This document shows, one piece after another, positions 1-43,910 of a DNA stretch of 43,910 nucleotides. The stretch lies in the IMG/VR virus record IMGVR_UViG_3300011445_000036, positions 1 through 43,910 of that record; one strand, written 5' to 3'. The DNA comes from a virus. A model generated the notes under the pieces. That model was not told the DNA's origin. It saw only the letters and a list, made by a program, of their open reading frames with translations, and ran no database searches. The translations under genes and the position numbers were made by a program. Position 1 is the first letter of the stretch. The number at the start of each line of letters is the position of its first letter.

Positions 1-372
1 AGCTCCTTCTACTTCCATTGCTTCCACAATAGATTTAGAGATTTCAGGAGCCATTCTAGAGATATGTGATCTATAGAGATTATCTTCAATTGCTATTTTT
101 GTAATAACTAATGATTTACCATATTGAACGTGGTTGTAACGTTGAATTAAACCTTGTCCAATATTATCTGTTCCAACAGGCGCACCTTCACCCATAACGG
201 TGGCGACACCTGTACCGTACAATTCAACATCAGTTTCTTCATGTTTATCTGATGTGCGTAATTCAAAGATCTTTTCATGGATCTTTTCTCTGCGTTTGAA
301 ATCTTCCCCAAACACAGTTCTGATACCAGGCAGCAATAAGCGAGGCCATGTACCACTTGTCAAAATTGACAT
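1..372 (-). CDS. Major capsid protein, N-terminal part (runs off the window)
   Basis: An open frame starts at an ATG at 372 and continues without a stop to base 1, giving the first 124 residues. The N-terminus (MSILTSGTWPRLLLPG) leads into a segment with alternating charged and polar residues and a glycine-rich stretch (GTGVATVMGEGAPVG), which resembles the start of HK97-fold major capsid proteins of podoviruses. It comes directly after the scaffold and decoration-type genes on the same strand, where a capsid gene is expected. The assignment is mainly from context because the conserved C-terminal half is missing. A different virion protein is possible but less likely. Confidence 0.68.
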   Translation of the reverse strand, partial: MSILTSGTWPRLLLPGIRTVFGEDFKRREKIHEKIFELRTSDKHEETDVELYGTGVATVMGEGAPVGTDNIGQGLIQRYNHVQYGKSLVITKIAIEDNLYRSHISRMAPEISKSIVEAMEVEGA

Positions 373-389
373 AATTTAATACCTCTTTA

Positions 390-980
390 TTATTCGCCAA
401 CAGTACCAGTATGACTACCGTACGAATGATTGTTAATTTTTACTAGAACTTTGTTATTTGCCGCCGCTACTTCATTAGTAGGGGTATCAACAAAGCCTAG
501 CACCCGCAGCATTCTGGTTGCTGTAGTGTCTAAAGTCGCACCTAATTCATTACCAGATATACCAGTAACTGTGCTACCTGTGCCAACAACTAAATCAGCA
601 TTTAAACCTACATCAGCTTCTGCAACGGATGCGGAAGATTGTAAGCTAAATACTGCCATAGTGTCAGTAACGACATGTACATACATTGCAACAGAAGCTG
701 GACGATGTCTACGAAACATACTAAAATTTGAATTAGATACTTCGTCATATTGTTCAAAACTTTGCGCAACACCAATAACTGCACCTGTGGAGCCTGCTTG
801 TGCAACGGCAATCATGCCTTTGCGTTTTAAGCCTGCTGAACCATAGGCGTCAATTTGTAGAAGGTCTCCCAAAAACGTTGCGGTACCATCAGATGCTGAC
901 ATCTGCATGGTTTCAACGATTGGAGTACCTCCAGTAAGGCGGTGAGATAACCTACAGCCTTTTTCTGAAACGTTTGCCAT
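390..980 (-). CDS. Putative head decoration or structural protein
   Basis: 196 residues, rich in Gly, Ala, Ser, Thr and Val, with no membrane segment or catalytic motif that I can see. The composition and the run of short beta-like segments are typical of capsid-surface or virion structural proteins. It sits 17 bases upstream of the capsid gene and downstream of the scaffold in one minus-strand operon. The decoration role is inferred from position and composition. No family is recognised with certainty. Confidence 0.5.
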   Translation of the reverse strand: MANVSEKGCRLSHRLTGGTPIVETMQMSASDGTATFLGDLLQIDAYGSAGLKRKGMIAVAQAGSTGAVIGVAQSFEQYDEVSNSNFSMFRRHRPASVAMYVHVVTDTMAVFSLQSSASVAEADVGLNADLVVGTGSTVTGISGNELGATLDTTATRMLRVLGFVDTPTNEVAAANNKVLVKINNHSYGSHTGTVGE

Positions 981-1000
981 TTATAAAACCTCAATAATAG

Positions 1001-1501
1001 TTATTTGATTGAACCACCATCAACAACCGATTCAAAGCCTAGATTACTATTTTGAGTTGTACGTTTACCAAGTTTTGCATCAGTTGTCATTTGCAGATAC
1101 AATTCTTTTTTAAGCGCACGTTCTCTATATAGTGGTGTAGGCATTCTCATTAAGATATGTTCTAAGCCTTTTCCGCCGGGACGCGTGACTGCGGAACCAA
1201 TACTAGAAGGATCTTTACTTCTTCCAGTATGTTGCATTTCTGCTGTAACGACTTCCCAACCAAGGGCTTTCATTTTTTCAATTCTTAATAAACTGTTCGG
1301 GTTATTGTGGACAGGCCAATAATATGTAAATTCTTCGTCATCTTTAACTCCAAATAGTTTGGAGTCAGCTAACGGATTTCTGTATACGTTAAGTATTTCT
1401 TCTTTTGTAAATCTTTTGGCTTCGGAGCCTCTATCTTTTGATGTTTTCAATGGAGCGGTTTCTAATACTGAGGATACTGCCTCTTCTACTTTTTTTGTCA
1501 T
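1001..1501 (-). CDS. Conserved-type phage protein of unknown function in the head module
   Basis: 166 residues, charged and soluble-looking, with a polar N-terminal tail of about 25 residues. A central segment (EEFTYYWPVHNN, followed by KMKALGWEVVTAEMQ) looks like a small alpha/beta domain. It lies between the scaffold and the decoration-type gene with short gaps, so it is probably made with the head proteins. It could be a minor capsid or head-completion protein, but no motif confirms this. Confidence 0.55.
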   Translation of the reverse strand: MTKKVEEAVSSVLETAPLKTSKDRGSEAKRFTKEEILNVYRNPLADSKLFGVKDDEEFTYYWPVHNNPNSLLRIEKMKALGWEVVTAEMQHTGRSKDPSSIGSAVTRPGGKGLEHILMRMPTPLYRERALKKELYLQMTTDAKLGKRTTQNSNLGFESVVDGGSIK

Positions 1502-1513
1502 TTCTATATACCT

Positions 1514-2320
1514 TTATAGTACGCCTAAATTTTTCCAATCTTTTACCATGCCTTCTAATGTGATGCCTGGTAAACCTTTCATGGAATTAAACACTGTTTT
1601 TAAATCATCTGGTAAATCATTATAACCAACAGTTTTGCCTTTAGTTGTAGATCGTGATTCAGCTTTGTCTGAAGCCGTTCCTACATGGGGAGCAGTAGTT
1701 TTTTCAAACCTGTGCGGGAAAAATGATTTAACATCTTTTTCTACTTGCATATATAAAGTATGGTCATCTATATGTGGATTAGAAGTTCTTAATTCTACTT
1801 CTTTATCACAGGCATATTGTCGCATAGCTTTATTTTCGCTTGTCTTGGTATTAAACCAAGCATTATTTTTTTCTAAGAACTCTGATGCAGCAACAGGTAT
1901 TTCTGCTTCTACTTCTGGAACTTTCTTATGTTTTTCTGCTATTTCCTCAACGAGTTTAGTTGCTTCTTCAACATCCCCATTGTGAACAGCCTCTTTATGA
2001 AGTGATTTTAAATCATCAATTGCTTTTTTATATGATTTTAATTCGACTTCTTGATAAACTTTCTTCATGGCATTTAATTCAGCTTTAGCTTTATTTAAAG
2101 CACCGAACAATTCACCACGCTCGACAAAATCTCTAGCGGAACGCCAGTCTTCTGGATCTCCTTCAAAATCTGTTTTAGGTTTCCATCCTTGGGCTAGGGC
2201 TTTTTCTTCCCATTTTGAGACCTTACGTTCTGGTACTGATTCTTTAACTTCTTCTACTAATTTAATTTCTGAATCTTCTACTATTAAATCGGGAATCTCT
2301 ACTTTGTCTTCGTCTGACAT
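1514..2320 (-). CDS. Head scaffolding protein
   Basis: 268 residues, strongly acidic at the N-terminus. The signature segment WEEKALAQGWKPKTDFEG followed by DPEDWRSARDFVERGELF (about residues 37-73) is widespread in phage scaffold proteins. A long charged helical or coiled-coil stretch follows (about 75-140). The basic and hydrophobic C-terminus (DLKTVFNSMKGLPGITLEGM) is suited to capsid binding. It lies just upstream of the capsid genes, the usual place. It would organise capsid subunits during procapsid assembly and then be released. I see no protease active site, so a fused maturation protease is unlikely. Confidence 0.82.
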   Translation of the reverse strand: MSDEDKVEIPDLIVEDSEIKLVEEVKESVPERKVSKWEEKALAQGWKPKTDFEGDPEDWRSARDFVERGELFGALNKAKAELNAMKKVYQEVELKSYKKAIDDLKSLHKEAVHNGDVEEATKLVEEIAEKHKKVPEVEAEIPVAASEFLEKNNAWFNTKTSENKAMRQYACDKEVELRTSNPHIDDHTLYMQVEKDVKSFFPHRFEKTTAPHVGTASDKAESRSTTKGKTVGYNDLPDDLKTVFNSMKGLPGITLEGMVKDWKNLGVL

Positions 2321-2335
2321 ACTTATTACCTCAGT

Positions 2336-2659
2336 CTATTTTACGCCTATGACATCTGTGTCATGCATGTATCTATATGTTACTTTCTTACCACTATCAT
2401 CTTCTTCTATCATTTCTACACCAGCATAGCCTTTAAACATAACATGATCCCCAACAGCAAAGTCTGGTTCAACGTTAGGTTGTCCGGGAAGTGGGGTAAA
2501 TGCCAATTTACCAACTTCTAAAACTACGCCTGTTTTTTGGCCTAATTGATGTTTATCTTCTACTTCTTTAGGCAACGCTATTAAACCGCCTGCGTCCTTT
2601 ACTATATCAGAAGTATCTACTTTAACTAATACCATAAATTTCGTTGGTCGATAGGGCAT
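2336..2659 (-). CDS. GroES-like co-chaperonin
   Basis: 107 residues that follow the GroES (Cpn10) pattern throughout. There is a first beta strand (KFMVLVKVD), then a Gly-Gly plus hydrophobic patch (AGGLIALPKEVEDK) in the place of the mobile loop that docks on GroEL, then GVVLEVGK, the FAVGDHVMFKGYAGVEM strand pair, and the closing YRYMHDTDVIGV, which corresponds to the 'sdILAIV' end of GroES. Phages such as T4 (gp31) use their own co-chaperonin to fold the capsid protein in host GroEL. Here the gene sits between portal and scaffold, which fits that role. No phage GroEL is visible in the window. Confidence 0.85.
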   Translation of the reverse strand: MPYRPTKFMVLVKVDTSDIVKDAGGLIALPKEVEDKHQLGQKTGVVLEVGKLAFTPLPGQPNVEPDFAVGDHVMFKGYAGVEMIEEDDSGKKVTYRYMHDTDVIGVK

Positions 2660-2662
2660 TTC

Positions 2663-2878
2663 TTAGTCCTCGTTAATAAGGGATTCTATAAATTCTTTAT
2701 TCGTACTTAATAATAATCCTTGGATAATACCAGCTTTATATCTAACAAAGCCGGAATCTACTTGTGTGCTACATAATGATGTATGTAATTTTTTACAAGA
2801 TTCATCAACATGTTTATTAATTAAATTAATAATTGCTTTTGTTTGTCTGCTTTCGAACCATTCATCTAAATCATTCAT
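2663..2878 (-). CDS. Small hypothetical protein overlapping the portal gene
   Basis: 71 residues starting at the ATG at 2878, which overlaps the portal stop (gATGAATGA), a translational-coupling arrangement. A longer start at 2923 is possible, but it would lie deep inside the portal gene. The protein is helical and charged (MNDLDEWFESRQTKAI) with two Cys residues too far apart to be a clear zinc site. Function unknown. Position suggests co-expression with the head genes. Confidence 0.6.
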   Translation of the reverse strand: MNDLDEWFESRQTKAIINLINKHVDESCKKLHTSLCSTQVDSGFVRYKAGIIQGLLLSTNKEFIESLINED

Positions 2879-4811
2879 CTGAACTCGTCCTATCTGCTTT
2901 AGAAATCTTTTCGTCTGAATCAATTTGTCTATGTTTAATTAAGATATCAGCATGGTCTTTTTCGACTTTAGCTGCTTTTTCTGTAGCATTAATATACATT
3001 TCTTTTTCACGTATATCTAGTTCACGAGATTTTAATTGTCTATCTTTATCTTTATCATCTCGATCATTAACTAATTGTTGAATCTTGATCTGTTTATCTA
3101 ATAGGGATTGTTTAGCATCTTCTGCTTTGGTTGCAGCGTCCATTTGAATTTTAATCATAGCTGGATCTGGTGCAGATTGTACAGGTTCTAATAATCTTTC
3201 AGCCCCATCTAATTGTAATTCTGTAAGTACCATTTCCGTCACAGCAGCGGGATTTAATTGTGCTTGTGGATATTGTTGTGCAAATTGTGTGATAGCTTGA
3301 ACTTTTAATAAACGTTGGGCTTCTGAACTCATATGAGGGTCAGCGACGGGTTTTACGTCTAAATTCATATCTGCATAATCATCAGCAAAGACTGCTAACT
3401 CATCGTCGAGTAATCTAAAATATTCTTCTGAATCTAAATAAAGCTTATTAATTCGAACAAGTTTTTGGAATTCTTGTTTTAATGAGATATATAATCGTTT
3501 TTGTATTGAATTATATAACTTCATGCTTTGATCTAACATTGCCATTACAGTAGTAGCGGGGACGTTTTGTGCTGGTTGATCACCAGTCATTATGTCAGAA
3601 ATTGATGCTAGTTCTTTACCAGATTGAATTAATAATTGTAGTAGTTGAAATAATACAGGCGAAGGTTCTGTAAATTTTAACTGAAAGAAATTCTTTGCTA
3701 AATCTTCCATATTACCACTATCAATAGTAGTAAATACTCCTAATTTAGCTTTGATTTGTTTGTCTTTAAGTTTTAATCCTTTTGATACAAATCCGGTAGA
3801 CGATGTTGCTAATGTACCTGCATTAACTAAAATGTTGAATACACCGTTAATGGTGCTATTAACATGGAATAATAATTGCGCTAATCCTAAATGATGGAAC
3901 CCGCCATCGGGAGCGGGTAAACAGTGATAGGCAGTAAAATACTCTACTGGTTTAATATATTTAACTTCTTTGGTCGCATCGACTGTCGTAATACCTTCTA
4001 AATCAAAGCGGGCAACGATGTTTAATACTTCTCTATTTTCTTCTAATACTGAAACTATATAAGGTTCAGCATAGGTATCTTCGTCTAAATCTAAATATCT
4101 ATGTTGTTCTAAGACCCAAAAAATAGGATCTTCATCTCCATCGTCTCCTGCTTTTCTCAATTTTTCTAAATCAATATCACAAAATATCCCTTCTCGAATC
4201 TTTTCGATGATTTCGTTACGATACATAGGATAACGATGAGTAATACGTCGTGCAGTTTTTAAAGAGCTAATTTTATCATTAACTACTATTTGATCTGGAG
4301 TACCTATGCTAAAGCCGGGTTTTCGTTCACAAGTATCATAAAATGTTTTACGAAATACTGTACCATACATAGGTATCATTAATGTCAATTTATCAGTATC
4401 TGCTAACCAAGAATCAGATTCTACTAATAATTGATAAGATAGGTGGTCAGAGAGACGTTTTGCCTTTTGTGCCTTACTACCGTCTGGATCTTTGCCTAAT
4501 ACAGTAAAGTGAGCTATTTTATTATCTCTATGGATTAAAGCCATAGATCGAGCAGCAAGAGCATTACATGCATTAGGAATCAAAGGATACTTAATATTAG
4601 CGGCTTTTTCCCAAGGCTCATTTTTTACTTCAACTGTTTGTTTAGCTATCTTTAATGCTTTATCTAAAATATCTTTCTTTTCTTTGCGCGAATCAACATC
4701 AATTTGAAATTCTTTACAAACTAATTCACCAATTCGATGTAGTTCGTCATCTTCTAATTCATGTGCAATATTAGGTAATGAATGATACTTTATTAATTTT
4801 TCAAGTGACAT
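2871..4811 (-). CDS. Portal protein
   Basis: 646 residues. The order and size fit a podovirus portal: it starts 2 bases after the large terminase stop and precedes the scaffold. The body has the typical portal mix, with an N-terminal helical wing, a segment with PWEKAANIKYPLIPNACNAL, a stem-like region (about 320-420), and a conserved-looking helix with PATTVMAMLDQSMKLYNSIQ. The C-terminal quarter (about 560-640) is a highly charged Lys/Asp/Glu/Gln coiled coil, as in the barrel of P22-like portals. The portal forms the dodecameric DNA channel and docks the terminase. Confidence 0.87.
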   Translation of the reverse strand: MSLEKLIKYHSLPNIAHELEDDELHRIGELVCKEFQIDVDSRKEKKDILDKALKIAKQTVEVKNEPWEKAANIKYPLIPNACNALAARSMALIHRDNKIAHFTVLGKDPDGSKAQKAKRLSDHLSYQLLVESDSWLADTDKLTLMIPMYGTVFRKTFYDTCERKPGFSIGTPDQIVVNDKISSLKTARRITHRYPMYRNEIIEKIREGIFCDIDLEKLRKAGDDGDEDPIFWVLEQHRYLDLDEDTYAEPYIVSVLEENREVLNIVARFDLEGITTVDATKEVKYIKPVEYFTAYHCLPAPDGGFHHLGLAQLLFHVNSTINGVFNILVNAGTLATSSTGFVSKGLKLKDKQIKAKLGVFTTIDSGNMEDLAKNFFQLKFTEPSPVLFQLLQLLIQSGKELASISDIMTGDQPAQNVPATTVMAMLDQSMKLYNSIQKRLYISLKQEFQKLVRINKLYLDSEEYFRLLDDELAVFADDYADMNLDVKPVADPHMSSEAQRLLKVQAITQFAQQYPQAQLNPAAVTEMVLTELQLDGAERLLEPVQSAPDPAMIKIQMDAATKAEDAKQSLLDKQIKIQQLVNDRDDKDKDRQLKSRELDIREKEMYINATEKAAKVEKDHADILIKHRQIDSDEKISKADRTSSDE

Positions 4812-4813
4812 TT

Positions 4814-6298
4814 CTAATAACCTGTTATAGGGTCGCGTGTATCACGAAGATTAGACATTCTTTCAGTAAATCCTTCTTCAAGTATAGGATTTGTTTCTGC
4901 AATGTTTAAACCAGAGATCACTAAATAACGCATTGCGTCCATTAAGTGGTCATGTTCTTTAACAATTTCTACTTTACCACTTGCCAACTGTTTTCTGCGG
5001 TAGATTCGCAGTTCTCCTAATGTATTAACTAAATTCTTAAAAATCTTTAGTTTTTGAGACGTCATACGTGTATAAACGAGATGAAGTCCTGTATCTACTG
5101 CATTCTTTGCAGGAGATATGTTTAACTGATATTCGCTACTATATTCATAAAATAACCGAGATCCATCTTTTTGTGAACGTCCTCGTGATGCGGGATCAAT
5201 TACTCCGGGAATCCAGTCTCCCCGTAGTTTGATATTATGCGCATGTGAGGCAGGTTCTGCTTGGCCTCTATAATATTCATCATATAAATAAAGCACGTCG
5301 GTTTCAGGATCTAATGCTCCCCAAATAGCAGCAGTCTTATTCCAACCAACATCTAAACCGAAAACTCTTGGCCACCATTCAGGAATCTTAAAAGGTTCAC
5401 AAACAATGTCTTCTTCTGCTATAGGATATACCGCACCTGCTCCTAAATAAGGTATACCATGCTTTTTTGCTTGTCTTTGATATGGGGGTATCTCTGCCTC
5501 AAGCCGTTTATAATCTTCTGGTGTAATATGTGGAACATCATCCCAACTAACCATTGAGACCCATTTAAAGCCATGAGCACCTGGTTTTACTTGTCCATCT
5601 TTGAAAAACTTTAATACTGTTTCACTTAAGCCATCATCGGGAGTAAATGTAATTAATACAATACCACCAATCTTTGCAGTACGAATAACACATTCAGTAT
5701 AAACTTCTGGAGGGCTTTCTTCGTCTAACCAGACAACGTGAATATTTGTACCTTTAAAAGCTTTTACACCTTTCTCATATGACTTAAATGAAATATGACT
5801 TGTGCCACCAGTAATATGTCGAATGTAGAAATTATCCACTCCATTTGGTGTTCCTGGCTTTGCCGTTGGTTCTCCTACAATACAATCTTTGGGAATGGTG
5901 CCTGTTCCCATATCATTTTTAGCACCGAGTAATTCTAATTGTAACACATCACGTGTTGTTTCTGCAGAGTGTCCGGCTACCCATATTTTAACTGGATGTG
6001 TAAATTTTTTACCAACCCACCAAGAAGGATACTTACCTGTAGCATGATACGCTACTTCACAAGCTCCTGCAAATGTTTTACCTGTTCTATTACCTGCCAT
6101 AAAAATTCTTTCTTGAAAATCTTTACCAGCAGTAAAAAATTCTATATGACGAGGATAAAGTTCCCTCGCATGTATAACTCCGCCTAATAGATCAATTCCA
6201 TTTTCATCAGGAAAATAATAATCTATTTTGTTATACTTTAAACGAGTTTCTTTTTCTTTTAAAAGATCAAGAAGTCGTTCTTGTTTAGTTCTTTCCAT
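4814..6298 (-). CDS. terL: Terminase large subunit (packaging ATPase and nuclease)
   Basis: 494 residues. Walker A is GNRTGKT (69-75) and Walker B is VVWLDEE (188-194). A coupling segment follows with ITFTPDDGLS. The C-terminal RNase H-like nuclease shows GLDVGWN (Asp316) and DHLMDAMRY (Asp450/Asp454). This is the complete motor-nuclease layout of TerL proteins. It pumps DNA into the procapsid through the portal encoded by the next gene and cuts the concatemer. The start at 6298 overlaps the preceding small gene by 14 bases. Confidence 0.95.
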   Translation of the reverse strand: MERTKQERLLDLLKEKETRLKYNKIDYYFPDENGIDLLGGVIHARELYPRHIEFFTAGKDFQERIFMAGNRTGKTFAGACEVAYHATGKYPSWWVGKKFTHPVKIWVAGHSAETTRDVLQLELLGAKNDMGTGTIPKDCIVGEPTAKPGTPNGVDNFYIRHITGGTSHISFKSYEKGVKAFKGTNIHVVWLDEESPPEVYTECVIRTAKIGGIVLITFTPDDGLSETVLKFFKDGQVKPGAHGFKWVSMVSWDDVPHITPEDYKRLEAEIPPYQRQAKKHGIPYLGAGAVYPIAEEDIVCEPFKIPEWWPRVFGLDVGWNKTAAIWGALDPETDVLYLYDEYYRGQAEPASHAHNIKLRGDWIPGVIDPASRGRSQKDGSRLFYEYSSEYQLNISPAKNAVDTGLHLVYTRMTSQKLKIFKNLVNTLGELRIYRRKQLASGKVEIVKEHDHLMDAMRYLVISGLNIAETNPILEEGFTERMSNLRDTRDPITGY

Positions 6299-6530
6299 CA
6301 GTGTAAATCTTTAGAATGTGATTATCGAGTTTATCTTCTAAACGTTCTAATGTTCTTGTAATCTTATCTTCTACTTTTGTTACACGTAAATCTGTATCTG
6401 CTAAATCTTTTATAATAACTTCTACCTTACTAGATAAATGAAAGAATTTAGTTAAAAACATCCATAAGGCACTTAAAGTAGCAATAGTGACTGTTATAAT
6501 ATGTGTTAAACCAAAATCTTCTATTTGCAT
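6285..6530 (-). CDS. Small membrane protein with coiled coil, possibly lysis-related
   Basis: 81 residues: one hydrophobic segment (about 10-30, HIITVTIATLSALWMFLTKFF) followed by a charged helix with heptad character (VEVIIKDLADTDLRVTKVEDKITRTLERLEDKLDNHI). The layout, a short N-terminus with one membrane helix and a coiled coil, is seen in many phage lysis accessory proteins. It lies directly after the holin. A spanin-like role is only a guess because no lipobox or partner gene is seen. Confidence 0.6.
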   Translation of the reverse strand: MQIEDFGLTHIITVTIATLSALWMFLTKFFHLSSKVEVIIKDLADTDLRVTKVEDKITRTLERLEDKLDNHILKIYTDGKN

Positions 6531-6531
6531 A

Positions 6532-6930
6532 TTATTTCCTAGTCTTCTCGAAAGTTCTATAGCCAGCTAAACCTAACATACCTAAAAGTACAGGCATTAT
6601 TTCAGTCATACTTACGATAGGTAGATTTGTTAAAGGATGACCAGTAACCATGCAAATAAATATTAACATTGGTTGTAATACAAATGTCCAAATAAATGCA
6701 GCAGCGCAAGTCCAACCGATCGCGGGTCTCCAGCCGGCTACAAATAATGATTCATGTTTAGCTTCTTCGACATTTACTTTAATTTGTTCAAGTAATGGAG
6801 CATCTTCTGCTAACCGAGCCTCAATAGCTACTCTAGCAGCTTCTAATTTATCTTTAGGACTATCAGGTAATACGCTGGAAAGAATCTTCTCAATGATACT
6901 ACCAATACCTGTAATTAATAATGGATTCAT
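6532..6930 (-). CDS. Holin of the three-TM type (Holin_3TMs)
   Basis: 132 residues. An N-terminal amphipathic part precedes the motif FVAGWRPAIGWTCAAAF (about 62-78), which is characteristic of the three-transmembrane holin family known from phages and gene transfer agents. A second membrane segment (LQPMLIFICMVTG) and a third (IMPVLLGMLGLAGY) follow. The basic C-terminus FEKTRK is usual for holins. It would form the membrane lesion that times lysis. Its ATG follows the preceding gene's stop directly (TAAATG). It is unusual in lying between the two terminase genes. Confidence 0.78.
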   Translation of the reverse strand: MNPLLITGIGSIIEKILSSVLPDSPKDKLEAARVAIEARLAEDAPLLEQIKVNVEEAKHESLFVAGWRPAIGWTCAAAFIWTFVLQPMLIFICMVTGHPLTNLPIVSMTEIMPVLLGMLGLAGYRTFEKTRK

Positions 6931-7146
6931 TTAATATCCGTATAGCCAACTAACATTTGTATTATTTCGTTTATTAATGGTAATTCGTAATCCTAGGATA
7001 GATAAATCAACGCCTTCAGGGTAAATTCGTAAATAGGTTGGAAAACTTATTCTAAAATATCCAGTACTATCATAATGAATTTCAGCTAAACTAACCAATA
7101 AAGAAAATTTACCAAGTCCTATAGCACAGTGTGGAATAATATTCAT
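6931..7146 (-). CDS. Hypothetical protein, 71 aa
   Basis: 71 residues with alternating hydrophobic and polar residues that suggest a small beta-rich domain (YFRISFPTYLRIYPEGVDLSILGLRITI). No signal peptide or catalytic motif. It is packed between its neighbours with no gap (the upstream stop ends at 7147, and the holin ATG follows at 6930), which supports it being real. Function unknown. Confidence 0.55.
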   Translation of the reverse strand: MNIIPHCAIGLGKFSLLVSLAEIHYDSTGYFRISFPTYLRIYPEGVDLSILGLRITINKRNNTNVSWLYGY

Positions 7147-7464
7147 TTAGGCTCTTTTAAAACTATTTTCTTCGACAATATATTTATTAACAAAACCTAC
7201 TCTACAAGAAATTCGGGTTTGACCTGCATGGCGTACTTTATCTAAATTCCGTCGAATAATTAAGTAACTTTCACCTAATTCGAACAAGGTACTTCCGATA
7301 CTATCAATAACTGCTTCGGTAATTAACTCATCCCATTCATCAGTATCAGGACAAATTGCACCTTTTTCAAAAGTTAAAATATCAATTTTATTACCATCTA
7401 TAATTTCATAGTGTCTATCAGAATAACCAAATACTTTAAATCCGAAATCTTCTAGTTTTTTCAT
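7147..7464 (-). CDS. Hypothetical protein, 105 aa
   Basis: 105 residues, mixed alpha/beta, acidic in the middle (DTDEWDELITEAVID) and basic at the end. Its ATG overlaps the stop of the upstream gene by one base (TAATG), so the two are translationally coupled. No known motif seen. It may be a virion or packaging accessory because it is transcribed with the terminase genes, but this is inference. Confidence 0.55.
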   Translation of the reverse strand: MKKLEDFGFKVFGYSDRHYEIIDGNKIDILTFEKGAICPDTDEWDELITEAVIDSIGSTLFELGESYLIIRRNLDKVRHAGQTRISCRVGFVNKYIVEENSFKRA

Positions 7465-7640
7465 TAAGATTTTACTTCCACAACATCATTTAATAAATCA
7501 ATAGGGTACCAGGATGGCACTTCAGCTAGTCCGTTAATAACTTTACTGGATATAACTTCTCTTTTTATTAAACCAGTAGGACTGTCAACTAAGTCTATAA
7601 AAGTCTCATAGTCTCGATTCGATTTAATATAATAAGTCAT
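7464..7640 (-). CDS. Hypothetical protein, 58 aa
   Basis: A 58-residue frame that starts at an ATG overlapping the small-terminase stop (TAATG) and ends on the start of the next gene. The sequence begins MTYYIKSNRDYETFIDLVD and includes a WYPIDLLNDVVEV segment near the C-terminus, like small phage proteins with a compact beta-alpha fold. The start/stop overlaps on both sides support it as a gene. Function unknown. Confidence 0.6.
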   Translation of the reverse strand: MTYYIKSNRDYETFIDLVDSPTGLIKREVISSKVINGLAEVPSWYPIDLLNDVVEVKS

Positions 7641-8143
7641 TATTTAACCTCTTCACTAGTGGAATCAACAATATTTAACGTTGGTTCTAAATGTCGTAAA
7701 CGTTTAATCTCATCATCTAACTGTTCTTTCGTTAGAGATGAAGTAGCATCAATGTTAATGTGTAAAGACTCACTTCTATGTTGGTATTCTTTAGGAAATC
7801 TGGATTTCATCATAAATTCTATCATTGCAGCAGAGCCTTTAATTTTGCCCGTTGCTACATCTTCAGCTATCTTTTCCCAAGTAGCCTGAGCATATATTTC
7901 TCCTAATTCATCTGCTTCTCTAAAATCTGGGTATTCTCTACAATATCTGTAATAAGTGTCTTTTACAATTCCTAACACAGCCATTACTTGTGTTTTACTT
8001 TTACCTTCCATCCGATATGATAATGCAGTATAAGCCATTTCAGGTTTATACTCTGGAGGTCTTCCTAATCGCATAGGAAATTTAGTAGGTATTATCTCTC
8101 CTTCAATACCTACTTGTGACATTTCTTTACCTACTTGTGACAT
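7640..8143 (-). CDS. Terminase small subunit (DNA recognition)
   Basis: 167 residues. After a polar N-terminus, the segment LGRPPEYKPEMAYTALSYRMEGKSKTQVMAVLGIVKDTYYRYCREYPDF contains a helix-turn-helix (SKTQVMAVLGIVKDTYYRYC), followed by ADELGEIYAQATWEKIAEDVATG, a pattern typical of phage small terminases. It would bind the packaging start site and deliver DNA to TerL. Two start codons are possible because a 16-base direct repeat duplicates ATGTCACAAGTAGGTA at residues 1 and 8. The outer ATG is used here. The SD signal is weak (AGAG). Confidence 0.75.
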   Translation of the reverse strand: MSQVGKEMSQVGIEGEIIPTKFPMRLGRPPEYKPEMAYTALSYRMEGKSKTQVMAVLGIVKDTYYRYCREYPDFREADELGEIYAQATWEKIAEDVATGKIKGSAAMIEFMMKSRFPKEYQHRSESLHINIDATSSLTKEQLDDEIKRLRHLEPTLNIVDSTSEEVK

Positions 8144-8192
8144 TGTAACTCTATATATGGTTGCGGGTAAACGATTTGCACGTTTCTGTTGT

Positions 8193-8267
8193 TGGTGGCA
8201 GCGATTGGATTTGCACCAATGACCTTCAGGTTATGAGCCTGCTAATCTACTACTGATCTACGCTGCT
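8193..8267 (-). tRNA. tRNA-Met, anticodon CAT, with encoded CCA
   Basis: Reading the minus strand gives a full cloverleaf: acceptor AGCAGCG/CGCTGCC, D-stem GATC/GATT, anticodon stem GCAGG/CCTGA around the loop CTCATAA (anticodon CAT), T-stem ATTGG/CCAAT with loop TGCAAAT, and ACCA at the end. Position 1-72 is an A-C mismatch. The anticodon stem lacks the three G-C pairs of initiators, so it is elongator Met, or Ile2 if its C34 is lysidine-modified. The T-loop reads TGC rather than the usual TTC. Its 5' end overlaps the stop of the HNH gene. Confidence 0.85.
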
Positions 8268-8596
8268 TTAATTCTGCGTTGTTGTGTAATAATACGGTGG
8301 CAATTAGCACATCTTATTTCACATTTAGCTATTTCTTCTTTAATTCGTTTTAAAGAATTACTATCCCGCACAAGAGTACTTATATCTTTTATTTTAATAC
8401 CTTTTACATGATCAAATTCTAATACTCTAATATCATTATTACCACAATCAATACATTGAGAATTTCTTAATATATTTTCTCTATATTGTTTATTTCTTAC
8501 AATAATTGCTTTATTTAAAGCTCGAACTTTATCTTTATTCTTGTAATAATATCTGTTACTAGCTTTTGCTTGATCTTTTTTATTTTTGTAAGGCAC
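8258..8596 (-). CDS. HNH homing endonuclease
   Basis: 112 residues from a GTG at 8596 preceded by AGGTG; a TTG three bases further out is the alternative. The basic N-terminus is followed by CIDCG, LEFDHVKG (the HNH-type DH pair), and CEIRCANCHRIIT, so four Cys residues form a zinc site and His/Asp/His the active site. This is the common free-standing phage HNH type. The reading frame ends in CGTAG, which is also part of the tRNA acceptor and D-arm, so gene and tRNA overlap by 10 bases. Confidence 0.88.
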   Translation of the reverse strand: MPYKNKKDQAKASNRYYYKNKDKVRALNKAIIVRNKQYRENILRNSQCIDCGNNDIRVLEFDHVKGIKIKDISTLVRDSNSLKRIKEEIAKCEIRCANCHRIITQQRRIKAA

Positions 8597-8599
8597 CAA

Positions 8600-8985
8600 G
8601 ACACCTCGTATTCTACTATTAAACTAACCCGCGATAGCTATATCCCTTGGAGCGGATATTTTAATAATTATCCCTTGTAGAGGATAGGGGGTGAGAGATG
8701 GGGGTGGTTACCCATAGCCTCCCGATACAAGTCGGGGCTCTACGTATACGCCTTTCTGTTATCACATTTGCCCATCGATAACTCTAAGGTTGGAGCTACT
8801 CTCACCATTCTTATAAAAAGTGCTAGTATTTACCGGTAAGAGTCTATTATCGACGACCCTGGGCTACTAGCTGGCCATTCTTAATTCGCGAATAGCGAAT
8901 AGTTATTTTTACTAGATTTTAGGAGCCTGTGGCTCGTGTATTGAGCGTTTCATCATTTATAGCCCACGGCTCTAGTAACCTTGTT
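8600..8985 (-). ncRNA. Highly structured non-coding region between promoter 8990-9018 and the HNH gene
   Basis: About 390 bases with no credible ORF but many nested pairings. ACTAGA/TCTAGT (8911-8916 with 8971-8976) encloses GAGCC/GGCTC. ATTCGC/GCGAAT is a hairpin at about 8885. GCTAGTA/TACTAGC pair at 8822-8828 and 8865-8871. GGTGAGAG/CTCTCACC (8690-8697 with 8799-8806) closes a multi-branch domain holding ATGGG/CCCAT, CCCGA/TCGGG and GTTATC/GATAAC. Two tandem hairpins with the same TATCC/GGATA stem lie at 8640-8659 and 8669-8686. A sigma-70 promoter points into it on the minus strand. It may be an untranslated leader or a free RNA. The end point is uncertain. Confidence 0.5.
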
Positions 8986-8989
8986 TATT

Positions 8990-9018
8990 ATATTAACACT
9001 TTCTTAAGTACCTGTCAA
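8990..9018 (-). promoter_or_regulatory. Sigma-70 promoter, minus strand
   Basis: The minus strand reads TTGACA (9018-9013), a 17-base spacer, then TAATAT (8995-8990). Predicted start is near 8983, just before the structured region 8600-8985 and upstream of the HNH gene, the tRNA and the packaging genes. Confidence 0.65.
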
Positions 9019-9044
9019 GTGTTATTTTCAATATATTTTAATAT

Positions 9045-9227
9045 TTATATTCCACCAGAAGATGCTGAGAACTTAATCCCGGTCATAATCGCGGGATGGG
9101 TACTAAAAGTAGGTTTATAAGTTAATTTTTCAGCACAAACTTCACAATTTGCTTCTACATCTTTGTTTTTTATCAATAATTCGATGGTTTTATCACATTT
9201 CTTACAAAAAAAGTCTAAAATAGGCAT
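9045..9227 (-). CDS. FmdB-type small zinc ribbon protein
   Basis: 60 residues starting MPILDFFCKKC, the hallmark N-terminus of FmdB/zinc-ribbon-8 proteins (MPIYEYxCxxC). Cys8, Cys11, Cys28 and Cys31 form two CxxC knuckles. The ATG at 9227 is chosen over a GTG at 9245 because it gives the family's standard start and leaves the promoter -10 box outside the gene. The predicted transcription start (about 9229) is almost at the ATG, so the mRNA may be leaderless or come from a promoter further upstream. Role unknown, probably regulatory or nucleic-acid binding. Confidence 0.72.
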   Translation of the reverse strand: MPILDFFCKKCDKTIELLIKNKDVEANCEVCAEKLTYKPTFSTHPAIMTGIKFSASSGGI

Positions 9228-9235
9228 AAATTCTC

Positions 9236-9264
9236 TATATAACACACTTCAAAAGGAAAGTCAA
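9236..9264 (-). promoter_or_regulatory. Sigma-70 promoter upstream of the zinc ribbon gene
   Basis: The minus strand reads TTGACT (9264-9259), a 17-base spacer, then TATATA (9241-9236). It would start transcription near 9229, at the ATG of the zinc ribbon gene. Confidence 0.55.
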
Positions 9265-9339
9265 ATCCGCAACTCTTTTGGGTTGTAATAGAATTACTTG
9301 TTTAACAGGGATAGTAAATTAAAAACAAAAAGATTTATA

Positions 9340-9438
9340 TATTATATATGGATCGCAGAGTATGATAGCGATCCCATAGCGGCCTTTAGCCCTTTATGCT
9401 TTCACTTGGGGTTTCAGCATAGGGCTATATGCCGCTTT
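9340..9438 (-). ncRNA. Candidate small RNA with two strong hairpins
   Basis: A perfect consensus promoter (9445-9473) places the start near 9438. The transcript would fold at once into a long hairpin: AGCGGC/GCCGCT (9431-9436 with 9378-9383) outside, AGCCCT/AGGGCT and ATGC/GCAT inside, with a 17-base loop (9400-9416). A second hairpin GGATCGC/GCGATCC (9368-9374 with 9350-9356) follows, then AT-rich sequence with U-runs further on. No ORF of note is present. The 3' end is a guess because the second hairpin lacks an immediate U-tract. Confidence 0.55.
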
Positions 9439-9444
9439 AAATGT

Positions 9445-9473
9445 ATTATACACAGTCTTAAAAAAGATGTCAA
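9445..9473 (-). promoter_or_regulatory. Perfect-consensus sigma-70 promoter, minus strand
   Basis: The minus strand reads TTGACA (9473-9468), exactly 17 bases, TATAAT (9450-9445). All 12 hexamer positions match consensus. No coding gene follows for about 200 bases, but a strongly paired RNA does. Confidence 0.8.
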
Positions 9474-9560
9474 GCATTATTTTAAAATAAGTACTAAATG
9501 TTACCGTTAGGGATGTTTTCAGGACTTAAAAGAGCTTTTTTATGGATATATTCCCGATCA

Positions 9561-9860
9561 GGAACTTAACGCGCATAGCGCGAGGGTTGTGACCCACAAG
9601 TCAACCCGAGCGTTCCAATTTTTTATATATGATTTAGTGTCCTGCTAAAAAGGACATATGAGTATGATGTAGAGCCACCGAGAGTGGTTGCCCACTTACC
9701 CCGGTGGTTACACATCTCATCATGGCACTCCGTTGGGAGTGGGTAGCGGATTTAGGGCTACCTGTGAGATTAATTGCTCCCTGTTGGGAGCCTCTAGAAT
9801 ACCCCGTTCCTTCTGGTAGGGGACAGCTTTGCTGGTACTTCTTCCGCCACATGGGACGGT
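9561..9860 (-). ncRNA. Candidate structured RNA downstream of promoter 9867-9895
   Basis: Locally GC-rich and packed with hairpins on the minus strand: CAGC/GCTG, CCCC/GGGG, GGCTCCC/GGGAGC (about 9776-9791), GGTAGC/GCTACC (9742-9762), CACTCC/GGAGTG (9726-9741), a long arm ATGATGT...ACATC plus CCACCG/CGGTGG with an inner AGTGG/CCACT and GCAA loop (9664-9723), TGTCCT/AGGACA near 9640-9655, and a three-way junction closed by GGAAC/GTTCC (9561-9616) holding GGGTTG/CAACCC and GCGC/GCGC. Two hairpins share the CTCCCAAC motif. It could be one long RNA or several. The 3' end is unknown. Confidence 0.5.
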
Positions 9861-9866
9861 AAGTTA

Positions 9867-9895
9867 ATTATAATATAGGGATTAAATTTAGTCAA
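9867..9895 (-). promoter_or_regulatory. Sigma-70 promoter, minus strand
   Basis: The minus strand reads TTGACT (9895-9890), 17 bases, TATAAT (9872-9867); 11 of 12 hexamer positions match consensus. Predicted start is near 9860, directly at the structured segment 9561-9860. Confidence 0.72.
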
Positions 9896-9976
9896 TAGTG
9901 ATTATCTAAATATAGTCATTTGATTGCATGGATAATTGAATGGATAGGTTTTGAAAAAAGTTCCTTCCCGCCAGGA

Positions 9977-10033
9977 AATCGGCTCTATTTTATAGGGAAA
10001 CATGAGCCGATTAATGAGCCTAATTGGCTCATT
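9977..10033. other. Two adjacent perfect hairpins sharing the same core
   Basis: AATCGGCTC (9977-9985) pairs with GAGCCGATT (10004-10012), and directly next to it AATGAGCC (10013-10020) pairs with GGCTCATT (10026-10033). The GGCTC/GAGCC cores are interchangeable, so alternative pairings between the two hairpins are possible. No U-tract follows on either strand, so they do not look like terminators. Strand of action unknown. Confidence 0.5.
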
Positions 10034-10850
10034 ATTAGAGGTAGTTTCTTCTTAAGTTAAATTAGTCAATATACTGACTGAATTTGTAAGTCCTTGTTTT
10101 AAAAAGAGATTCTGTAGGGGAATGAGTATACCTATATATACTCGCCAAATAATCTTTTGCCCCCACCCCCTCGACAGCCGAAGGCATTAATCTAAGCCTA
10201 ATGATGTAAATATAAGGCTGAGTATGCAAGGCGCCAGCTATATTCGTAGTAATAGTACGAAAATATGGGTTATAACAGCCATAGAGGCCTATAGAAGCGA
10301 CGATCTCTATCATGGTAGTAGAGGGATATAGGGTATAATGTACTACGCGTAATTTGAAATGTATTAAAGAGAAGGAGAATGGAAGGAAATAATACTAATA
10401 TATCTATATCTGAATACTAGATACAAGCGCAATCTTATGTATAAACAAGTAACAACTAATGGTATAACTTATTGATTATTCAAATAAATAGAGATTATTA
10501 GACTTATTAGGATGTAACATATTGTTTAGTATTACTATTTCAACCAAACGTATAATGATATCTGATGACCTCTGATAAGATGTATGAACCCTCGCGGTTG
10601 AATACTGGAAGTCCTGTTACCAAATTACAAGGATACTGTCTTAATCATCCGAACTGGGTACTAGTGAGGTGTTGATCGTCGTTAAGTATAGTCTGTTTAT
10701 TAAGTGATTATTAAGAGTTAAAAATAAAATTTGAATATAGGATATTGTCTAGCGTTGCTAGTCTTTATTAAGGATATATTATAATAAAGGATATGCCTAT
10801 TTTCTTTATTATAAGTTTTAATAAAACCTTAAGGTAAATCGTGAATAAAT
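10034..10850. other. Long gap without a convincing gene
   Basis: About 800 AT-rich bases. I see scattered hairpins (GAGTATA/TATACTC near 10115-10140, TTCGTA/TACGAA near 10235-10260, CTAGC/GCTAG near 10755, ATAATAAAG/CTTTATTAT near 10780-10812). There is a TATAAT at 10334 with no good -35, and a 13-codon ORF at 10379 with AAGGAG very close to its ATG. Possible ORFs here have unconvincing composition. The stretch separates the divergent late (minus) and early (plus) arms, so it may hold regulatory or origin functions, but nothing specific can be assigned. Confidence 0.4.
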
Positions 10851-10855
10851 AGTAT

Positions 10856-10883
10856 TTGACAGATTTAATAGATATGCTATAAC
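10856..10883 (+). promoter_or_regulatory. Sigma-70 promoter of the rightward early operon
   Basis: TTGACA (10856-10861), a 16-base spacer, TATAAC (10878-10883), followed 7 bases later by AAGGAGAG and the ATG at 10903. It is the first promoter in front of the plus-strand gene block. Confidence 0.7.
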
Positions 10884-10902
10884 TATAGTAAAGGAGAGTG
10901 TT

Positions 10903-11160
10903 ATGTTAAGATACTTAGTCATATATAAAGGTCACTGTGTCGGATGCTATATCCAGTTGGTCTTTAAAGGTTATGTAGGGGCATTAGTCATATGCCCTTC
11001 GATAGGGGTAAAATGGGTCATAAGAAAGATAGTATTAGTTGCCAGTGATACAGTCTTTGAAGCTTTAAAATTACCTCATTTAGGTAAAAGAAGAGATAGA
11101 GATTTAGCAATAGAAGCTATTAGTTATAAGACATTATATAATAGATTTATAGGAGAATAA
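10903..11160 (+). CDS. Hypothetical early protein, 85 aa
   Basis: 85 residues, first gene of the rightward operon, with a strong ribosome site (AAGGAGAG) and its own promoter just upstream. The N-terminal half is hydrophobic and beta-like (MLRYLVIYKGHCVGCYIQLVFKG, with a CxxC), the C-terminal half basic and helical. No known domain. First-transcribed small phage proteins often act on the host, but nothing here shows a target. Confidence 0.65.
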   Translation: MLRYLVIYKGHCVGCYIQLVFKGYVGALVICPSIGVKWVIRKIVLVASDTVFEALKLPHLGKRRDRDLAIEAISYKTLYNRFIGE

Positions 11161-11161
11161 C

Positions 11162-11305
11162 ATGAAGACTAAATACGATACAACTATAACAGTAGATTAT
11201 CTTAGAAAGGTATATAGCTCAGTAGAATTGGTTAAAATGCTTAAAAAGGTTAAACATAACAAAAGAGCTTATTCAATTGTTAGACAAGCTGTAATGGAGT
11301 CATAA
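11162..11305 (+). CDS. Hypothetical protein, 47 aa
   Basis: A 47-residue basic, helical protein with the segment LRKVYSSVELVKMLKKVKHNK. An AGGAGAA ribosome site lies just before the ATG, one base after the previous stop. Function unknown. Confidence 0.55.
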   Translation: MKTKYDTTITVDYLRKVYSSVELVKMLKKVKHNKRAYSIVRQAVMES

Positions 11306-11306
11306 A

Positions 11307-11393
11307 ATGAAAGAAGATGATATTGTTACTTGGATAGCTGTGGTTGGAGTTGTATTCTTATTATATGTAACATTAATTTATCATTTGGCTTAG
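11307..11393 (+). CDS. Tiny membrane peptide, 28 aa
   Basis: 28 residues: an acidic N-terminus (MKEDD) and one hydrophobic helix (WIAVVGVVFLLYVTLIYH). It begins one base after the preceding stop, with GGAG about nine bases upstream. It is probably a single-pass inner membrane peptide of the early operon. Function unknown. Confidence 0.45.
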   Translation: MKEDDIVTWIAVVGVVFLLYVTLIYHLA

Positions 11394-11403
11394 GGAGAAT
11401 ATT

Positions 11404-11520
11404 ATGGAAATATTAGTAGCATTAGGATATGCATGGGCTATTGTTATGACTGGATTAGGTCTAATGATATTGGTTATAGCTATGTTTACAGCCTTTAAAG
11501 ATCCTATGAATAAATGGTGA
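11404..11520 (+). CDS. Tiny membrane peptide, 38 aa
   Basis: 38 residues, mostly one long hydrophobic stretch (residues 3-28) with a polar end (FKDPMNKW). GGGAGAA precedes the ATG at a good distance. Function unknown. Confidence 0.48.
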   Translation: MEILVALGYAWAIVMTGLGLMILVIAMFTAFKDPMNKW

Positions 11521-11524
11521 TTAT

Positions 11525-11680
11525 ATGAGATGCGGATTTTGTCAAGAGATTATATTAGATAATCGATATGAAGTCTTATTTCAAGGACAAGTCATTCAAT
11601 GTAATAATTGTTATGATCATTATACTGATTATGAAGAACGACCATATACAGATGATGATTTAAATATGGATTTAAGATGA
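11525..11680 (+). CDS. Small zinc-finger-like protein, 51 aa
   Basis: 51 residues with two knuckles, CGFC (3-6) and CNNC (29-32), separated by a short beta-like segment, followed by a strongly acidic tail rich in Asp, Glu and Tyr. This is the layout of small treble-clef or zinc ribbon proteins. The acidic tail would suit binding to a basic host partner or mimicry of nucleic acid, but this is speculation. Its stop overlaps the next ATG (ATGA). Confidence 0.55.
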   Translation: MRCGFCQEIILDNRYEVLFQGQVIQCNNCYDHYTDYEERPYTDDDLNMDLR

Positions 11681-11835
11681 ATAAGAAACAATTAGACTTA
11701 CTTAAAGCTAAGCAACGCGCTATGTTAGCTATAGAGCGGGCTAGAATTAAATCGAATCAATTAAAGTTTGATATTAAAGAATATATGCGTTATAAACAGT
11801 ACATGTGGACAAAATGGATTAATAAATATAAATGA
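11677..11835 (+). CDS. Basic helical protein, 52 aa
   Basis: 52 residues, strongly basic and helical, rich in Lys, Arg and Gln (LLKAKQRAMLAIERARIKSN). Coupled on both sides by ATGA overlaps. Possibly nucleic-acid binding. No family recognised. Confidence 0.5.
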   Translation: MNKKQLDLLKAKQRAMLAIERARIKSNQLKFDIKEYMRYKQYMWTKWINKYK

Positions 11836-12020
11836 TAGATTTAATAGCTATAATGATTATTATGGGTTTATTAACAGCTACATTAGCTTTTTGGGTTAAT
11901 TTAGCGTTAATTTGTATTAGAGACAAAGAATATCATTTGGCTGTATGGTTTATTATTGGACTAATGATTTTGTTTAGTATAATTGCATTAACTATGTTTG
12001 TTCATACTTGGCTTAAATAA
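11832..12020 (+). CDS. Two-TM membrane protein, 62 aa
   Basis: 62 residues with two hydrophobic helices (about 3-27 and 38-58) joined by a charged loop (RDKEYHLA). Start overlaps the previous stop (ATGATAG). Function unknown. It is the last gene before the next promoter. Confidence 0.55.
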   Translation: MIDLIAIMIIMGLLTATLAFWVNLALICIRDKEYHLAVWFIIGLMILFSIIALTMFVHTWLK

Positions 12021-12075
12021 GAAATACTTAATAAATCTATTATATAAGTGATTGATTTATAATGATATATAGTTA

Positions 12076-12103
12076 TTGACATTTCTTGTATAAGTCCTAT
12101 ACT
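12076..12103 (+). promoter_or_regulatory. Sigma-70 promoter before the proteolysis gene block
   Basis: TTGACA (12076-12081), a 16-base spacer, TATACT (12098-12103). It lies in the only gap (about 120 bases) between the tiny-gene cluster and the gene at 12142, and would transcribe the ClpX/HslU-HslV cassette. Confidence 0.68.
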
Positions 12104-12141
12104 CAATATAAGAGAATAGGATTTATATAGGAGTATATGTT

Positions 12142-12348
12142 ATGAGTAACATTATTCAATTCCCACCTAGATTAAGAGTTATATTGACTCAAGAATCTAA
12201 ACATCTAGATGAGGATACAATTAAATATCTCAAAGCAATGCTTAATGAAACAATTATGATTTATATGAAAACAGGGGAAGGTAAAGAATTATATGATAAA
12301 TTATGGAATATATTTTATGATGAACAGAATAATAGGAGAGTGTTATGA
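12142..12348 (+). CDS. Hypothetical protein, 68 aa
   Basis: 68 residues beginning MSNIIQFPPR, an N-terminal motif seen in many small proteobacterial and phage proteins, followed by a helical charged body. First gene after the promoter at 12076. Its stop overlaps the next start by 4 bases. Function unknown. Confidence 0.6.
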   Translation: MSNIIQFPPRLRVILTQESKHLDEDTIKYLKAMLNETIMIYMKTGEGKELYDKLWNIFYDEQNNRRVL

Positions 12349-12548
12349 GTATTAATAAGAAATTACATGTATTATATCATAAGTATTTACGATTGTCAAA
12401 AGAAGAAAAAAAAGAATATTGGCTCTTAGATGTGACTGGTGGTATACTAATAGGAGCAGGATTAGTAGCAAGTAATGGGTTTATGGTATTATGGGGAGTA
12501 ATAGTTGTTTATGTTGGTTATAGATTTTTAAATGAATCACATAAATAG
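12345..12548 (+). CDS. Small membrane protein, 67 aa
   Basis: 67 residues: a charged N-terminal half (HKYLRLSKEEKKEYW) and a hydrophobic C-terminal half that could span the membrane twice (TGGILIGAGLVASNGFMVLWGVIVVYVGYRF). Coupled to the gene before it. Function unknown. Confidence 0.55.
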   Translation: MSINKKLHVLYHKYLRLSKEEKKEYWLLDVTGGILIGAGLVASNGFMVLWGVIVVYVGYRFLNESHK

Positions 12549-12556
12549 GAGACTTT

Positions 12557-13513
12557 ATGAAATTCTTTACACCCAAACAGATTTATGAAGAATTAAATAA
12601 GTCTGTTATTGGACAACATGAAGCTAAATTATTGTTATCAAATGTTGGTATGATGATACAACAACGTTTTTATCAAAAATATCTGACATTTGGTAAACAA
12701 GTTCCAATGATTCATAAGACTGTTACTTTGTTAGCAGGCGATAGTGGTACAGGTAAAACTACTATTGTTAGAACCTTAGCTAAAATCATAAATGCACCTC
12801 TATTAGAAATTAATACCAATACGTTATCAGCAGAGGGTTGGCACGGAGAAAATCTATCTGATTTATTAAAAAAGTTTATTAAAACTAAAGCCAATCCTGA
12901 AGATTTAGCAGAAACCCCTGAAGGAACTGTTACAAGAACCATTGTATTCTTAGATGAATTTGATAAGGTTTTAATTGATTTACATGATTCAAATCAAGGT
13001 GCACATAATCGCGCTATATTAAATAACTTTCTTAAAGTTGTTGAGGATTGTTCAGCAATGGGTGATTTTAATTGGATTCTTGGCGGGTCATTTAATATTC
13101 ATAGACAAGAACTTAAAGAACCTAGTAAAACCATTGGGTTTAATAAGCTTACCGAAATGTCAGAAAAAGAATTTAATAAAGAATTCTTGATTGAAAAAGG
13201 ATTGCCTGAAGAACTTGCTGGTCGGATCACGGGTTTAGCTGAACTTAAAAAGCTTACTAAAGTTGATTTAATTAACATACTTAAATTACCATATGGCTAT
13301 ATTAATCAATATAAACAATTAGCATTACAATTTAATATGCAATTTGAAGTAACAGAGGCTTTATTAGATAGTATTGCAGATGAAGTATTAAATTCATCTC
13401 AAGGTGCAAGAGCTTTACAAGATGTAATTTATAAACATTTCGAAGTACAATTATTTAACTTGGAGTTTAAAGAAGATGAGCACAAAGAAGAGTCATACTT
13501 GCCTACTCGTTGA
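12557..13513 (+). CDS. ClpX/HslU-like AAA+ unfoldase
   Basis: 318 residues. The family start FTPKQIYEELNKSVIGQHEAK corresponds to ClpX/HslU '...VIGQ..AK'. Walker A is GDSGTGKT (61-68). The pore-loop region SAEGWHGENL corresponds to ClpX 'TEAGYVGEDV'. Walker B is IVFLDEFDKV (129-138). An arginine-finger/sensor region (ELAGRITGLAELKKLT) and sensor 2 (GARALQDVI) follow. It lacks the ClpX zinc domain and has no room for the HslU I-domain between the Walker motifs, so it is a minimal core. The next gene, overlapping by 38 bases, encodes an HslV-like peptidase, so the two likely form an ATP-dependent protease. Confidence 0.85.
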   Translation: MKFFTPKQIYEELNKSVIGQHEAKLLLSNVGMMIQQRFYQKYLTFGKQVPMIHKTVTLLAGDSGTGKTTIVRTLAKIINAPLLEINTNTLSAEGWHGENLSDLLKKFIKTKANPEDLAETPEGTVTRTIVFLDEFDKVLIDLHDSNQGAHNRAILNNFLKVVEDCSAMGDFNWILGGSFNIHRQELKEPSKTIGFNKLTEMSEKEFNKEFLIEKGLPEELAGRITGLAELKKLTKVDLINILKLPYGYINQYKQLALQFNMQFEVTEALLDSIADEVLNSSQGARALQDVIYKHFEVQLFNLEFKEDEHKEESYLPTR

Positions 13514-14105
13514 TCGTAGTCCAGCAGGCAAATTAATATTTGCTTCTGACAGACGACAAAGTTGGGGTATGCATTTAGCTCAAAAAACTCCACGTCCTAA
13601 GACTGTTAAACGTCATGGTATTGTATTTGCAGGTACAGGTGATAGTTATATTTGTGATTTAATATGTGAATTATTACCTATTCCAAAGCAAAGAAAGACT
13701 GAAAGTGCTTTTGATTTTGCGCATGGAGCATTATGGGAATCTGTTATACGATTATTAGATAAAAAAGGTTTATTAGATGAAAAACAATTTTGTTTACCAA
13801 GAGAATATAAATTTAGTGAAGCAATTATTTTAATAGGTATACAACAAACATTATTTGAATTAGAGATTTCTAAACGTGGTATATCAATGGGTATAATTGA
13901 TACTCCATATGCTCATGGGTGTGGAGGAGCATATGCTTTAGGGGCATTAATTGCATTTAAAGATTATAATTGTTTTCCACATCATATAGTGCGGTTTATT
14001 CCCCAAGAACATGAATTAATTAGTAAAATGAAATTAGCTGTACAAATTGCAGGTAACTTAAGTCCAGGTTGTGATGAGGAAGTAGACATAGTAAAAGGTG
14101 ACTAA
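13476..14105 (+). CDS. HslV/proteasome-beta-like Ntn hydrolase
   Basis: 209 residues matching the proteasome-beta/HslV pattern: TCLLVDRS at residues 8-15, then KLIFASDRRQS (Asp25 in the place of the catalytic-site Asp17), PKTVKRHGIVFAGTGD (Lys42 or Lys45 as Lys33), GCGGAYALGALIA (148-160), and KMKLAVQIAGNLSPGCDEEVDIV near the end. The best candidate for the nucleophilic Thr is Thr8, so seven residues would have to be removed. HslV normally exposes Thr after Met alone. The gene overlaps the ClpX/HslU-like gene by 38 bases, so they are probably co-translated partners. The peptidase assignment is good; activity is unproven. Confidence 0.78.
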   Translation: MSTKKSHTCLLVDRSPAGKLIFASDRRQSWGMHLAQKTPRPKTVKRHGIVFAGTGDSYICDLICELLPIPKQRKTESAFDFAHGALWESVIRLLDKKGLLDEKQFCLPREYKFSEAIILIGIQQTLFELEISKRGISMGIIDTPYAHGCGGAYALGALIAFKDYNCFPHHIVRFIPQEHELISKMKLAVQIAGNLSPGCDEEVDIVKGD

Positions 14106-14107
14106 TA

Positions 14108-14386
14108 ATGATAAAATTAACAGTAAAAAATAAGTTTTCACAAGATGAATCATGGGCAGAATTATTAAATAGTAAACAAGCCACAATCAGACAAGTAACT
14201 AATGAGAATGTTAATATATTAAATTTTAAATATTTATCTGAAACTGTAAGTAAAATGTCAAGGCATTTATTAACAATGAGTAATACGTTACAACCTAATT
14301 TAGTCTCGTTACAACACCGATTACAATTACGAGAAGCAATAGATAATTTAAAGACAGTAGAATATAACTTATCTAATAAGGAATAG
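14108..14386 (+). CDS. Hypothetical protein within the proteolysis cassette, 92 aa
   Basis: 92 residues, mostly helical and polar with an N-terminal beta-like strand (MIKLTVKNKF). It lies 2 bases after the HslV-like gene and 2 bases before the aminopeptidase gene, so it is made with them. No motif recognised. An adaptor, inhibitor or substrate-delivery role would fit the position but is conjecture. Confidence 0.6.
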   Translation: MIKLTVKNKFSQDESWAELLNSKQATIRQVTNENVNILNFKYLSETVSKMSRHLLTMSNTLQPNLVSLQHRLQLREAIDNLKTVEYNLSNKE

Positions 14387-14388
14387 GT

Positions 14389-15270
14389 ATGTTAAATAAA
14401 GGAAAACGATTTTTAAATGAATTCATTAACTTACGAGAGATAAATGTAAGTGAATTTTCATTTAAAATTAAAGAATTTTTAATTAAATATAAAGTTAACT
14501 GGAATGAAGATTGGGTCGCTGGGGGTTTATTAACAGAATTCTTTGGTTGTAGTTGGGTATTACAGATTAATCCTAATGCTACTAAACACGTTGTAATTGG
14601 AAAAGGGGTATTATATGATAGTGGTGGATATAGTTTAAAACATTCACAACATATGAAGGATATGTTTTTTGATAGAAACGGTGCATTACTAACAGTAGCT
14701 CATTGTATTAATACAGGCGATTCAGGAATTATATTTTTAGCTAATAATATGCTAAATAATCATATAGTTCCCGGAATGATTTTAAATGATATTTTTAATA
14801 AAGAAAAAGTATTAATTGATAATACAGATGCCGAAGGACGTATTGGATTAGCCCATTGTCTTGGATTGGCTAATAAATTAGGATATAAAAAGGCCTTAAC
14901 TATTGCTACGCTTACCGGAGCAGCAGTACAGGTAACATCAGAACGCGTAGCTGCATTAGTACATTCTAATGAACCCAAAGATTTAATTAAAGTAATGTCG
15001 GCACGAGTCGATAAGAAACTACAATTACATCCTGCTCCGTATAATAAAGTCTTTGATAGAGCAGTGAATTCATCTGTTATTGGGGCTACCATAACTAATT
15101 TATCTAATAGAGATGGCGCAGGATCATCTACAGCCTTTAGTTTTCTTAAACGCTTTTTTAAAGGTCATTTGATTCATTTAGATATGGCTGCAATGATGAA
15201 AACCGCAAACGGAAATGGTTTAGTATGGGGATTAAAAGAAGTTAAGTTTCTCACAAGTTTATTAAGGTAG
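14389..15270 (+). CDS. M17 leucyl aminopeptidase (PepA-like), catalytic domain only
   Basis: 293 residues with the complete M17 active site: GKGVLYDSGG (Lys72, Asp77), FFDRNGA (Asp95) and NTDAEGR (Asp147, Glu149, Arg151), then ATLTGAA and a C-terminal GAGSSTAFSFLKRFF...HLDMA segment equivalent to PepA's ligand-lining region. These residues bind the two metal ions that cleave N-terminal amino acids from peptides. The large N-terminal domain of bacterial PepA (about 170 residues) is reduced to about 65 residues. It sits behind the HslUV-like pair and could finish degradation of its peptides. PepA also binds DNA in other systems, an alternative role. Confidence 0.85.
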   Translation: MLNKGKRFLNEFINLREINVSEFSFKIKEFLIKYKVNWNEDWVAGGLLTEFFGCSWVLQINPNATKHVVIGKGVLYDSGGYSLKHSQHMKDMFFDRNGALLTVAHCINTGDSGIIFLANNMLNNHIVPGMILNDIFNKEKVLIDNTDAEGRIGLAHCLGLANKLGYKKALTIATLTGAAVQVTSERVAALVHSNEPKDLIKVMSARVDKKLQLHPAPYNKVFDRAVNSSVIGATITNLSNRDGAGSSTAFSFLKRFFKGHLIHLDMAAMMKTANGNGLVWGLKEVKFLTSLLR

Positions 15271-15273
15271 TGT

Positions 15274-15876
15274 ATGAAAGAAGAAACTAAACTATTATAT
15301 AATCAATTTATGCTCTTTGTTAAAGAGGGAGTCCATGACGTACGTTCTCGTAACCATTTCTCATGGGCTAAAAATGATTATACCGGTTTAAATTCTCGTA
15401 ATAAATACATGCAAAAATTAAAACGATTAGTGAAAATAGGTAAACTTGAAGAAGGTAAAACTCCACAAGTACAGGCTTATTTAAACGATAAAGGAAATCC
15501 CCGCCTTGAGATGCCTCCTATCTATACTTATTTTACTAAATGGGGCTATTATGCGGATTTAGCACACGAATTAATGCATTATTATCGTCAAGCTAATAAT
15601 TTAGATTTTGAAGAGAAATTATTTTATTTACTATTTTATAAAGATCGTGACTTATATGATCTCGAAGAAATTATTGCTGAATTTGGAGCTATGTTATTAT
15701 TAAAAAAAGCTAAAATTAAATTTGATAAGGAACTTAATTTTTTTTATATTGAAGAATATTTAAAACAATTTCCATCTATATGGCCTAAATCCTGGCTTAT
15801 GTATTTCTTAGTTTGGCATGCAGAACGAACTTGTAAGGAGATTCATAAATGTTATTTAACAAACAAACGATTCTAA
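15274..15876 (+). CDS. ArdC-like zincin metallopeptidase domain protein
   Basis: 200 residues. HELMH at 98-102, within YADLAHELMHYYRQ, is the HExxH zinc site, and LEEIIAEFGAMLL (about 130-142, Glu136) supplies the likely third ligand. This arrangement, preceded by an N-terminal segment with NDYTGLNSRNKYM, resembles ArdC antirestriction proteins, whose C-terminal domain is a zincin and whose N-terminal part binds single-stranded DNA. It lies 3 bases after the aminopeptidase gene. It may protect phage DNA or degrade a host defence protein. Substrate unknown. Confidence 0.68.
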   Translation: MKEETKLLYNQFMLFVKEGVHDVRSRNHFSWAKNDYTGLNSRNKYMQKLKRLVKIGKLEEGKTPQVQAYLNDKGNPRLEMPPIYTYFTKWGYYADLAHELMHYYRQANNLDFEEKLFYLLFYKDRDLYDLEEIIAEFGAMLLLKKAKIKFDKELNFFYIEEYLKQFPSIWPKSWLMYFLVWHAERTCKEIHKCYLTNKRF

Positions 15877-16160
15877 CTTATTGTTGGTATTTATGTGTTT
15901 TATTACATTATTTTGTATTTGGTTCCTTGATTTATTCTATATTTGTGCTACCCTTTACAGAGATGCCTTGGTTTGTTATAATCATTATGGAAACAGTAAT
16001 CGTAAGAATTGCATTTAGTCCTACAATATGTCCATTATCCTTATTAGAATGTAGCATAGCAAAACGAATTAATTATCCTGAATATAAATGGTTTGTAAAA
16101 CAACATGTTATACCAGAAACAAAATGGGTCTTTAATAAAATAAAGGAGAAATTATCATGA
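15849..16160 (+). CDS. Membrane protein, 103 aa
   Basis: 103 residues with two or three hydrophobic segments (about 8-33 and 38-60), then ICPLSLLECSIAKRINYPEYKW and a C-terminal IPETKWVFNKIKEKL. The CPL..LE pattern after the membrane helices faintly resembles DUF2784 proteins, but I cannot confirm it. Overlaps the zincin gene by 28 bases. Function unknown. Confidence 0.55.
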   Translation: MLFNKQTILTYCWYLCVLLHYFVFGSLIYSIFVLPFTEMPWFVIIIMETVIVRIAFSPTICPLSLLECSIAKRINYPEYKWFVKQHVIPETKWVFNKIKEKLS

Positions 16161-16348
16161 ATACCAATGAATTAGAGTTACTAGAGCTGTTATTAATTAA
16201 ATTAGATACTGCATGTTATGATGAATTTCGTAAATCTGTTGGTGATGTGACTGAAGGAATGTTAGAAAATAAATTACGAGATCGTATATCACATCTTAAA
16301 GCAGTAAGGATATTAGCTTTAGAATTTAAAAATCAATTAGGGGATTAG
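16157..16348 (+). CDS. Hypothetical protein, 63 aa
   Basis: 63 residues, acidic and helical (NELELLELLLIKLDTACYDEF). A good SD (AAAGGAGAAA) precedes the ATG, and the start overlaps the upstream stop by 4 bases. Function unknown. Confidence 0.58.
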   Translation: MNTNELELLELLLIKLDTACYDEFRKSVGDVTEGMLENKLRDRISHLKAVRILALEFKNQLGD

Positions 16349-16349
16349 A

Positions 16350-16595
16350 ATGTACGGATTGGATTGGCTTGCTACAGCTTGTGGATGGACAGCTTGTTAT
16401 CTTATCAGTAAGAAACGACATTTATTATTTGCTTGGGGATTATGGACATTAGTTACGTTAATATGGATTAGTATAGGTGTACATCAACATATATGGGGAA
16501 TGGTTGCGAGTCAAGCTGGATATTTCTTTATTGATGGTTGGGCATTTATTAAAGAATTTAAAAAACAAAAGGAGAAATCTAAATGCGTAAAGTAG
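16350..16595 (+). CDS. Membrane protein, 81 aa
   Basis: 81 residues with two to three hydrophobic helices (LATACGWTACYLIS, LLFAWGLWTLVTLIWISIGV, IWGMVASQAGYFFIDGWAF) and a basic tail (KEFKKQKEKSK). Only one base separates it from the previous stop. It looks like a small inner membrane protein. Function unknown. Confidence 0.58.
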   Translation: MYGLDWLATACGWTACYLISKKRHLLFAWGLWTLVTLIWISIGVHQHIWGMVASQAGYFFIDGWAFIKEFKKQKEKSKCVK

Positions 16596-16777
16596 AGTTA
16601 TTTAAACGAGCTATTAAATTTCATAATGATCATAAAGATGTTATAATGGTTTATAAATATAATAATACTTATGTAGTTTCTACGCGTATTAATAATCAAG
16701 TTAAAAGACAATTTAGTAATATATTACATAATGCAACTCAAATGTTTTTAATTGAAAAATATCGTTATTTTAATTAG
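16583..16777 (+). CDS. Hypothetical protein, 64 aa
   Basis: 64 residues, basic, mixed helix and strand (VIMVYKYNNTYVVSTRI). Overlaps the upstream gene by 13 bases, with AAAGGAGAAA as ribosome site. Function unknown. Confidence 0.55.
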   Translation: MRKVELFKRAIKFHNDHKDVIMVYKYNNTYVVSTRINNQVKRQFSNILHNATQMFLIEKYRYFN

Positions 16778-16786
16778 GAGTTTTAT

Positions 16787-17089
16787 ATGAGAGAAATTAA
16801 GTTTAGATATTTAGATTATATGGATAAGTTTGTGTATCTGACTTTAGATGAGATTGCAGATTTAGGAATATTAAGTGACAGGAATAGAGGACAGTATACA
16901 GGTCTTAAAGATAAGAACGGAGTAGAAATATATGAAGGAGATATACTAGATTCCATATTTAATCTAAAAAGTAGCTCTCGTATTGTTGAATTTGACTATT
17001 ATTGGCTTAGTAGATTAGAGTGTTTTCAAGATGTGATTAAAGTAATAGGAAATATCTATGATAATCCGGAGTTATTAAATAATGTTTAA
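16787..17089 (+). CDS. YopX-family protein
   Basis: 100 residues. MREIKFRYLDYMDK at the start, QYTGLKDKNGVEIYEGDIL in the middle, and VIKVIGNIYDNPELL at the end together are the defining pattern of the YopX family, common in phages and prophages. The biochemical role of YopX proteins is not established. A SPOC-like C-terminal domain is known from structural work on the family. Good SD (TAGGAG). Confidence 0.88.
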   Translation: MREIKFRYLDYMDKFVYLTLDEIADLGILSDRNRGQYTGLKDKNGVEIYEGDILDSIFNLKSSSRIVEFDYYWLSRLECFQDVIKVIGNIYDNPELLNNV

Positions 17090-17243
17090 TGAACGATCAC
17101 TATTAAATATAAATATACGTGCATTAGAACAATCATTAATTAAATTAAAAAAAACTAGATTAGAGCTTAATAATGCAATCATAAATAAAGAATATATACT
17201 AAAAATGAAACGAACAAAACTCAGGAATCTAGCTAATGTCTGA
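17082..17243 (+). CDS. Small basic coiled-coil protein, 53 aa
   Basis: 53 residues starting at an ATG inside the end of the YopX gene and ending 7 bases into the helicase gene. Strongly basic and helical with leucine/isoleucine spacing (ALEQSLIKLKKTRLELNNAII), so a coiled coil is likely. Overlaps on both sides support it. Function unknown. A helicase-loader role would fit position but is unproven. Confidence 0.5.
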   Translation: MFNERSLLNINIRALEQSLIKLKKTRLELNNAIINKEYILKMKRTKLRNLANV

Positions 17244-18474
17244 TTATTTATTACTTAAAACATTTCTTAAAAAAGATTACTTTAATAAGTATCGTTCTTT
17301 TATTAAGAAAGGCGCACCAGCAGAAGAAACAGAGACTATTCTATACGATATTGCTGCATATTTTGAAACATTCCCTGATAAAACAGAAGTAGAAATAGAT
17401 TCATTAAAAACCTTCTGCACTCAAATGAGACATCCTGATTGGAATCTTAGAGATTGTGAGCATTATAATCAAATATTTAAAACTCTTTCAGAAACCGAAG
17501 AAACAGATGATATAGATGTATTATTAGATCATTTTGAGAAAGAATACTTTTATAATAAAGTAAATCTATTAGGCCAAACTTTAGAACCTATAGAAAAGGT
17601 TAAAGAAGAAGTTGTTAAATATGACGATTGTAAGCGACGTATCTTAGTAGAGAATCCTGCTGATACACCTAATGATTTTGATACTATATTTAATCCTTTA
17701 ATTAATGGAGACGGGCTACAATGGCGACTTAATTGTTTAACTAATTCACAAGGTCGATTATGTAAAGGTGATTTTGGTATTCTTGGTGCCTATATTAATA
17801 CTGGTAAGACGAGATTTATTGCTAGTGAAGCTACATTTATGGCGCCACAAATAGAAGAAGGTAAGTATATATTATGGTTTAATAATGAAGGTGCTGATAG
17901 AAAAGTACAGACGTGTGTATGGTGCGCAGCACTAAATAAACCTATTCATGAAATCATGGCTAATAAAGAAGCTTCTATAGAAGCTTATACAAAAGCCATG
18001 GGTGGAGATATAGATAAAATAAGATTCTTATCTGCAGTTGGGAAAAGTACATCTGATATTGAAAAGATTATAGAAAAGTATCCACCTGGATTAATTATAT
18101 TTGACCAGTTAGATCATATTAGTGGATTTGATAAGAAATCAAGAAAAGACGTAGAACGATTAAAGCACTTATATTATTGGGCACGAGAACTCTCTGTCAA
18201 ACATTGTCCGGTTATTGGTGTTACACAAGCAGACGCTAGTACCATGCCTACGGATAACAATGGTAATGTATATCCTAAGAAATATATTCATATGAGACAA
18301 TTAAATGGTAGTAAGATCGATAAACAAGCAAATTGTGATTTTATTATTACCATAGGACTAGACCAATCTAATCCTAATATTAGAGGAATTCATTTAGCTA
18401 AGACAAAAAATGCGGTAGGGGATTTAAAGTGGGATGTAATTTTTGACGGTGAACGGTGTCGATATAATGATTAA
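17236..18474 (+). CDS. DnaB-like replicative helicase (RecA-fold ATPase)
   Basis: 412 residues. An N-terminal helical domain (1-150) is followed by a RecA-type core with the Walker A variant GAYINTGKT (184-192) and Walker B LIIFDQLDHI (286-295, Asp290). Later come CPVIGVTQAD (sensor strand with terminal Gln) and a C-terminal QANCDFIITIGLD segment with RGIHLAKTKNA, where superfamily 4 helicases place the arginine finger and DNA-binding loops. Unlike T7 gp4, helicase and primase are separate genes here (primase at 26806). It would unwind DNA ahead of the polymerase encoded just downstream. Confidence 0.82.
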   Translation: MSDYLLLKTFLKKDYFNKYRSFIKKGAPAEETETILYDIAAYFETFPDKTEVEIDSLKTFCTQMRHPDWNLRDCEHYNQIFKTLSETEETDDIDVLLDHFEKEYFYNKVNLLGQTLEPIEKVKEEVVKYDDCKRRILVENPADTPNDFDTIFNPLINGDGLQWRLNCLTNSQGRLCKGDFGILGAYINTGKTRFIASEATFMAPQIEEGKYILWFNNEGADRKVQTCVWCAALNKPIHEIMANKEASIEAYTKAMGGDIDKIRFLSAVGKSTSDIEKIIEKYPPGLIIFDQLDHISGFDKKSRKDVERLKHLYYWARELSVKHCPVIGVTQADASTMPTDNNGNVYPKKYIHMRQLNGSKIDKQANCDFIITIGLDQSNPNIRGIHLAKTKNAVGDLKWDVIFDGERCRYND

Positions 18475-18613
18475 TTTACTTAATGATTTATTATGTTGGA
18501 TCTATTGGCGAAATCTCAGTCAATCCCATTATTTAATTATACCCTTAAATTCTATATCCGCCACTTGCAGCCGTTGTGGGTGTATTATAAAAGAAAGTAT
18601 AAAAGGTGAATAA
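18467..18613 (+). CDS. Small cysteine-rich protein, 48 aa
   Basis: 48 residues; the start overlaps the helicase stop (ATGATTAA). It ends in a CSRCGC knuckle with no second CxxC pair in the frame, so only half a zinc site is present unless it dimerises. Hydrophobic N-terminal half. Function unknown. Confidence 0.42.
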   Translation: MINLLNDLLCWIYWRNLSQSHYLIIPLNSISATCSRCGCIIKESIKGE

Positions 18614-18618
18614 AAATA

Positions 18619-20583
18619 ATGACATATTGTATTTTAGATCTCGAAACATCAATTTACAAATCCTATAAAAGAAAGGCTAATCCTTTTGATCCTAGGAATA
18701 AGATTGTATTATATGGTATAAAGGTAGCGAATTCGCTACCTTTAACTGAACCCACTATAAAGTGGTCATTATTGGAGAATGTTACACATATTATTGGGCA
18801 TAATTTAAAATTTGACTTACAATATCTTTGGTTAGAGCCTACATTTAGAGCTTGGATTAAAAATGGAGGCAAGATTTGGGATACTCAAGTAGTAGAATAT
18901 ATCCTTACTGACCAAGAACATAAATATCCTAGTCTAGATAATTGTTCTAAAAAGTATGGTGGTACACTAAAAGATTCGTATATACAAGAATGCTGGGAAC
19001 AAGGTATTCAAACAGAAGATATAGATCAAGATAAGTTGAAAGAATATCTTAAACATGATTTATTAAATACAGAACTATTGTTTCAAAATCAACTACGAGA
19101 AGTGAGAGAACGAGATCTTATGCCTTTAGTTCAGTCTCAAATGGATGATTTACTATGTTTAACTGAGATGGAACGAAATGGATTGAAGACTAATATGAAT
19201 TTTTGTAATTTAGAGATTCAACGACTTAATGCATCTCGACCTTCCATTAATACACATTTACCATCTGCATTAGTTGGGGTGTTTAATTATGAATCTAATA
19301 AACATATGTCTGCTTATTTGTTTGGCGGTAATATACAATGGAAAACTCTGAAAGAACAAAAAATACGAAAGACCGGCAAAAGTATCGGTGAGCCTTACAA
19401 TACGTATACAACTTATACCCATGAATTTCCGAAATTAACTGAACCTAAATTAGAATGGAAAACTAAACATAAAACTGTTTATAAAGTAGATGAAGTGGTA
19501 TTATCTAAAATTGCAAAAAAGTCTGCTAAACTGAAAGATTTTTGTAAAGCAGTATTAGATAATAGAGAAATAGATAAACAAATTAATACTTATTATTTAC
19601 CCATTATTGAGTTAACCCATAGACATGATGGTATTTTACATTTTGAACTTAATCAAGTCTCTACTAATACAGGCCGATTAAGTAGCAAGAATCCTAATTG
19701 TCAAAATTGGCCTAAAGAATCTACTGCATTAGTTAAAAAGGCGTGTGAATCTCGATTAGGAACGTTAATATCAATTGATATGTCACAACTTGAAGTAGTA
19801 GTTCAAGCCTTATTATCTAATGATGTTAATATGTTAGAGGATATTCGCAAAGGAGTAGATTTCCACTGTAAACGATTAGCTTATATTGTTAAGAAACCTT
19901 ATGATGAAGTATATAAATTATGTAAGATAGATAAAGACCCGTATTGGGAACAATTACGGTCTATGACTAAGGCCTTTAGTTTCCAAAGGTCATACGGTGC
20001 AGGAGCTGATAAAATAGCCTCCTCAACAGGTTTAAGTCGAGATGAGGCTTTAGCTCTCATTGAGGCTGAAATCCGCTTGTACCCCTCTGTAGAGGCCTTT
20101 AATCGGGGCAATTGTGACCTAGTCATAAAGGGTTCTAAACCTACAGATAAACGTAGTGAAAATGGGTTACCGTTAAAAAGAGGCACTTATACGTCAGCCT
20201 CTGGTCGTAGATATCACTTTTATGAGCAAGAATCCTTACCATCGATGCAAGCTAAAGGCATGTTAACCTCATTTAAGCCTACTCAAATGAAGAATTACCC
20301 GATTCAGGGCTTTGCGGGCGATATTATGGCCTTAGTAAGGGGTAAATTATTTCGTGCATTTTTTGATAATTCTGCTATACTTCTATTAAATACTGTACAT
20401 GATGATGTCTTGTTAGATAGTACAGACGCAAAACTTGCGGAGAATATTGCGGAGATTAAGAGAATATTAGATAGTATACCAAGTTACTTAAACGATTACT
20501 TTAATATTGATTGTCTAGTTAAGTTTGGGTATGATATTAAAGTAGGTCAAAATTGGCTTGAAATGGAGACCTATGAGAACTAA
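18619..20583 (+). CDS. Family A DNA polymerase with 3'-5' exonuclease
   Basis: 654 residues. The N-terminal DnaQ-type exonuclease shows ILDLETS (Asp7, Glu9), GHNLKFDLQYL, and YLKHDLLNTELLF. The palm contains motif A ISIDMSQLEVVVQALL, motif B LRSMTKAFSFQRSYGAG, and motif C NTVHDDVLLD. All catalytic acids are present, so it should be an active proofreading replicase. It lacks a Pol I 5' nuclease domain, but a separate 5'-3' exonuclease lies at 29652. It follows the helicase gene in the same operon. Confidence 0.93.
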   Translation: MTYCILDLETSIYKSYKRKANPFDPRNKIVLYGIKVANSLPLTEPTIKWSLLENVTHIIGHNLKFDLQYLWLEPTFRAWIKNGGKIWDTQVVEYILTDQEHKYPSLDNCSKKYGGTLKDSYIQECWEQGIQTEDIDQDKLKEYLKHDLLNTELLFQNQLREVRERDLMPLVQSQMDDLLCLTEMERNGLKTNMNFCNLEIQRLNASRPSINTHLPSALVGVFNYESNKHMSAYLFGGNIQWKTLKEQKIRKTGKSIGEPYNTYTTYTHEFPKLTEPKLEWKTKHKTVYKVDEVVLSKIAKKSAKLKDFCKAVLDNREIDKQINTYYLPIIELTHRHDGILHFELNQVSTNTGRLSSKNPNCQNWPKESTALVKKACESRLGTLISIDMSQLEVVVQALLSNDVNMLEDIRKGVDFHCKRLAYIVKKPYDEVYKLCKIDKDPYWEQLRSMTKAFSFQRSYGAGADKIASSTGLSRDEALALIEAEIRLYPSVEAFNRGNCDLVIKGSKPTDKRSENGLPLKRGTYTSASGRRYHFYEQESLPSMQAKGMLTSFKPTQMKNYPIQGFAGDIMALVRGKLFRAFFDNSAILLLNTVHDDVLLDSTDAKLAENIAEIKRILDSIPSYLNDYFNIDCLVKFGYDIKVGQNWLEMETYEN

Positions 20584-20740
20584 GAATTTTATTTTTGTTA
20601 GAGAAAAAGCAGGTGTTATAAGTCAGAATAAAATTTGGGTATTATATTTACATGGGTATTTATATTGTAATGAATCCTTATTTAAGTTAATTTGGGAATT
20701 TATTACTGAGTATGAACATGATCGTCATTTAGTTGGTTAG
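20573..20740 (+). CDS. Hypothetical protein, 55 aa
   Basis: 55 residues from the ATG at 20573 (MRTKNFIFVREKAG), which has GGAG seven bases upstream and overlaps the polymerase stop. A start at 20558 would add five residues. The body is beta-like, then a helix. Function unknown. Confidence 0.55.
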   Translation: MRTKNFIFVREKAGVISQNKIWVLYLHGYLYCNESLFKLIWEFITEYEHDRHLVG

Positions 20741-20756
20741 AAATGGAGGAATATAA

Positions 20757-21086
20757 ATGAAGTTAAGTTTTGATAAACGTAAAATGCAACCTTTTGATGC
20801 CTTGTCGGGACATGATATTGGTAAACACATTATATTTACTCATCATGGAAAACTACGCTATAAACGTTTGATCGGGGTAATCTCCCAGAATCCCGATCCT
20901 GATAATAATCCGCCCTATTTGCCGGTAGTTGATATTGCCTGGGCATACCCTGATGCAGTGCCCTTAAAAGATATAATAGGCGTTACTTTAGAACAGTTTG
21001 AGGATTTATTTATTATGGAGGAACGATCTAATGCCATACATAACACAGAAAGCAAGAAAAGAATTAAAACTAGGAAGAAATCCTGA
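20757..21086 (+). CDS. Hypothetical protein, 109 aa
   Basis: 109 residues with a compact beta-rich N-terminal half (GKHIIFTHHGKLRYKRLIGVISQNP) and a very basic C-terminal tail (SKKRIKTRKKS). TGGAGGAA lies six bases before the ATG. Overlaps the next gene by about 55 bases. Possibly nucleic-acid binding through the tail. No family recognised. Confidence 0.6.
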   Translation: MKLSFDKRKMQPFDALSGHDIGKHIIFTHHGKLRYKRLIGVISQNPDPDNNPPYLPVVDIAWAYPDAVPLKDIIGVTLEQFEDLFIMEERSNAIHNTESKKRIKTRKKS

Positions 21087-21393
21087 AACAGTAGGAGAAG
21101 TTAATTATTTAATTTCTTGTAAATTTAATGAATTATGGAAAACTAAGCCTTGTTATGATACGATTAATGAAATTGAAAGTATTGAATTAGGGTTTAATTA
21201 TTTTGATAAAACGATATGTATTGGATGGAAACATCACAAAACAATTTTAAGTTTTTCTTTTAGTTTTTTTAAAGAATATAAAAGTTGTGATTTCGAAGCC
21301 GCACTAAGATGTGCTAAACAAGAGTTTCATAGAAGAATAGCCGCCCCCTATGAAGACAAGTGCATTAAAAATAATGGAGATATTTATGATTAG
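21031..21393 (+). CDS. DUF6899-type phage protein
   Basis: 120 residues from the ATG at 21031, giving the family-like start MPYITQKARKELKLG and a good SD (GGAGGA). ETVGEVNYLISCKFNELW and the end FHRRIAAPYEDKCIKNNGDIYD match the 'MPYI...GELNY...RR...PYE..KI..NGDVY' pattern I associate with DUF6899. Biochemical role unknown. A longer start at 20998 would lack the family N-terminus. Confidence 0.7.
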   Translation: MPYITQKARKELKLGRNPETVGEVNYLISCKFNELWKTKPCYDTINEIESIELGFNYFDKTICIGWKHHKTILSFSFSFFKEYKSCDFEAALRCAKQEFHRRIAAPYEDKCIKNNGDIYD

Positions 21394-21496
21394 AAAATTA
21401 TTTTGTAAATTTGGTTTTCATCACTATGTAGATATGACCCCACACATTTATGCTAGGCACTTTCAATGTGTATTTTGTAAGCACAAAGCTGAATAA
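21386..21496 (+). CDS. Tiny Cys/His-rich protein, 36 aa
   Basis: 36 residues with CKFGFHHY and HFQCVFCKHK, giving three Cys and several His residues in zinc-finger-like spacing. TGGAGA lies before the ATG, which overlaps the DUF6899 stop by 8 bases. Function unknown. Confidence 0.5.
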   Translation: MIRKLFCKFGFHHYVDMTPHIYARHFQCVFCKHKAE

Positions 21497-21511
21497 CGGA
21501 GATGTGTATTT

Positions 21512-21709
21512 ATGAATTTAACTAAATCTCAATCCAAACGAATTAAAACTCAAAAAGGAATGTGTATGTCTGACTGGCCTATATTCTTTCCGGATAGAGT
21601 TCAATATGAATATAGTAGTATCTCATATGAACAGGCATTTTCTAATAATTTAATACCTTATAAAAGTTATAATGAGACACCCGAAGGTCGATTAAACGAT
21701 AAATTTTAA
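21512..21709 (+). CDS. Hypothetical protein, 65 aa
   Basis: 65 residues, basic N-terminus (KSQSKRIKTQKG), then an aromatic-rich section (DWPIFFPDRVQYEYSSISYEQAF). An internal ATG at residue 17 or 19 is an alternative start because the SD before 21512 (GGAG) is somewhat distant. Function unknown. Confidence 0.5.
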   Translation: MNLTKSQSKRIKTQKGMCMSDWPIFFPDRVQYEYSSISYEQAFSNNLIPYKSYNETPEGRLNDKF

Positions 21710-21720
21710 CGGAGATTTTT

Positions 21721-22344
21721 ATGCTTCAATTTTTAGTTCCTGGGATGAGCATATGTAATGTATGTAAATTTAAAAAACGTAAAAAGTGTATACATTTTTC
21801 TAAGGCAACGATACGAGAGCATTTGCAAAAAGAGCAAAAACATATCGGAAGTAGTCTAAATGATTTTTTGGCTGAAGAAAAATGCCGATTTAAAGTAGCC
21901 GAAGGAACTGAGAATTTAATTGTAGATTCCAATCCTCCAAATAATGAATTTATAACTAAAGATAGTGGTATTCGACAAGATTATGCCTCTGGTATGAAAC
22001 GAGATGTTCAGACCGGTAAACCTAGGTATGGGCTAATATATAAACCTCTACTTAAGAGATGGGCTGCTTTAATGACTAGAGGAGCAGAGAAATATGGAGA
22101 TAGTAACTGGCAACTAGCTGATTCTAAAGAAGAATTAATCCGATTTATGGAGTCTGGAGAACGCCATTTTCAACAGTTCATTAACTTGACAAAGCATGAG
22201 ATTAATACTATACTGAAAGAAACAGTATTTAATGATGTGGACGAAGAAGCTGTAAAAGAAGACCGAGAAGAAGACCATGCCGCTGCTGTGCTATTTAATA
22301 TAGCAGCAATTGAATACTTAAAAGATAAGTTTAGGAGAAAATAA
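21721..22344 (+). CDS. MazZ-like dATP/dGTP diphosphohydrolase domain protein
   Basis: 207 residues. A short Cys-rich N-terminus (CNVCKFKKRKKC) precedes a domain from about residue 85: DYASGMKRDVQTGKPRYGLIY, RWAALMTRGAEKYGDSNW, and DREEDHAAAVLFNIAAIEYL. This is the pattern of the phage dATP/dGTP diphosphohydrolase family that includes MazZ. The EDHAAA segment carries metal-binding acids. It would act on purine nucleotides for phage DNA synthesis. MazZ works with PurZ in phages that use 2-aminoadenine, but no PurZ is seen in this window. Confidence 0.72.
   Translation: MLQFLVPGMSICNVCKFKKRKKCIHFSKATIREHLQKEQKHIGSSLNDFLAEEKCRFKVAEGTENLIVDSNPPNNEFITKDSGIRQDYASGMKRDVQTGKPRYGLIYKPLLKRWAALMTRGAEKYGDSNWQLADSKEELIRFMESGERHFQQFINLTKHEINTILKETVFNDVDEEAVKEDREEDHAAAVLFNIAAIEYLKDKFRRK
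22186..22214 (+). promoter_or_regulatory. Internal sigma-70 promoter candidate
   Basis: TTGACA (22186-22191), exactly 17 bases, TATACT (22209-22214), inside the MazZ-like gene. It would raise expression of the DUF1937 gene and prkA downstream. In AT-rich coding DNA a chance match cannot be excluded. Confidence 0.45.
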
Positions 22345-22345
22345 G

Positions 22346-22702
22346 ATGTTTAAACCATTAAAAAAGGTCTATCTAGCATCACCTTATTCACATGCAAATC
22401 ATGCTATTGAACAGATGCGATTTGATATGGTTACTCGTCTTGGAGCTAAACTTCAAACAGAAAATAAAAATGTAGCATTCATAGCACCTATTACTCAATC
22501 TCATACATTTAAACAATATGAACCGAGTTTAGGTGGTGCTTTTTCTGAATGGAAGGATATTGATTTAACTTATATTAGTATATGTGATGAAGTATGGGTA
22601 CTAATGATGAATGGATGGAAAGAAAGCGTAGGTGTAACAGCAGAAATTCAGTTTGCAGAAGACAATAATATTCCAGTTAAATATCTCAAGGTAGGAAATT
22701 AA
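22346..22702 (+). CDS. DUF1937 protein (nucleoside 2-deoxyribosyltransferase-like)
   Basis: 118 residues: KVYLASPYSHANHAIEQMRFD, IAPITQSHTFKQY, ICDEVWVLMMNGWKESVGVTAEIQFAEDNNIPVKYL. This is the DUF1937 pattern, a fold related to nucleoside 2-deoxyribosyltransferases that cleave or exchange bases on deoxynucleosides. One base separates it from the MazZ-like gene, which suggests a shared role in nucleotide metabolism. Confidence 0.82.
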   Translation: MFKPLKKVYLASPYSHANHAIEQMRFDMVTRLGAKLQTENKNVAFIAPITQSHTFKQYEPSLGGAFSEWKDIDLTYISICDEVWVLMMNGWKESVGVTAEIQFAEDNNIPVKYLKVGN

Positions 22703-22703
22703 C

Positions 22704-22952
22704 ATGGATGTACAGACAGTTTATGGTAGTTATAGTTTAGTATATAATTTACCTTATCGTAAAAATGTTGACGAAGCGCATGTAAGGAGGTTTGTTATTA
22801 AAAATAAACAAATATTAGAAGAGATCGAATCTTTAGCGGTAGCACAAAGAATTATAGAAAAATCTTTAGAACGAGCTTCGAGTCCTATATATGAAGAAGG
22901 CTTGTCTTTAGCTATTGAAGAACTTCAACATAAATTACAAAAAGTAAGGTAG
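22704..22952 (+). CDS. Hypothetical protein upstream of prkA, 82 aa
   Basis: 82 residues, helical in the C-terminal two thirds (NKQILEEIESLAVAQRIIEKSLERASS) with a likely coiled coil. Begins 1 base after the DUF1937 stop and ends 9 bases before the prkA ATG, with its own AGGAG-type signals around. Function unknown. Confidence 0.58.
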   Translation: MDVQTVYGSYSLVYNLPYRKNVDEAHVRRFVIKNKQILEEIESLAVAQRIIEKSLERASSPIYEEGLSLAIEELQHKLQKVR

Positions 22953-22961
22953 GAGACTAAT

Positions 22962-24911
22962 ATGAATTTAGGGGAAGTACTAAAAGCAGATGTTTCTAAG
23001 CAGCGTGCTAAAGAGATGTCTGTTAATGAATACTTGGAACTAATTAAAACTAATAAGGAAGTCTTATTATCACCTGCGGGTAGATTACTTAAAGCTATTG
23101 GTGAGCCTGAGTTAGTTGATACATCAAAAGATCCTCGTTTAAGTCGTATATTTTCTAATCGTATTATTAAACGTTATGCTGTATTTGACGACTTCTTCGG
23201 CATAGAAGAAGCTATTGAACGTATTGTTGACTTCTTAAAACATTCAGAACAAGGTTTAGAAGAATCTAAACAAGTATTGTATTTATTAGGTGCCGTAGGT
23301 ACGGCTAAGTCTTCATTAGCGGATAGGCTTAAACAATTAATGGAAAAAGAACCATTCTATACCGTGGCCTTTATTGATGCTAAAGGGAGAGTCGTTCAAT
23401 CTCCGGTATTAGATCATCCATTATCGTTATTTGCTTCTATTGATGCAAAAAACGCATTAAAAAAACAATTTGGTGTCTTAGATCAACATTTCAGAGTACC
23501 TCCATCTGGATGGTTAATTAAACGTATTCAAGAAGTTGAAGGCGATTTAACAAGATTTAAAGTATTAAAATTACATCCCTCTAATCACCTACAGCGTGCT
23601 ATTGGTAGAACAGAAGCCGGGGATGAAAATACCCAAGATGTCTCTATTCTGGTTGGTAAAATGGATATTCGTAAATTAGAATTGTTTGCTCAGAACGATC
23701 CTGATTCCTATTTATATAGTGGCATGCTATGTAAAGCTAACCAAGGTATCGGTGAATTCGTAGAAATGTTTAAAGCATCTCTGCCAGTCCTTAATCCATT
23801 GCTGACCGCTACTCAAGAACATAAATATCAAGGTACCGAACCTATTGGCGAGTTACCGTTTGATGGTGTAATTCTTGCGCATAGTAATGAATCTGAATGG
23901 CAGAAATTTAAGAATTCTAAAACTAATGAAGCTATTTTAGATCGTATTTATTTGGTAAAAGTACCGTATAACTTACGACCAACTGAAGAAGTACAGATTT
24001 ATCGTAAACTTCTTAATAATTCATTATTAAAAGATTCACCTGTTGCGCCTCGTACATTGAAAATGCTAGCTGATTTCTGTGTACAAAGTCGTATGATTAA
24101 TAATGAACACGTTAATACGATGACGAAATTACGTGTTTATGATGGTGAGAATGTTAAAGAAAAAGATGCTCGGGCTAAGCCTTTGTTAGAATATAAACAA
24201 ATGGCAGGGCTGGATGAAGGTATGGATGGTCTAGGTACGCGATTTGCATTTAAAGTGTTATCTAAAACCTTTAACTACGACCTAACTGAAGTTGCTGCTA
24301 ATCCTGTGCACCTATTGCACGTGCTAGATAAACATGTTAAAGCTGAACAATTTTCTAAAGATAAAGAGGCCTCTTTATTAAGTTTTATTGAAAGTGAACT
24401 TAAACCTCAATATACTGAATTCTTAACTAAAGAGATTCAAACGGCATATATTGAATCTTATAGTGAATATGGTCAAAATGCCTTCGACCAATACATTAAG
24501 TTAGCTGAATTGTGGTTAGCAGATGAAGACTTTGTGAATCATGATACCGGCACAATCATGAATCGATTAGCTATTGATAAAGAGTTAGATAAAATTGAGC
24601 GACCTGCTGGGATTATTAATCATAAGGATTTTAGACAAGAAGTGGTCACTTTCTGTTTAAGACATAGGGCTTCTAATAGTAATCAAAACCCCAAATGGAC
24701 TGCTTATGAAAAGCTTAAAGAAGTTATTGAGAAAAAACTCTTTAATTCTGCTGAAGATTTATTGCCTGTCATTAGTTTTGGTGCTAAAAAATCAGAAGAT
24801 GATGCTAAAAAACATAAAGCTTTTGTGGATAGAATGGTTGACTTGGGCTATACTGAGAAACAAGTGAGATTACTTGTTGAATACTATCAACGTGTTCGTA
24901 GGAGTGAATAA
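22962..24911 (+). CDS. prkA: PrkA-family serine protein kinase / AAA protein
   Basis: 649 residues, full length compared with E. coli YeaG (about 644). The family segments are all present: SVNEYLELIKTNKEVLLSPAGRLLKAIGEPE at the N-terminus, YAVFDDFFGIEEAIERIVDFLKHSEQG, Walker A as GAVGTAKSS (110-118), PPSGWLIKRIQEVEGD, and DRIYLVKVPYNLRPTEEVQIY in the AAA core, plus the C-terminal kinase-like region ending VRRSE. In bacteria PrkA acts with YeaH and SpoVR/YcgB in starvation and stationary-phase responses. Here yeaH and spoVR homologues follow in the same operon. Walker A has Ala-Val and Thr-Ala where bacterial proteins usually have Pro-Val-Gly-Gly. Confidence 0.93.
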   Translation: MNLGEVLKADVSKQRAKEMSVNEYLELIKTNKEVLLSPAGRLLKAIGEPELVDTSKDPRLSRIFSNRIIKRYAVFDDFFGIEEAIERIVDFLKHSEQGLEESKQVLYLLGAVGTAKSSLADRLKQLMEKEPFYTVAFIDAKGRVVQSPVLDHPLSLFASIDAKNALKKQFGVLDQHFRVPPSGWLIKRIQEVEGDLTRFKVLKLHPSNHLQRAIGRTEAGDENTQDVSILVGKMDIRKLELFAQNDPDSYLYSGMLCKANQGIGEFVEMFKASLPVLNPLLTATQEHKYQGTEPIGELPFDGVILAHSNESEWQKFKNSKTNEAILDRIYLVKVPYNLRPTEEVQIYRKLLNNSLLKDSPVAPRTLKMLADFCVQSRMINNEHVNTMTKLRVYDGENVKEKDARAKPLLEYKQMAGLDEGMDGLGTRFAFKVLSKTFNYDLTEVAANPVHLLHVLDKHVKAEQFSKDKEASLLSFIESELKPQYTEFLTKEIQTAYIESYSEYGQNAFDQYIKLAELWLADEDFVNHDTGTIMNRLAIDKELDKIERPAGIINHKDFRQEVVTFCLRHRASNSNQNPKWTAYEKLKEVIEKKLFNSAEDLLPVISFGAKKSEDDAKKHKAFVDRMVDLGYTEKQVRLLVEYYQRVRRSE

Positions 24912-25105
24912 TGAAATTTATCTTTGAAAAAGAAGTAAATCATGGAGATTATAGTACCACTACGCACGTAGAGCAAACAGTGAGTCAATCTTCTAATGCA
25001 CATAATATTGTAAATAGTTTGTTACATTTTGCAACAAATGCTGGATATTCATACGAGTTTTTATTGAAAGGTGCTAAATCTTTGACTAAAGACTTACCTG
25101 AATAG
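24911..25105 (+). CDS. Hypothetical protein, 64 aa
   Basis: 64 residues coupled to prkA (TAATG overlap). Polar N-terminus rich in Thr and Ser, then a helix (NIVNSLLHFATNAGYSYEFLL). Function unknown. The tight coupling could indicate a PrkA partner. Confidence 0.55.
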   Translation: MKFIFEKEVNHGDYSTTTHVEQTVSQSSNAHNIVNSLLHFATNAGYSYEFLLKGAKSLTKDLPE

Positions 25106-25114
25106 GAGCGAGTA

Positions 25115-25261
25115 ATGATATTTAATATGACAACTGAAGACCTTGAGCGGATCAAAAAAATAAAACACAATTTCTATTTGTGGGCTAAAGCTAATCCTAG
25201 TAAGTTTAGAGAGTGGGTTTTAGCAATATTACATAAGCCAAGAATATTTCATGATGAATAA
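25115..25261 (+). CDS. Hypothetical protein, 48 aa
   Basis: 48 residues, basic and helical, with two Trp residues (FYLWAKANPSKFREWVLAILH). TAGGAG lies before the ATG. It is the last gene before the structured leader of the yeaH homologue. Function unknown. Confidence 0.52.
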   Translation: MIFNMTTEDLERIKKIKHNFYLWAKANPSKFREWVLAILHKPRIFHDE

Positions 25262-25558
25262 GCCCAGGGTACTTAGCGTTAAAAGCGCGTGCGGCTAAAT
25301 GAGTACCTTGGCATTAACGTAGTCTTCGTAAGGACTTAAACTTTACGCGGAGTTGTATATCTAAACTAGTTAGAAAATAGATATGATAACTCATTATTGA
25401 TAGAATTTAACTAGTAATAGAGGAAACGCCTGCGGGCGTGGAACTCTTCCTTACTAGTTAACTGCTCCGCCCGCCTCTCCTTCGGGTGTCGAGCAAACGG
25501 GAGTACGGCAGTCTTCCGACCCAAACCAAAACTGCCACTAATTCTAGTAAGGAGTGTT
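25262..25558 (+). promoter_or_regulatory. Structured leader with a possible translational switch, upstream of yeaH homologue
   Basis: A 297-base gap without a gene in an otherwise gapless operon. Seen pairings: CCAGGGTACT/AGTACCTTGG (25264-25273 with 25302-25311) around TTAGC/GCTAA; AGTCTT/AAGGACT (about 25320-25336); TATATCTA/TAGATATG (about 25355-25385); AACTAGTAA (25409-25417) with TTACTAGTT (25451-25459) around AGAG/CTCT and ACGCC/GGCGT; GGCAGT/ACTGCC (25507-25536). TCCTTACTAG (25448-25457) is also a perfect 10-base complement of CTAGTAAGGA (25544-25553), which contains the ribosome binding site. The two pairings exclude each other. No ligand or protein class is recognised. Confidence 0.62.
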
Positions 25559-26800
25559 ATGGCTATTATTAATCGTAGTAAACAACAGCAAAACAAAGCC
25601 GCTGGCAATCGTCAACGGTTCTTAGATCGATATAATCGACAAATCCAAAAGAAACTTAAAGATTATTTTAAACGTAAATCTATTACTGATACAGGTAATG
25701 GTCAACATACTATTACTATAGATAAAAATGACGTAGGCGAACCAACATTTAATAATAATCCGCATACAGGCACTAAACCTCGGATATTTCCTGGTAATAA
25801 ATCCTATTCCAAAGGTGATTGGATTCAATCACCTGACGGTTCAGGTGGCGATGGAAAAGGCAATAAAGGTCATGGTGGAACAGATTCTGAAGATGATTTT
25901 TTATTTCATTTAAATCGTGAAGAATTTATGCAATATTTGTTTAAAGATTTAGAATTACCGGATTATATTTTAAAACAATTAGTTGAATCCGAAGACTGGA
26001 AATATAAAAAGAAAGGGATTGTTCGACATGGCTTACCTAATTCGGTGCATGTAATTAAATCCCTAGAAGCAGCAAATATGCGTAAGATAGCATCAAGAGC
26101 TGCGTTAGAGGCCGAAATTGCTTTATTAGATCCTGAGAATGATAAAGATAAGATTGAAGAATTAAAGAAACAAAAAGATAAAATTCCTTGGATTGATGAT
26201 TTTGATTTACGATATAAAACCTTAGTTAAAGATCCTGTGCCTATAAGTAAAGCTGTAATGGTCTTATTATTAGATGTATCAAGTTCTATTACTGAAAAGA
26301 TGAAAGATCGTGCTAAACGATTCTTTTATCTAGTCTATTTATTTTTAACTACTCAATATCGTCATGTTGATATAGTCTTTTTAATTCATACTACTAATTG
26401 TATCGAAGTCACCGAAGAAGAGTTTTTTAATACGAGAGTTACTGGTGGGACAGAATTTCTTAATTCATTTGAAAAAGTAGAAGAAATCTTAACATCTCGA
26501 TATGATACACAGTCTTGGAATGTTTATTTAACTCAAGTTTCGGATGGGGACGTAAGTTTTGAAGACGGTACGAAAAGTGCTATCTTTTTAAATGATAAAC
26601 TATTACCAATAATCCAATTTTATGCTTATTGTAATGTAACCATGGATGATGTAGTTACATTTGGAGTTTGGTATGGCTATATACGAAAACTATTGTTACA
26701 TACTGCAAATGATAAAAAAGCAAGATTTTGTATATTAGATTCAAATAAAAGTGTCTTTAGAGCACTTGAAGATTTATTTAAACATAATTTAGCGGACTAA
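25559..26800 (+). CDS. YeaH/YhbH-family protein (DUF444, von Willebrand A-like)
   Basis: 413 residues, close in length to E. coli YeaH (427). NRQRFLDRYNRQI near the N-terminus, a Gly-rich linker (SGGDGKGNKGHGG, about 95-107), FLFHLNREEFMQYLFKDLELP, and a VWA-type metal site DVSSS (239-243) in AVMVLLLDVSSSITEKMKDRAKRFFYL. Then HTTNCIEVTEEEFF, VTGGTEF, QVSDGD and LLPIIQFYAYCNV follow the family in order. YeaH homologues are genetic partners of PrkA. The gene is preceded by the structured leader and an AAGGAG site. Confidence 0.93.
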   Translation: MAIINRSKQQQNKAAGNRQRFLDRYNRQIQKKLKDYFKRKSITDTGNGQHTITIDKNDVGEPTFNNNPHTGTKPRIFPGNKSYSKGDWIQSPDGSGGDGKGNKGHGGTDSEDDFLFHLNREEFMQYLFKDLELPDYILKQLVESEDWKYKKKGIVRHGLPNSVHVIKSLEAANMRKIASRAALEAEIALLDPENDKDKIEELKKQKDKIPWIDDFDLRYKTLVKDPVPISKAVMVLLLDVSSSITEKMKDRAKRFFYLVYLFLTTQYRHVDIVFLIHTTNCIEVTEEEFFNTRVTGGTEFLNSFEKVEEILTSRYDTQSWNVYLTQVSDGDVSFEDGTKSAIFLNDKLLPIIQFYAYCNVTMDDVVTFGVWYGYIRKLLLHTANDKKARFCILDSNKSVFRALEDLFKHNLAD

Positions 26801-26805
26801 TTACT

Positions 26806-27546
26806 ATGTTAATTAAATCAGGATTACCATGTCCGAATTGTACTTCATCCGATGCTTTGGCTAAGTATGAAAATGGTACTTATTGTTTCTCTTGTAAATA
26901 CTCTACATTAGAAATTATTAAAACATTAAAAAATCAGAATCAAGAGAATTTAACATTAACACCCAACCAAGCCGACTGGGTTTCTTTAGATTCACATAAA
27001 CATATTTCTGCCTATACGTTCTTAAAATCTTATCATATAAATCAACAACTTATCGATAAATACCAACTCATGTGGTCTCCTCAGACGAATCGATTAGTAT
27101 TGCCGTTTATTTATAAAACTAAATGTGTAGGGGGACAATTACGTTCACTCGACAAACGTCCCATGAGAAAATATTTAAATGTTGGAGATACCGGAATATG
27201 GAATCCTAATAACTTATTAGCGACTATAGTCGCTAACTGGGCAATGACGACTATAGTCGTCGTAGAAGATATTATCTCTGCTATACGAATTAATGAAATC
27301 TTACCAGCCGTTGCTTTATGCGGCACTAAAACAGATAATTCTACTAAGGAAACCTTAAGGAAACTAGGTAAAACAATTATTTTATGGTTAGATTCTGATA
27401 TTCCGGGACAAAATGCTTGCAAAAAGTTAAAATGTAGTTTACAATTAACTAATGATGTAAAAGTAATAAAAACTGAATTAGATCCGAAATGTTATAAAAA
27501 GGCAGATTTAGAATCTTATTTAATTGCTGCTACTGTAGGTAAATAA
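26806..27546 (+). CDS. DNA primase, zinc-binding plus Toprim domain
   Basis: 246 residues. The zinc-binding domain has CPNC (9-12) and CFSC (27-30), like T7 gp4 primase. The Toprim core has VVVEDIISAIR (Glu154) and ILWLDSDIPGQ (Asp196, Asp198). The middle segment RLVLPFIYKTKCVGGQLRSLD is the typical RNA polymerase-type strand pair. It would make primers for the DnaB-like helicase/PolA replisome. It sits between the yeaH and spoVR homologues and overlaps spoVR by one base. Confidence 0.87.
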   Translation: MLIKSGLPCPNCTSSDALAKYENGTYCFSCKYSTLEIIKTLKNQNQENLTLTPNQADWVSLDSHKHISAYTFLKSYHINQQLIDKYQLMWSPQTNRLVLPFIYKTKCVGGQLRSLDKRPMRKYLNVGDTGIWNPNNLLATIVANWAMTTIVVVEDIISAIRINEILPAVALCGTKTDNSTKETLRKLGKTIILWLDSDIPGQNACKKLKCSLQLTNDVKVIKTELDPKCYKKADLESYLIAATVGK

Positions 27547-29066
27547 TGACATTATTATATACTTCTGAAGAATGGTCAGAAGAGATTATTGAGAACTTAT
27601 GGGATGCCGTAGAAGAACGCGGTAAGTTTTATGGTCTTAATTATTATCCTCCTCAAATAGAAATTATTTCTGCTACTCAAATGTTAGATAATTATAGTTC
27701 TCATGGTTTACCTGTTATTTATGACCATTGGAGTTTTGGTAAATCTTTTATTGCTAATCAACAAGCATATGAAAAAGGTTATCAGGGATTAGCGTTTGAA
27801 ATTGTTATTAATACTAATCCTAGTATTTGTTATATTATGGAATCAAATACTACGACTATGCAATTATTGGTGCTCGCTCATGCAGCAATAGGTCATAGTA
27901 CTTTCTTTAAAAACAACTACTTATTTAAAGAATGGACGGATGCTTCAACAATTATTGAATTCTGTCTCTATGCCAAACGATTTATTAAGAAATGTGAACA
28001 ATTATACGGACGTCAATTAGTAGAATCTACTTTAGACAGTGCCCATTCATTACAATATTTTGGTGTTGATAAATATAAACGTGTTCATACGAAAACAAAA
28101 AAACAACAAAAAGAATATAATGAACGATTGGTAGACGAAAAACGTAAATTAGTTCATGAATTATACAAAGATGAATTAAGTCATGTTACTAATCCACCAG
28201 ACTTAGATGTCTATGAAACTGAGTTAGAGGTGGGTGCGTATTATACTAATGAAGCCGATCCAGATGAAAATTTATTAGAGTTTTTAAAACAAAAATCAAC
28301 AATTTTACGTCCTTGGCAGAAAGAGGTTATTAATATAATACAATATCTAGCTCAATATTTTTATCCTCAAATGCAAACTCAAGTTACTAATGAAGGTTTT
28401 GCGACCTTTTGGCATTATACAATAATGACTGATTTATATGATATGGGGAAAATCTCTGAAAGTTCTTATCTTCAATTTTTACATAGCCATAGTTCAGTGA
28501 TTTATCAACCCGCTGCATTTCATTATAGTAATTATTATAAACAATCCTTTCCTAACCGTCATTATTCAGGAATTAATCCGTATGCGTTAGGTTTTGCTAT
28601 TTATCGAGATATTCGGAGAATCTGTGAGAACCCTACTGATGAAGATAAAAAGTTGTTTCCTAATTTAATTGGTAAAAACTGGTTAGATGAAGTTAAATAT
28701 GCTATGGAGAATTTTAATGATTCAGGTTTTATACTTCAGTATCTGTCGCCTAAAGTAGTTCGAGATTTACAATTAATGGTTACTTCTGCCGCTGTGCCAC
28801 AAGCGATGTATGGTTCAAATGTGGTAGAAGTCACGCAAGTACATGATGATAATGACTTTTTAATGATTAGAAAACAATTATCTGAAAATTATAATTTGAC
28901 AAATCGCTTACCACAAATTATAATTAAAGAGAGTCGAGAACCGGCGCATAGAGTAACATTACAACATTTAAAAACTTACGATCAAGAATTAGATGTCAAG
29001 TCTGCAATGGATACAATCCATAAATTTAAGTTTTTATGGGGCAAAGGTGAAGTTAGTTTACATTAA
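27546..29066 (+). CDS. spoVR: SpoVR/YcgB-family protein
   Basis: 506 residues against about 510 for E. coli YcgB. Hallmark blocks: IYDHWSFGKSF (58-68), GLAFEIVINTNPSICYIMESNTTTMQLLVLAHAAIGHSTFFKNNYLF (81-127, with His112 and His117), LRPWQKEVINIIQYLAQYFYPQMQTQVTNEGFATFWHY, NPYALGFAIYRDI, and VTLQHLKTYDQELD near the end. Family members act with PrkA and YeaH in bacterial stress physiology; their biochemical activity is not settled. The glutamates and histidines in the central block could bind metal. Confidence 0.93.
   Translation: MTLLYTSEEWSEEIIENLWDAVEERGKFYGLNYYPPQIEIISATQMLDNYSSHGLPVIYDHWSFGKSFIANQQAYEKGYQGLAFEIVINTNPSICYIMESNTTTMQLLVLAHAAIGHSTFFKNNYLFKEWTDASTIIEFCLYAKRFIKKCEQLYGRQLVESTLDSAHSLQYFGVDKYKRVHTKTKKQQKEYNERLVDEKRKLVHELYKDELSHVTNPPDLDVYETELEVGAYYTNEADPDENLLEFLKQKSTILRPWQKEVINIIQYLAQYFYPQMQTQVTNEGFATFWHYTIMTDLYDMGKISESSYLQFLHSHSSVIYQPAAFHYSNYYKQSFPNRHYSGINPYALGFAIYRDIRRICENPTDEDKKLFPNLIGKNWLDEVKYAMENFNDSGFILQYLSPKVVRDLQLMVTSAAVPQAMYGSNVVEVTQVHDDNDFLMIRKQLSENYNLTNRLPQIIIKESREPAHRVTLQHLKTYDQELDVKSAMDTIHKFKFLWGKGEVSLH
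28896..28924 (+). promoter_or_regulatory. Perfect-consensus sigma-70 promoter inside spoVR
   Basis: TTGACA (28896-28901), exactly 17 bases, TATAAT (28919-28924); all 12 hexamer positions match. It would give extra transcripts of the SSB-like and exonuclease genes, which start at 29082 and 29652. Confidence 0.62.
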
Positions 29067-29081
29067 CGTTCGGAGGTTACA

Positions 29082-29651
29082 ATGGCATTAACAGTGTTAG
29101 CAGTAAATAGAGATAAACAAATCGCTAAGAAAGATGGTGGTACATATCCGGGTACGGAATTAGTCTTACAATCTGCTAGTGGGAAACCAATGGTTAAAGC
29201 TTTACATAAGACGATATTAGATAATAATAAAGCTTTAGCAGGTGTCGTAGCTGAATTACAACCTGGGGATGTTATTGAATTAATTACTGAAAAATCTAAA
29301 GATGGTAAGTTCAATAATGTAAAAGCTATTGTAAAAGCTACAGATGACGATGAGTCTTTTAGAGTTGCGATTACTAAACATGATGGAGTACAGGCTACGT
29401 CTGCGGGACAAGCGCAGACAGTTTCTACTTTTAAATCATTTAAAGGTTCCGATAATACCGGTATGCAGGTAGGGAACGCGTTAAATGTGGCTGGGGCACT
29501 CCTAAGTGGTAAAAAAGAATCGTCAGTCCAAGCATTAGAAGACATGGCTATGGCTGTTTTACGATTAAGCAATAGTCTTAAAGCTAGATTAGAAGCCGGT
29601 GAATTTGATCCTAAACCGACTAAATCTAAATTTGATGATATAGATGTATAA
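29082..29651 (+). CDS. Single-stranded DNA-binding protein, OB-fold type
   Basis: 189 residues. The N-terminal half reads like an OB fold (TYPGTELVLQSASGKPMVKALHKTIL, ELQPGDVIELITEKSKDGKFNNVKAIVKA). A flexible middle follows, and the C-terminus is short and acidic (KFDDIDV), the usual SSB partner-binding tail. Position between the replication genes and a 5'-3' exonuclease supports the role. GGAGG precedes the ATG. The family is not named with certainty. Confidence 0.65.
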   Translation: MALTVLAVNRDKQIAKKDGGTYPGTELVLQSASGKPMVKALHKTILDNNKALAGVVAELQPGDVIELITEKSKDGKFNNVKAIVKATDDDESFRVAITKHDGVQATSAGQAQTVSTFKSFKGSDNTGMQVGNALNVAGALLSGKKESSVQALEDMAMAVLRLSNSLKARLEAGEFDPKPTKSKFDDIDV

Positions 29652-30536
29652 ATGACAGCTCTTATAGATGCTGATATTATTGTATATCGGGCAGGTTTTG
29701 CTGCACAAACCACGCAGTATCATTTAGTTGTAGATGATAATCTTATTAAGACATTTGATTTACACACTAAAAAAGCTGACGTAATAGCTTTTAAAGTTAA
29801 GAATGCTCCTGAGTCTGAATTAATAAGTGAATTATTAGTTCAGCCAGTTGCGTTTGCTAAACAATATGTAGATAAAATAGTGCAATTCATTAAGAATTCT
29901 GTAACTCCTTCTGAAATGAGGTTGTTTCTTACAGCAAATGATAAGTCTAATTATCGCTTTAAAATCGCCAAAACACCTGGTAGGGCGGGTCTGGGGTATA
30001 AGGCCGGTAGGGCATCTAAACCGGAGCATTATGAGGCTTTACGTGAGTATTTAGTAACAAAATATAAGGCAGAAGTCATATACGGTCAAGAAGCGGATGA
30101 TGCATTAGGTATAGAACAATATAAAGACTTTGCAGAAGCAAGAGATGAGCCTGAAAATTATCGAAATGATTGTTATTTAGAATATGCTCTAAAAACCATC
30201 ATTTGTTCGATTGATAAAGACCTAAAAATGATCCCAGGCTGTCATTTTAACATAGTTACAGGGGATAGAGAGTTTATTACAGAATTTGAAGGATATAAAA
30301 ACTTTTGTAATCAACTACTTATAGGGGATAATGCAGATAATATTCCCGGAATCCGCGGAATTGGTAAAAAAAGAGCCGCGAATCTGTTAAAAGACGCTAA
30401 AACTGAAAAAGAATTGCTTGATATAGTTAAAGGTATGTACTATACTAAATTTAAAGAAGATGCGGATAGACGATTATTGGAGATAGGGCAGTTACTATGG
30501 ATTCGAAGACATGAGGGGGAATTATGGCATTTCTAA
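29652..30536 (+). CDS. 5'-3' exonuclease / flap endonuclease (FEN family)
   Basis: 294 residues. Metal-binding acids in LIDADIIVYR (Asp6, Asp8), EADDALG (147-153) and SIDKDLKMIPG (186-196). GDNADNIPGIRGIGKKRAANLL (225-246) is the DNA-binding helix-3-turn-helix of FEN and T5/T7 exonucleases. It would remove primers and degrade host DNA, supplying the 5' nuclease missing from the polymerase. Starts directly after the SSB-like stop. Confidence 0.9.
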   Translation: MTALIDADIIVYRAGFAAQTTQYHLVVDDNLIKTFDLHTKKADVIAFKVKNAPESELISELLVQPVAFAKQYVDKIVQFIKNSVTPSEMRLFLTANDKSNYRFKIAKTPGRAGLGYKAGRASKPEHYEALREYLVTKYKAEVIYGQEADDALGIEQYKDFAEARDEPENYRNDCYLEYALKTIICSIDKDLKMIPGCHFNIVTGDREFITEFEGYKNFCNQLLIGDNADNIPGIRGIGKKRAANLLKDAKTEKELLDIVKGMYYTKFKEDADRRLLEIGQLLWIRRHEGELWHF

Positions 30537-30754
30537 GTAATTTGAAATTGAATACATTTACTACTGCTGAACTAGAGGACTTAAGTGCTCAAATTCATGT
30601 AGAATTACTGGAACGTGATAATTTTGGTAATGTAGAACAAGCAAAATTAGATACTGAAGGTAGAGCTAGATTATTAACGAATAATTGTGCGTGTAATAGA
30701 TGCTTTCCACCTGAACAAGATAATAGAAATCAGGATGTAGAGGAGCCTCAATAA
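30524..30754 (+). CDS. Hypothetical protein, 76 aa
   Basis: 76 residues. A helical N-terminal part (TTAELEDLSAQIHVELLERDN) is followed by NNCACNRCFPPEQ, a short Cys cluster, and an acidic tail. Overlaps the exonuclease gene by 13 bases. Function unknown. Confidence 0.55.
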   Translation: MAFLSNLKLNTFTTAELEDLSAQIHVELLERDNFGNVEQAKLDTEGRARLLTNNCACNRCFPPEQDNRNQDVEEPQ

Positions 30755-30939
30755 TGGATACTTTATTATTACTTTTAATATGGATTAGTATAGGTGTCCT
30801 CAGTATTGATAATTTCTTTTTACGAAAACGATTAGCTAGAGTTGAAGGGGATTATCGTATATTAGAACAAGCAATTATATCTGTAGTAGTGGATTCAGTA
30901 CAAAAACATAACCCTAATAAACCAGTAATGAGACACTAA
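30754..30939 (+). CDS. Single-TM membrane protein, 61 aa
   Basis: 61 residues: an N-terminal hydrophobic helix (LLLLLIWISIGVLSI) followed by a charged helix (LRKRLARVEGDYRILEQAII). Its start and stop each share a base with the neighbours (TAATGG and TAATGA). Function unknown. Confidence 0.52.
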   Translation: MDTLLLLLIWISIGVLSIDNFFLRKRLARVEGDYRILEQAIISVVVDSVQKHNPNKPVMRH

Positions 30940-31163
30940 TGAAAATTAAATGTTTTAAAGTTCAAGATCGCGATAGAGTACATTGGCCATGCGGTTGGGT
31001 ATTAAATATATCTACGAAAAAGTTTTGGTTTCATTCTCAATGGAATTTTCATTATAAATGGATTATACCCTCGAGAACATGGGGTATCTTTAGGTTAAAC
31101 AAGCCCCATCACGGTTTAGAATGGAACCTCAGACGTACTGCTGGTATACTTATACGAACATGA
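30939..31163 (+). CDS. Hypothetical Trp-rich protein, 74 aa
   Basis: 74 residues, basic, unusually rich in Trp (seven by count), with patterns such as HWPCGWVLN and KWIIPSRTWGIFRL. Probably a small beta-type domain. Coupled to the previous gene by an overlapping TAATGA. Function unknown. Confidence 0.5.
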   Translation: MKIKCFKVQDRDRVHWPCGWVLNISTKKFWFHSQWNFHYKWIIPSRTWGIFRLNKPHHGLEWNLRRTAGILIRT

Positions 31164-31170
31164 GATAATA

Positions 31171-31518
31171 ATGAAACCATCATCAGCTAAACAAAAAGGA
31201 AGAAACTTTCAAAAACAGATAAGGGATCTAATTATTGCTAATTTTCCGCTAATGCCTGATGATGTAAGAAGTACTAGCATGGGAGCCTCTGGAGTAGATA
31301 TATTATTAAGTCCTGCTGCTAGAAAGTTTATGCCATTTGATATAGAATGTAAGAATGTAGAAAGAACAAGTATATGGCAATGTTGGGAACAGACGATAAG
31401 TAATAGTAATCAATATAAACCATTACTGTTTATGAAACGTAACAATCAGGAGCCTTTGGCAGTATTACGGGCACACGACTTATTTGAACTACTGAAAAAG
31501 GTATCAAAAGATGACTAG
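31171..31518 (+). CDS. Small PD-(D/E)XK-type nuclease
   Basis: 115 residues. AKQKGRNFQKQIRDLI at the N-terminus, then GASGVDILLSP (Asp43) and FDIECKN (Glu59, Lys61) give the D-X(n)-E-X-K catalytic pattern of the restriction-endonuclease fold. It resembles small phage nucleases that act as junction resolvases or helper endonucleases in replication. Substrate not identifiable by eye. Confidence 0.72.
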   Translation: MKPSSAKQKGRNFQKQIRDLIIANFPLMPDDVRSTSMGASGVDILLSPAARKFMPFDIECKNVERTSIWQCWEQTISNSNQYKPLLFMKRNNQEPLAVLRAHDLFELLKKVSKDD

Positions 31519-31678
31519 TTTTATTATGAAAGTCATAAAGAAACAAGAAATTAGAAAATGTTTATATAATTGTATTTTTTATAGACATTTTTATAATGGT
31601 ACTAAATTACAAGAGGCAGAAAAAGAATATACTGGATTAGGATATAAGATTCTTTCTATTAAAACGTATCATAACTAG
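31511..31678 (+). CDS. Hypothetical protein, 55 aa
   Basis: 55 residues, basic and aromatic (KCLYNCIFYRHFYNGTKLQEAEKEYTGLGYKIL). ATG overlaps the nuclease stop by 8 bases (ATGACTAG). Function unknown. Confidence 0.48.
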   Translation: MTSFIMKVIKKQEIRKCLYNCIFYRHFYNGTKLQEAEKEYTGLGYKILSIKTYHN

Positions 31679-31687
31679 GATAGACTA

Positions 31688-32467
31688 ATGACTAATGTAT
31701 TTAAAAATATACAAAAACAACTAAAAAAGGATAAATCCTTATTATTTTGGGATATTGAAACTAGTCCTATGTTGTTATGGGGCTTCTCTTTGGGTGAGAA
31801 TCACATTGGTCATGAGCAAATAGAAAAAGAATCGAAGGTTATTACAATACAATGGATGTTTGAAGGGGATAAACATGTATCGTATTTAACTTGGGATGAG
31901 AATCAAGATGATAAAACCATGCTTAAAGATTTCTCGAAAGTCCTAGACACTGCTAAGATTGCTATTAGTCAGAATGGTAGGGAATTCGATCATAAAGTCT
32001 TAAGATGGCGTATGAATGTCCATCAATTACCGCCCTTAAAGAATGTACAAATATTAGATACTTATCAACTCTCTAAATCTGCATTTAAACCTGCTTGTCA
32101 TAAATTAGATTATAAATCAAAGGTGTATGGTGTTGGTGGTAAAATACCGATGAAAATGCAAGATTGGATTAATGTTGTTAAGAAAGTCCCCGGTGCATTA
32201 GAAAAGATGATTAAATATGGCTGTAAAGACGTTCCTGACCTTAGAACCATGTTTTGGAGAGAACTCCCTCATTACCCTAGATTACCTGTATCTTTAGCTA
32301 GATTAGTGTTTCCTGCTGATAAAGTGAAGGATATTAGGGAATTTTGTCCAAAATGTGCTGTAAAACGTACACGTAAATTTGACATTGTACCTACCACCAT
32401 CTATAATAAAGCTATGTTCAAATGTATTAATTGTAGTCATACATGGGTAGATAATAGGAGAATATAA
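31688..32467 (+). CDS. DnaQ/RNase H-like 3'-5' exonuclease with zinc ribbon
   Basis: 259 residues. LLFWDIETSPMLLWGFSLG (Asp22, Glu24) is the first exonuclease motif; ISQNGREFDHKVLRWR the second; YGCKDVPDLRTMF the third. The C-terminus carries a zinc ribbon with CPKC (220-223) and CINC (246-249) before HTWVDNRRI. This combination resembles YprB-type RNase H-like nucleases with an added DNA or RNA-binding finger. Its 3' end is partly duplicated about 270 bases downstream. Confidence 0.75.
   Translation: MTNVFKNIQKQLKKDKSLLFWDIETSPMLLWGFSLGENHIGHEQIEKESKVITIQWMFEGDKHVSYLTWDENQDDKTMLKDFSKVLDTAKIAISQNGREFDHKVLRWRMNVHQLPPLKNVQILDTYQLSKSAFKPACHKLDYKSKVYGVGGKIPMKMQDWINVVKKVPGALEKMIKYGCKDVPDLRTMFWRELPHYPRLPVSLARLVFPADKVKDIREFCPKCAVKRTRKFDIVPTTIYNKAMFKCINCSHTWVDNRRI
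32379..32407 (+). promoter_or_regulatory. Perfect-consensus sigma-70 promoter inside the DnaQ-like gene
   Basis: TTGACA (32379-32384), exactly 17 bases, TATAAT (32402-32407), near the 3' end of the exonuclease gene. It would transcribe the small-gene block and the ClpP-like/SbmA-like genes to the right. Confidence 0.6.
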
Positions 32468-32667
32468 TGAAATCTGATACGAAGGAGGTGCTATGGGTAT
32501 TCGCTGGCTGTTTGTTTCTAGCCAGTATAATGGGTATCGTCATATATTCAACACCTGCGACAAAACAAGCAGTTATTTATTGTGGCTCTTTGGGCAGGGT
32601 GACTATGCAATATACTGGGACACTAGAAGTTTCTGAACATTGTAAAGTGTTAGTACAGGAGAAATAA
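32467..32667 (+). CDS. Membrane or exported small protein, 66 aa
   Basis: 66 residues: a charged N-terminus, a hydrophobic helix (VLWVFAGCLFLASIMGIVIY, which contains Cys15), then a polar domain with two further Cys residues. Could be membrane-anchored with a periplasmic part. Function unknown. Confidence 0.52.
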   Translation: MKSDTKEVLWVFAGCLFLASIMGIVIYSTPATKQAVIYCGSLGRVTMQYTGTLEVSEHCKVLVQEK

Positions 32668-32668
32668 G

Positions 32669-32722
32669 ATGACTTTAAGAGCAGAAACAATATTGTTAGC
32701 CCTAGAGGCCATACGTGGATAG
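32669..32722 (+). other. Very short ORF, 17 aa, at the duplicated tail
   Basis: ATG at 32669 with AGGAG upstream encodes MTLRAETILLALEAIRG and stops at 32722, inside the second repeat copy. It is probably the start of a small gene cut short by the duplication. Evidence for it being functional is weak. Confidence 0.3.
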
Positions 32723-32738
32723 ATAGTAGGAGAATATA

Positions 32739-32927
32739 ATGACTTCCAGAGATCGAGAGATACAATTAGCTTTGGCTGCTGGACATATACCTTTTAGCAC
32801 GTTTAAACGCTCAACACCTATTCAACGTGGTGGTAAAGTGTATACAGATTTATTAGCTAAGATGTGGACTACTGATTCTTGGGATGAATTAATTAGATTA
32901 CATAAGCAAATGCATGAGGTTACTTAA
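32739..32927 (+). CDS. Hypothetical protein, 62 aa
   Basis: 62 residues: DREIQLALAAGHIPFSTFKRSTPIQRGGKVYTDLLAKMWTTDSWDELIRLH. The beginning resembles small phage proteins with an 'A.G.IPFSTFK' segment, but no named family is certain. Ribosome site AGGAGAA comes from the repeat. Function unknown. Confidence 0.55.
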   Translation: MTSRDREIQLALAAGHIPFSTFKRSTPIQRGGKVYTDLLAKMWTTDSWDELIRLHKQMHEVT

Positions 32928-33121
32928 TGTATATTTGTGTGATATGTAAACAACCAATGGTTTATGAACGTAAAGCGTTTGATCCTGTGCCTTTGTGTGA
33001 ATATTTTCGGAAACAATTTGAGGCACATACACAAATAGAATGTGATAATCGATTATTGATTCAAAAACGAAACTGGCACACTTTACGAGACTGGTTGGGT
33101 CTCTTTAGGAGAACTGGATGA
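32927..33121 (+). CDS. Zinc-binding-type hypothetical protein, 64 aa
   Basis: 64 residues: CVICKQP at 4-10, then PLCEYFRKQF and ECDNRLL give further Cys/His candidates for a zinc site. Basic C-terminal half with Trp residues. Shares the TAATG overlap with the upstream gene. Function unknown. Confidence 0.52.
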   Translation: MYICVICKQPMVYERKAFDPVPLCEYFRKQFEAHTQIECDNRLLIQKRNWHTLRDWLGLFRRTG

Positions 33122-33186
33122 TTGAAGTAGTTATTATATTGGTAGCCGTCTTAATGTTAATAGCCATTAATCTGGATAAATCATAA
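33118..33186 (+). CDS. Tiny membrane peptide, 22 aa
   Basis: 22 residues, a single hydrophobic helix (MIEVVIILVAVLMLIAIN) with a DKS tail. Overlaps both neighbours (ATGA before, TAATG after), which is the main support. Confidence 0.4.
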   Translation: MIEVVIILVAVLMLIAINLDKS

Positions 33187-33374
33187 TGAGTACAAGAAAT
33201 TCAACAATAGAACAATGGGAAGTTGCCGATCAAGTACTTGATTATTTGACTAATGATGGTAAAATATCTCCTGTTGAGAAGAAGAATATTAAGGCTAGAT
33301 TAGGAACATTGATTAATGATTTTTATGAATTTGAATCTACATTAGATAAATTAAGAGAATTGGCAAATCTATGA
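33186..33374 (+). CDS. Hypothetical acidic helical protein, 62 aa
   Basis: 62 residues, helical and acidic (EQWEVADQVLDYLTNDGKISPVEKKNIKARLGTLINDFYEFESTLDKL). The DYLTNDGKIS segment looks like an EF-hand-type loop but without the full ligand set. Function unknown. Confidence 0.52.
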   Translation: MSTRNSTIEQWEVADQVLDYLTNDGKISPVEKKNIKARLGTLINDFYEFESTLDKLRELANL

Positions 33375-33637
33375 AAACTGCGAACTGTCCAGATTGTAAT
33401 AGAGTACTAGCCACGCGGTTAAATGATACTGATTTAAAGTTAGGGTACATAGATTTAATTTTAAGCCATAAATGGGTTGAAAAAAGATGTGAATATGAGA
33501 ATCATAAAACTAGAAATCAATTAAGATTTAGATTAAAGAGAGCTAAACGTAGATGGGTTGGTTTAAGTTTTCCTTTAATTAATTGGATTAATTTTTATTT
33601 ATTAGGTAGTGCTGAGCGAAAGTGGTTAACTAAATAG
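33371..33637 (+). CDS. Hypothetical basic protein, 88 aa
   Basis: 88 residues with an N-terminal CPDC (6-9) and a later Cys (in VEKRCEYE). A strongly basic middle (RFRLKRAKRRW) is followed by a hydrophobic stretch (VGLSFPLINWINFYLLG). Could be a nucleic-acid or membrane-associated protein. Function unknown. Confidence 0.5.
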   Translation: MKTANCPDCNRVLATRLNDTDLKLGYIDLILSHKWVEKRCEYENHKTRNQLRFRLKRAKRRWVGLSFPLINWINFYLLGSAERKWLTK

Positions 33638-33646
33638 GAGATTGCA

Positions 33647-33814
33647 ATGAATACATATAACTTTAATAGTAACAAACCTTCTCATGCCTTGACGCCCTTA
33701 GGTGAAGCATTACTTGAATTAAATACTACACTAAAGACTTTGACTAAAGAAATACAACAGTTTAGAGGAGATTTACAAAAACAAAAAGATAAGTCTAATG
33801 GGTTTTTATTTTAA
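33647..33814 (+). CDS. Coiled-coil-like small protein, 55 aa
   Basis: 55 residues: a polar N-terminus, then a long helix (EALLELNTTLKTLTKEIQQFRGDLQKQKDK) with heptad spacing. TAGGAG lies before the ATG. Function unknown. Confidence 0.5.
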   Translation: MNTYNFNSNKPSHALTPLGEALLELNTTLKTLTKEIQQFRGDLQKQKDKSNGFLF

Positions 33815-33825
33815 AGGAGAGTAAT

Positions 33826-34017
33826 ATGAAAACATTTCTACAAACATTTTGTGTTTTAAGTCTAGGGGGCGTATGTTTAGCAGGATTCGTAGGGTTACTT
33901 TTCCTAATAGGAACATATATTACAACGCCTTGGATTGGATTAACTATATTTACTCTTATAATAATTATAGCACTAAGTGCAGGCGAAGCCCTGGTAAAAA
34001 CATTAGGAGATAAATAA
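33826..34017 (+). CDS. Two-TM membrane protein, 63 aa
   Basis: 63 residues with two hydrophobic helices (FCVLSLGGVCLAGFVGLLFLIGTYI and WIGLTIFTLIIIIALSAG) and a short charged tail. AAAGGAGAG is the ribosome site. Function unknown. It may be holin-like, but the lysis genes recognised lie elsewhere. Confidence 0.52.
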   Translation: MKTFLQTFCVLSLGGVCLAGFVGLLFLIGTYITTPWIGLTIFTLIIIIALSAGEALVKTLGDK

Positions 34018-34018
34018 C

Positions 34019-34141
34019 ATGAAAACAGCAGCATGGTTTATATTGTATGTAACTGTAGTGGTAGGGGCAATCTTTGTATCAGTCTCTTTACCACGTTCTT
34101 TTCATCCTGAATTTAATCTAATCTCAGCTCCACAGGAATAA
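34019..34141 (+). CDS. Tiny membrane peptide, 40 aa
   Basis: 40 residues: one N-terminal hydrophobic helix (AAWFILYVTVVVGAIFVSVSL) and a short polar end. One base separates it from the previous stop and from the next ATG. Function unknown. Confidence 0.45.
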   Translation: MKTAAWFILYVTVVVGAIFVSVSLPRSFHPEFNLISAPQE

Positions 34142-34142
34142 A

Positions 34143-34799
34143 ATGAGTCTATCGAAATGGGTATTGCCTATTGCTGCTATTATCTTAGGTCTAGTATTAA
34201 TCTCTGGGCGTATTGATATTAATTTACAGCATAACCTTCATTTACCTAAACAAATGGTAAATGAGCCTATTATTGAAACTCATATGGGCGTATTCGGTAT
34301 TGCGAATATCTATGATGTATATATACCGGTAGTATTTAATCATGAAATGAGTCTCGTTAGTATCAAACAATTAGTCAATAATGCCTCGGTTTTAGATACT
34401 GTTCGATTTCATATTGCGGGAGACGGTGGCGGTGTTGATATGGTATTAGGTCTTATTAATACTGTGAAAGCTACGAAAGCCCATACTGTTATGATTGTAG
34501 AACGTCCTAGTTATTCTGGAGCTGCTTTCTTGGCTGTATCAGGTGATGAATTAATCATGAGACCTTTTACATATTTAATGTTTCATACTAGTAGCGCAAT
34601 GAATGTTAATTGTGCGGATCAAAAAGGAATGGATCGAGCAGAAACAGCAGACGCTGTCTGTAAAAAAATGATTTCTAATCATATGTGGAACTTAGAAAAG
34701 TTAATTGATTCTTTTATTAAAGTATCTGCTGAAGAAAAGGCGGCCATTAAAGCAGGATTTACAGTTGTTATTCCTGCTGAAGTATTAGATAAACGCTAG
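34143..34799 (+). CDS. Membrane-anchored ClpP-fold (SppA/ClpP-like) protein
   Basis: 218 residues. One N-terminal membrane helix (6-21) is followed by a ClpP/crotonase-type domain: VRFHIAGDGGGVDMVLGLINTVKATKAHTVMIVE, then RPSYSGAAFLAVSGDELIMRP (Ser125 in the nucleophile position) and YLMFHTSS (His148 in the catalytic His position). The domain would be periplasmic. A membrane-linked serine peptidase cutting envelope proteins or signal-peptide remnants is one reading. A similar protein is encoded on the opposite strand at 36222. The acidic member of the triad is not obvious. Confidence 0.7.
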   Translation: MSLSKWVLPIAAIILGLVLISGRIDINLQHNLHLPKQMVNEPIIETHMGVFGIANIYDVYIPVVFNHEMSLVSIKQLVNNASVLDTVRFHIAGDGGGVDMVLGLINTVKATKAHTVMIVERPSYSGAAFLAVSGDELIMRPFTYLMFHTSSAMNVNCADQKGMDRAETADAVCKKMISNHMWNLEKLIDSFIKVSAEEKAAIKAGFTVVIPAEVLDKR

Positions 34800-34809
34800 A
34801 GGTCATTAT

Positions 34810-35415
34810 ATGTGCCTATTTCTATTACGGTTAGTAAAACATCTTAGTATTTATCTACTAGTATTACTGCCTTTAGAATTAATAGGTGCAGTCATTGGTG
34901 GGTTATATTTATTCTTTACTCCTTTACATAAAGGTGCCTTGCCTAAATGGTTAAATTGGTATAATAATTATCATGATGAATATCCCGGAGAACAATGGGA
35001 GTTATATAATTGGTTGTTCTTTAGAAACCCATTAAATATGTTTCAATATACATATTTAGGTTATACATGTCCAAGTTGGACTCTTCCTACATATGTTTCG
35101 TATGGAGGCAGAGGTAAAAAAGATTGGCCGCATGTTAGAGATTCAGCAGTTGTTATAGGTTCTCCAGTTGGAGATGGGTTACGAGAAGGTTTTCAATATA
35201 TTGAATATCAGCATTATTGGCATTGTACTCTTTTAAATCCTCGTGCACATATTACAGCTTATAGTTATTATTTTATTTGGAAATATACAATACAAGGGGT
35301 CAATAAGTGCGTACGGTTTAGATTAGGCCATAAATTAGATGAAAAACCTGTGCCTGGTAAAACTTATCAATGGGTTCTGACGTTTAGCCCGGGCACAACT
35401 TATACGGGAGAATAG
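34810..35415 (+). CDS. Membrane-anchored protein of unknown function, 201 aa
   Basis: 201 residues: a long hydrophobic N-terminus (about 12-36) and then a large aromatic-rich domain (PKWLNWYNNYHDEYPGEQWELYNWLFFRNP, GFQYIEYQHYWHCTLLNP, YYFIWKYTIQGV, YQWVLTFSPG). This resembles a family of phage proteins of about 200 residues with a W.RWFDN-type motif after the membrane helix, but I cannot name it firmly. Flanked by the ClpP-like and SbmA-like genes, all membrane-linked. Confidence 0.6.
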   Translation: MCLFLLRLVKHLSIYLLVLLPLELIGAVIGGLYLFFTPLHKGALPKWLNWYNNYHDEYPGEQWELYNWLFFRNPLNMFQYTYLGYTCPSWTLPTYVSYGGRGKKDWPHVRDSAVVIGSPVGDGLREGFQYIEYQHYWHCTLLNPRAHITAYSYYFIWKYTIQGVNKCVRFRLGHKLDEKPVPGKTYQWVLTFSPGTTYTGE

Positions 35416-35416
35416 C

Positions 35417-36235
35417 GTGTGGGTACTTCTGCTCATTGGTTCTATTATTATAGAAGTTGGACTAACCTGCCTAATACCTCACTCTAAGGGGTATTTCTTT
35501 AATCTTATCGAAGCCCATAATTCCACCCTTATTTGGATAGGATTAGCTTATTATTTCGGTAATATCTTCGTTTTAGAGCTATTTCAGACCTTTAAACCTT
35601 ATTCAATTATACGATATGCCTTAGAACGCCGTTTAAAGCTCACCACGACGTTTAATTCTATACCCCCTACCTACACCTCTATTAGTAACTTTGCGCAGCG
35701 TATACAAGAGGATATTAAGCTTTATTTACAGAATAGTATCTCCGTCTATACAGAATATGCTATTTCGGGGTTAATTGTAGTCTATCTATTAATAACTCAT
35801 CATACTGAGTATATTCTTATAGGATCAGCTATCCTATATAGTCTACTCTTTGTGGCCATTGCCTATCTGTTTAAACCACGACTCGTCAAGACTGAAAAGA
35901 CTATGCAACAGAATGAAGCACAATTTAGATTAGATATTAATAACCTAGGATTTGGATTATTACCTGAAGTTCTTTTGAGCAATAAAAAAGCCGCTAATGT
36001 GCGGCTATCATATGGTATTTTTAATAAAACTCAAACAGCTATAATGTTGGCTTTACCTTATATCGTATTACTACCTTTCTACCTTAAGAGTACGATTACT
36101 TTAGGTTATTTGATGGAAATTGCCACAGTGTTTGATTTGTTAGTATTAAATATGGCGATTATTATTAATCTATTTCCTTTCCTAGCACAGGCTAAGGCTT
36201 CTAAAGAACGTATTGATGAGCTTAATCATAAGTAA
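35417..36235 (+). CDS. SbmA/BacA-like transporter-fold membrane protein
   Basis: 272 residues from a GTG start with GGGAG upstream. Several hydrophobic helices. Between them are NFAQRIQEDIKLYLQNS (the 'QRIQED' signature of SbmA/BacA and related ABC transmembrane domains) and EKTMQQNEAQFRLDINNLG (like the 'E..FR..L' coupling helix). The C-terminus reads LPFYLKSTITLGYLMEIATVFDLL...AQAKASKERIDEL, similar in layout to SbmA. There is no ATP-binding domain here or next door, as expected for SbmA. SbmA imports antimicrobial peptides. The phage role is unknown. The gene overlaps the convergent ClpP-like gene by 14 bases. Confidence 0.55.
   Translation: MWVLLLIGSIIIEVGLTCLIPHSKGYFFNLIEAHNSTLIWIGLAYYFGNIFVLELFQTFKPYSIIRYALERRLKLTTTFNSIPPTYTSISNFAQRIQEDIKLYLQNSISVYTEYAISGLIVVYLLITHHTEYILIGSAILYSLLFVAIAYLFKPRLVKTEKTMQQNEAQFRLDINNLGFGLLPEVLLSNKKAANVRLSYGIFNKTQTAIMLALPYIVLLPFYLKSTITLGYLMEIATVFDLLVLNMAIIINLFPFLAQAKASKERIDELNHK
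35981..36006 (-). terminator. Rho-independent terminator of the right-hand late operon
   Basis: The minus strand reads AGCCGC-ACATTA-GCGGCT followed by TTTTTTATT: a perfect 6-bp GC-rich stem, 6-base loop and U-run. It lies antisense inside the SbmA-like gene, about 215 bases past the end of the last minus-strand gene (36222). Confidence 0.85.
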
Positions 36236-36731
36236 CGTATACGTCTTCTCCTGCTAAGACATGATCCCAAATATATTGATCGACATAATCTCCACAGTAG
36301 CGTAAAAAGGCTTTGGTATCGTCTATATACGCTGCTCCAGTAAAGCTATCTCTAATCATATGAAACATCATGAATGCACCTGGTCTCATAATCCACTTAT
36401 CCGCTGAACAAGCGGCAATTGCATGCATACTATAATTTCCATCTTTTAATATAAATATAACTTGTTTATGTCCCTGAGCTTTAAAATTTTCAACTGAATC
36501 TATAAATGTTCTGCCCATGCTGACTAATCCGCCAGTACCAGTACTATATATTGTTAGTTGTTTCGCCTTACATACATTGATAGCATGAATCACAGCATCC
36601 CATTCAGGACTATAATTACGTTGGAATTTAGTCGGTAAAGTGAGATTACAGGCAGAGGTATTAGCTGAGGCCACAGTACCTGCCAATAATAGACCTATAA
36701 AAAGTAAAATACTAAAAACGATTGCTTTCAT
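36222..36731 (-). CDS. Secreted ClpP-fold protein
   Basis: 169 residues. A signal peptide (KAIVFSILLFIGLLLAGTVASA) with a likely cleavage after Ala24. The mature domain has LTIYSTGTGGLVSMGRTFIDSV, then KDGNYSMHAIAACSADKWIMRP (Ser101 at the ClpP nucleophile position) and FMMFHMIRDS (His124). This matches the layout of the protein at 34143, so both are ClpP/SppA-type folds sent to the envelope. It is the last gene of the minus-strand late operon and may act with virion entry or lysis. Confidence 0.68.
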   Translation of the reverse strand: MKAIVFSILLFIGLLLAGTVASANTSACNLTLPTKFQRNYSPEWDAVIHAINVCKAKQLTIYSTGTGGLVSMGRTFIDSVENFKAQGHKQVIFILKDGNYSMHAIAACSADKWIMRPGAFMMFHMIRDSFTGAAYIDDTKAFLRYCGDYVDQYIWDHVLAGEDVYVTYD

Positions 36732-36734
36732 ATA

Positions 36735-36971
36735 TTACTCAGGTTTGGGATAAAGATCTTTAATAGCTTGAATATCTGCTTTCCAGCCATCAAGACCCTC
36801 ATGAAAAATCTTATCAAACTGTTCACCTATTGGAGGATAAGCTCGAATTCTATTTCGCAACCATTCCTGTGAATCAATAAGTACTCTAGCAGCCGCCCAT
36901 TCGGCTAGTTGTGCGGTCTCTTCTTCAGGCGTTAATTGTACAACTACTCCATTTACAATTTTTGTTAACAT
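36735..36971 (-). CDS. Small tail-fibre-associated protein
   Basis: 78 residues: LTPEEETAQLAEWAAAR, then RIRAYPPIGEQFDKIFHEGLDGWKADIQAIKDLYPKPE. The 'YPPIGEQFD.I' pattern is common in small proteins encoded next to phage tail fibre genes, possibly chaperones or fibre partners. It follows the fibre gene in the operon with a 9-base gap. Confidence 0.65.
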   Translation of the reverse strand: MLTKIVNGVVVQLTPEEETAQLAEWAAARVLIDSQEWLRNRIRAYPPIGEQFDKIFHEGLDGWKADIQAIKDLYPKPE

Positions 36972-36980
36972 ACGAACCTC

Positions 36981-38660
36981 TTAAGTATTTGATAAGCCAT
37001 ATAAAGCCACAGTACCGCTTGCAAGAGTTCCAGAATCACATGTCAATCGGATACCATCTACCGCACTAGTTGTAGCAGTTCTGCCCCCACCTACTAAACC
37101 AATTTCGACATCTCCTGAACTTTGATAAATACTTCTCCACATTGCACGTTTAGTAGTTGTTGCTTGTGCACAATTTCCTAAAATAAATTCAAAGTTTAAT
37201 TCTTCTGCTGCACCAGTACCTATTGTTTCAGCTGTACTATTAATAACAAACCCCGTATCTGTAGTACTACCACTTTGTCCAGCAGCAGCGGCTGTCCATC
37301 TATGGGATTGATCAACATAGTTAGTAGCTTGGAAAGTCCCAGCTACGGAAATTCGTACTAATAAATTAACATTATCAGTTCCTGGAACTATACGATCTCC
37401 TACTAAAACATAGGAATTAAAGGAGCTATTAGCAATTGACGTAAAATCAATAGAGGCACTGGCTGAAGCAATTTGAACCGAGCCGATTAGAGTTGCACCC
37501 GTATAACCAAAAGATAAAGTACCTGCTGCGTTAGATTTAACGACTTGGCCAGATACTGTCGCATCAGTACTCGGTAATGTAAACGTAACATTACTTGCAA
37601 TAGAGGACGGGGCTTTTAAACCTATGTAATTAACTCCATTATCTGTATCTTCGGATAGACGTAATTCAGCCGCTGTGTCGGCCGTGCCTAAGATCTTAAC
37701 AGCTCCGGTTCCTTTTGCTCGTAAATCTAAATCAACGTTTGTTTCTCCGGACGCTTCAAGTCTAGGAGCAGCTCCAGTGGAGTTATTTATCACCGTAAGT
37801 TCATTTACAGCAGTCGCAGTCGATGTTAGCTTCAGGATCTCATTGCTGTTACTATCACTTAAAGTCATGCCTATATTCGCTTCTCCGGAAGCTCGAACAA
37901 TAGGTGCTAATCCTGTACTATTATTACTTACTGTTACTTCGTTAACTGCTGCCGCCGTACTAGTAAGTTTTAGAACTTCATTACTATTGCTATCAGATAA
38001 TGTCAGTCCTGTATTACTTTCACCAGAAGCACGTACGATTGGAGCAAGACCAGTACTATTATTACTTACTGTTACTTCGTTAACTGCTGCCGCTACTTTA
38101 GTAAATTTGATTAGTTCATTTGCACTAGAATCTCTGATTGGTTGATCAGCTACTAAATCTATACCCACGGATGTGGCTTGACCTAGATTCAATGCGCCAG
38201 TACCTTTACCTTTGACAGTTAATGCTATATTCGTATTGTCACCTGTAGCGGCAATACTAGGGGCGGCGGCGGTTGCTGCATTAGTGATCGTTATTTCATT
38301 AACAGCAGAAGCTACTCCTGTTAGAATTAATACTTCATTCCCATTAGTATCATAGATCGTACCAATATGACCAGGAACAATATTATCGACGGTTCTTAAT
38401 GTAGTGCCTGCGGAATTCTTTACAACAACTTTATATCTGACAGTTACATAAATATCTGTAATAGTAGTACCATTAGTAGTCGGATAACCACTAGAATCTA
38501 ATGTACAGGGATTTGAGATTGTAGTGCCTAAACCACTATCAGTATAAATACTAATAAGAGTAGTAGTACCTGCTTGATAAAAAGTGAGTGTTCCTGCATT
38601 TAACGGATTACCATTATTATCAAAGAATTGAGGGGTTACGCCTGTGAATAATTGTGCCAT
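36981..38660 (-). CDS. Tail fibre or appendage protein with tandem repeats
   Basis: 559 residues. The N-terminus AQLFTGVTPQFFDNNGNPLNAGTLTFYQAGTTT is a common phage fibre/appendage head domain that attaches to the virion. The middle has three close 46-residue repeats (NEVLKLTSTAAAVNEVTVSN.., APIVRASGE..N.G.TLSD) and a more distant fourth copy. The C-terminal 150 residues (from about TGATLIGSVQIAS) look like a beta-sandwich receptor-binding or trimerisation tip. Repeats probably form a beta-helical shaft. Confidence 0.75.
   Translation of the reverse strand: MAQLFTGVTPQFFDNNGNPLNAGTLTFYQAGTTTLISIYTDSGLGTTISNPCTLDSSGYPTTNGTTITDIYVTVRYKVVVKNSAGTTLRTVDNIVPGHIGTIYDTNGNEVLILTGVASAVNEITITNAATAAAPSIAATGDNTNIALTVKGKGTGALNLGQATSVGIDLVADQPIRDSSANELIKFTKVAAAVNEVTVSNNSTGLAPIVRASGESNTGLTLSDSNSNEVLKLTSTAAAVNEVTVSNNSTGLAPIVRASGEANIGMTLSDSNSNEILKLTSTATAVNELTVINNSTGAAPRLEASGETNVDLDLRAKGTGAVKILGTADTAAELRLSEDTDNGVNYIGLKAPSSIASNVTFTLPSTDATVSGQVVKSNAAGTLSFGYTGATLIGSVQIASASASIDFTSIANSSFNSYVLVGDRIVPGTDNVNLLVRISVAGTFQATNYVDQSHRWTAAAAGQSGSTTDTGFVINSTAETIGTGAAEELNFEFILGNCAQATTTKRAMWRSIYQSSGDVEIGLVGGGRTATTSAVDGIRLTCDSGTLASGTVALYGLSNT
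37715..38128 (-). repeat. Three tandem 138-bp repeats in the fibre gene
   Basis: Equivalent Glu codons of the repeats lie at 38117, 37979 and 37841, exactly 138 bases (46 codons) apart. The two right-hand copies share long identical DNA stretches (for example around 37921-37956 and 38059-38094), which suggests recent duplication. Boundaries are approximate. Confidence 0.8.
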
Positions 38661-38661
38661 A

Positions 38662-40425
38662 TTAACTACCTAATCCTGCGCCTGTTCTACTTGCGGTTTT
38701 TGTAAAGTTTTCCCAACCAGTAGTATATTGTTTAATTAAATTAAGATACTTATTTGCTATTTGTTTATCTAACACTTCTTTTACTACACCTGAAGCTGTT
38801 TCTCCCATTTGGTGTCTAGTCTTTAATAACGCTTGTGCAGCTGGATTACTCATTAACTTACCAGCAGCATATAAATGTGCGGTTCTTGGGATAGCAGATA
38901 CAGCGGCTACACTCATCCCAATACCTGGATTCGCCATAAATGCAAATGCGGTTCCGCCAGCAACAGCAGCTAAGTCTAATGCACCTGCGGCTCCGTGCAC
39001 ATTGACGGCTTTGTTAGCTTGAATTAACGATCCTGCTACTTCATTAATACCTTTAAGATTATTCATTGCCCCTTTAATCGAGTTAAACATCGCAGGTTGT
39101 TTTTCCATTAATCCTGTAATAGCTGTTTGCCATTTAGTAGGATTGAAAGTCCCACCGACTGTTGCCTCAGATAACGTATCTTTCAATAAAAAAGTACCTA
39201 GCATTTCTATATTCTTTTCAGGCATATGCGTAAACGCATTGACATAATTAGGATCAGATTTAGCAACGCCTTTGACAAAATTAGTTAAAAATTGAACATC
39301 AATAGCATCATTGGCAGCTTTTACAACAGCTTCATTTGCTTCTGTGCCGGAAATCTTTCGTTTAGTGTTTAAGGTTTTTCCGATACCAGTCTGTTGAATA
39401 GGATTAAATGTTTCTTTAAAATATAAATCAGCCTCATCAGAAGCCTTTTTAAGTGATTGAAAACCTTCTAGATCATAAGATTTTTTTAAAGAATCATCAA
39501 TAGATTTACTTAAATCTGCTACTTTATCTTGTAAATCAAAATACCGAGGGGAACCTGCTTTAGTACTTGATAAGGATTTATTTAAACCTGATAATTGTTG
39601 TTTGGCCTGACTAAAACTTAAATCATCACCATTATGTGATACAAAAATGCCTAAACGATCAGCAATGTCATCTCGAGTTTGATATAAGGTATCTTTAATT
39701 CCTTTAGCTTTTTCAAAAGACGCTTTAGTTATATCAAAGAATTGCTTCGGAGTTGCATTTACAAAGTCTTTACCCATAGTTGCTATTGTTTTATTGATTG
39801 CATCAGCTGCTAATGTTTCTGGTCTACTTAAGGCAATCCGCGCGCCATTTAAAACTGCTCCTAAACCTTTTCCTGTTAGATAAGCTCCACCTAAAGCCGC
39901 GCCCGCTGCGATCATTATTGCCGCACCTTCCGCTGCATTTTCTAGTACCGATTCATCTTTATCTCCATATAATCCACCGGCAATAGCACCTTGAGCACCC
40001 ATTTGCGTGCCGTAGGTTGCTACTTTAGCACCGATTTGAGCGGCTTTGCCTGCTACATTTCCTAATCCTAAGGCCGAACCACCTATAGGAGCTAATGGTA
40101 ATGTTCCTGCTATAGCACCGGCTGTTTCTCCAACTCCATAAGCTAATGGTTGATCAGCTTTAGATTTAGCCCTATCTTCTTCATTTCGCGCCATAACTTG
40201 TTGTACTGCGTCGGTTTCTCCACCAATATAGGACACAAGTTTCTCAGCAGGTGTAGCTAATATTTTATTAAAGCCATCAAGACCAGCTTCCATTACGCCA
40301 CGTTTAGGTTCAGGAGCAGGCGGCATAGCAGGCGGTGGATTATTAAATCTAGGATCATTTTCAATATCTACAGGAACCGCAACTTGTGGGTTTGGTTCAT
40401 TTAATAGATCATCTAATTCTTTCAT
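38662..40425 (-). CDS. Internal virion / DNA ejection protein
   Basis: 587 residues. A Pro-rich N-terminus (about 14-42) is followed by a long Gly/Ala-rich, weakly hydrophobic region (about 95-200, for example AYGVGETAGAIAGTLPLAP and AAIMIAAGAALGGAYLTGKG), then a mostly helical remainder with charged repeats and a second Gly/Ala-rich patch near 480-520. Such membrane-active Gly/Ala regions in large virion proteins are typical of podovirus ejection proteins that form a channel in the envelope. No enzyme motif seen. Confidence 0.62.
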   Translation of the reverse strand: MKELDDLLNEPNPQVAVPVDIENDPRFNNPPPAMPPAPEPKRGVMEAGLDGFNKILATPAEKLVSYIGGETDAVQQVMARNEEDRAKSKADQPLAYGVGETAGAIAGTLPLAPIGGSALGLGNVAGKAAQIGAKVATYGTQMGAQGAIAGGLYGDKDESVLENAAEGAAIMIAAGAALGGAYLTGKGLGAVLNGARIALSRPETLAADAINKTIATMGKDFVNATPKQFFDITKASFEKAKGIKDTLYQTRDDIADRLGIFVSHNGDDLSFSQAKQQLSGLNKSLSSTKAGSPRYFDLQDKVADLSKSIDDSLKKSYDLEGFQSLKKASDEADLYFKETFNPIQQTGIGKTLNTKRKISGTEANEAVVKAANDAIDVQFLTNFVKGVAKSDPNYVNAFTHMPEKNIEMLGTFLLKDTLSEATVGGTFNPTKWQTAITGLMEKQPAMFNSIKGAMNNLKGINEVAGSLIQANKAVNVHGAAGALDLAAVAGGTAFAFMANPGIGMSVAAVSAIPRTAHLYAAGKLMSNPAAQALLKTRHQMGETASGVVKEVLDKQIANKYLNLIKQYTTGWENFTKTASRTGAGLGS

Positions 40426-40426
40426 T

Positions 40427-40837
40427 TTATTTCCTACGAATTCCTAATATTCTATCTTGGGCATAGAATGCATAACATACTTTATCAGATTGATTACCAC
40501 CTAAGACTTTAACTAAGCCTCTATCATCCTCCCATTCTACGAAGAATGCCACATGACCTTGCCAAGTGCTACCGCCTCTGGTAAAGATTATGACATCTCC
40601 TTCTTCTGCCTCATCTTCGTCGACTTTAATACCCCAGGTTAAAAATGATCTCGCATTAACTAAACCAGTGCCTTTAAGATTAACTGCGGCTAGACAAGCG
40701 TTTACAAACGCCGCACACCAAGGGGTAGTAAAAGGATCTAATACAATCTTAGCTTTTTTAAAGAATAACTTTAAAGATTGACGTTTGTCTAATTCATGCC
40801 AACCTAACATAGTTTTAGCTACATCAATTGCTCTCAT
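40427..40837 (-). CDS. NlpC/P60-like peptidoglycan hydrolase (TIGR02594 type), single domain
   Basis: 136 residues. TPWCAAFVNACL (Cys41), GTGLVNARSFLTWG, EGDVIIFTRGGSTWQGHVAFF (His95) and VKVLGGNQSDKV form the cysteine peptidase/amidase domain known as TIGR02594. The same domain, clearly related in sequence, is embedded in the next gene upstream. It may be the endolysin released by the holin, or a virion enzyme. I see no signal peptide. Confidence 0.78.
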   Translation of the reverse strand: MRAIDVAKTMLGWHELDKRQSLKLFFKKAKIVLDPFTTPWCAAFVNACLAAVNLKGTGLVNARSFLTWGIKVDEDEAEEGDVIIFTRGGSTWQGHVAFFVEWEDDRGLVKVLGGNQSDKVCYAFYAQDRILGIRRK

Positions 40838-43458
40838 TATCCAATCCTCGATAATACAGATGCTCTTCGTTTTAATTTGGATGGATTAAGTCGAGTCAAT
40901 ACTGAACCATCCTGTTCTCGAGCTTGTTGTGCTTTATCCGATATTGTCTCGGGATTAGGGATTAAGCGAGGTTGATCTTTAGGCGTACTAGGAATTTCAG
41001 TAACGGGAGGGAGAAATCTATTTTCATTACCCATAACTTCGTCAGAATCATTTAGTGCATATCGATTACTAGCAACCATTCGTGCAGGAGCTTCTTTACC
41101 TATAATCAAATCTGCTTCTTTATTACGTCTTGATTTATTAATTCCTCTGTTATGTCCCCCTAGATTTCTAACAGCTTTACTAATCTCCGTTAAATCACCT
41201 GTTTTAACAGCAGATACGACGGTTTTAGGTAAGGAGCCGTAGTTATACGCAACGGAAGTTAATGCAGCTTGGGCACCATCATGCAAAGCTTCCCATTTAT
41301 CTTTTCCAACTGTTTCAGCGGCTTCTTTTTCAAAGATGGCTGTGCGTCTAACTAGATCCCTTTCTGCATCTTCTTTAGATACTCTCATACCGGGTTTAAC
41401 TTTAACAATAGAACCATCAGATCGTGTGATTGTATCGGAACCATAACCTATCCTATGAGCATTCACATCCCAATATGGTTTAGCATAGAAACCTTCAAAT
41501 TTCTTAATTAACTCTAATTGATTAACTTCTGGTTTTAAAGAACCAGGAAGCGGTGCGCCTAATGCAGCAACTTGGGTATATTGGGAGTTTAAGAATTCTT
41601 TAGGAGCATCCGTCTTATCAGAAGTTCTAAAGGCTAAGACTTTATCTGCTGAGTAGGATTTAATTTTAACACTATTATCTTGATTTCCACCTAAGACTTT
41701 TACATTACCATTTTCATCATAACCTGCAAAGAATCCTACATGGCCTTTAGAAGAGTCTCCACCTCTTGATAAAACGACAATATCCCCTTGTTTAGGATTA
41801 GTAGTACTTTCTCCATAATTTAAAAATGATCTTGCTGCGAGAGAACCTGTACCTGCTTGTCCTGTAGTTTTTAATACGCCATTTACAAATGCAGCACACC
41901 AAGGTACAGTGGTCGGATCAATATCTTGACCTAAAGTATTTTTAAAGAATCCAGCTAATACAGTTTTATCTTTCGTTTCGCTAGAACCAATCATACGAGT
42001 AGCAATGTCCATATGCGTACCACCTTGTTCAGCGACTTTAGTAGCAGATTGAACTTGATTATTGGACGAGGTAGGAACAACAGATTTAACTGCCTCAACT
42101 TGACCAGCTGGGGTAGATGGTTTAAATCCATAAGTAGGGTCTTTAAGAACACTGTCAGCACTACGTTGTTGTTTTTCTGCTATTTTAAGTATTTGAGAAT
42201 AAGTATAATCTTTTCCGCCAGCCGCAGTAAATTTCTCATCTCCTTTATACATTATTGGTTTTTCGAGATAATCACCAAATTTATCAGATAACGTTTTAGC
42301 ATTAGGATTTAAAACCAAGGCACCTGTTTTATCCTTAACCAGTAATGGTATATCTTGTGTCAGTTTATCAAACTGCATTTCAGCACCAGTTATAGTGCCG
42401 TGTTTCTTATCATAAGCATCAACGAAATCACGTTTTTGACGTTCTCTAGTAGCTACCGTTCCGGCCATTTCTTCTAAAATTCGTGCACCGGCTTCTGTTT
42501 TGCCTAATGTCGCGGCGGCTTGTTCACTATATTTAATATCAGTATCAGAAGTAGGTTTTAGTTTTTGAGCCATTACTAATGTTTGTTGAATACCGAGAGC
42601 TTTTAAAGCTTCTTTATTACCTGCGGCCTTAGCGGCTTCTTCGCTAAACACACCACCAATACGTTGTGCTATTAACATAGCAGGAGCTAAAGCACCTCGC
42701 TCTACATCACTTCTAAATTCTTTCATTAATTGAATATTATTTAAAGTATTTTGTGCTTCAATTCCGCGTTCATCCGCTGCTTTTAACCAGGCAACGGTTC
42801 GTTCTTTTTCTTTTTGCGCATCAATACGAGTAGTTATTTTATCTGCAGAACGATCGGCTTGTTGATCTAACCATTCTGGATATGTAACATTTCCATATCT
42901 AGCAGGATCAGAACGTTTAGCTGCTTGCCATTCTTTAACAGATGCTGGTTGATTTTGGGAATTCTTAGTACCTAAATCATCTGCGGCTTGTAATCCGGCG
43001 ATATACATTTTACGCTGGTCTTCTTCGGTATAATCCCTTGAAAAACCTTGTTTAGACAACGGAATACCTTTTGATTCAAAAGAATCATACCACGACTGAT
43101 ATAAGGCTTTTTGTTTAGCAGGATCTTGCTCGCTGGTGATATGATTAACAACACCACCAATAAAAGATGATTCGGTCATTGCATTTTTTAATGTTTTTTC
43201 TTGTACATCTTGTTGCTCAGATTGAATCTTTAATGGATTCATATCTTTTGCAAGGTTATTTTCTTGACCCATTTTTTCAAGACGCAATGGATTGGCTAAT
43301 TCATTATAAGCTGTTTCTTGTTGCTTTGATTCGGTTTCAGCATCTTTTCCTTCTCTATTTGAGATTTGATCTAACGTAGAACCTACATCATAAGTTCTAG
43401 CTTTAGCAATACCGCTTGAATCTAAAATTCCCCAATTAATATTTGGTTGAGCAACCAT
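40837..43458 (-). CDS. Large ejection protein with cysteine peptidase and GH24 lysozyme domains
   Basis: 873 residues. The first 470 are helical, Gln/Lys/Glu-rich internal-virion-type sequence. Residues about 480-610 are a TIGR02594/NlpC-like domain (VPWCAAFVNG with Cys521; KGHVGFFAG with His573; KVLGGNQ). Residues about 645-800 are a GH24 phage lysozyme: LIKKFEGFYAKPYWDVNAHRIGYGSD with the catalytic Glu655, then AALTSVAYNYGSLP. Such virion-borne hydrolases open the cell wall during DNA injection. The order suggests a channel-forming part followed by two wall-cutting enzymes. Confidence 0.8.
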   Translation of the reverse strand: MVAQPNINWGILDSSGIAKARTYDVGSTLDQISNREGKDAETESKQQETAYNELANPLRLEKMGQENNLAKDMNPLKIQSEQQDVQEKTLKNAMTESSFIGGVVNHITSEQDPAKQKALYQSWYDSFESKGIPLSKQGFSRDYTEEDQRKMYIAGLQAADDLGTKNSQNQPASVKEWQAAKRSDPARYGNVTYPEWLDQQADRSADKITTRIDAQKEKERTVAWLKAADERGIEAQNTLNNIQLMKEFRSDVERGALAPAMLIAQRIGGVFSEEAAKAAGNKEALKALGIQQTLVMAQKLKPTSDTDIKYSEQAAATLGKTEAGARILEEMAGTVATRERQKRDFVDAYDKKHGTITGAEMQFDKLTQDIPLLVKDKTGALVLNPNAKTLSDKFGDYLEKPIMYKGDEKFTAAGGKDYTYSQILKIAEKQQRSADSVLKDPTYGFKPSTPAGQVEAVKSVVPTSSNNQVQSATKVAEQGGTHMDIATRMIGSSETKDKTVLAGFFKNTLGQDIDPTTVPWCAAFVNGVLKTTGQAGTGSLAARSFLNYGESTTNPKQGDIVVLSRGGDSSKGHVGFFAGYDENGNVKVLGGNQDNSVKIKSYSADKVLAFRTSDKTDAPKEFLNSQYTQVAALGAPLPGSLKPEVNQLELIKKFEGFYAKPYWDVNAHRIGYGSDTITRSDGSIVKVKPGMRVSKEDAERDLVRRTAIFEKEAAETVGKDKWEALHDGAQAALTSVAYNYGSLPKTVVSAVKTGDLTEISKAVRNLGGHNRGINKSRRNKEADLIIGKEAPARMVASNRYALNDSDEVMGNENRFLPPVTEIPSTPKDQPRLIPNPETISDKAQQAREQDGSVLTRLNPSKLKRRASVLSRIG

Positions 43459-43461
43459 TTC

Positions 43462-43910
43462 TTATCCTCCAAATCCGAATTTGTTAAGCATACTACCAAT
43501 ATTCTGAATATTACCAAACATTTGATTTTGTTGTGCACCTTCCGCTAAATAACTAGAGGCTCTGGCTTGTCCAGCTGATAAGGCAGAATTAGCTTGAGTT
43601 GAGCCTATACCTGTATATACATCCGCAATATTTTCTCCTAATCGAGTGCTGATATTGCCTAAATTTACACCTGTATTAACTGCTTGACTTGATTCTTGGC
43701 CTGCTATTCCAGCACCTAATCCAGCTAATTGTGCTAATCTATTTTGATAACTTCTAAATGAATCAGCTAGTTGACCTTTATATCTATCGAAAGTTGTATC
43801 AGCTATGCCTTGGGATTTCGCTTGTAATTCAGCGAGTGCACGGGGCGAATTTAAATAACCGCCTTTAGAGGCTGTACGATTAGCGGCGTCAGCAGCTTCT
43901 TGTTGTTGGA
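43462..43910 (-). CDS. Internal virion protein, C-terminal part (runs off the window)
   Basis: An open frame enters at the right edge and ends at 43462 (149 residues visible). It is Ala/Gln/Gly/Ser-rich: GGYLNSPRALAELQAKSQGI, then SYQNRLAQLAGLGAGIAG and repeated short Gly/Ala segments, ending FGFGG. This composition and the YxxxLxxLAGLG pattern are typical of podovirus internal virion or DNA transfer proteins (P22 gp7-like). It is followed at once by the large ejection protein gene. Confidence 0.65.
   Translation of the reverse strand, partial: QQQEAADAANRTASKGGYLNSPRALAELQAKSQGIADTTFDRYKGQLADSFRSYQNRLAQLAGLGAGIAGQESSQAVNTGVNLGNISTRLGENIADVYTGIGSTQANSALSAGQARASSYLAEGAQQNQMFGNIQNIGSMLNKFGFGG

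Follow-up and report, generated by a model that had tools for sequence, protein, structure and literature searches.

Tandem sigma-70 promoters and predicted folded leaders in front of the packaging genes of an uncultured podovirus-like phage: a candidate late-operon control region

Organisation of the divergent region

The window, i.e. the whole stretch of DNA analysed here, is a virus record of 43,910 bases. It belongs to an uncultured podovirus-like phage of an unstudied lineage, since its TerL is at most about 52% identical to other sequences when near-identical fragments are set aside. The genes fall into two arms. Rightward genes extend from 10903 to about 36.2 kb and include the replication proteins (helicase, primase, polymerase, exonuclease). 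Leftward genes run from 8143 down to 1 and from 43458 down to 36222 and include terminase, portal and, as their order and size suggest, structural genes. No terminal repeat was found on the contig, and if the genome were drawn as a circle the two blocks of leftward genes would join. Neither an RNA polymerase nor a late activator was recognised among the genes of the phage.

Two gene sets within the rightward arm were observed in passing. Homologues of PrkA, DUF444 (YeaH) and SpoVR, which form a bacterial stress operon set, lie among the replication genes (22962-24911, 25559-26800 and 27546-29066). An AAA ATPase that has a ClpB D2-small domain and, after it, a peptidase of the HslV family (phrog_1040) are encoded at 12557-14105, which suggests a viral HslUV-like protease pair; both proteins are also present in the relative L082.

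Where the rightward early genes and the leftward packaging/late operon diverge, an intergenic region (8600-10855) separates them. A previous sequence-only reading had described 8600-9895 as nearly gene-free. This stretch is gene-poor indeed, but its extent was set too short, as the gene-poor sequence continues to about 10855. The features of the region and its left flank are, from right to left:

10856-10883, plus strand: early promoter, TTGACA-16-TATAAC (11/12), from the promoter scan, opposing the late promoters
9867-9895, minus strand: P1, predicted sigma-70 promoter, TTGACT-17-TATAAT (11/12), from a simple scan; start expected near 9860
9530-9862, minus strand: RNA1, candidate structured non-coding RNA or leader, from folding z, GC and codon statistics
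9445-9473, minus strand: P2, predicted sigma-70 promoter, TTGACA-17-TATAAT (12/12), from the simple scan; start expected near 9438
9350-9438, minus strand: RNA2, two adjacent hairpins, from fold prediction (z -6.28)
9236-9264, minus strand: weak promoter-like site, TTGACT-17-TATATA (9/12), absent from the list of the simple scan
9045-9227, minus strand: 60-aa zinc-ribbon protein resembling Zn_ribbon_8 (Pfam E 5e-7)
8990-9018, minus strand: P3, putative sigma-70 promoter, TTGACA-17-TAATAT (10/12) with extended -10 TG, from the simple scan
8600-8985, minus strand: RNA3, untranslated leader ahead of the HNH gene, assessed by fold z
8258-8599, minus strand: small HNH endonuclease gene with TTG or GTG start (phrog_2255, E 4e-22)
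8193-8267, minus strand: tRNA-Met gene, anticodon CAT, CCA encoded (Rfam tRNA match)
7640-8143, minus strand: terminase small subunit, the first packaging gene downstream (phrog_309, E 5e-12)

Read leftward, the order is thus promoter, folded RNA, promoter, folded RNA, zinc-ribbon gene, promoter, leader, HNH gene, tRNA and terminase small subunit. On the opposite side the early promoter forms the right border of the gene-free region, and the first rightward ORF follows at 10903. The terminase gene bears out the earlier placement of the region upstream of the packaging operon. That the presumed RNAs lie next to a tRNA gene applies with a restriction: the tRNA-Met gene is present, but the HNH gene, whose end overlaps it by 10 bases, separates the third leader from it. 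The zinc ribbon of 60 residues, also proposed earlier, matches Zn_ribbon_8 at the E-value listed above, but with 30.1 bits it stays under the curated cut-off of 34.4; its gene has a GC3 of 0.25 and a positive codon score.

Promoters and folded sequences

Four minus-strand sigma-70 promoters had been proposed for this region. To obtain the chance expectation we counted minus-strand sites in 500 versions of 8600-10855 shuffled with dinucleotides preserved. A single one of the 500 shuffles held two or more sites of at least 11/12, and none held a 12/12 site; in a second chance test, in which both strands were counted, P1 and P2 together had a probability of about 0.002. As sequence matches P1 and P2 are far beyond chance, P2 being the one full-consensus promoter that had been described. 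P3 shares the spacer of 17 bases with both of them and is, given its sequence, a plausible real promoter. These three sites (9895, 9473 and 9018) were confirmed, but the fourth, 9264-9236, was not above background: it lacks the T at the sixth position of its -10 element (TATATA, a poor -10), and for sites of at least 9/12 on the minus strand 8 were observed compared to 4.2 in the shuffles. By sequence such a site is indistinguishable from background, where sites of this kind are common by chance. It could serve as promoter of the zinc-ribbon gene.

Over the whole window 4 sigma-70 sites of 12/12 were found where 0.07 were expected, such that this phage appears to use consensus sigma-70 promoters generally. 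A 12/12 promoter lies antisense within the early genes (12371-12399, minus strand) and is directed back at the gene-free region. The 12/12 promoter at 32379 with the apparent gap at 32468-33370 was considered as a further RNA and rejected: the stretch encodes several small proteins and is without structure signal.

The sequence following P1 has a GC content of 48% compared to 34% for the genome. Its first 263 nt (9862-9600) fold with -88.1 kcal/mol and a z of -3.77, which becomes -4.14 upon extension to 9480. In the predicted shape a long, bulged hairpin at about 9722-9660 is accompanied by several others. RNA1 is probably non-coding, because the longest ORF inside it (72 codons, 9634-9852) has a GC3 of 0.47, compared to 0.11-0.25 in genes, as well as a negative in-frame codon score, and no Shine-Dalgarno sequence is visible ahead of it.

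The strongest folding was found behind P2. The 94 nt following it (9438-9345) have a minimum free energy of -41.6 kcal/mol and a z of -6.28. The predicted first hairpin consists of a long imperfect stem with a base of 6 bp and an upper stem of 12 pairs; after a linker of 3 nt a stem of 7 bp with a loop of 11 nt follows. Pairing starts at about +3 of the expected transcript and ends at about +89. Few helices cross the expected starts, which rank among the lowest 4.5% (RNA1), 9% (RNA2) and 7% (RNA3) of positions, a scarcity owed in part to the AT-rich promoters; in RNA1 and RNA2 pairing sets in at about +1 to +3. For RNA3 (8985-8600) the z of the whole is -1.48 and that of the first 121 nt alone -2.54, such that it is a weak candidate for a structured RNA. 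The earlier claim of strongly paired sequence behind three of the promoters hence holds for RNA1 and RNA2 but fails for full-length RNA3. For two of the units the folding, codon and promoter statistics support a structured RNA without coding function downstream of a strong promoter on the same strand. The RNAs appear unrelated to each other in as far as no pairwise alignment among RNA1, RNA2 and RNA3 rose above shuffles. The 9-mer ATCATACTC, common to RNA1, RNA2 and the distant relative L007, was rejected as a shared element, its occurrence being within chance.

If the strong promoters were real and the folds without function, the intergenic sequence would be neutral or in decay. Elsewhere in the genome, genes included, there are further windows with z below -3, and no relative shows conservation of these sequences. 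RNA2, at a z of -6.3, and the series of low values over 9600-9870 stand out, however: in a genome-wide scan of 120-nt folds on the minus strand the latter has a mean z of -3.2 compared to -0.29 overall. We consider neutral sequence quite improbable.

The opposite strands fold as well, with a z of -3.59 for RNA1 and -4.19 for RNA2. This would be expected if the inverted repeats acted as DNA elements, i.e. as a replication origin, a packaging or cleavage site or a genome-end region, where the HNH protein might aid the terminase. The site lies where the early and late arms diverge and the cumulative GC skew reaches its minimum, additional palindromes are present at 9961-10080, and the HNH gene adjoins the terminase small subunit. 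The skew may, however, merely track the gene direction, no iteron array was found in this region of the window, and RNA2 folds clearly better on the minus strand (-6.3) than on the plus strand. The single DnaA-box match (TTATACACA, 9446-9454, plus strand) overlaps the -10 element of P2 and is by estimate at about chance level. A role as DNA element is in our view unlikely.

Terminators and relatives

The sequence-only reading had taken the region as an array of separately transcribed RNAs. In strict as well as relaxed scans of the minus strand from 9900 to 8150 no intrinsic terminator (hairpin and U-tract) was found on the way from the promoters to the terminase operon, so that beyond the presence of several promoters nothing speaks for separate transcription. 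The simplest reading is that of tandem promoters with leaders that feed one leftward transcript. Rho-dependent terminators could separate the units. Between the early promoter and P1, at 9961-10080, strong hairpins occur on both strands (z about -4); one of them, the TAATGAGCC/GGCTCATTA hairpin, may terminate antisense transcripts.

Alternatively RNA1, RNA2 and perhaps RNA3 would be stable small RNAs in their own right, produced early in infection and directed in trans at targets of the host or the phage. The near-consensus promoters should need no activator and would, by their sequence, provide RNA1 and RNA2 each with a start of its own. The folds are compact and very stable, RNA2 foremost, they form GC-rich islands within an AT-rich genome, and they carry no coding signal. 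A tRNA gene is nearby, as for other large phage RNAs: GOLLD and ROOL are large structured non-coding RNAs of phages that are often found near tRNA genes (PMC12286853). Unlike these, the candidate RNAs of the window are several and short (90-340 nt), have internal promoters as a group and give no match to Rfam even at E 5. None of the units is followed by an intrinsic terminator of its own on the minus strand, the U-run near 9330 being located about 20 nt beyond the last RNA2 hairpin, and no homologue was found in the collections searched. Small RNAs acting in trans are possible but doubtful.

Relatives were sought via TerL, a TerL alignment, the AAA ATPase, the portal and L007. Near-identical fragments turned up (L001 ends at 8586 and L002 at 6706), but they do not reach the region; among all other sequences TerL identity across the greater part of the protein did not exceed about 52%. 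In the distant relative L007 (TerL 48% identical) a gene-free region of about 2.5 kb (313-2805) occupies the same place as in the window. It carries two promoters on the late-operon strand, at 1830 (11/12) and 1991 (12/12), which exceed chance (1 of 500 shuffles) and are followed downstream by a tRNA-Leu at 2473 and then by the terminase genes. Its leaders show no significant folding (z of -1.75 and -1.09) and could not be aligned with the RNAs of the window. The layout recurs in this single relative, and most other relatives are without it. In L180 and L181, closer kin of L007, a non-coding stretch of unrelated sequence precedes the late genes, and within the sequence that their contigs contain no promoter of at least 10/12 was found.

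Some further observations concern these relatives. The gene-free region of L007 contains repeated GGTGCAATT motifs at 540-650, which are iteron-like and possibly mark an origin. A match to the abiF RNA in L007 was dismissed, being under the gathering score. L180 carries between its late leader genes a duplication of 162 bases (1422-1583 and 1613-1774, 88% identical), apparently inside short hydrophobic ORFs.

A search against Rfam, which the sequence-only reading had suggested as a check, returned at gathering score (Rfam 15) the tRNA only and no match for the RNAs; upon relaxing to E 5 the tRNA and one chance-level sRNA were obtained. Neither megablast nor blastn gave anything meaningful, be it with the region against phages or with RNA2 against plasmids. 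Motifs of RNA1 and RNA2, scanned as exact patterns through IMG/VR, gave 8, 0 and 45 matches, all of which were due to chance according to flanks and fold. In nhmmer searches over 97 loci RNA1, RNA2 and RNA3 had no match, and covariance models built for RNA2 and for the core of RNA1, run over 1.08 Mb of the relatives' loci, recovered the window itself only. No homologous sequence thus emerged that could be aligned with the RNAs and inspected for compensating changes in the helices. The Rfam and homologue searches neither refute nor support the structured-RNA reading.

A possible control region of the late operon

Consensus promoters are expected to fire on entry of the phage DNA. Late genes, which here would amount to some 16 kb, usually need a delay or help for their transcription; a folded 5' leader is a natural place for such control. 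We tentatively propose, with a probability of roughly 45%, that the region controls the leftward late operon and is built from tandem promoters with folded untranslated leaders. The computed basis of this proposal is the strength and orientation of the promoters, the folds of RNA1 and RNA2, the lack of intrinsic terminators, the location before the packaging genes and the layout of L007. Transcription by the host RNA polymerase, carrying the main sigma factor, would start at P1, P2 and probably P3. Transcripts from P1 and P2 would begin with 90-340 untranslated nt that fold while emerging, and would then cross the zinc-ribbon and HNH genes as well as the tRNA before reaching the terminase genes. 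Both the starts at the predicted promoters with the subsequent read-through and the action of the folded 5' ends in cis are what we infer from this arrangement. Against a late leader stand the folding of RNA1 (z -3.59) and RNA2 (z -4.19) on the opposite strand as well, the unstructured and unalignable leaders of L007 and the lack of a promoter of at least 10/12 in the available sequence of L180 and L181.

In phage lambda the strong sigma-70 late promoter pR' is followed by an untranslated leader (6S RNA) before the late genes. A strong sigma-70 promoter with an untranslated leader before late genes is present in the window as well, where, in contrast to lambda, no intrinsic terminator lies behind the leader and several promoters take the place of one. 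No protein resembling Q, on which antitermination in lambda depends (PMC6606751), was found among the window proteins scanned.

A likeness in layout is offered by the putL RNA of phage HK022. This RNA of about 70 nt forms two stem-loops, is paired from nucleotide 3, lies just downstream of a sigma-70 promoter and renders RNA polymerase resistant to terminators (PMC9378689). RNA2 likewise would form two adjacent stem-loops from about +3 behind a sigma-70 promoter at the head of a phage operon. It differs from putL and putR in that it precedes late instead of early genes and in its length of about 87 nt compared to about 70. We located the put elements in NC_002166 through their mutual similarity. 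While putL and putR match each other, local alignment of RNA2 with either of them was no better than with shuffles. Because the layout matches but the sequence does not, RNA2 is not filed as a put element, although by analogy it may work like one. The likeliest role of RNA2 would be to protect the transcript or to make the polymerase resistant to pausing or termination in the manner of HK022 putL, where simple protection of the 5' end fits equally well as a put-like action. It would be a long shot for RNA2, and perhaps RNA1, to represent a new protein-independent class of nascent RNAs that antiterminate or modify the polymerase for late genes, as an analogue of put with unrelated sequence.

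If the leaders act in cis, the late genes would be controlled through the RNA itself, in a phage without recognised RNA polymerase or late activator. Control through RNA of this kind is so far known mainly from put elements. If RNA1 and RNA2 are instead independent RNAs, they would add to the orphan RNAs of phages.

Follow-up and report, generated by a model that had tools for sequence, protein, structure and literature searches.

Does a phage carry its own ATP-dependent protease, built from a ClpX-type motor and a proteasome-type peptidase, or do the genes of the two proteins only lie next to each other? The question is raised by an IMG/VR phage contig that was analysed over its entire length (43,910 bp, hereafter the window) and in which four protease-related genes stand side by side. 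Cellular AAA+ proteases are fixed pairings, namely ClpX-ClpP, HslU-HslV and Mpa/PAN-20S, and a cellular pairing of the ClpX-proteasome type is not known to us.

Layout of the early operon

The open reading frames were all confirmed at the coordinates given here:

12076-12103, plus strand: sigma-70-like promoter sequence (TTGACA-16-TATACT), 11 of 12 consensus positions matched, which is not evidence of function
12142-12348, plus strand: small ORF of 68 aa, first gene past the promoter-like site, no PHROG match
12345-12548, plus strand: small ORF of 67 aa with a hydrophobic stretch, no PHROG match
12557-13513, plus strand: ClpX-type single-domain AAA+ unfoldase (the motor), 318 aa, by profiles, alignment and predicted fold
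13476-14105, plus strand: proteasome/HslV-fold Ntn hydrolase (the peptidase), 209 aa, by PHROG, AlphaFold/Foldseek and alignment
14108-14386, plus strand: 92-aa protein, no relative found
14389-15270, plus strand: catalytic domain of M17 (leucyl aminopeptidase type), 293 aa, PF00883 at 1e-35
15274-15876, plus strand: ArdC/MPTase-PolyVal zincin-like metallopeptidase, 200 aa, HELMH ... EEIIAE, by PF18818 and phrog_7245

From the motor gene on, the successive intergenic gaps are -38, 2, 2, 3 and -28 bases, confirming that the four genes adjoin with overlaps or gaps of 2-3 bases, and a plausible ribosome-binding sequence is present 5′ of every gene. The operon is continuous up to 18474, and the motor, peptidase, M17 and zincin genes are part of this longer early operon, which continues as far as the replicative helicase. 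The promoter-like site at 12076-12103 lies within a 121-bp gap at the operon head, the sole sizeable gap upstream, and an equally good match is expected by chance in 0.6% of 121-bp stretches; over the whole region promoter-like sites are not above chance (69 found versus 66.7 expected). The original prediction had assigned this site to the four protease genes as their own promoter; the site is not private to them, since the two small genes at 12142 and 12345 come first and the operon extends to 18474. The protein encoded at 14108-14386 had been proposed as an adaptor, a role that we do not retain, as no relative of the protein was found and nothing was seen in its support.

Identity of the four enzymes

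The enzyme classes proposed for the four genes proved right by profiles, fold and residues. The motor carries the expected Walker motifs (A, GDSGTGKT; B, IVFLDEFDK) together with a pore-1 loop (GWHG), an IGF loop (TIGFN) and a sensor-2 GAR, and matches PF00004 (AAA+) at 1e-13. Its profile E-value is 1e-32 for ClpX (PRK05342) versus 8e-19 for HslU, with scores that fall far under the cut-offs of both the ClpX equivalog (114 bits, cut-off 359) and HslU (68 bits, cut-off 362). The protein begins at the AAA+ module, the zinc-binding domain being absent, and the features that define HslU, the I domain and the C-terminal HslV-docking tail, were not found in its 318 aa: the C-terminus reads EESYLPTR where HslU has DLSRFIL, and the loop SKTIGFN aligns opposite a gap in E. 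coli HslU. ClpX binds ClpP via the IGF loop, whereas HslU uses its C-terminal tail and has no such loop (PMC9035409, PMC4106860). The motor is ClpX-like and not HslU-like, because its best 50 PDB fold matches are all ClpX and because it keeps the ClpP-docking IGF loop that is missing in HslU. The HslUV-like pair of the original prediction therefore stands for the peptidase, which is HslV/BPH-like, and not for the motor.

The kept ClpP-docking loop and the absent HslU-type tail in these motors count against a shared machine. The main rival explanation is that the motor uses its IGF loop to bind host ClpP and directs it to new substrates, while the peptidase acts alone, as proposed for BPH, or with host HslU, the two genes being mere neighbours. 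We take this alternative seriously, though we doubt it. Among 92 rows of phage ClpX-like proteins the loop is of the IGF type in 49, MGF in 12, LGF in 9, FGF in 6 and VGF in 3, and an IGF, LGF or MGF loop is present in the motors of the window and of the relatives L019, L002, L003, L004 and L024. This retention in almost all phage ClpX-like proteins, with G194 and F195 of the motor among 30 invariant alignment columns, agrees with docking on host ClpP, as do the gap at this position in HslU and the disorder of residues 184-206 in the predicted model, which is expected of a flexible docking loop. The same may be said of the proteasome-like peptidases found in phages without a motor and of BPH, which has no known unfoldase (Fuchs et al., 2021, PMC8665760). 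However, the loop could persist while the partner changed, and the overlap of the two genes and their recurrent proximity in divergent phages argue against this alternative.

The peptidase matched phrog_1040 ('peptidase HslV family') at 4e-14. Of the profiles proposed for checking the original prediction, those of ClpX, PF00883 and PF18818 found their genes, whereas the peptidase had no Pfam (PF00227 included) or NCBIfam match in the profile searches. Its AlphaFold model (pLDDT 84, pTM 0.83) has HslV (E=2e-9) and BPH (TM 0.64) as top Foldseek PDB matches and predicts a proteasome beta-subunit (alpha-beta-beta-alpha) fold, which upholds the assignment as an Ntn hydrolase, set beforehand as a refutation test. 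The predicted nucleophile Thr8 and its partners Asp25 and Lys42, the proteasome-type residues already noticed, are invariant across five phage peptidases and align with the active site of E. coli HslV. Thr8 is preceded by the 7-residue MSTKKSH, for which no alternative start codon is present and which would need removal, a point that counts against a shared machine.

An extension of 5-9 residues before the Thr and a Cys after it are seen in the window, L108 and L002, and GCGG stands in the phage peptidase where HslV has GSGG. These peculiarities would suit a dedicated processing or ligating enzyme working, in the manner of connectase, on few phage or host proteins, with the motor as a remodelling chaperone; the proteasome-like superfamily does include non-proteases such as connectase (PMC8665760). 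We consider this improbable, as Thr, Asp and Lys are all conserved and the peptidases of L019 and L024 begin with MTC, so that their Thr would be exposed after Met removal.

The M17 protein had been predicted to have all metal ligands, and this was confirmed: K72, D77, D95, D147 and E149, with the catalytic K84 and R151, are conserved in a phage relative. The usual N-terminal domain is absent; just 60 residues precede the catalytic domain, and the matches to solved structures start at about chain position 190 or later. The HExxH and downstream Glu predicted for the zincin are those of HELMH ... EEIIAE, and the match to PF18818, HExxH included, is over the cut-off (5.3e-10; 39.9 bits, cut-off 27.5). 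There was no Pfam match outside residues 68-165 for an N-terminal ssDNA-binding ArdC domain.

Occurrence of the motor and the peptidase in other phages

Relatives were recovered through an AAA+ scan of IMG/VR followed by alignment. Single-sequence IMG/VR scans with the peptidase and with the M17 protein gave no relatives, and a two-row alignment scan of IMG/VR recovered only an already known one; tblastn of the peptidase against INPHARED returned nothing at E<0.01 (a ct2KA10 fragment with 40% identity had E=0.06), and a scan of GTDB genomes no prophage or host copy.

Motor and peptidase lie on the same strand and at most 3 kb apart in three further divergent phage lineages; in all the closest IMG/VR AAA+ relatives (L002, L019/L020 and L024, 30% identity) an HslV-like gene lies within about 1.6-3 kb of the motor and shares its strand. 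The peptidase is present in three of the five records of this group versus 4 of 76 elsewhere (Fisher p=0.004), and on the AAA+ tree, whose branches are long, records with this label group together (2 of 500 shuffles as low). True ClpP was not found in the window, L002 or L024, where the searches gave no more than ClpP/SppA-like proteins that were weak matches or membrane-anchored, and it is present in several more distant ClpX-like phages (nine records with E at or below 5e-65). A ClpP-like protein encoded at 34143-34799 of the window was considered as a partner of the motor and put low: scores were weak, and its hydrophobic N-terminal segment and its closest matches, NfeD1b/ClpP-like domains, point to probable anchoring in the membrane and perhaps to a role outside the cytosol.

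A peptidase without detectable motor was found in L108 (46 kb), in VpV262 (whole genome) and in Vibrio phage phi 3 (first 50 kb), and a motor without peptidase in L004 and L003 (a 6.6-kb fragment). These peptidase-only and motor-only phages, and a gene order that is not conserved among relatives, count against a shared machine. Early phage genes are generally clustered, so that gene proximity is weaker evidence here than in a bacterial chromosome.

The four genes, which had been expected to stay together in related phages, are not a conserved cassette: the motor-peptidase association holds in the three lineages, M17 accompanies it in one of them, at 5.6 kb, and the zincin was seen in none of the relatives searched. 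The pair occurs with a short-type M17 (42% identity) in G011/L106, M17 being present in just 2 of 50 such records. The genes might then be a loose set of separately acquired auxiliary functions with no common pathway, brought close by the compactness of early operons. The missing zincin and the uninterrupted run of the operon to the helicase are in line with this, as is L116, where a short-type M17 lies near a peptide deformylase and a methionine aminopeptidase without motor or peptidase. We hold it to be very unlikely, as the co-occurrence of motor and peptidase on the tree is non-random and M17 is found with the pair in the relative that the shortest path on the AAA+ tree separates from the window.

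A candidate phage protease and its known counterparts

We tentatively favour, at somewhat less than an even chance, an ATP-dependent protease composed of the ClpX-type motor and the proteasome-type peptidase. A shared machine is supported by the 38-bp overlap of the two genes and by the recurrence of the pair in divergent phages without true ClpP. The early operon would encode a proteolysis module in which a motor hexamer unfolds selected proteins and threads them via the GWHG pore loop (Trp replacing Tyr) into a peptidase ring, where the N-terminal Thr/Asp/Lys centre would cleave them. Trimming of the resulting peptides to amino acids would fall to the M17 aminopeptidase, while the zincin would be a lineage-specific neighbour, perhaps aimed at a defence or host protein. 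We infer that the two proteins partner physically and that the assembled rings are active; the targets could be regulators or defence proteins of the host, or host protein in bulk as a source of amino acids. The more specific proposal of a chimeric protease, with a ClpX-lineage unfoldase re-partnered with a threonine peptidase of the proteasome type, the former ClpP loop engaging the ring and M17 completing the digestion, is possible but held with more reserve. The recurrence of the pair in distantly related phages suggests that these phages equip the infected cell with a protein-degrading machine of their own.

Phage proteasome homologs (PPH, AAH; VpV262 ORF47) and phage ClpX-like proteins were already known; the recurrent pairing of a ClpX-type motor with a proteasome-like peptidase without true ClpP is new, and it was not described in the open-access literature on phage ClpX/ClpP or aminopeptidase systems. 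Such a phage group tests whether motor-peptidase pairings are swappable, and bears on which docking element carries pairing specificity. The pair offers a specific candidate for protein degradation under phage control during infection, and the ClpX-type motor is a possible partner for phage proteasome homologs.

Compared with known systems, the motor shares with ClpX the fold, the Walker motifs, the sensor-2 GAR, the small C-terminal domain and the IGF docking loop. It differs from E. coli ClpX (about 28% identity) in lacking the N-terminal zinc-binding domain, in its shorter C-terminus and in a pore loop that reads GWHG instead of GYVG. Phage ClpX-like proteins such as Bacillus phage G gp258 and PA5oct ClpX are likewise single AAA+ modules (24-29% identity to the motor); several phages with such a protein also encode true ClpP, whereas the window and its nearest relatives have the proteasome-like peptidase. 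This peptidase has in common with HslV (ClpQ) and BPH the proteasome beta fold, the equivalents of Thr1/Asp17/Lys33 and a G-x-G-G motif, at less than 20% identity, and it is longer, N-terminally extended and carries GCGG. The phage proteasome homologs PPH, AAH and CPH (Fuchs et al., 2021, PMC8665760) and VpV262 ORF47, which shares with phrog_1040 the label 'peptidase HslV family', are also proteasome-like proteins of tailed phages, PPH having about 140 residues versus the 209 aa found here. The M17 protein has all five ligands of the metals and both catalytic residues (Lys, Arg) of leucyl aminopeptidase and consists of the catalytic domain alone, a phage short form common to L106 and L116. The partner of HslV is HslU, whereas the motor adjoining the phage peptidase is of the ClpX type.

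The motor and the proteasome-type peptidase

The gene at 12557-13513 (plus strand) encodes a 318-aa AAA+ motor, which matched PF00004 (1e-13), the ClpX model PRK05342 (1e-32) and HslU (8e-19) and carries Walker A (GDSGTGKT), Walker B (IVFLDEFDK), pore-1 loop (GWHG) and sensor-2 (GAR) motifs. Where ClpX has its IGF loop and E. coli HslU a gap, the motor shows TIGFN; the loop's G and F belong to the 30 columns that are invariant in a ten-sequence alignment, and IGF, MGF, LGF, FGF or VGF is found there in 79 of 92 aligned rows, E. coli ClpX and a few duplicated loci being counted among these rows. The best 50 PDB fold matches of the AlphaFold model (pLDDT 78, loop region 184-206 disordered) were all ClpX. 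The C-terminal tail, which in HslU is the docking element on HslV (PMC4106860), is absent from the motor (EESYLPTR vs DLSRFIL in HslU). On the basis of the IGF-position motif, the fold matches and the missing tail, the motor is therefore ClpX-type and not HslU-like as originally predicted.

The overlapping gene (13476-14105, plus strand) encodes a 209-aa peptidase with no match in Pfam or NCBIfam and no PDB sequence match. It matched phrog_1040, "peptidase HslV family" (4e-14), a profile that picks up genes in 9 of 14 control genomes as well, including those of E. coli, B. subtilis and archaea, which is what the HslV/proteasome superfamily would lead one to expect. For an AlphaFold model built from five phage sequences (pLDDT 84, pTM 0.83), HslV (E=2e-9) and BPH, the bacterial proteasome homolog (TM 0.64), were the top PDB matches, followed by Anbu and 20S beta subunits. 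Thr8, Asp25 and Lys42 are invariant in the five phage peptidases and correspond in the alignment to E. coli HslV Thr1, Asp17 and Lys33; model matches and conserved residues thus bear out the HslV-like assignment of the original prediction. In the IMG/VR phage contigs L019 and L024 the peptidase begins MTC, so that Met removal would expose the Thr. The Thr is preceded by MSTKKSH in the window, where there is no alternative start codon, by MTKHRLKSH in contig L108 and by MRRSN in contig L002. A short extension before the Thr is also present on the B. subtilis HslV-type peptidase.

Gene neighbourhood and its conservation

The window, a complete 43,910-bp IMG/VR virus contig, encodes a PolA-type DNA polymerase, a DnaB-type helicase, a primase, an exonuclease, a terminase and a portal protein. 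Replication genes lie on one strand and virion genes on the opposite one, a layout similar to the one in Vibrio phage VpV262 (Zobellviridae), but even the closest polymerases from named phages share only ~35% identity with the window's. A GroES-like co-chaperonin (2336-2659, minus strand; Cpn10 2.6e-8) adjoins the portal gene in the virion block. At 22962-29066 (plus strand), genes for the PrkA/YeaG kinase (941 bits, cut-off 576), YeaH/DUF444 and SpoVR/YcgB form a complete set, in which a primase gene (26806-27546) separates YeaH from SpoVR; the three are also found in L108 (13111-16617), a phage with a 41%-identical HslV-like peptidase.

All previously named ORFs were found at their positions. 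Downstream of the peptidase, the 293-aa protein (14389-15270, plus strand) is an M17 catalytic domain (1e-35), whose metal ligands, as already proposed, and catalytic residues are all shared with a phage relative; the N-terminal domain that cellular M17 enzymes have is missing. The 200-aa protein (15274-15876, plus strand) is a zincin of the MPTase-PolyVal type known from ArdC (5e-10), without the N-terminal domain of ArdC. No relatives were found for the 92-aa protein (14108-14386, plus strand). An 81-aa protein further on (16350-16595, plus strand) weakly matches the NMN transporter PnuC (PF04973, 2.4e-4) and is possibly a fragment.

Successive genes of the protease region are separated by -38, 2, 2, 3 and -28 bases, and from 12142 the genes follow one another with no large break up to the helicase gene, which ends at 18474; the four protease-related genes therefore belong to a longer early operon and do not form a separate cassette. 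The proposed sigma-70 promoter (12076-12103) is well placed and matches well, as a consensus match only.

An AAA+ alignment scan of IMG/VR found 165 contigs; 80 were retained. Within the group of phages nearest to the window by AAA+ protein, an HslV-like gene lies within ~1.6 to 3 kb of the motor and on its strand in L002, L019/L020 (one lineage) and L024, though in differing gene order. In L069, a more distant phage, an HslV-like gene (3864-4382) lies ~0.7 kb from a ClpX-like gene (5052-6425); this record carries two HslV/proteasome-like peptidase genes. Outside the nearest-relative group the HslV-like gene is rare (4/76 records, L069 included; Fisher p=0.004 for the contrast), these counts coming from records of very unequal completeness and, like single-genome E-values, being approximate. 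The HslV-like label is clustered on the AAA+ tree (2 of 500 shuffles as low), which groups the window with L019, L002, L003 and L004 (support 100/97), on long branches whose joins may be false.

Two of 50 records contained M17. One is L020/L106, the window's nearest relative by AAA+ path, whose M17 is 42% identical and encoded 5.6 kb upstream of the peptidase gene. No zincin turned up in the eight phage records searched. The motor was not detected in L108 (46 kb) or in VpV262, which has the peptidase. Close relatives are all metagenomic contigs, often partial, so such absences are weak evidence. From the recurring proximity and these counts, what is conserved is the motor-peptidase pair, which M17 joins occasionally; the predicted four-gene cassette is not. 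In another phage contig, L116 (3657-8408), a peptide deformylase gene and a methionine-aminopeptidase-like gene, both named by sequence resemblance alone, lie close to a short M17, without motor or HslV-like peptidase.

Mode of action and ClpP-like proteins

The reading we favour, with confidence just short of even, is a two-part ATP-dependent protease in which the ClpX-type motor and the proteasome-type peptidase would act together and M17 would complete digestion of the products. What speaks most against it is that the motor has kept the IGF loop, with which ClpX docks onto hydrophobic ClpP sites (PMC9035409); docking of the motor on host ClpP instead is thus a serious rival, if a somewhat less likely one. 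A PF00574 search of 50 records, a set outside which the window falls, matched 12, ten as strong ClpP and L002 and L024 weakly. The window itself encodes two ClpP/SppA-like proteins, weakly matched and probably membrane-anchored. One reaches PF00574 below threshold and the other does not match it; their genes converge around that of a membrane protein:

34143-34799, plus strand, ClpP/SppA-like protein, hydrophobic N-terminus
35417-36235, plus strand, SbmA/BacA or ABC-membrane-2 type transmembrane protein, 272 aa, without ATPase domain
36222-36731, minus strand, ClpP/SppA-like protein, hydrophobic N-terminus

Relatives of the SbmA/BacA-type protein (30-39% identity) occur in L002, L106 and L024, and similar ClpP/SppA-like proteins, with similar neighbours, in L024 and L106.

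Relation to known systems

Phage proteasome homologs, PPH (~140 residues) and AAH, were described by Fuchs et al. (2021; PMC8665760), and a Salmonella jumbo phage has been reported with HslV and without HslU (PMC7823757). ORF47 of VpV262 bears an HslV family annotation, over 20 predicted phage proteins in the BFVD structure library are similar to the peptidase, and phage ClpX-like proteins are common (262 records). We found no description of a recurrent motor-peptidase pairing without phage ClpP in the open-access literature, the part that was covered, so an earlier one may exist; as far as that literature shows, what is new is the recurrent pairing of both in phages without their own ClpP.

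Follow-up and report, generated by a model that had tools for sequence, protein, structure and literature searches.

A complete PrkA–YeaH–SpoVR gene set in the replication cluster of a podovirus-related phage

Introduction

The closest described relatives of the locus reported here are the bacterial prkA–yhbH/yeaH–spoVR operons, such as yeaGH plus ycgB of Escherichia coli and the prkA operon of R. etli. The "starvation" role attached to these genes derives from data on E. coli yeaG and yeaH, and in YeaG the Walker A lysine, R232 and K426 are each required (PMC4664914). The biochemistry of PrkA is unsettled, because in vitro the B. anthracis protein had next to no activity as a kinase or a protease (PMC13001217).

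Several named phages are already known to carry the three genes or most of them. These include the Thermus phages phiYS40, TMA, phiLo, MN1 and Lalka, whose PrkA is only about 26% identical to the one described below and whose gene order (DUF444–SpoVR–PrkA) differs from it, and the huge phages LR745206, LR756502, LR756504 and LR756511, in which the genes lie in another context. The Ralstonia jumbo phage RsoM2USA, a 343.8 kb myovirus, has SpoVR (ORF28) and PrkA (ORF30) close together on one strand, listed separately rather than as a system (PMC8504454), and in the literature the spoVR of viruses has figured among "sporulation" auxiliary genes (PMC8940887). A comparable motor with a von Willebrand factor A (vWA) partner is the CobS–CobT pair (MoxR AAA–vWA) of the related Vibrio phage ICP2 (gp41–gp42), which likewise lies beside primase, helicase and PolA genes, although CobS–CobT pairs belong to other AAA and vWA families and come without SpoVR.

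Results

Organization of the locus

The window, meaning the whole stretch of DNA analysed, is an IMG/VR virus record of 43,910 bases with genes cut by both of its ends. Homologues of PrkA/YeaG (649 aa, positions 22962–24911), DUF444/YeaH (413 aa, 25559–26800) and SpoVR/YcgB (506 aa, 27546–29066) follow one another on the plus strand, at exactly the lengths and coordinates given in the preliminary description, and a 246-aa ORF between the second and third (26806–27546, plus strand) matches DnaG/Toprim-type phage primases in Pfam and PHROG profiles, as had been proposed. The families, their order, full length and key residues are those of the bacterial operon; unlike that operon, the phage set lies in a replication cluster and is here interrupted by the primase. 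The trio is intact and complete, and its placement inside a phage replication cluster, also described earlier, proved to be common to related phages.

On the same strand, the trio is preceded by a DnaB-like replicative helicase (17236–18474; phrog_19) and a family A DNA polymerase (PolA, 18619–20583; PF00476, phrog_17), and followed by a possible single-stranded DNA-binding protein (SSB, 29082–29651) and a 5′-3′ exonuclease (29652–30536; PF01367, phrog_107). The SSB identity is suggested by an acidic C-terminus and by the place before the 5′-exonuclease, since this ORF has no family match. Genes for a RusA-like protein, a 3′-exonuclease, TerL, portal and tail lysozyme complete the phage context, with the structural genes on the strand opposite to the trio and the replication genes. 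The PolA is approximately 33% identical to its ICP2 and VP41s3 homologues, and the genome layout resembles that of these two phages. The phage appears to be related to Zobellviridae-type podoviruses; the PolA tree does not decide whether it belongs to that family. Neither the list of ORFs nor the family scans of this possibly incomplete record showed a phage single-subunit RNA polymerase gene, the mark of Autographiviridae. A promoter scan found promoter-like sites to be no commoner than in shuffled sequences. The argument that interleaving places the trio under phage control holds as far as shared phage regulation, and position among replication genes shows nothing beyond that.

The two small ORFs noted after prkA are present on the plus strand: one of 64 aa (24911–25105) that overlaps the prkA stop and has no family, and one of 48 aa (25115–25261). 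They are followed, upstream of yeaH, by a structured non-coding stretch of about 300 nt (25262–25558, plus strand; folding z −3.5, with 0 of 200 shuffles equally stable) that contains a hairpin at 25404–25462 (z −5.9). No Rfam family and no similar DNA were found for this gap, and a 20-mer match in L278 was judged not homologous.

Family assignment of PrkA and YeaH

Profile searches support all three family assignments of the preliminary description. PrkA matches PF08298 (E 1e-136) and PF06798 (1e-59) over nearly its full length, corresponding to an AAA+ domain (residues 19–384) and the PrkA C-terminal domain (387–641), and is recognized by PHROG 22605 and by the NCBIfam model PRK15455, "PrkA family serine protein kinase" (941 bits against a cut-off of 576). 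The equivalents of E. coli K116, R232 and K426 are all conserved in the window protein; the Walker A lysine, R232 and K426 are kept across the aligned near-group sequences as well, while the distant L015 and L017 sequences differ. Likeness to MoxR-type AAA+ proteins was seen as matches to bpMoxR, AAA_5, RavA and Lon, all of them weak.

The DUF444 protein matches PF04285 nearly end to end (7e-109) and falls below the cut-off of the NCBIfam equivalog model. Its C-terminal vWA domain has an intact metal site (MIDAS: D239, S241, S243, T298 and D329), in columns that are invariant across 63 sequences. The AlphaFold model (pLDDT 79.7) has a vWA fold, with VIA Z-scores up to 18.6 and structure matches that include NorD (9qhe), the Rea1 MIDAS domain and Rpn10; PDB matches to syntaxins were taken as coiled-coil noise.

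A possible gluzincin-like fold in SpoVR and the question of proteolysis

SpoVR likewise matches its family, PF04293, over nearly its full length (5e-129) and scores below the cut-off of the NCBIfam equivalog model. The top-ranked structure matches of its AlphaFold model (pLDDT 86) were M1-type, M32, M3 and ACE-type metallopeptidases or similar proteins, with VIA Z-scores of 5–11.4 that carry less weight given a largely helical fold. Foldseek alone gave nothing significant with this model, a sequence search of the PDB gave no match, and descent from a common sequence family with M1 peptidases was rejected by a negative hhalign profile comparison. Across 62 sequences the conserved motif is H112-A-x-x-G-H117 ... 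N-E283-G-x-A; its second part is as in M1 enzymes (NEGxA), whereas the first reads HAxxGH where gluzincins have HExxH, so that the usual catalytic glutamate is absent (alanine at position 113 in 60 of the 62). The predicted structure may be gluzincin-like in fold, and SpoVR may carry a metal site.

This resemblance bears on a protein-turnover reading, in which the trio and phage peptidases (ClpP-like, M17, HslV-like) would unfold and recycle host proteins to supply amino acids for virions, SpoVR perhaps being a peptidase itself. The window does encode a ClpP-like protein with a hydrophobic N-terminal segment (34143–34799, plus strand; profile matches), an M17 aminopeptidase-like protein (14389–15270, plus strand; PF00883, 1e-35), and a ClpX/HslU-like AAA protein with an HslV-like peptidase. 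Among podoviruses, a ClpP- or M17-family gene occurs in 11 of 12 trio carriers and in none of 9 relatives that lack the trio (Fisher p 3e-5, uncorrected for descent), but members of one clade inherit genes in common, and the relatives without the trio are not matched to the carriers in clade or in contig completeness. Considering also the alanine in place of the catalytic glutamate and the lack of proteolysis by B. anthracis PrkA (PMC13001217), we regard turnover as unlikely.

Distribution of the trio and alternative roles within the phage

How widespread the full trio is in phages had been left as a question, and a co-occurrence search of IMG/VR showed it to be widespread: all 28 non-redundant PrkA clusters with enough flanking sequence have the whole ordered trio, and both partners accompany SpoVR at 67 of 67 viral loci with enough flank. 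Among the carriers are large phages of the T4-like kind and one podovirus family with genomes of roughly 45 kb, the latter holding the trio between PolA and the 5′-exonuclease. PADLOC returned no match for the trio as a defence system.

Its position in the podoviruses, between PolA and the SSB/5′-exonuclease genes and in the window with a primase inside it, would suit a trio that remodels the phage replisome (primase, helicase, polymerase or SSB). We consider such a role distinctly unlikely, as the same trio is found amid different surroundings in large phages, T4-like ones among them, and also in bacteria. The primase itself is without a functional message, because it is peculiar to the window phage: the yeaH–spoVR gap holds a 3′-exonuclease in one relative (L005), and the two genes are adjacent in most others.

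The AAA–vWA architecture also recalls MoxR–vWA pairs. Those of jumbo phages have been proposed to act as chaperones in virion assembly, a role also reported from a two-tailed virus of archaea (PMC7824862). A trio acting in this way is very unlikely in our judgement, given that it lies among replication genes, on the strand opposite to the structural genes, and is shared with bacteria, which make no virions.

Descent and selection

In the trees with bacterial homologues proposed in the preliminary description, the sampled bacterial clade excludes the majority of phage trios, which sit in a separate deep lineage. Together with dN/dS values of about 0.04–0.13 for unsaturated phage pairs, this marks the phage trios as mostly phage lineages of long standing on which purifying selection is strong. 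Recent transfer from bacteria is not favoured, although a clade uniting the window with bacteria is not rejected (AU p 0.16) because the window sequence forms a long branch. A PolA tree of trio-carrying and trio-less phages has two very long branches and did not separate a single gain from several. The closest bacterial homologues are from Proteobacteria, which do not form endospores.

That the trio is host DNA wrongly joined to phage sequence, or a recent passenger gene set, is so improbable that we set it aside: Enterobacter phage LAU1, whose record starts with host-like yeaGH, and L020 of the same cluster are likely host contamination, but in the window phage genes flank and interrupt the trio, in synteny with other phages, and most phage trios fall outside the sampled bacterial clade.

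Discussion

We give about even odds to the reading that an old, phage-adapted trio acts as an ATP-driven protein-remodelling machine on host physiology in early or mid infection, aiding phage growth in slow or starved cells. PrkA would serve as the motor, an AAA+ protein akin to those of the MoxR/AAA–vWA type, and DUF444 as its adaptor, binding the target through the vWA metal site. SpoVR would be the dedicated partner, as either effector or client, and its zincin-like fold would bind metal without the usual catalytic glutamate. Their co-occurrence suggests, indirectly, that the three proteins may work as a single machine in the phage. Given its presumed transcription along with the replication genes, the trio would probably act early or midway through infection, and its effect on host physiology would let replication go on in a cell that grows slowly or starves. 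By analogy with the bacterial genes, support of a starved host is plausible, and the direction of the effect is uncertain because loss of yeaG in E. coli raises the metabolic activity of starved cells.

A broader reading, which we hold only tentatively and think doubtful, is that the trio represents an ancient phage-owned module of AAA+ motor, vWA adaptor and metal site, interchangeable with CobS–CobT-type AAA–vWA pairs next to replication genes, in which SpoVR would contribute a zincin fold without the catalytic glutamate to infection-stage remodelling. CobT is absent from trio phages and SpoVR from ICP2, too few cases for a test of CobS/CobT replacing the trio in one slot.

The "sporulation" label of viral spoVR calls for correction, because none of the viral SpoVR loci with enough flanking sequence lacks prkA or yeaH and the nearest bacterial homologues are proteobacterial. 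On the broader reading, if true, this viral "sporulation" gene would belong to a machine that remodels proteins during infection, in phages whose bacterial hosts do not sporulate. The predicted zincin-like site offers a testable biochemical hypothesis for SpoVR, the first that we are aware of. Although the trio is widely conserved in bacteria, its biochemistry is unsolved, and the compact phage copy, which very different phages keep whole, may provide a direct way in: a single copy in a small phage, growth as a phenotype that can be scored and a minimal number of partners.

The PrkA, DUF444 and SpoVR genes of the window phage

The three reading frames that the preliminary description took for a complete PrkA–YeaH–SpoVR system within a phage replication cluster match the ORF list of the window exactly, with PrkA at 22962-24911, DUF444/YeaH at 25559-26800 and SpoVR at 27546-29066 on the plus strand. 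Their family identities held as well, as Pfam and PHROG profiles span each of them nearly full length and NCBIfam is concordant. In alignments, the phage PrkA retains the equivalents of E. coli YeaG K116, R232 and K426, mutation at any of which abolishes YeaG function (PMC4664914); the DUF444 MIDAS residues show no variation across 63 phage and bacterial sequences, the window among them; and the window SpoVR keeps the invariant residues of its family, including H112, H117 and E283. The trio is genuine: a bacterial module already known, here in an intact and conserved phage form, and no novel kind of system. Upstream of yeaH, after the small ORFs that follow prkA, about 300 nt of non-coding sequence (25262-25558) are strongly structured, and searches found no Rfam family and no relatives for them; a 14-nt near-repeat, CTAATYCTAGTAAG, occurs at 25191 and 25538.

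The source, an IMG/VR virus record of 43.9 kb, encodes its replication proteins on the plus strand: helicase, PolA, primase, 5′-exonuclease, RusA-like and 3′-exonuclease. TerL, portal, tail lysozyme and thus the structural part of the genome occupy the minus strand towards each end. PolA is closest to Autographiviridae and Zobellviridae podovirus PolAs at about 32-36% identity, the layout is similar to that of Zobellviridae phage VP41s3, and inspection of the ORF list and family scans picked out no phage RNA polymerase ORF. We place the phage near the Zobellviridae-type podoviruses, any family assignment being tentative.

The genome also carries a minus-strand tRNA-Met (CAT) gene at 8193-8267 and, for so small a phage, uncommonly many peptidases: an M17 aminopeptidase-like protein (14389-15270), a zincin-like metallopeptidase (15274-15876) and two ClpP-like proteins with hydrophobic N-termini (34143-34799 and 36222-36731). 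A ClpP-like gene adjoins an SbmA/BacA-like membrane protein (35417-36235), a pair also found in viral record L099. At 12557-14105, the genes for a ClpX/HslU-like AAA ATPase and, next to it, an HslV-like peptidase may make up a phage HslUV pair.

Spread among phages

Searches of named phages with the window proteins found PrkA in 16 records, DUF444 in 16 and SpoVR in 5. The phages concerned are Enterobacter phage LAU1, the Thermus phages phiYS40, TMA, phiLo, MN1 and Lalka, and four genomes of 595-642 kb from metagenomes. Annotation and comparison place the full trio in phiYS40, phiLo and MN1; in the jumbo phage RsoM2USA, SpoVR and PrkA are given as separate list entries (PMC8504454). Because the LAU1 yeaG/yeaH genes open the record (L011:1-3308) with 84% identity to E. 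coli chromosomal DNA, they are probably host flank, which the deposited genome may include.

In IMG/VR, 245 stretches encode a PrkA relative. Of the 58 loci from the PrkA scan whose downstream sequence reaches 5.5 kb or more, 57 contain the whole ordered trio (28 of 28 after 90% clustering), the sole exception being an Enterobacter-like host segment (L020), and SpoVR is accompanied by both partners in all 67 SpoVR-scan loci with enough upstream sequence. Many trio records are clearly phages, given matches to T4-type major capsid protein in 12 of 38 tested records and to terminase profiles in 18 of 40, measures by which short fragments cannot be judged. Phages carry the trio far more commonly than one would gather from the papers located here.

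Descent and selection

In a concatenated trio tree whose bacterial sequences were the best 80 matches, the nine podoviruses formed one side of a branch with 98-99% support. Most large-phage trios made up additional clades that lay apart from the gamma/betaproteobacterial clade sampled. Those of L002, L152 and L153 were neighbors of that bacterial clade, and those of two viral-labelled contigs, L019 and L030, fell within it, perhaps through recent transfer or because the DNA is the host's. Single-gene trees were concordant for SpoVR (97%) and weakly so for PrkA (76%), with no resolution from DUF444. A single group of the window and the bacteria was not rejected (p 0.16). Given this result and the long branches of the window, L005 and L006, an old phage origin of the window's copy is favored but not proven. 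The history of the trio in phages is probably longer than the published work located here implies. For all three genes, dN/dS was 0.04-0.13 among unsaturated phage pairs, mostly large phages and not including the window, indicating purifying selection.

Synteny in the phage family

Genomes having non-trio genes in common with the window, some of them fragments, share the order primase, helicase, ClpP-like, PolA, deoxyribosyltransferase, PrkA, DUF444, SpoVR, SSB-like, 5′-exonuclease, RusA-like and 3′-exonuclease, with individual genes missing from some. The DUF444–SpoVR gap is filled by primase in the window alone and by the 3′-exonuclease in L005. By SpoVR search, several relatives lack the trio, namely L008, L010, Paso, ParKuw1, ICP2, VP41s3 and others. 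In L008 (1987-6834), a ClpX/HslU-like AAA gene sits in the PolA-to-5′-exonuclease slot occupied by PrkA–DUF444–SpoVR in trio phages. In Vibrio phage ICP2 (L258, 5358-8231), a CobT–CobS pair (vWA and MoxR AAA) adjoins primase, helicase and PolA; CobS-like proteins match 496 phage records and CobT-like proteins 40.

Predicted folds

The DUF444 model is of the vWA type, with structural matches reaching Z 18.6. For the SpoVR model (pLDDT 86), a Foldseek search gave no significant match, while the top rows of a structural aligner, led by 3o0y at Z 11.4, were metallopeptidases that belong to or resemble the M1, M32, M3 and ACE types. The family motif H-A-x-x-G-H ... N-E-G-x-A is fixed except for Ala (60 of 62 sequences). 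Its NEGxA part is reminiscent of the zinc-ligand signature of M1 enzymes, and its H-x4-H spacing of HELLGH in dipeptidyl peptidase III. Since Ala replaces the catalytic Glu, SpoVR would not be expected to carry out the usual peptidase chemistry. Profile comparison of SpoVR with M1 peptidases was negative. A metallopeptidase-like fold is a hypothesis, not an assignment, and is testable.

Possible role

Pairs of an AAA+ motor and a vWA protein (CbbQ–CbbO, NorQ–NorD, RavA–ViaA and CobS–CobT) remodel dedicated targets. PrkA and DUF444 have the same make-up, and SpoVR would be their dedicated partner. A role in proteolysis is kept alive by the association of ClpP and M17 genes with the trio. By analogy with bacterial data, including those from R. 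etli, where the three genes form a single operon and (p)ppGpp strongly induces prkA (PMC3188799), the leading putative role is host support under slow growth.

Follow-up and report, generated by a model that had tools for sequence, protein, structure and literature searches.

In the four-segment scheme of ermC, pairing of segments 1:2 together with 3:4 seals the Shine-Dalgarno (SD) sequence, whereas pairing of 2:3 leaves it open. The rearrangement of ermC has been described for translational attenuators of this type (PMC5118997). In phage lambda, RNase III binds the 5′ UTR of cIII and thereby relieves an inhibitory structure (PMC2777011). The DNA analysed here (the window) is an entire IMG/VR virus record of 43,910 bp. 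It contains a yeaH homologue preceded by an intercistronic gap, and the RNA of this gap is predicted to form competing helices, one of which covers the yeaH SD.

The right arm of the window encodes a DnaB-like helicase, DNA polymerase A, PrkA, two small ORFs, the gap, YeaH/DUF444, a primase-like Toprim protein, SpoVR and an exonuclease (Table 1). The Toprim gene separates yeaH from spoVR, so that replication genes are interspersed with those of the stress module. The YeaH start at 25559 agrees with homologues, which share this starting point in the alignment, and the N-terminus is complete. ARAGORN and cmscan revealed no group I intron, tmRNA or RNase P in the gap, and these assignments were dropped in view of the missing matches and the full YeaH N-terminus.

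Table 1. Positions of genes and predicted RNA elements around the yeaH leader (window coordinates).
Feature	Position	Strand	Evidence
prkA homologue (AAA_PrkA + PrkA)	22962-24911	+	Pfam
Small ORF, 64 aa, between prkA and leader	24911-25105	+	
Small ORF, 48 aa, stops where leader starts	25115-25261	+	
Intercistronic structured leader (probable), 297 nt, from 48-aa ORF to yeaH	25262-25558	+	no plausible ORF; GC; strand-specific fold z
Hairpin H1, 12-14 bp stem	25262-25312	+	
Hairpin H2	25327-25347	+	
Hairpin H3, loop carries segment 1	25350-25392	+	
Segment 1 (AACTAGTTAGA), predicted partner of segment 2 early in transcription	25364-25374	+	
Segment 2 (TTTAACTAGTAA), partner segment 1 or 3	25406-25417	+	
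Hairpin H4 (helix 2:3), predicted default state	25407-25461	+	P 0.45-0.99 by parameter set; hairpin z -4.7
Segment 3 (TTCCTTACTAGTTAA), partner segment 2 or SD segment 4	25447-25461	+	
Hairpin H5, 9-nt loop CCUCUCCUU	25463-25495	+	
Segment 4, with SD AAGGAG of yeaH	25544-25554	+	
yeaH homologue (DUF444, PF04285)	25559-26800	+	Pfam E 6.8e-109
Primase-like Toprim gene	26806-27546		
SpoVR homologue	27546-29066	+	Pfam E 4.8e-129

Between the leftward and rightward arms of the window lies another long region (8600-10350) without ORFs of at least 100 aa. Its local GC content is 43-46%, it contains many strong hairpins on both strands, and its 150-nt z scores reach about -4, which ranks with the most stable windows in the genome. 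An Rfam scan of this region gave no match; the region could hold one or more additional noncoding RNAs.

The preliminary description had called the gap before yeaH the only large one in the operon. This was borne out: within 12.2-36 kb, 25262-25558 is the sole region longer than 75 nt that lacks + strand ORFs of at least 40 aa. Its GC content is 45% (53% in 25402-25540) vs 34% for the phage genome. The + strand RNA of the gap folded with a z score of -3.5, and none of 300 shuffles was as stable; the fold of the - strand was ordinary (z -0.6). Windows of the same size elsewhere had a mean z of -0.6 (sd 1.4), and 3 of 98 reached -3, so the stability of the gap lies in the tail of the distribution and is not unique. 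Stability confined to the + strand points to an RNA read in the direction of the operon and argues against operators or an origin. No intrinsic terminator was found within the gap. We consider it likely that the gap specifies a structured + strand RNA leader.

A DNA element, i.e., ACTAGT operator copies or a replication origin, was suggested by three ACTAGT copies spaced 43-45 bp apart in the gap, out of 11 genome-wide. However, the structure is strand-specific and hence RNA-like, and two of the copies simply form the opposite arms of a single hairpin, as is inevitable for a palindrome. ACTAGT is not enriched elsewhere; for this reason the operator or iteron assignment was dropped, and a DNA element of either kind is hardly credible. 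Also in this part of the window, a near-identical 14-nt direct repeat (25191-25204, CTAATCCTAGTAAG; 25538-25551, CTAATTCTAGTAAG) lies on either side of the leader and of the 3′ end of the 48-aa ORF. It may be due to chance.

The base pairing proposed in the preliminary description proved exact. TCCTTACTAG (25448-25457) is fully complementary to CTAGTAAGGA (25544-25553), AACTAGTAA (25409-25417) is fully complementary to TTACTAGTT (25451-25459), and the additional copy AACTAGTT is present at 25364-25371. Two of the helices are longer than first stated. Helix 2:3 (25407-25417:25451-25461) has 11 bp and helix 3:4 (25447-25457:25544-25554) has 11 pairs including one U.G; helix 1:2 (25365-25374:25406-25415) has 10 pairs including one G.U. 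All four segments share a CTAG core, which is self-complementary and makes multiple pairing easier. The 2:3 hairpin is incompatible with 1:2 plus 3:4, and 3:4 covers the yeaH SD. By prediction, therefore, an SD-covering helix competes with another stable helix, as in SD-sequestering cis-regulatory leaders. Further upstream, UUAACGU (25314-25320) on the 3′ side of H1 could pair instead with its complement GCGUUAA (25276-25282). The SD might instead be sealed by the loop of H5, since CUCCUU (25477-25482) in this 9-nt loop is a perfect 6-nt complement of AAGGAG (25549-25554). An H-type pseudoknot is a candidate here; its linkers would be 3 and 0 nt long, a geometry that such knots permit. However, 6-nt complements are common by chance, and sealing by H5 rather than by segment 3 is very unlikely.

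Chance expectation was determined by shuffling the sequence upstream of the ribosome-binding site. A perfect complement of at least 10 nt to this site was found in 0.46% of shuffles. The yeaH complement is the best among the 36 phage genes, and no other gene reaches 10 nt. A perfect SD complement combined with an overlapping 9-bp helix occurred in 2 of 20,000 shuffles, and with the third helix added, in none of 20,000. In the fairer test, with G.U permitted, an SD helix of at least 11 pairs was found in 4.3% of shuffles; when a strong competing helix was also required, the frequency was 0.15% for at least 9 bp and 0.01% for at least 11 bp. SD-sealing helices of at least 9 pairs within 3 kcal/mol were present in 53 of 600 shuffles (9%). 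The pairing pattern is thus better than chance, not overwhelmingly so; it is suggestive and not compelling, because it was picked after the sequence had been seen and because about 36 genes could show such a pattern.

The frequency of SD helices of this length (about 4% of shuffles) is in keeping with a structured RNA that has another job (an operon-derived small RNA, an element for stability or RNase processing, or a protein-binding RNA), the SD complement being incidental. The distribution of structure fits this as well: the strongest part is in 25262-25496, and the final 62 nt are structureless (z -0.5). However, the perfect 10-nt SD complement lies inside an arm of the strongest hairpin, a placement rare in shuffles. 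An RNA with another job is a serious, though doubtful, alternative.

Energies of the two states were calculated with four parameter sets. The probability of 2:3 was 0.97-0.99 with Turner 2004 and 0.90-0.96 with Turner 1999; that of 3:4 was 0.01-0.03 and 0.05-0.10, respectively. With Andronescu 2007 and Langdon 2018, 2:3 and 3:4 had about equal shares. The ensemble difference between the states ranged from -0.4 to +3 kcal/mol across the four sets. The sealed state, at just 1-3% under Turner 2004, speaks against a switch. In the default state, opening of the initiation region costs 8.6 kcal/mol, which ranks yeaH 30th of the 36 genes (poor accessibility); weaker pairs hold the region. The ribosome site had been described as free when the upstream helix forms, and this wording is too strong in view of the opening cost. 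Low accessibility and the dominance of 2:3 under both Turner sets are what would be expected if the structures merely lowered yeaH translation or shielded it from prkA, and no regulated switching took place. That the two states have almost the same energy under Andronescu 2007 and Langdon 2018 argues against such a static leader, which we consider unlikely.

The direct path between the two states has a barrier of about 16-25 kcal/mol (a heuristic upper bound). The finished RNA would therefore hardly switch, and the choice would fall during transcription. When folding of the growing chain was calculated, the probability of 1:2 was 0.98 with the RNA end at 25420 and near 0 once 25465 had been made. 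At 25465, 2:3 replaced 1:2, and 3:4 joined only past 25554. The thermosensor named in the preliminary description, in its usual form with SD pairing that melts on warming, finds no support in the predictions. For the SD-sealing helix 3:4, Turner 2004 predicts a probability of 0.0001 at 20 °C that grows to 0.008 at 37 °C and to 0.25 at 60 °C. Heating is thus predicted to favour the sealed state, which makes a thermosensor of the classical type unlikely. The weaker pairs near the SD are predicted to give way on warming, and the opening cost drops from 5.1 to 2.3 kcal/mol. A switch driven by kinetics or controlled by a protein is a better candidate than a thermosensor.

Of the central proposal, that mutually exclusive pairing controls the yeaH ribosome site, the exclusivity stands on paper, together with stability restricted to the sense strand and closeness in energy of the two states across the four sets. 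We infer the control of yeaH by the fold, and likewise the trigger. In our model the gap would be transcribed with the operon and fold as a multi-hairpin leader. Segment 2 would pair first with segment 1 and then be captured by segment 3 (H4), and segment 4, with the SD, would thereby lose its strongest partner. If 1:2 were held, or 2:3 blocked until segment 4 had been made, 3:4 could form and seal the SD. A protein of the phage or host bound to the RNA, a processing event or transcription kinetics would be candidate triggers; the analysis identified neither a ligand nor a leader peptide nor a regulator for the leader. A phage-specific multi-hairpin leader that sets yeaH translation by a choice between these exclusive helices is the reading we tentatively adopt, with less than even confidence. 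A regulated switch is plausible on this model, and YeaH could then be tuned separately from PrkA, as had been suggested.

We know of no established purpose for the PrkA-YeaH-SpoVR module in phages, and our literature search on phage YeaH, PrkA and SpoVR found nothing. If the model is correct, a phage mRNA would regulate one component of a captured bacterial module, and what triggers the switch would give a clue to the purpose of the module in phages. It is improbable that the leader represents a new class, i.e., a phage-encoded RNA switch that is decided co-transcriptionally, responds to a signal from the phage or host and regulates the phage stress module at YeaH. Even as a plain structured leader, it would be a well-bounded candidate RNA without an Rfam family.

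To place the leader among relatives, we used 44 viral YeaH loci with at least 300 nt of upstream DNA; some are near-duplicates, and the window's own locus was excluded. In 43 of them, yeaH starts no more than 140 nt from an upstream ORF of at least 40 aa. The exception (L005) has a distance of 179 nt that contains another short ORF. In this other phage, two small ORFs lie between prkA and yeaH (L005:4543-4994), without a noncoding leader. Neither a comparable noncoding leader nor an SD complement of at least 10 nt was present in any of the 44 relatives. Lack of both complementarities in relatives had been named in advance as counting against the proposal, and both are lacking in these 44; but their YeaH proteins are just 27-40% identical to that of the window. 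That these relatives manage without a leader ahead of yeaH also favours an RNA with another job. Among the relatives seen, the leader appears specific to this phage, and it may simply be lineage-specific.

Searches for the RNA itself gave similar results. A blastn search with the gap as query gave matches in phages and plasmids at chance level only. A scan of viral and genome contigs for exact 17-19-mers from the gap gave a chance match in a coding region (L179), one viral stretch (L180) and ten genome stretches (L181-L190), none of which extends under the model. Single-sequence covariance models recovered only the window itself, both when R1 and R2 were run on 75 sources and when R1 was run on 36 viral records. 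Records with a shared terminase had no YeaH match. Two short viral contigs (L016 and L017) are essentially identical to positions 2673-8586 and 1-6706 of the window and stop short of the gap; they are more copies of the same phage from other samples. Because identity to the nearest YeaH is no more than about 40%, the lack of an RNA homologue is weak evidence. A riboswitch of a known class, one of the architectures proposed earlier, found no backing in Rfam 15, where gathering and permissive scans gave nothing in the gap above chance.

The leader shares its basic device with translational riboswitches that sequester the SD, in that a competing helix would hide the SD; it differs from them in having no known aptamer family and no recognisable conserved core. 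The leader also resembles the ermC-type attenuator. Both have an exclusive choice of 1:2 plus 3:4 or 2:3, with the SD in segment 4, and this logic would suit leader-peptide attenuation, in which a ribosome on a short ORF picks the pairing. However, segments 1 and 2 are not crossed by any short ORF whose ribosome site is well placed, and hence no translated leader peptide with a credible start lies over segment 1. The sole ORF over segment 3 (GTG 25438-25461, VELFLTS) has its AGGA 13 nt away. Leader-peptide attenuation of the ermC kind is accordingly extremely unlikely, and the predicted phage default is 2:3, not 1:2 plus 3:4. With the lambda cIII leader, the shared principle would be a phage mRNA whose conformation governs access to the ribosome site. 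The two differ in the gene concerned and show no sequence or Rfam match, and in the present phage an intercistronic leader of 297 nt holds the pairing network, for which a role of RNase III is purely hypothetical. The leader of this phage is outside every family tested and, by analogy, would work like the known SD-masking leaders, with the conformational control of lambda cIII and the pairing logic of ermC.
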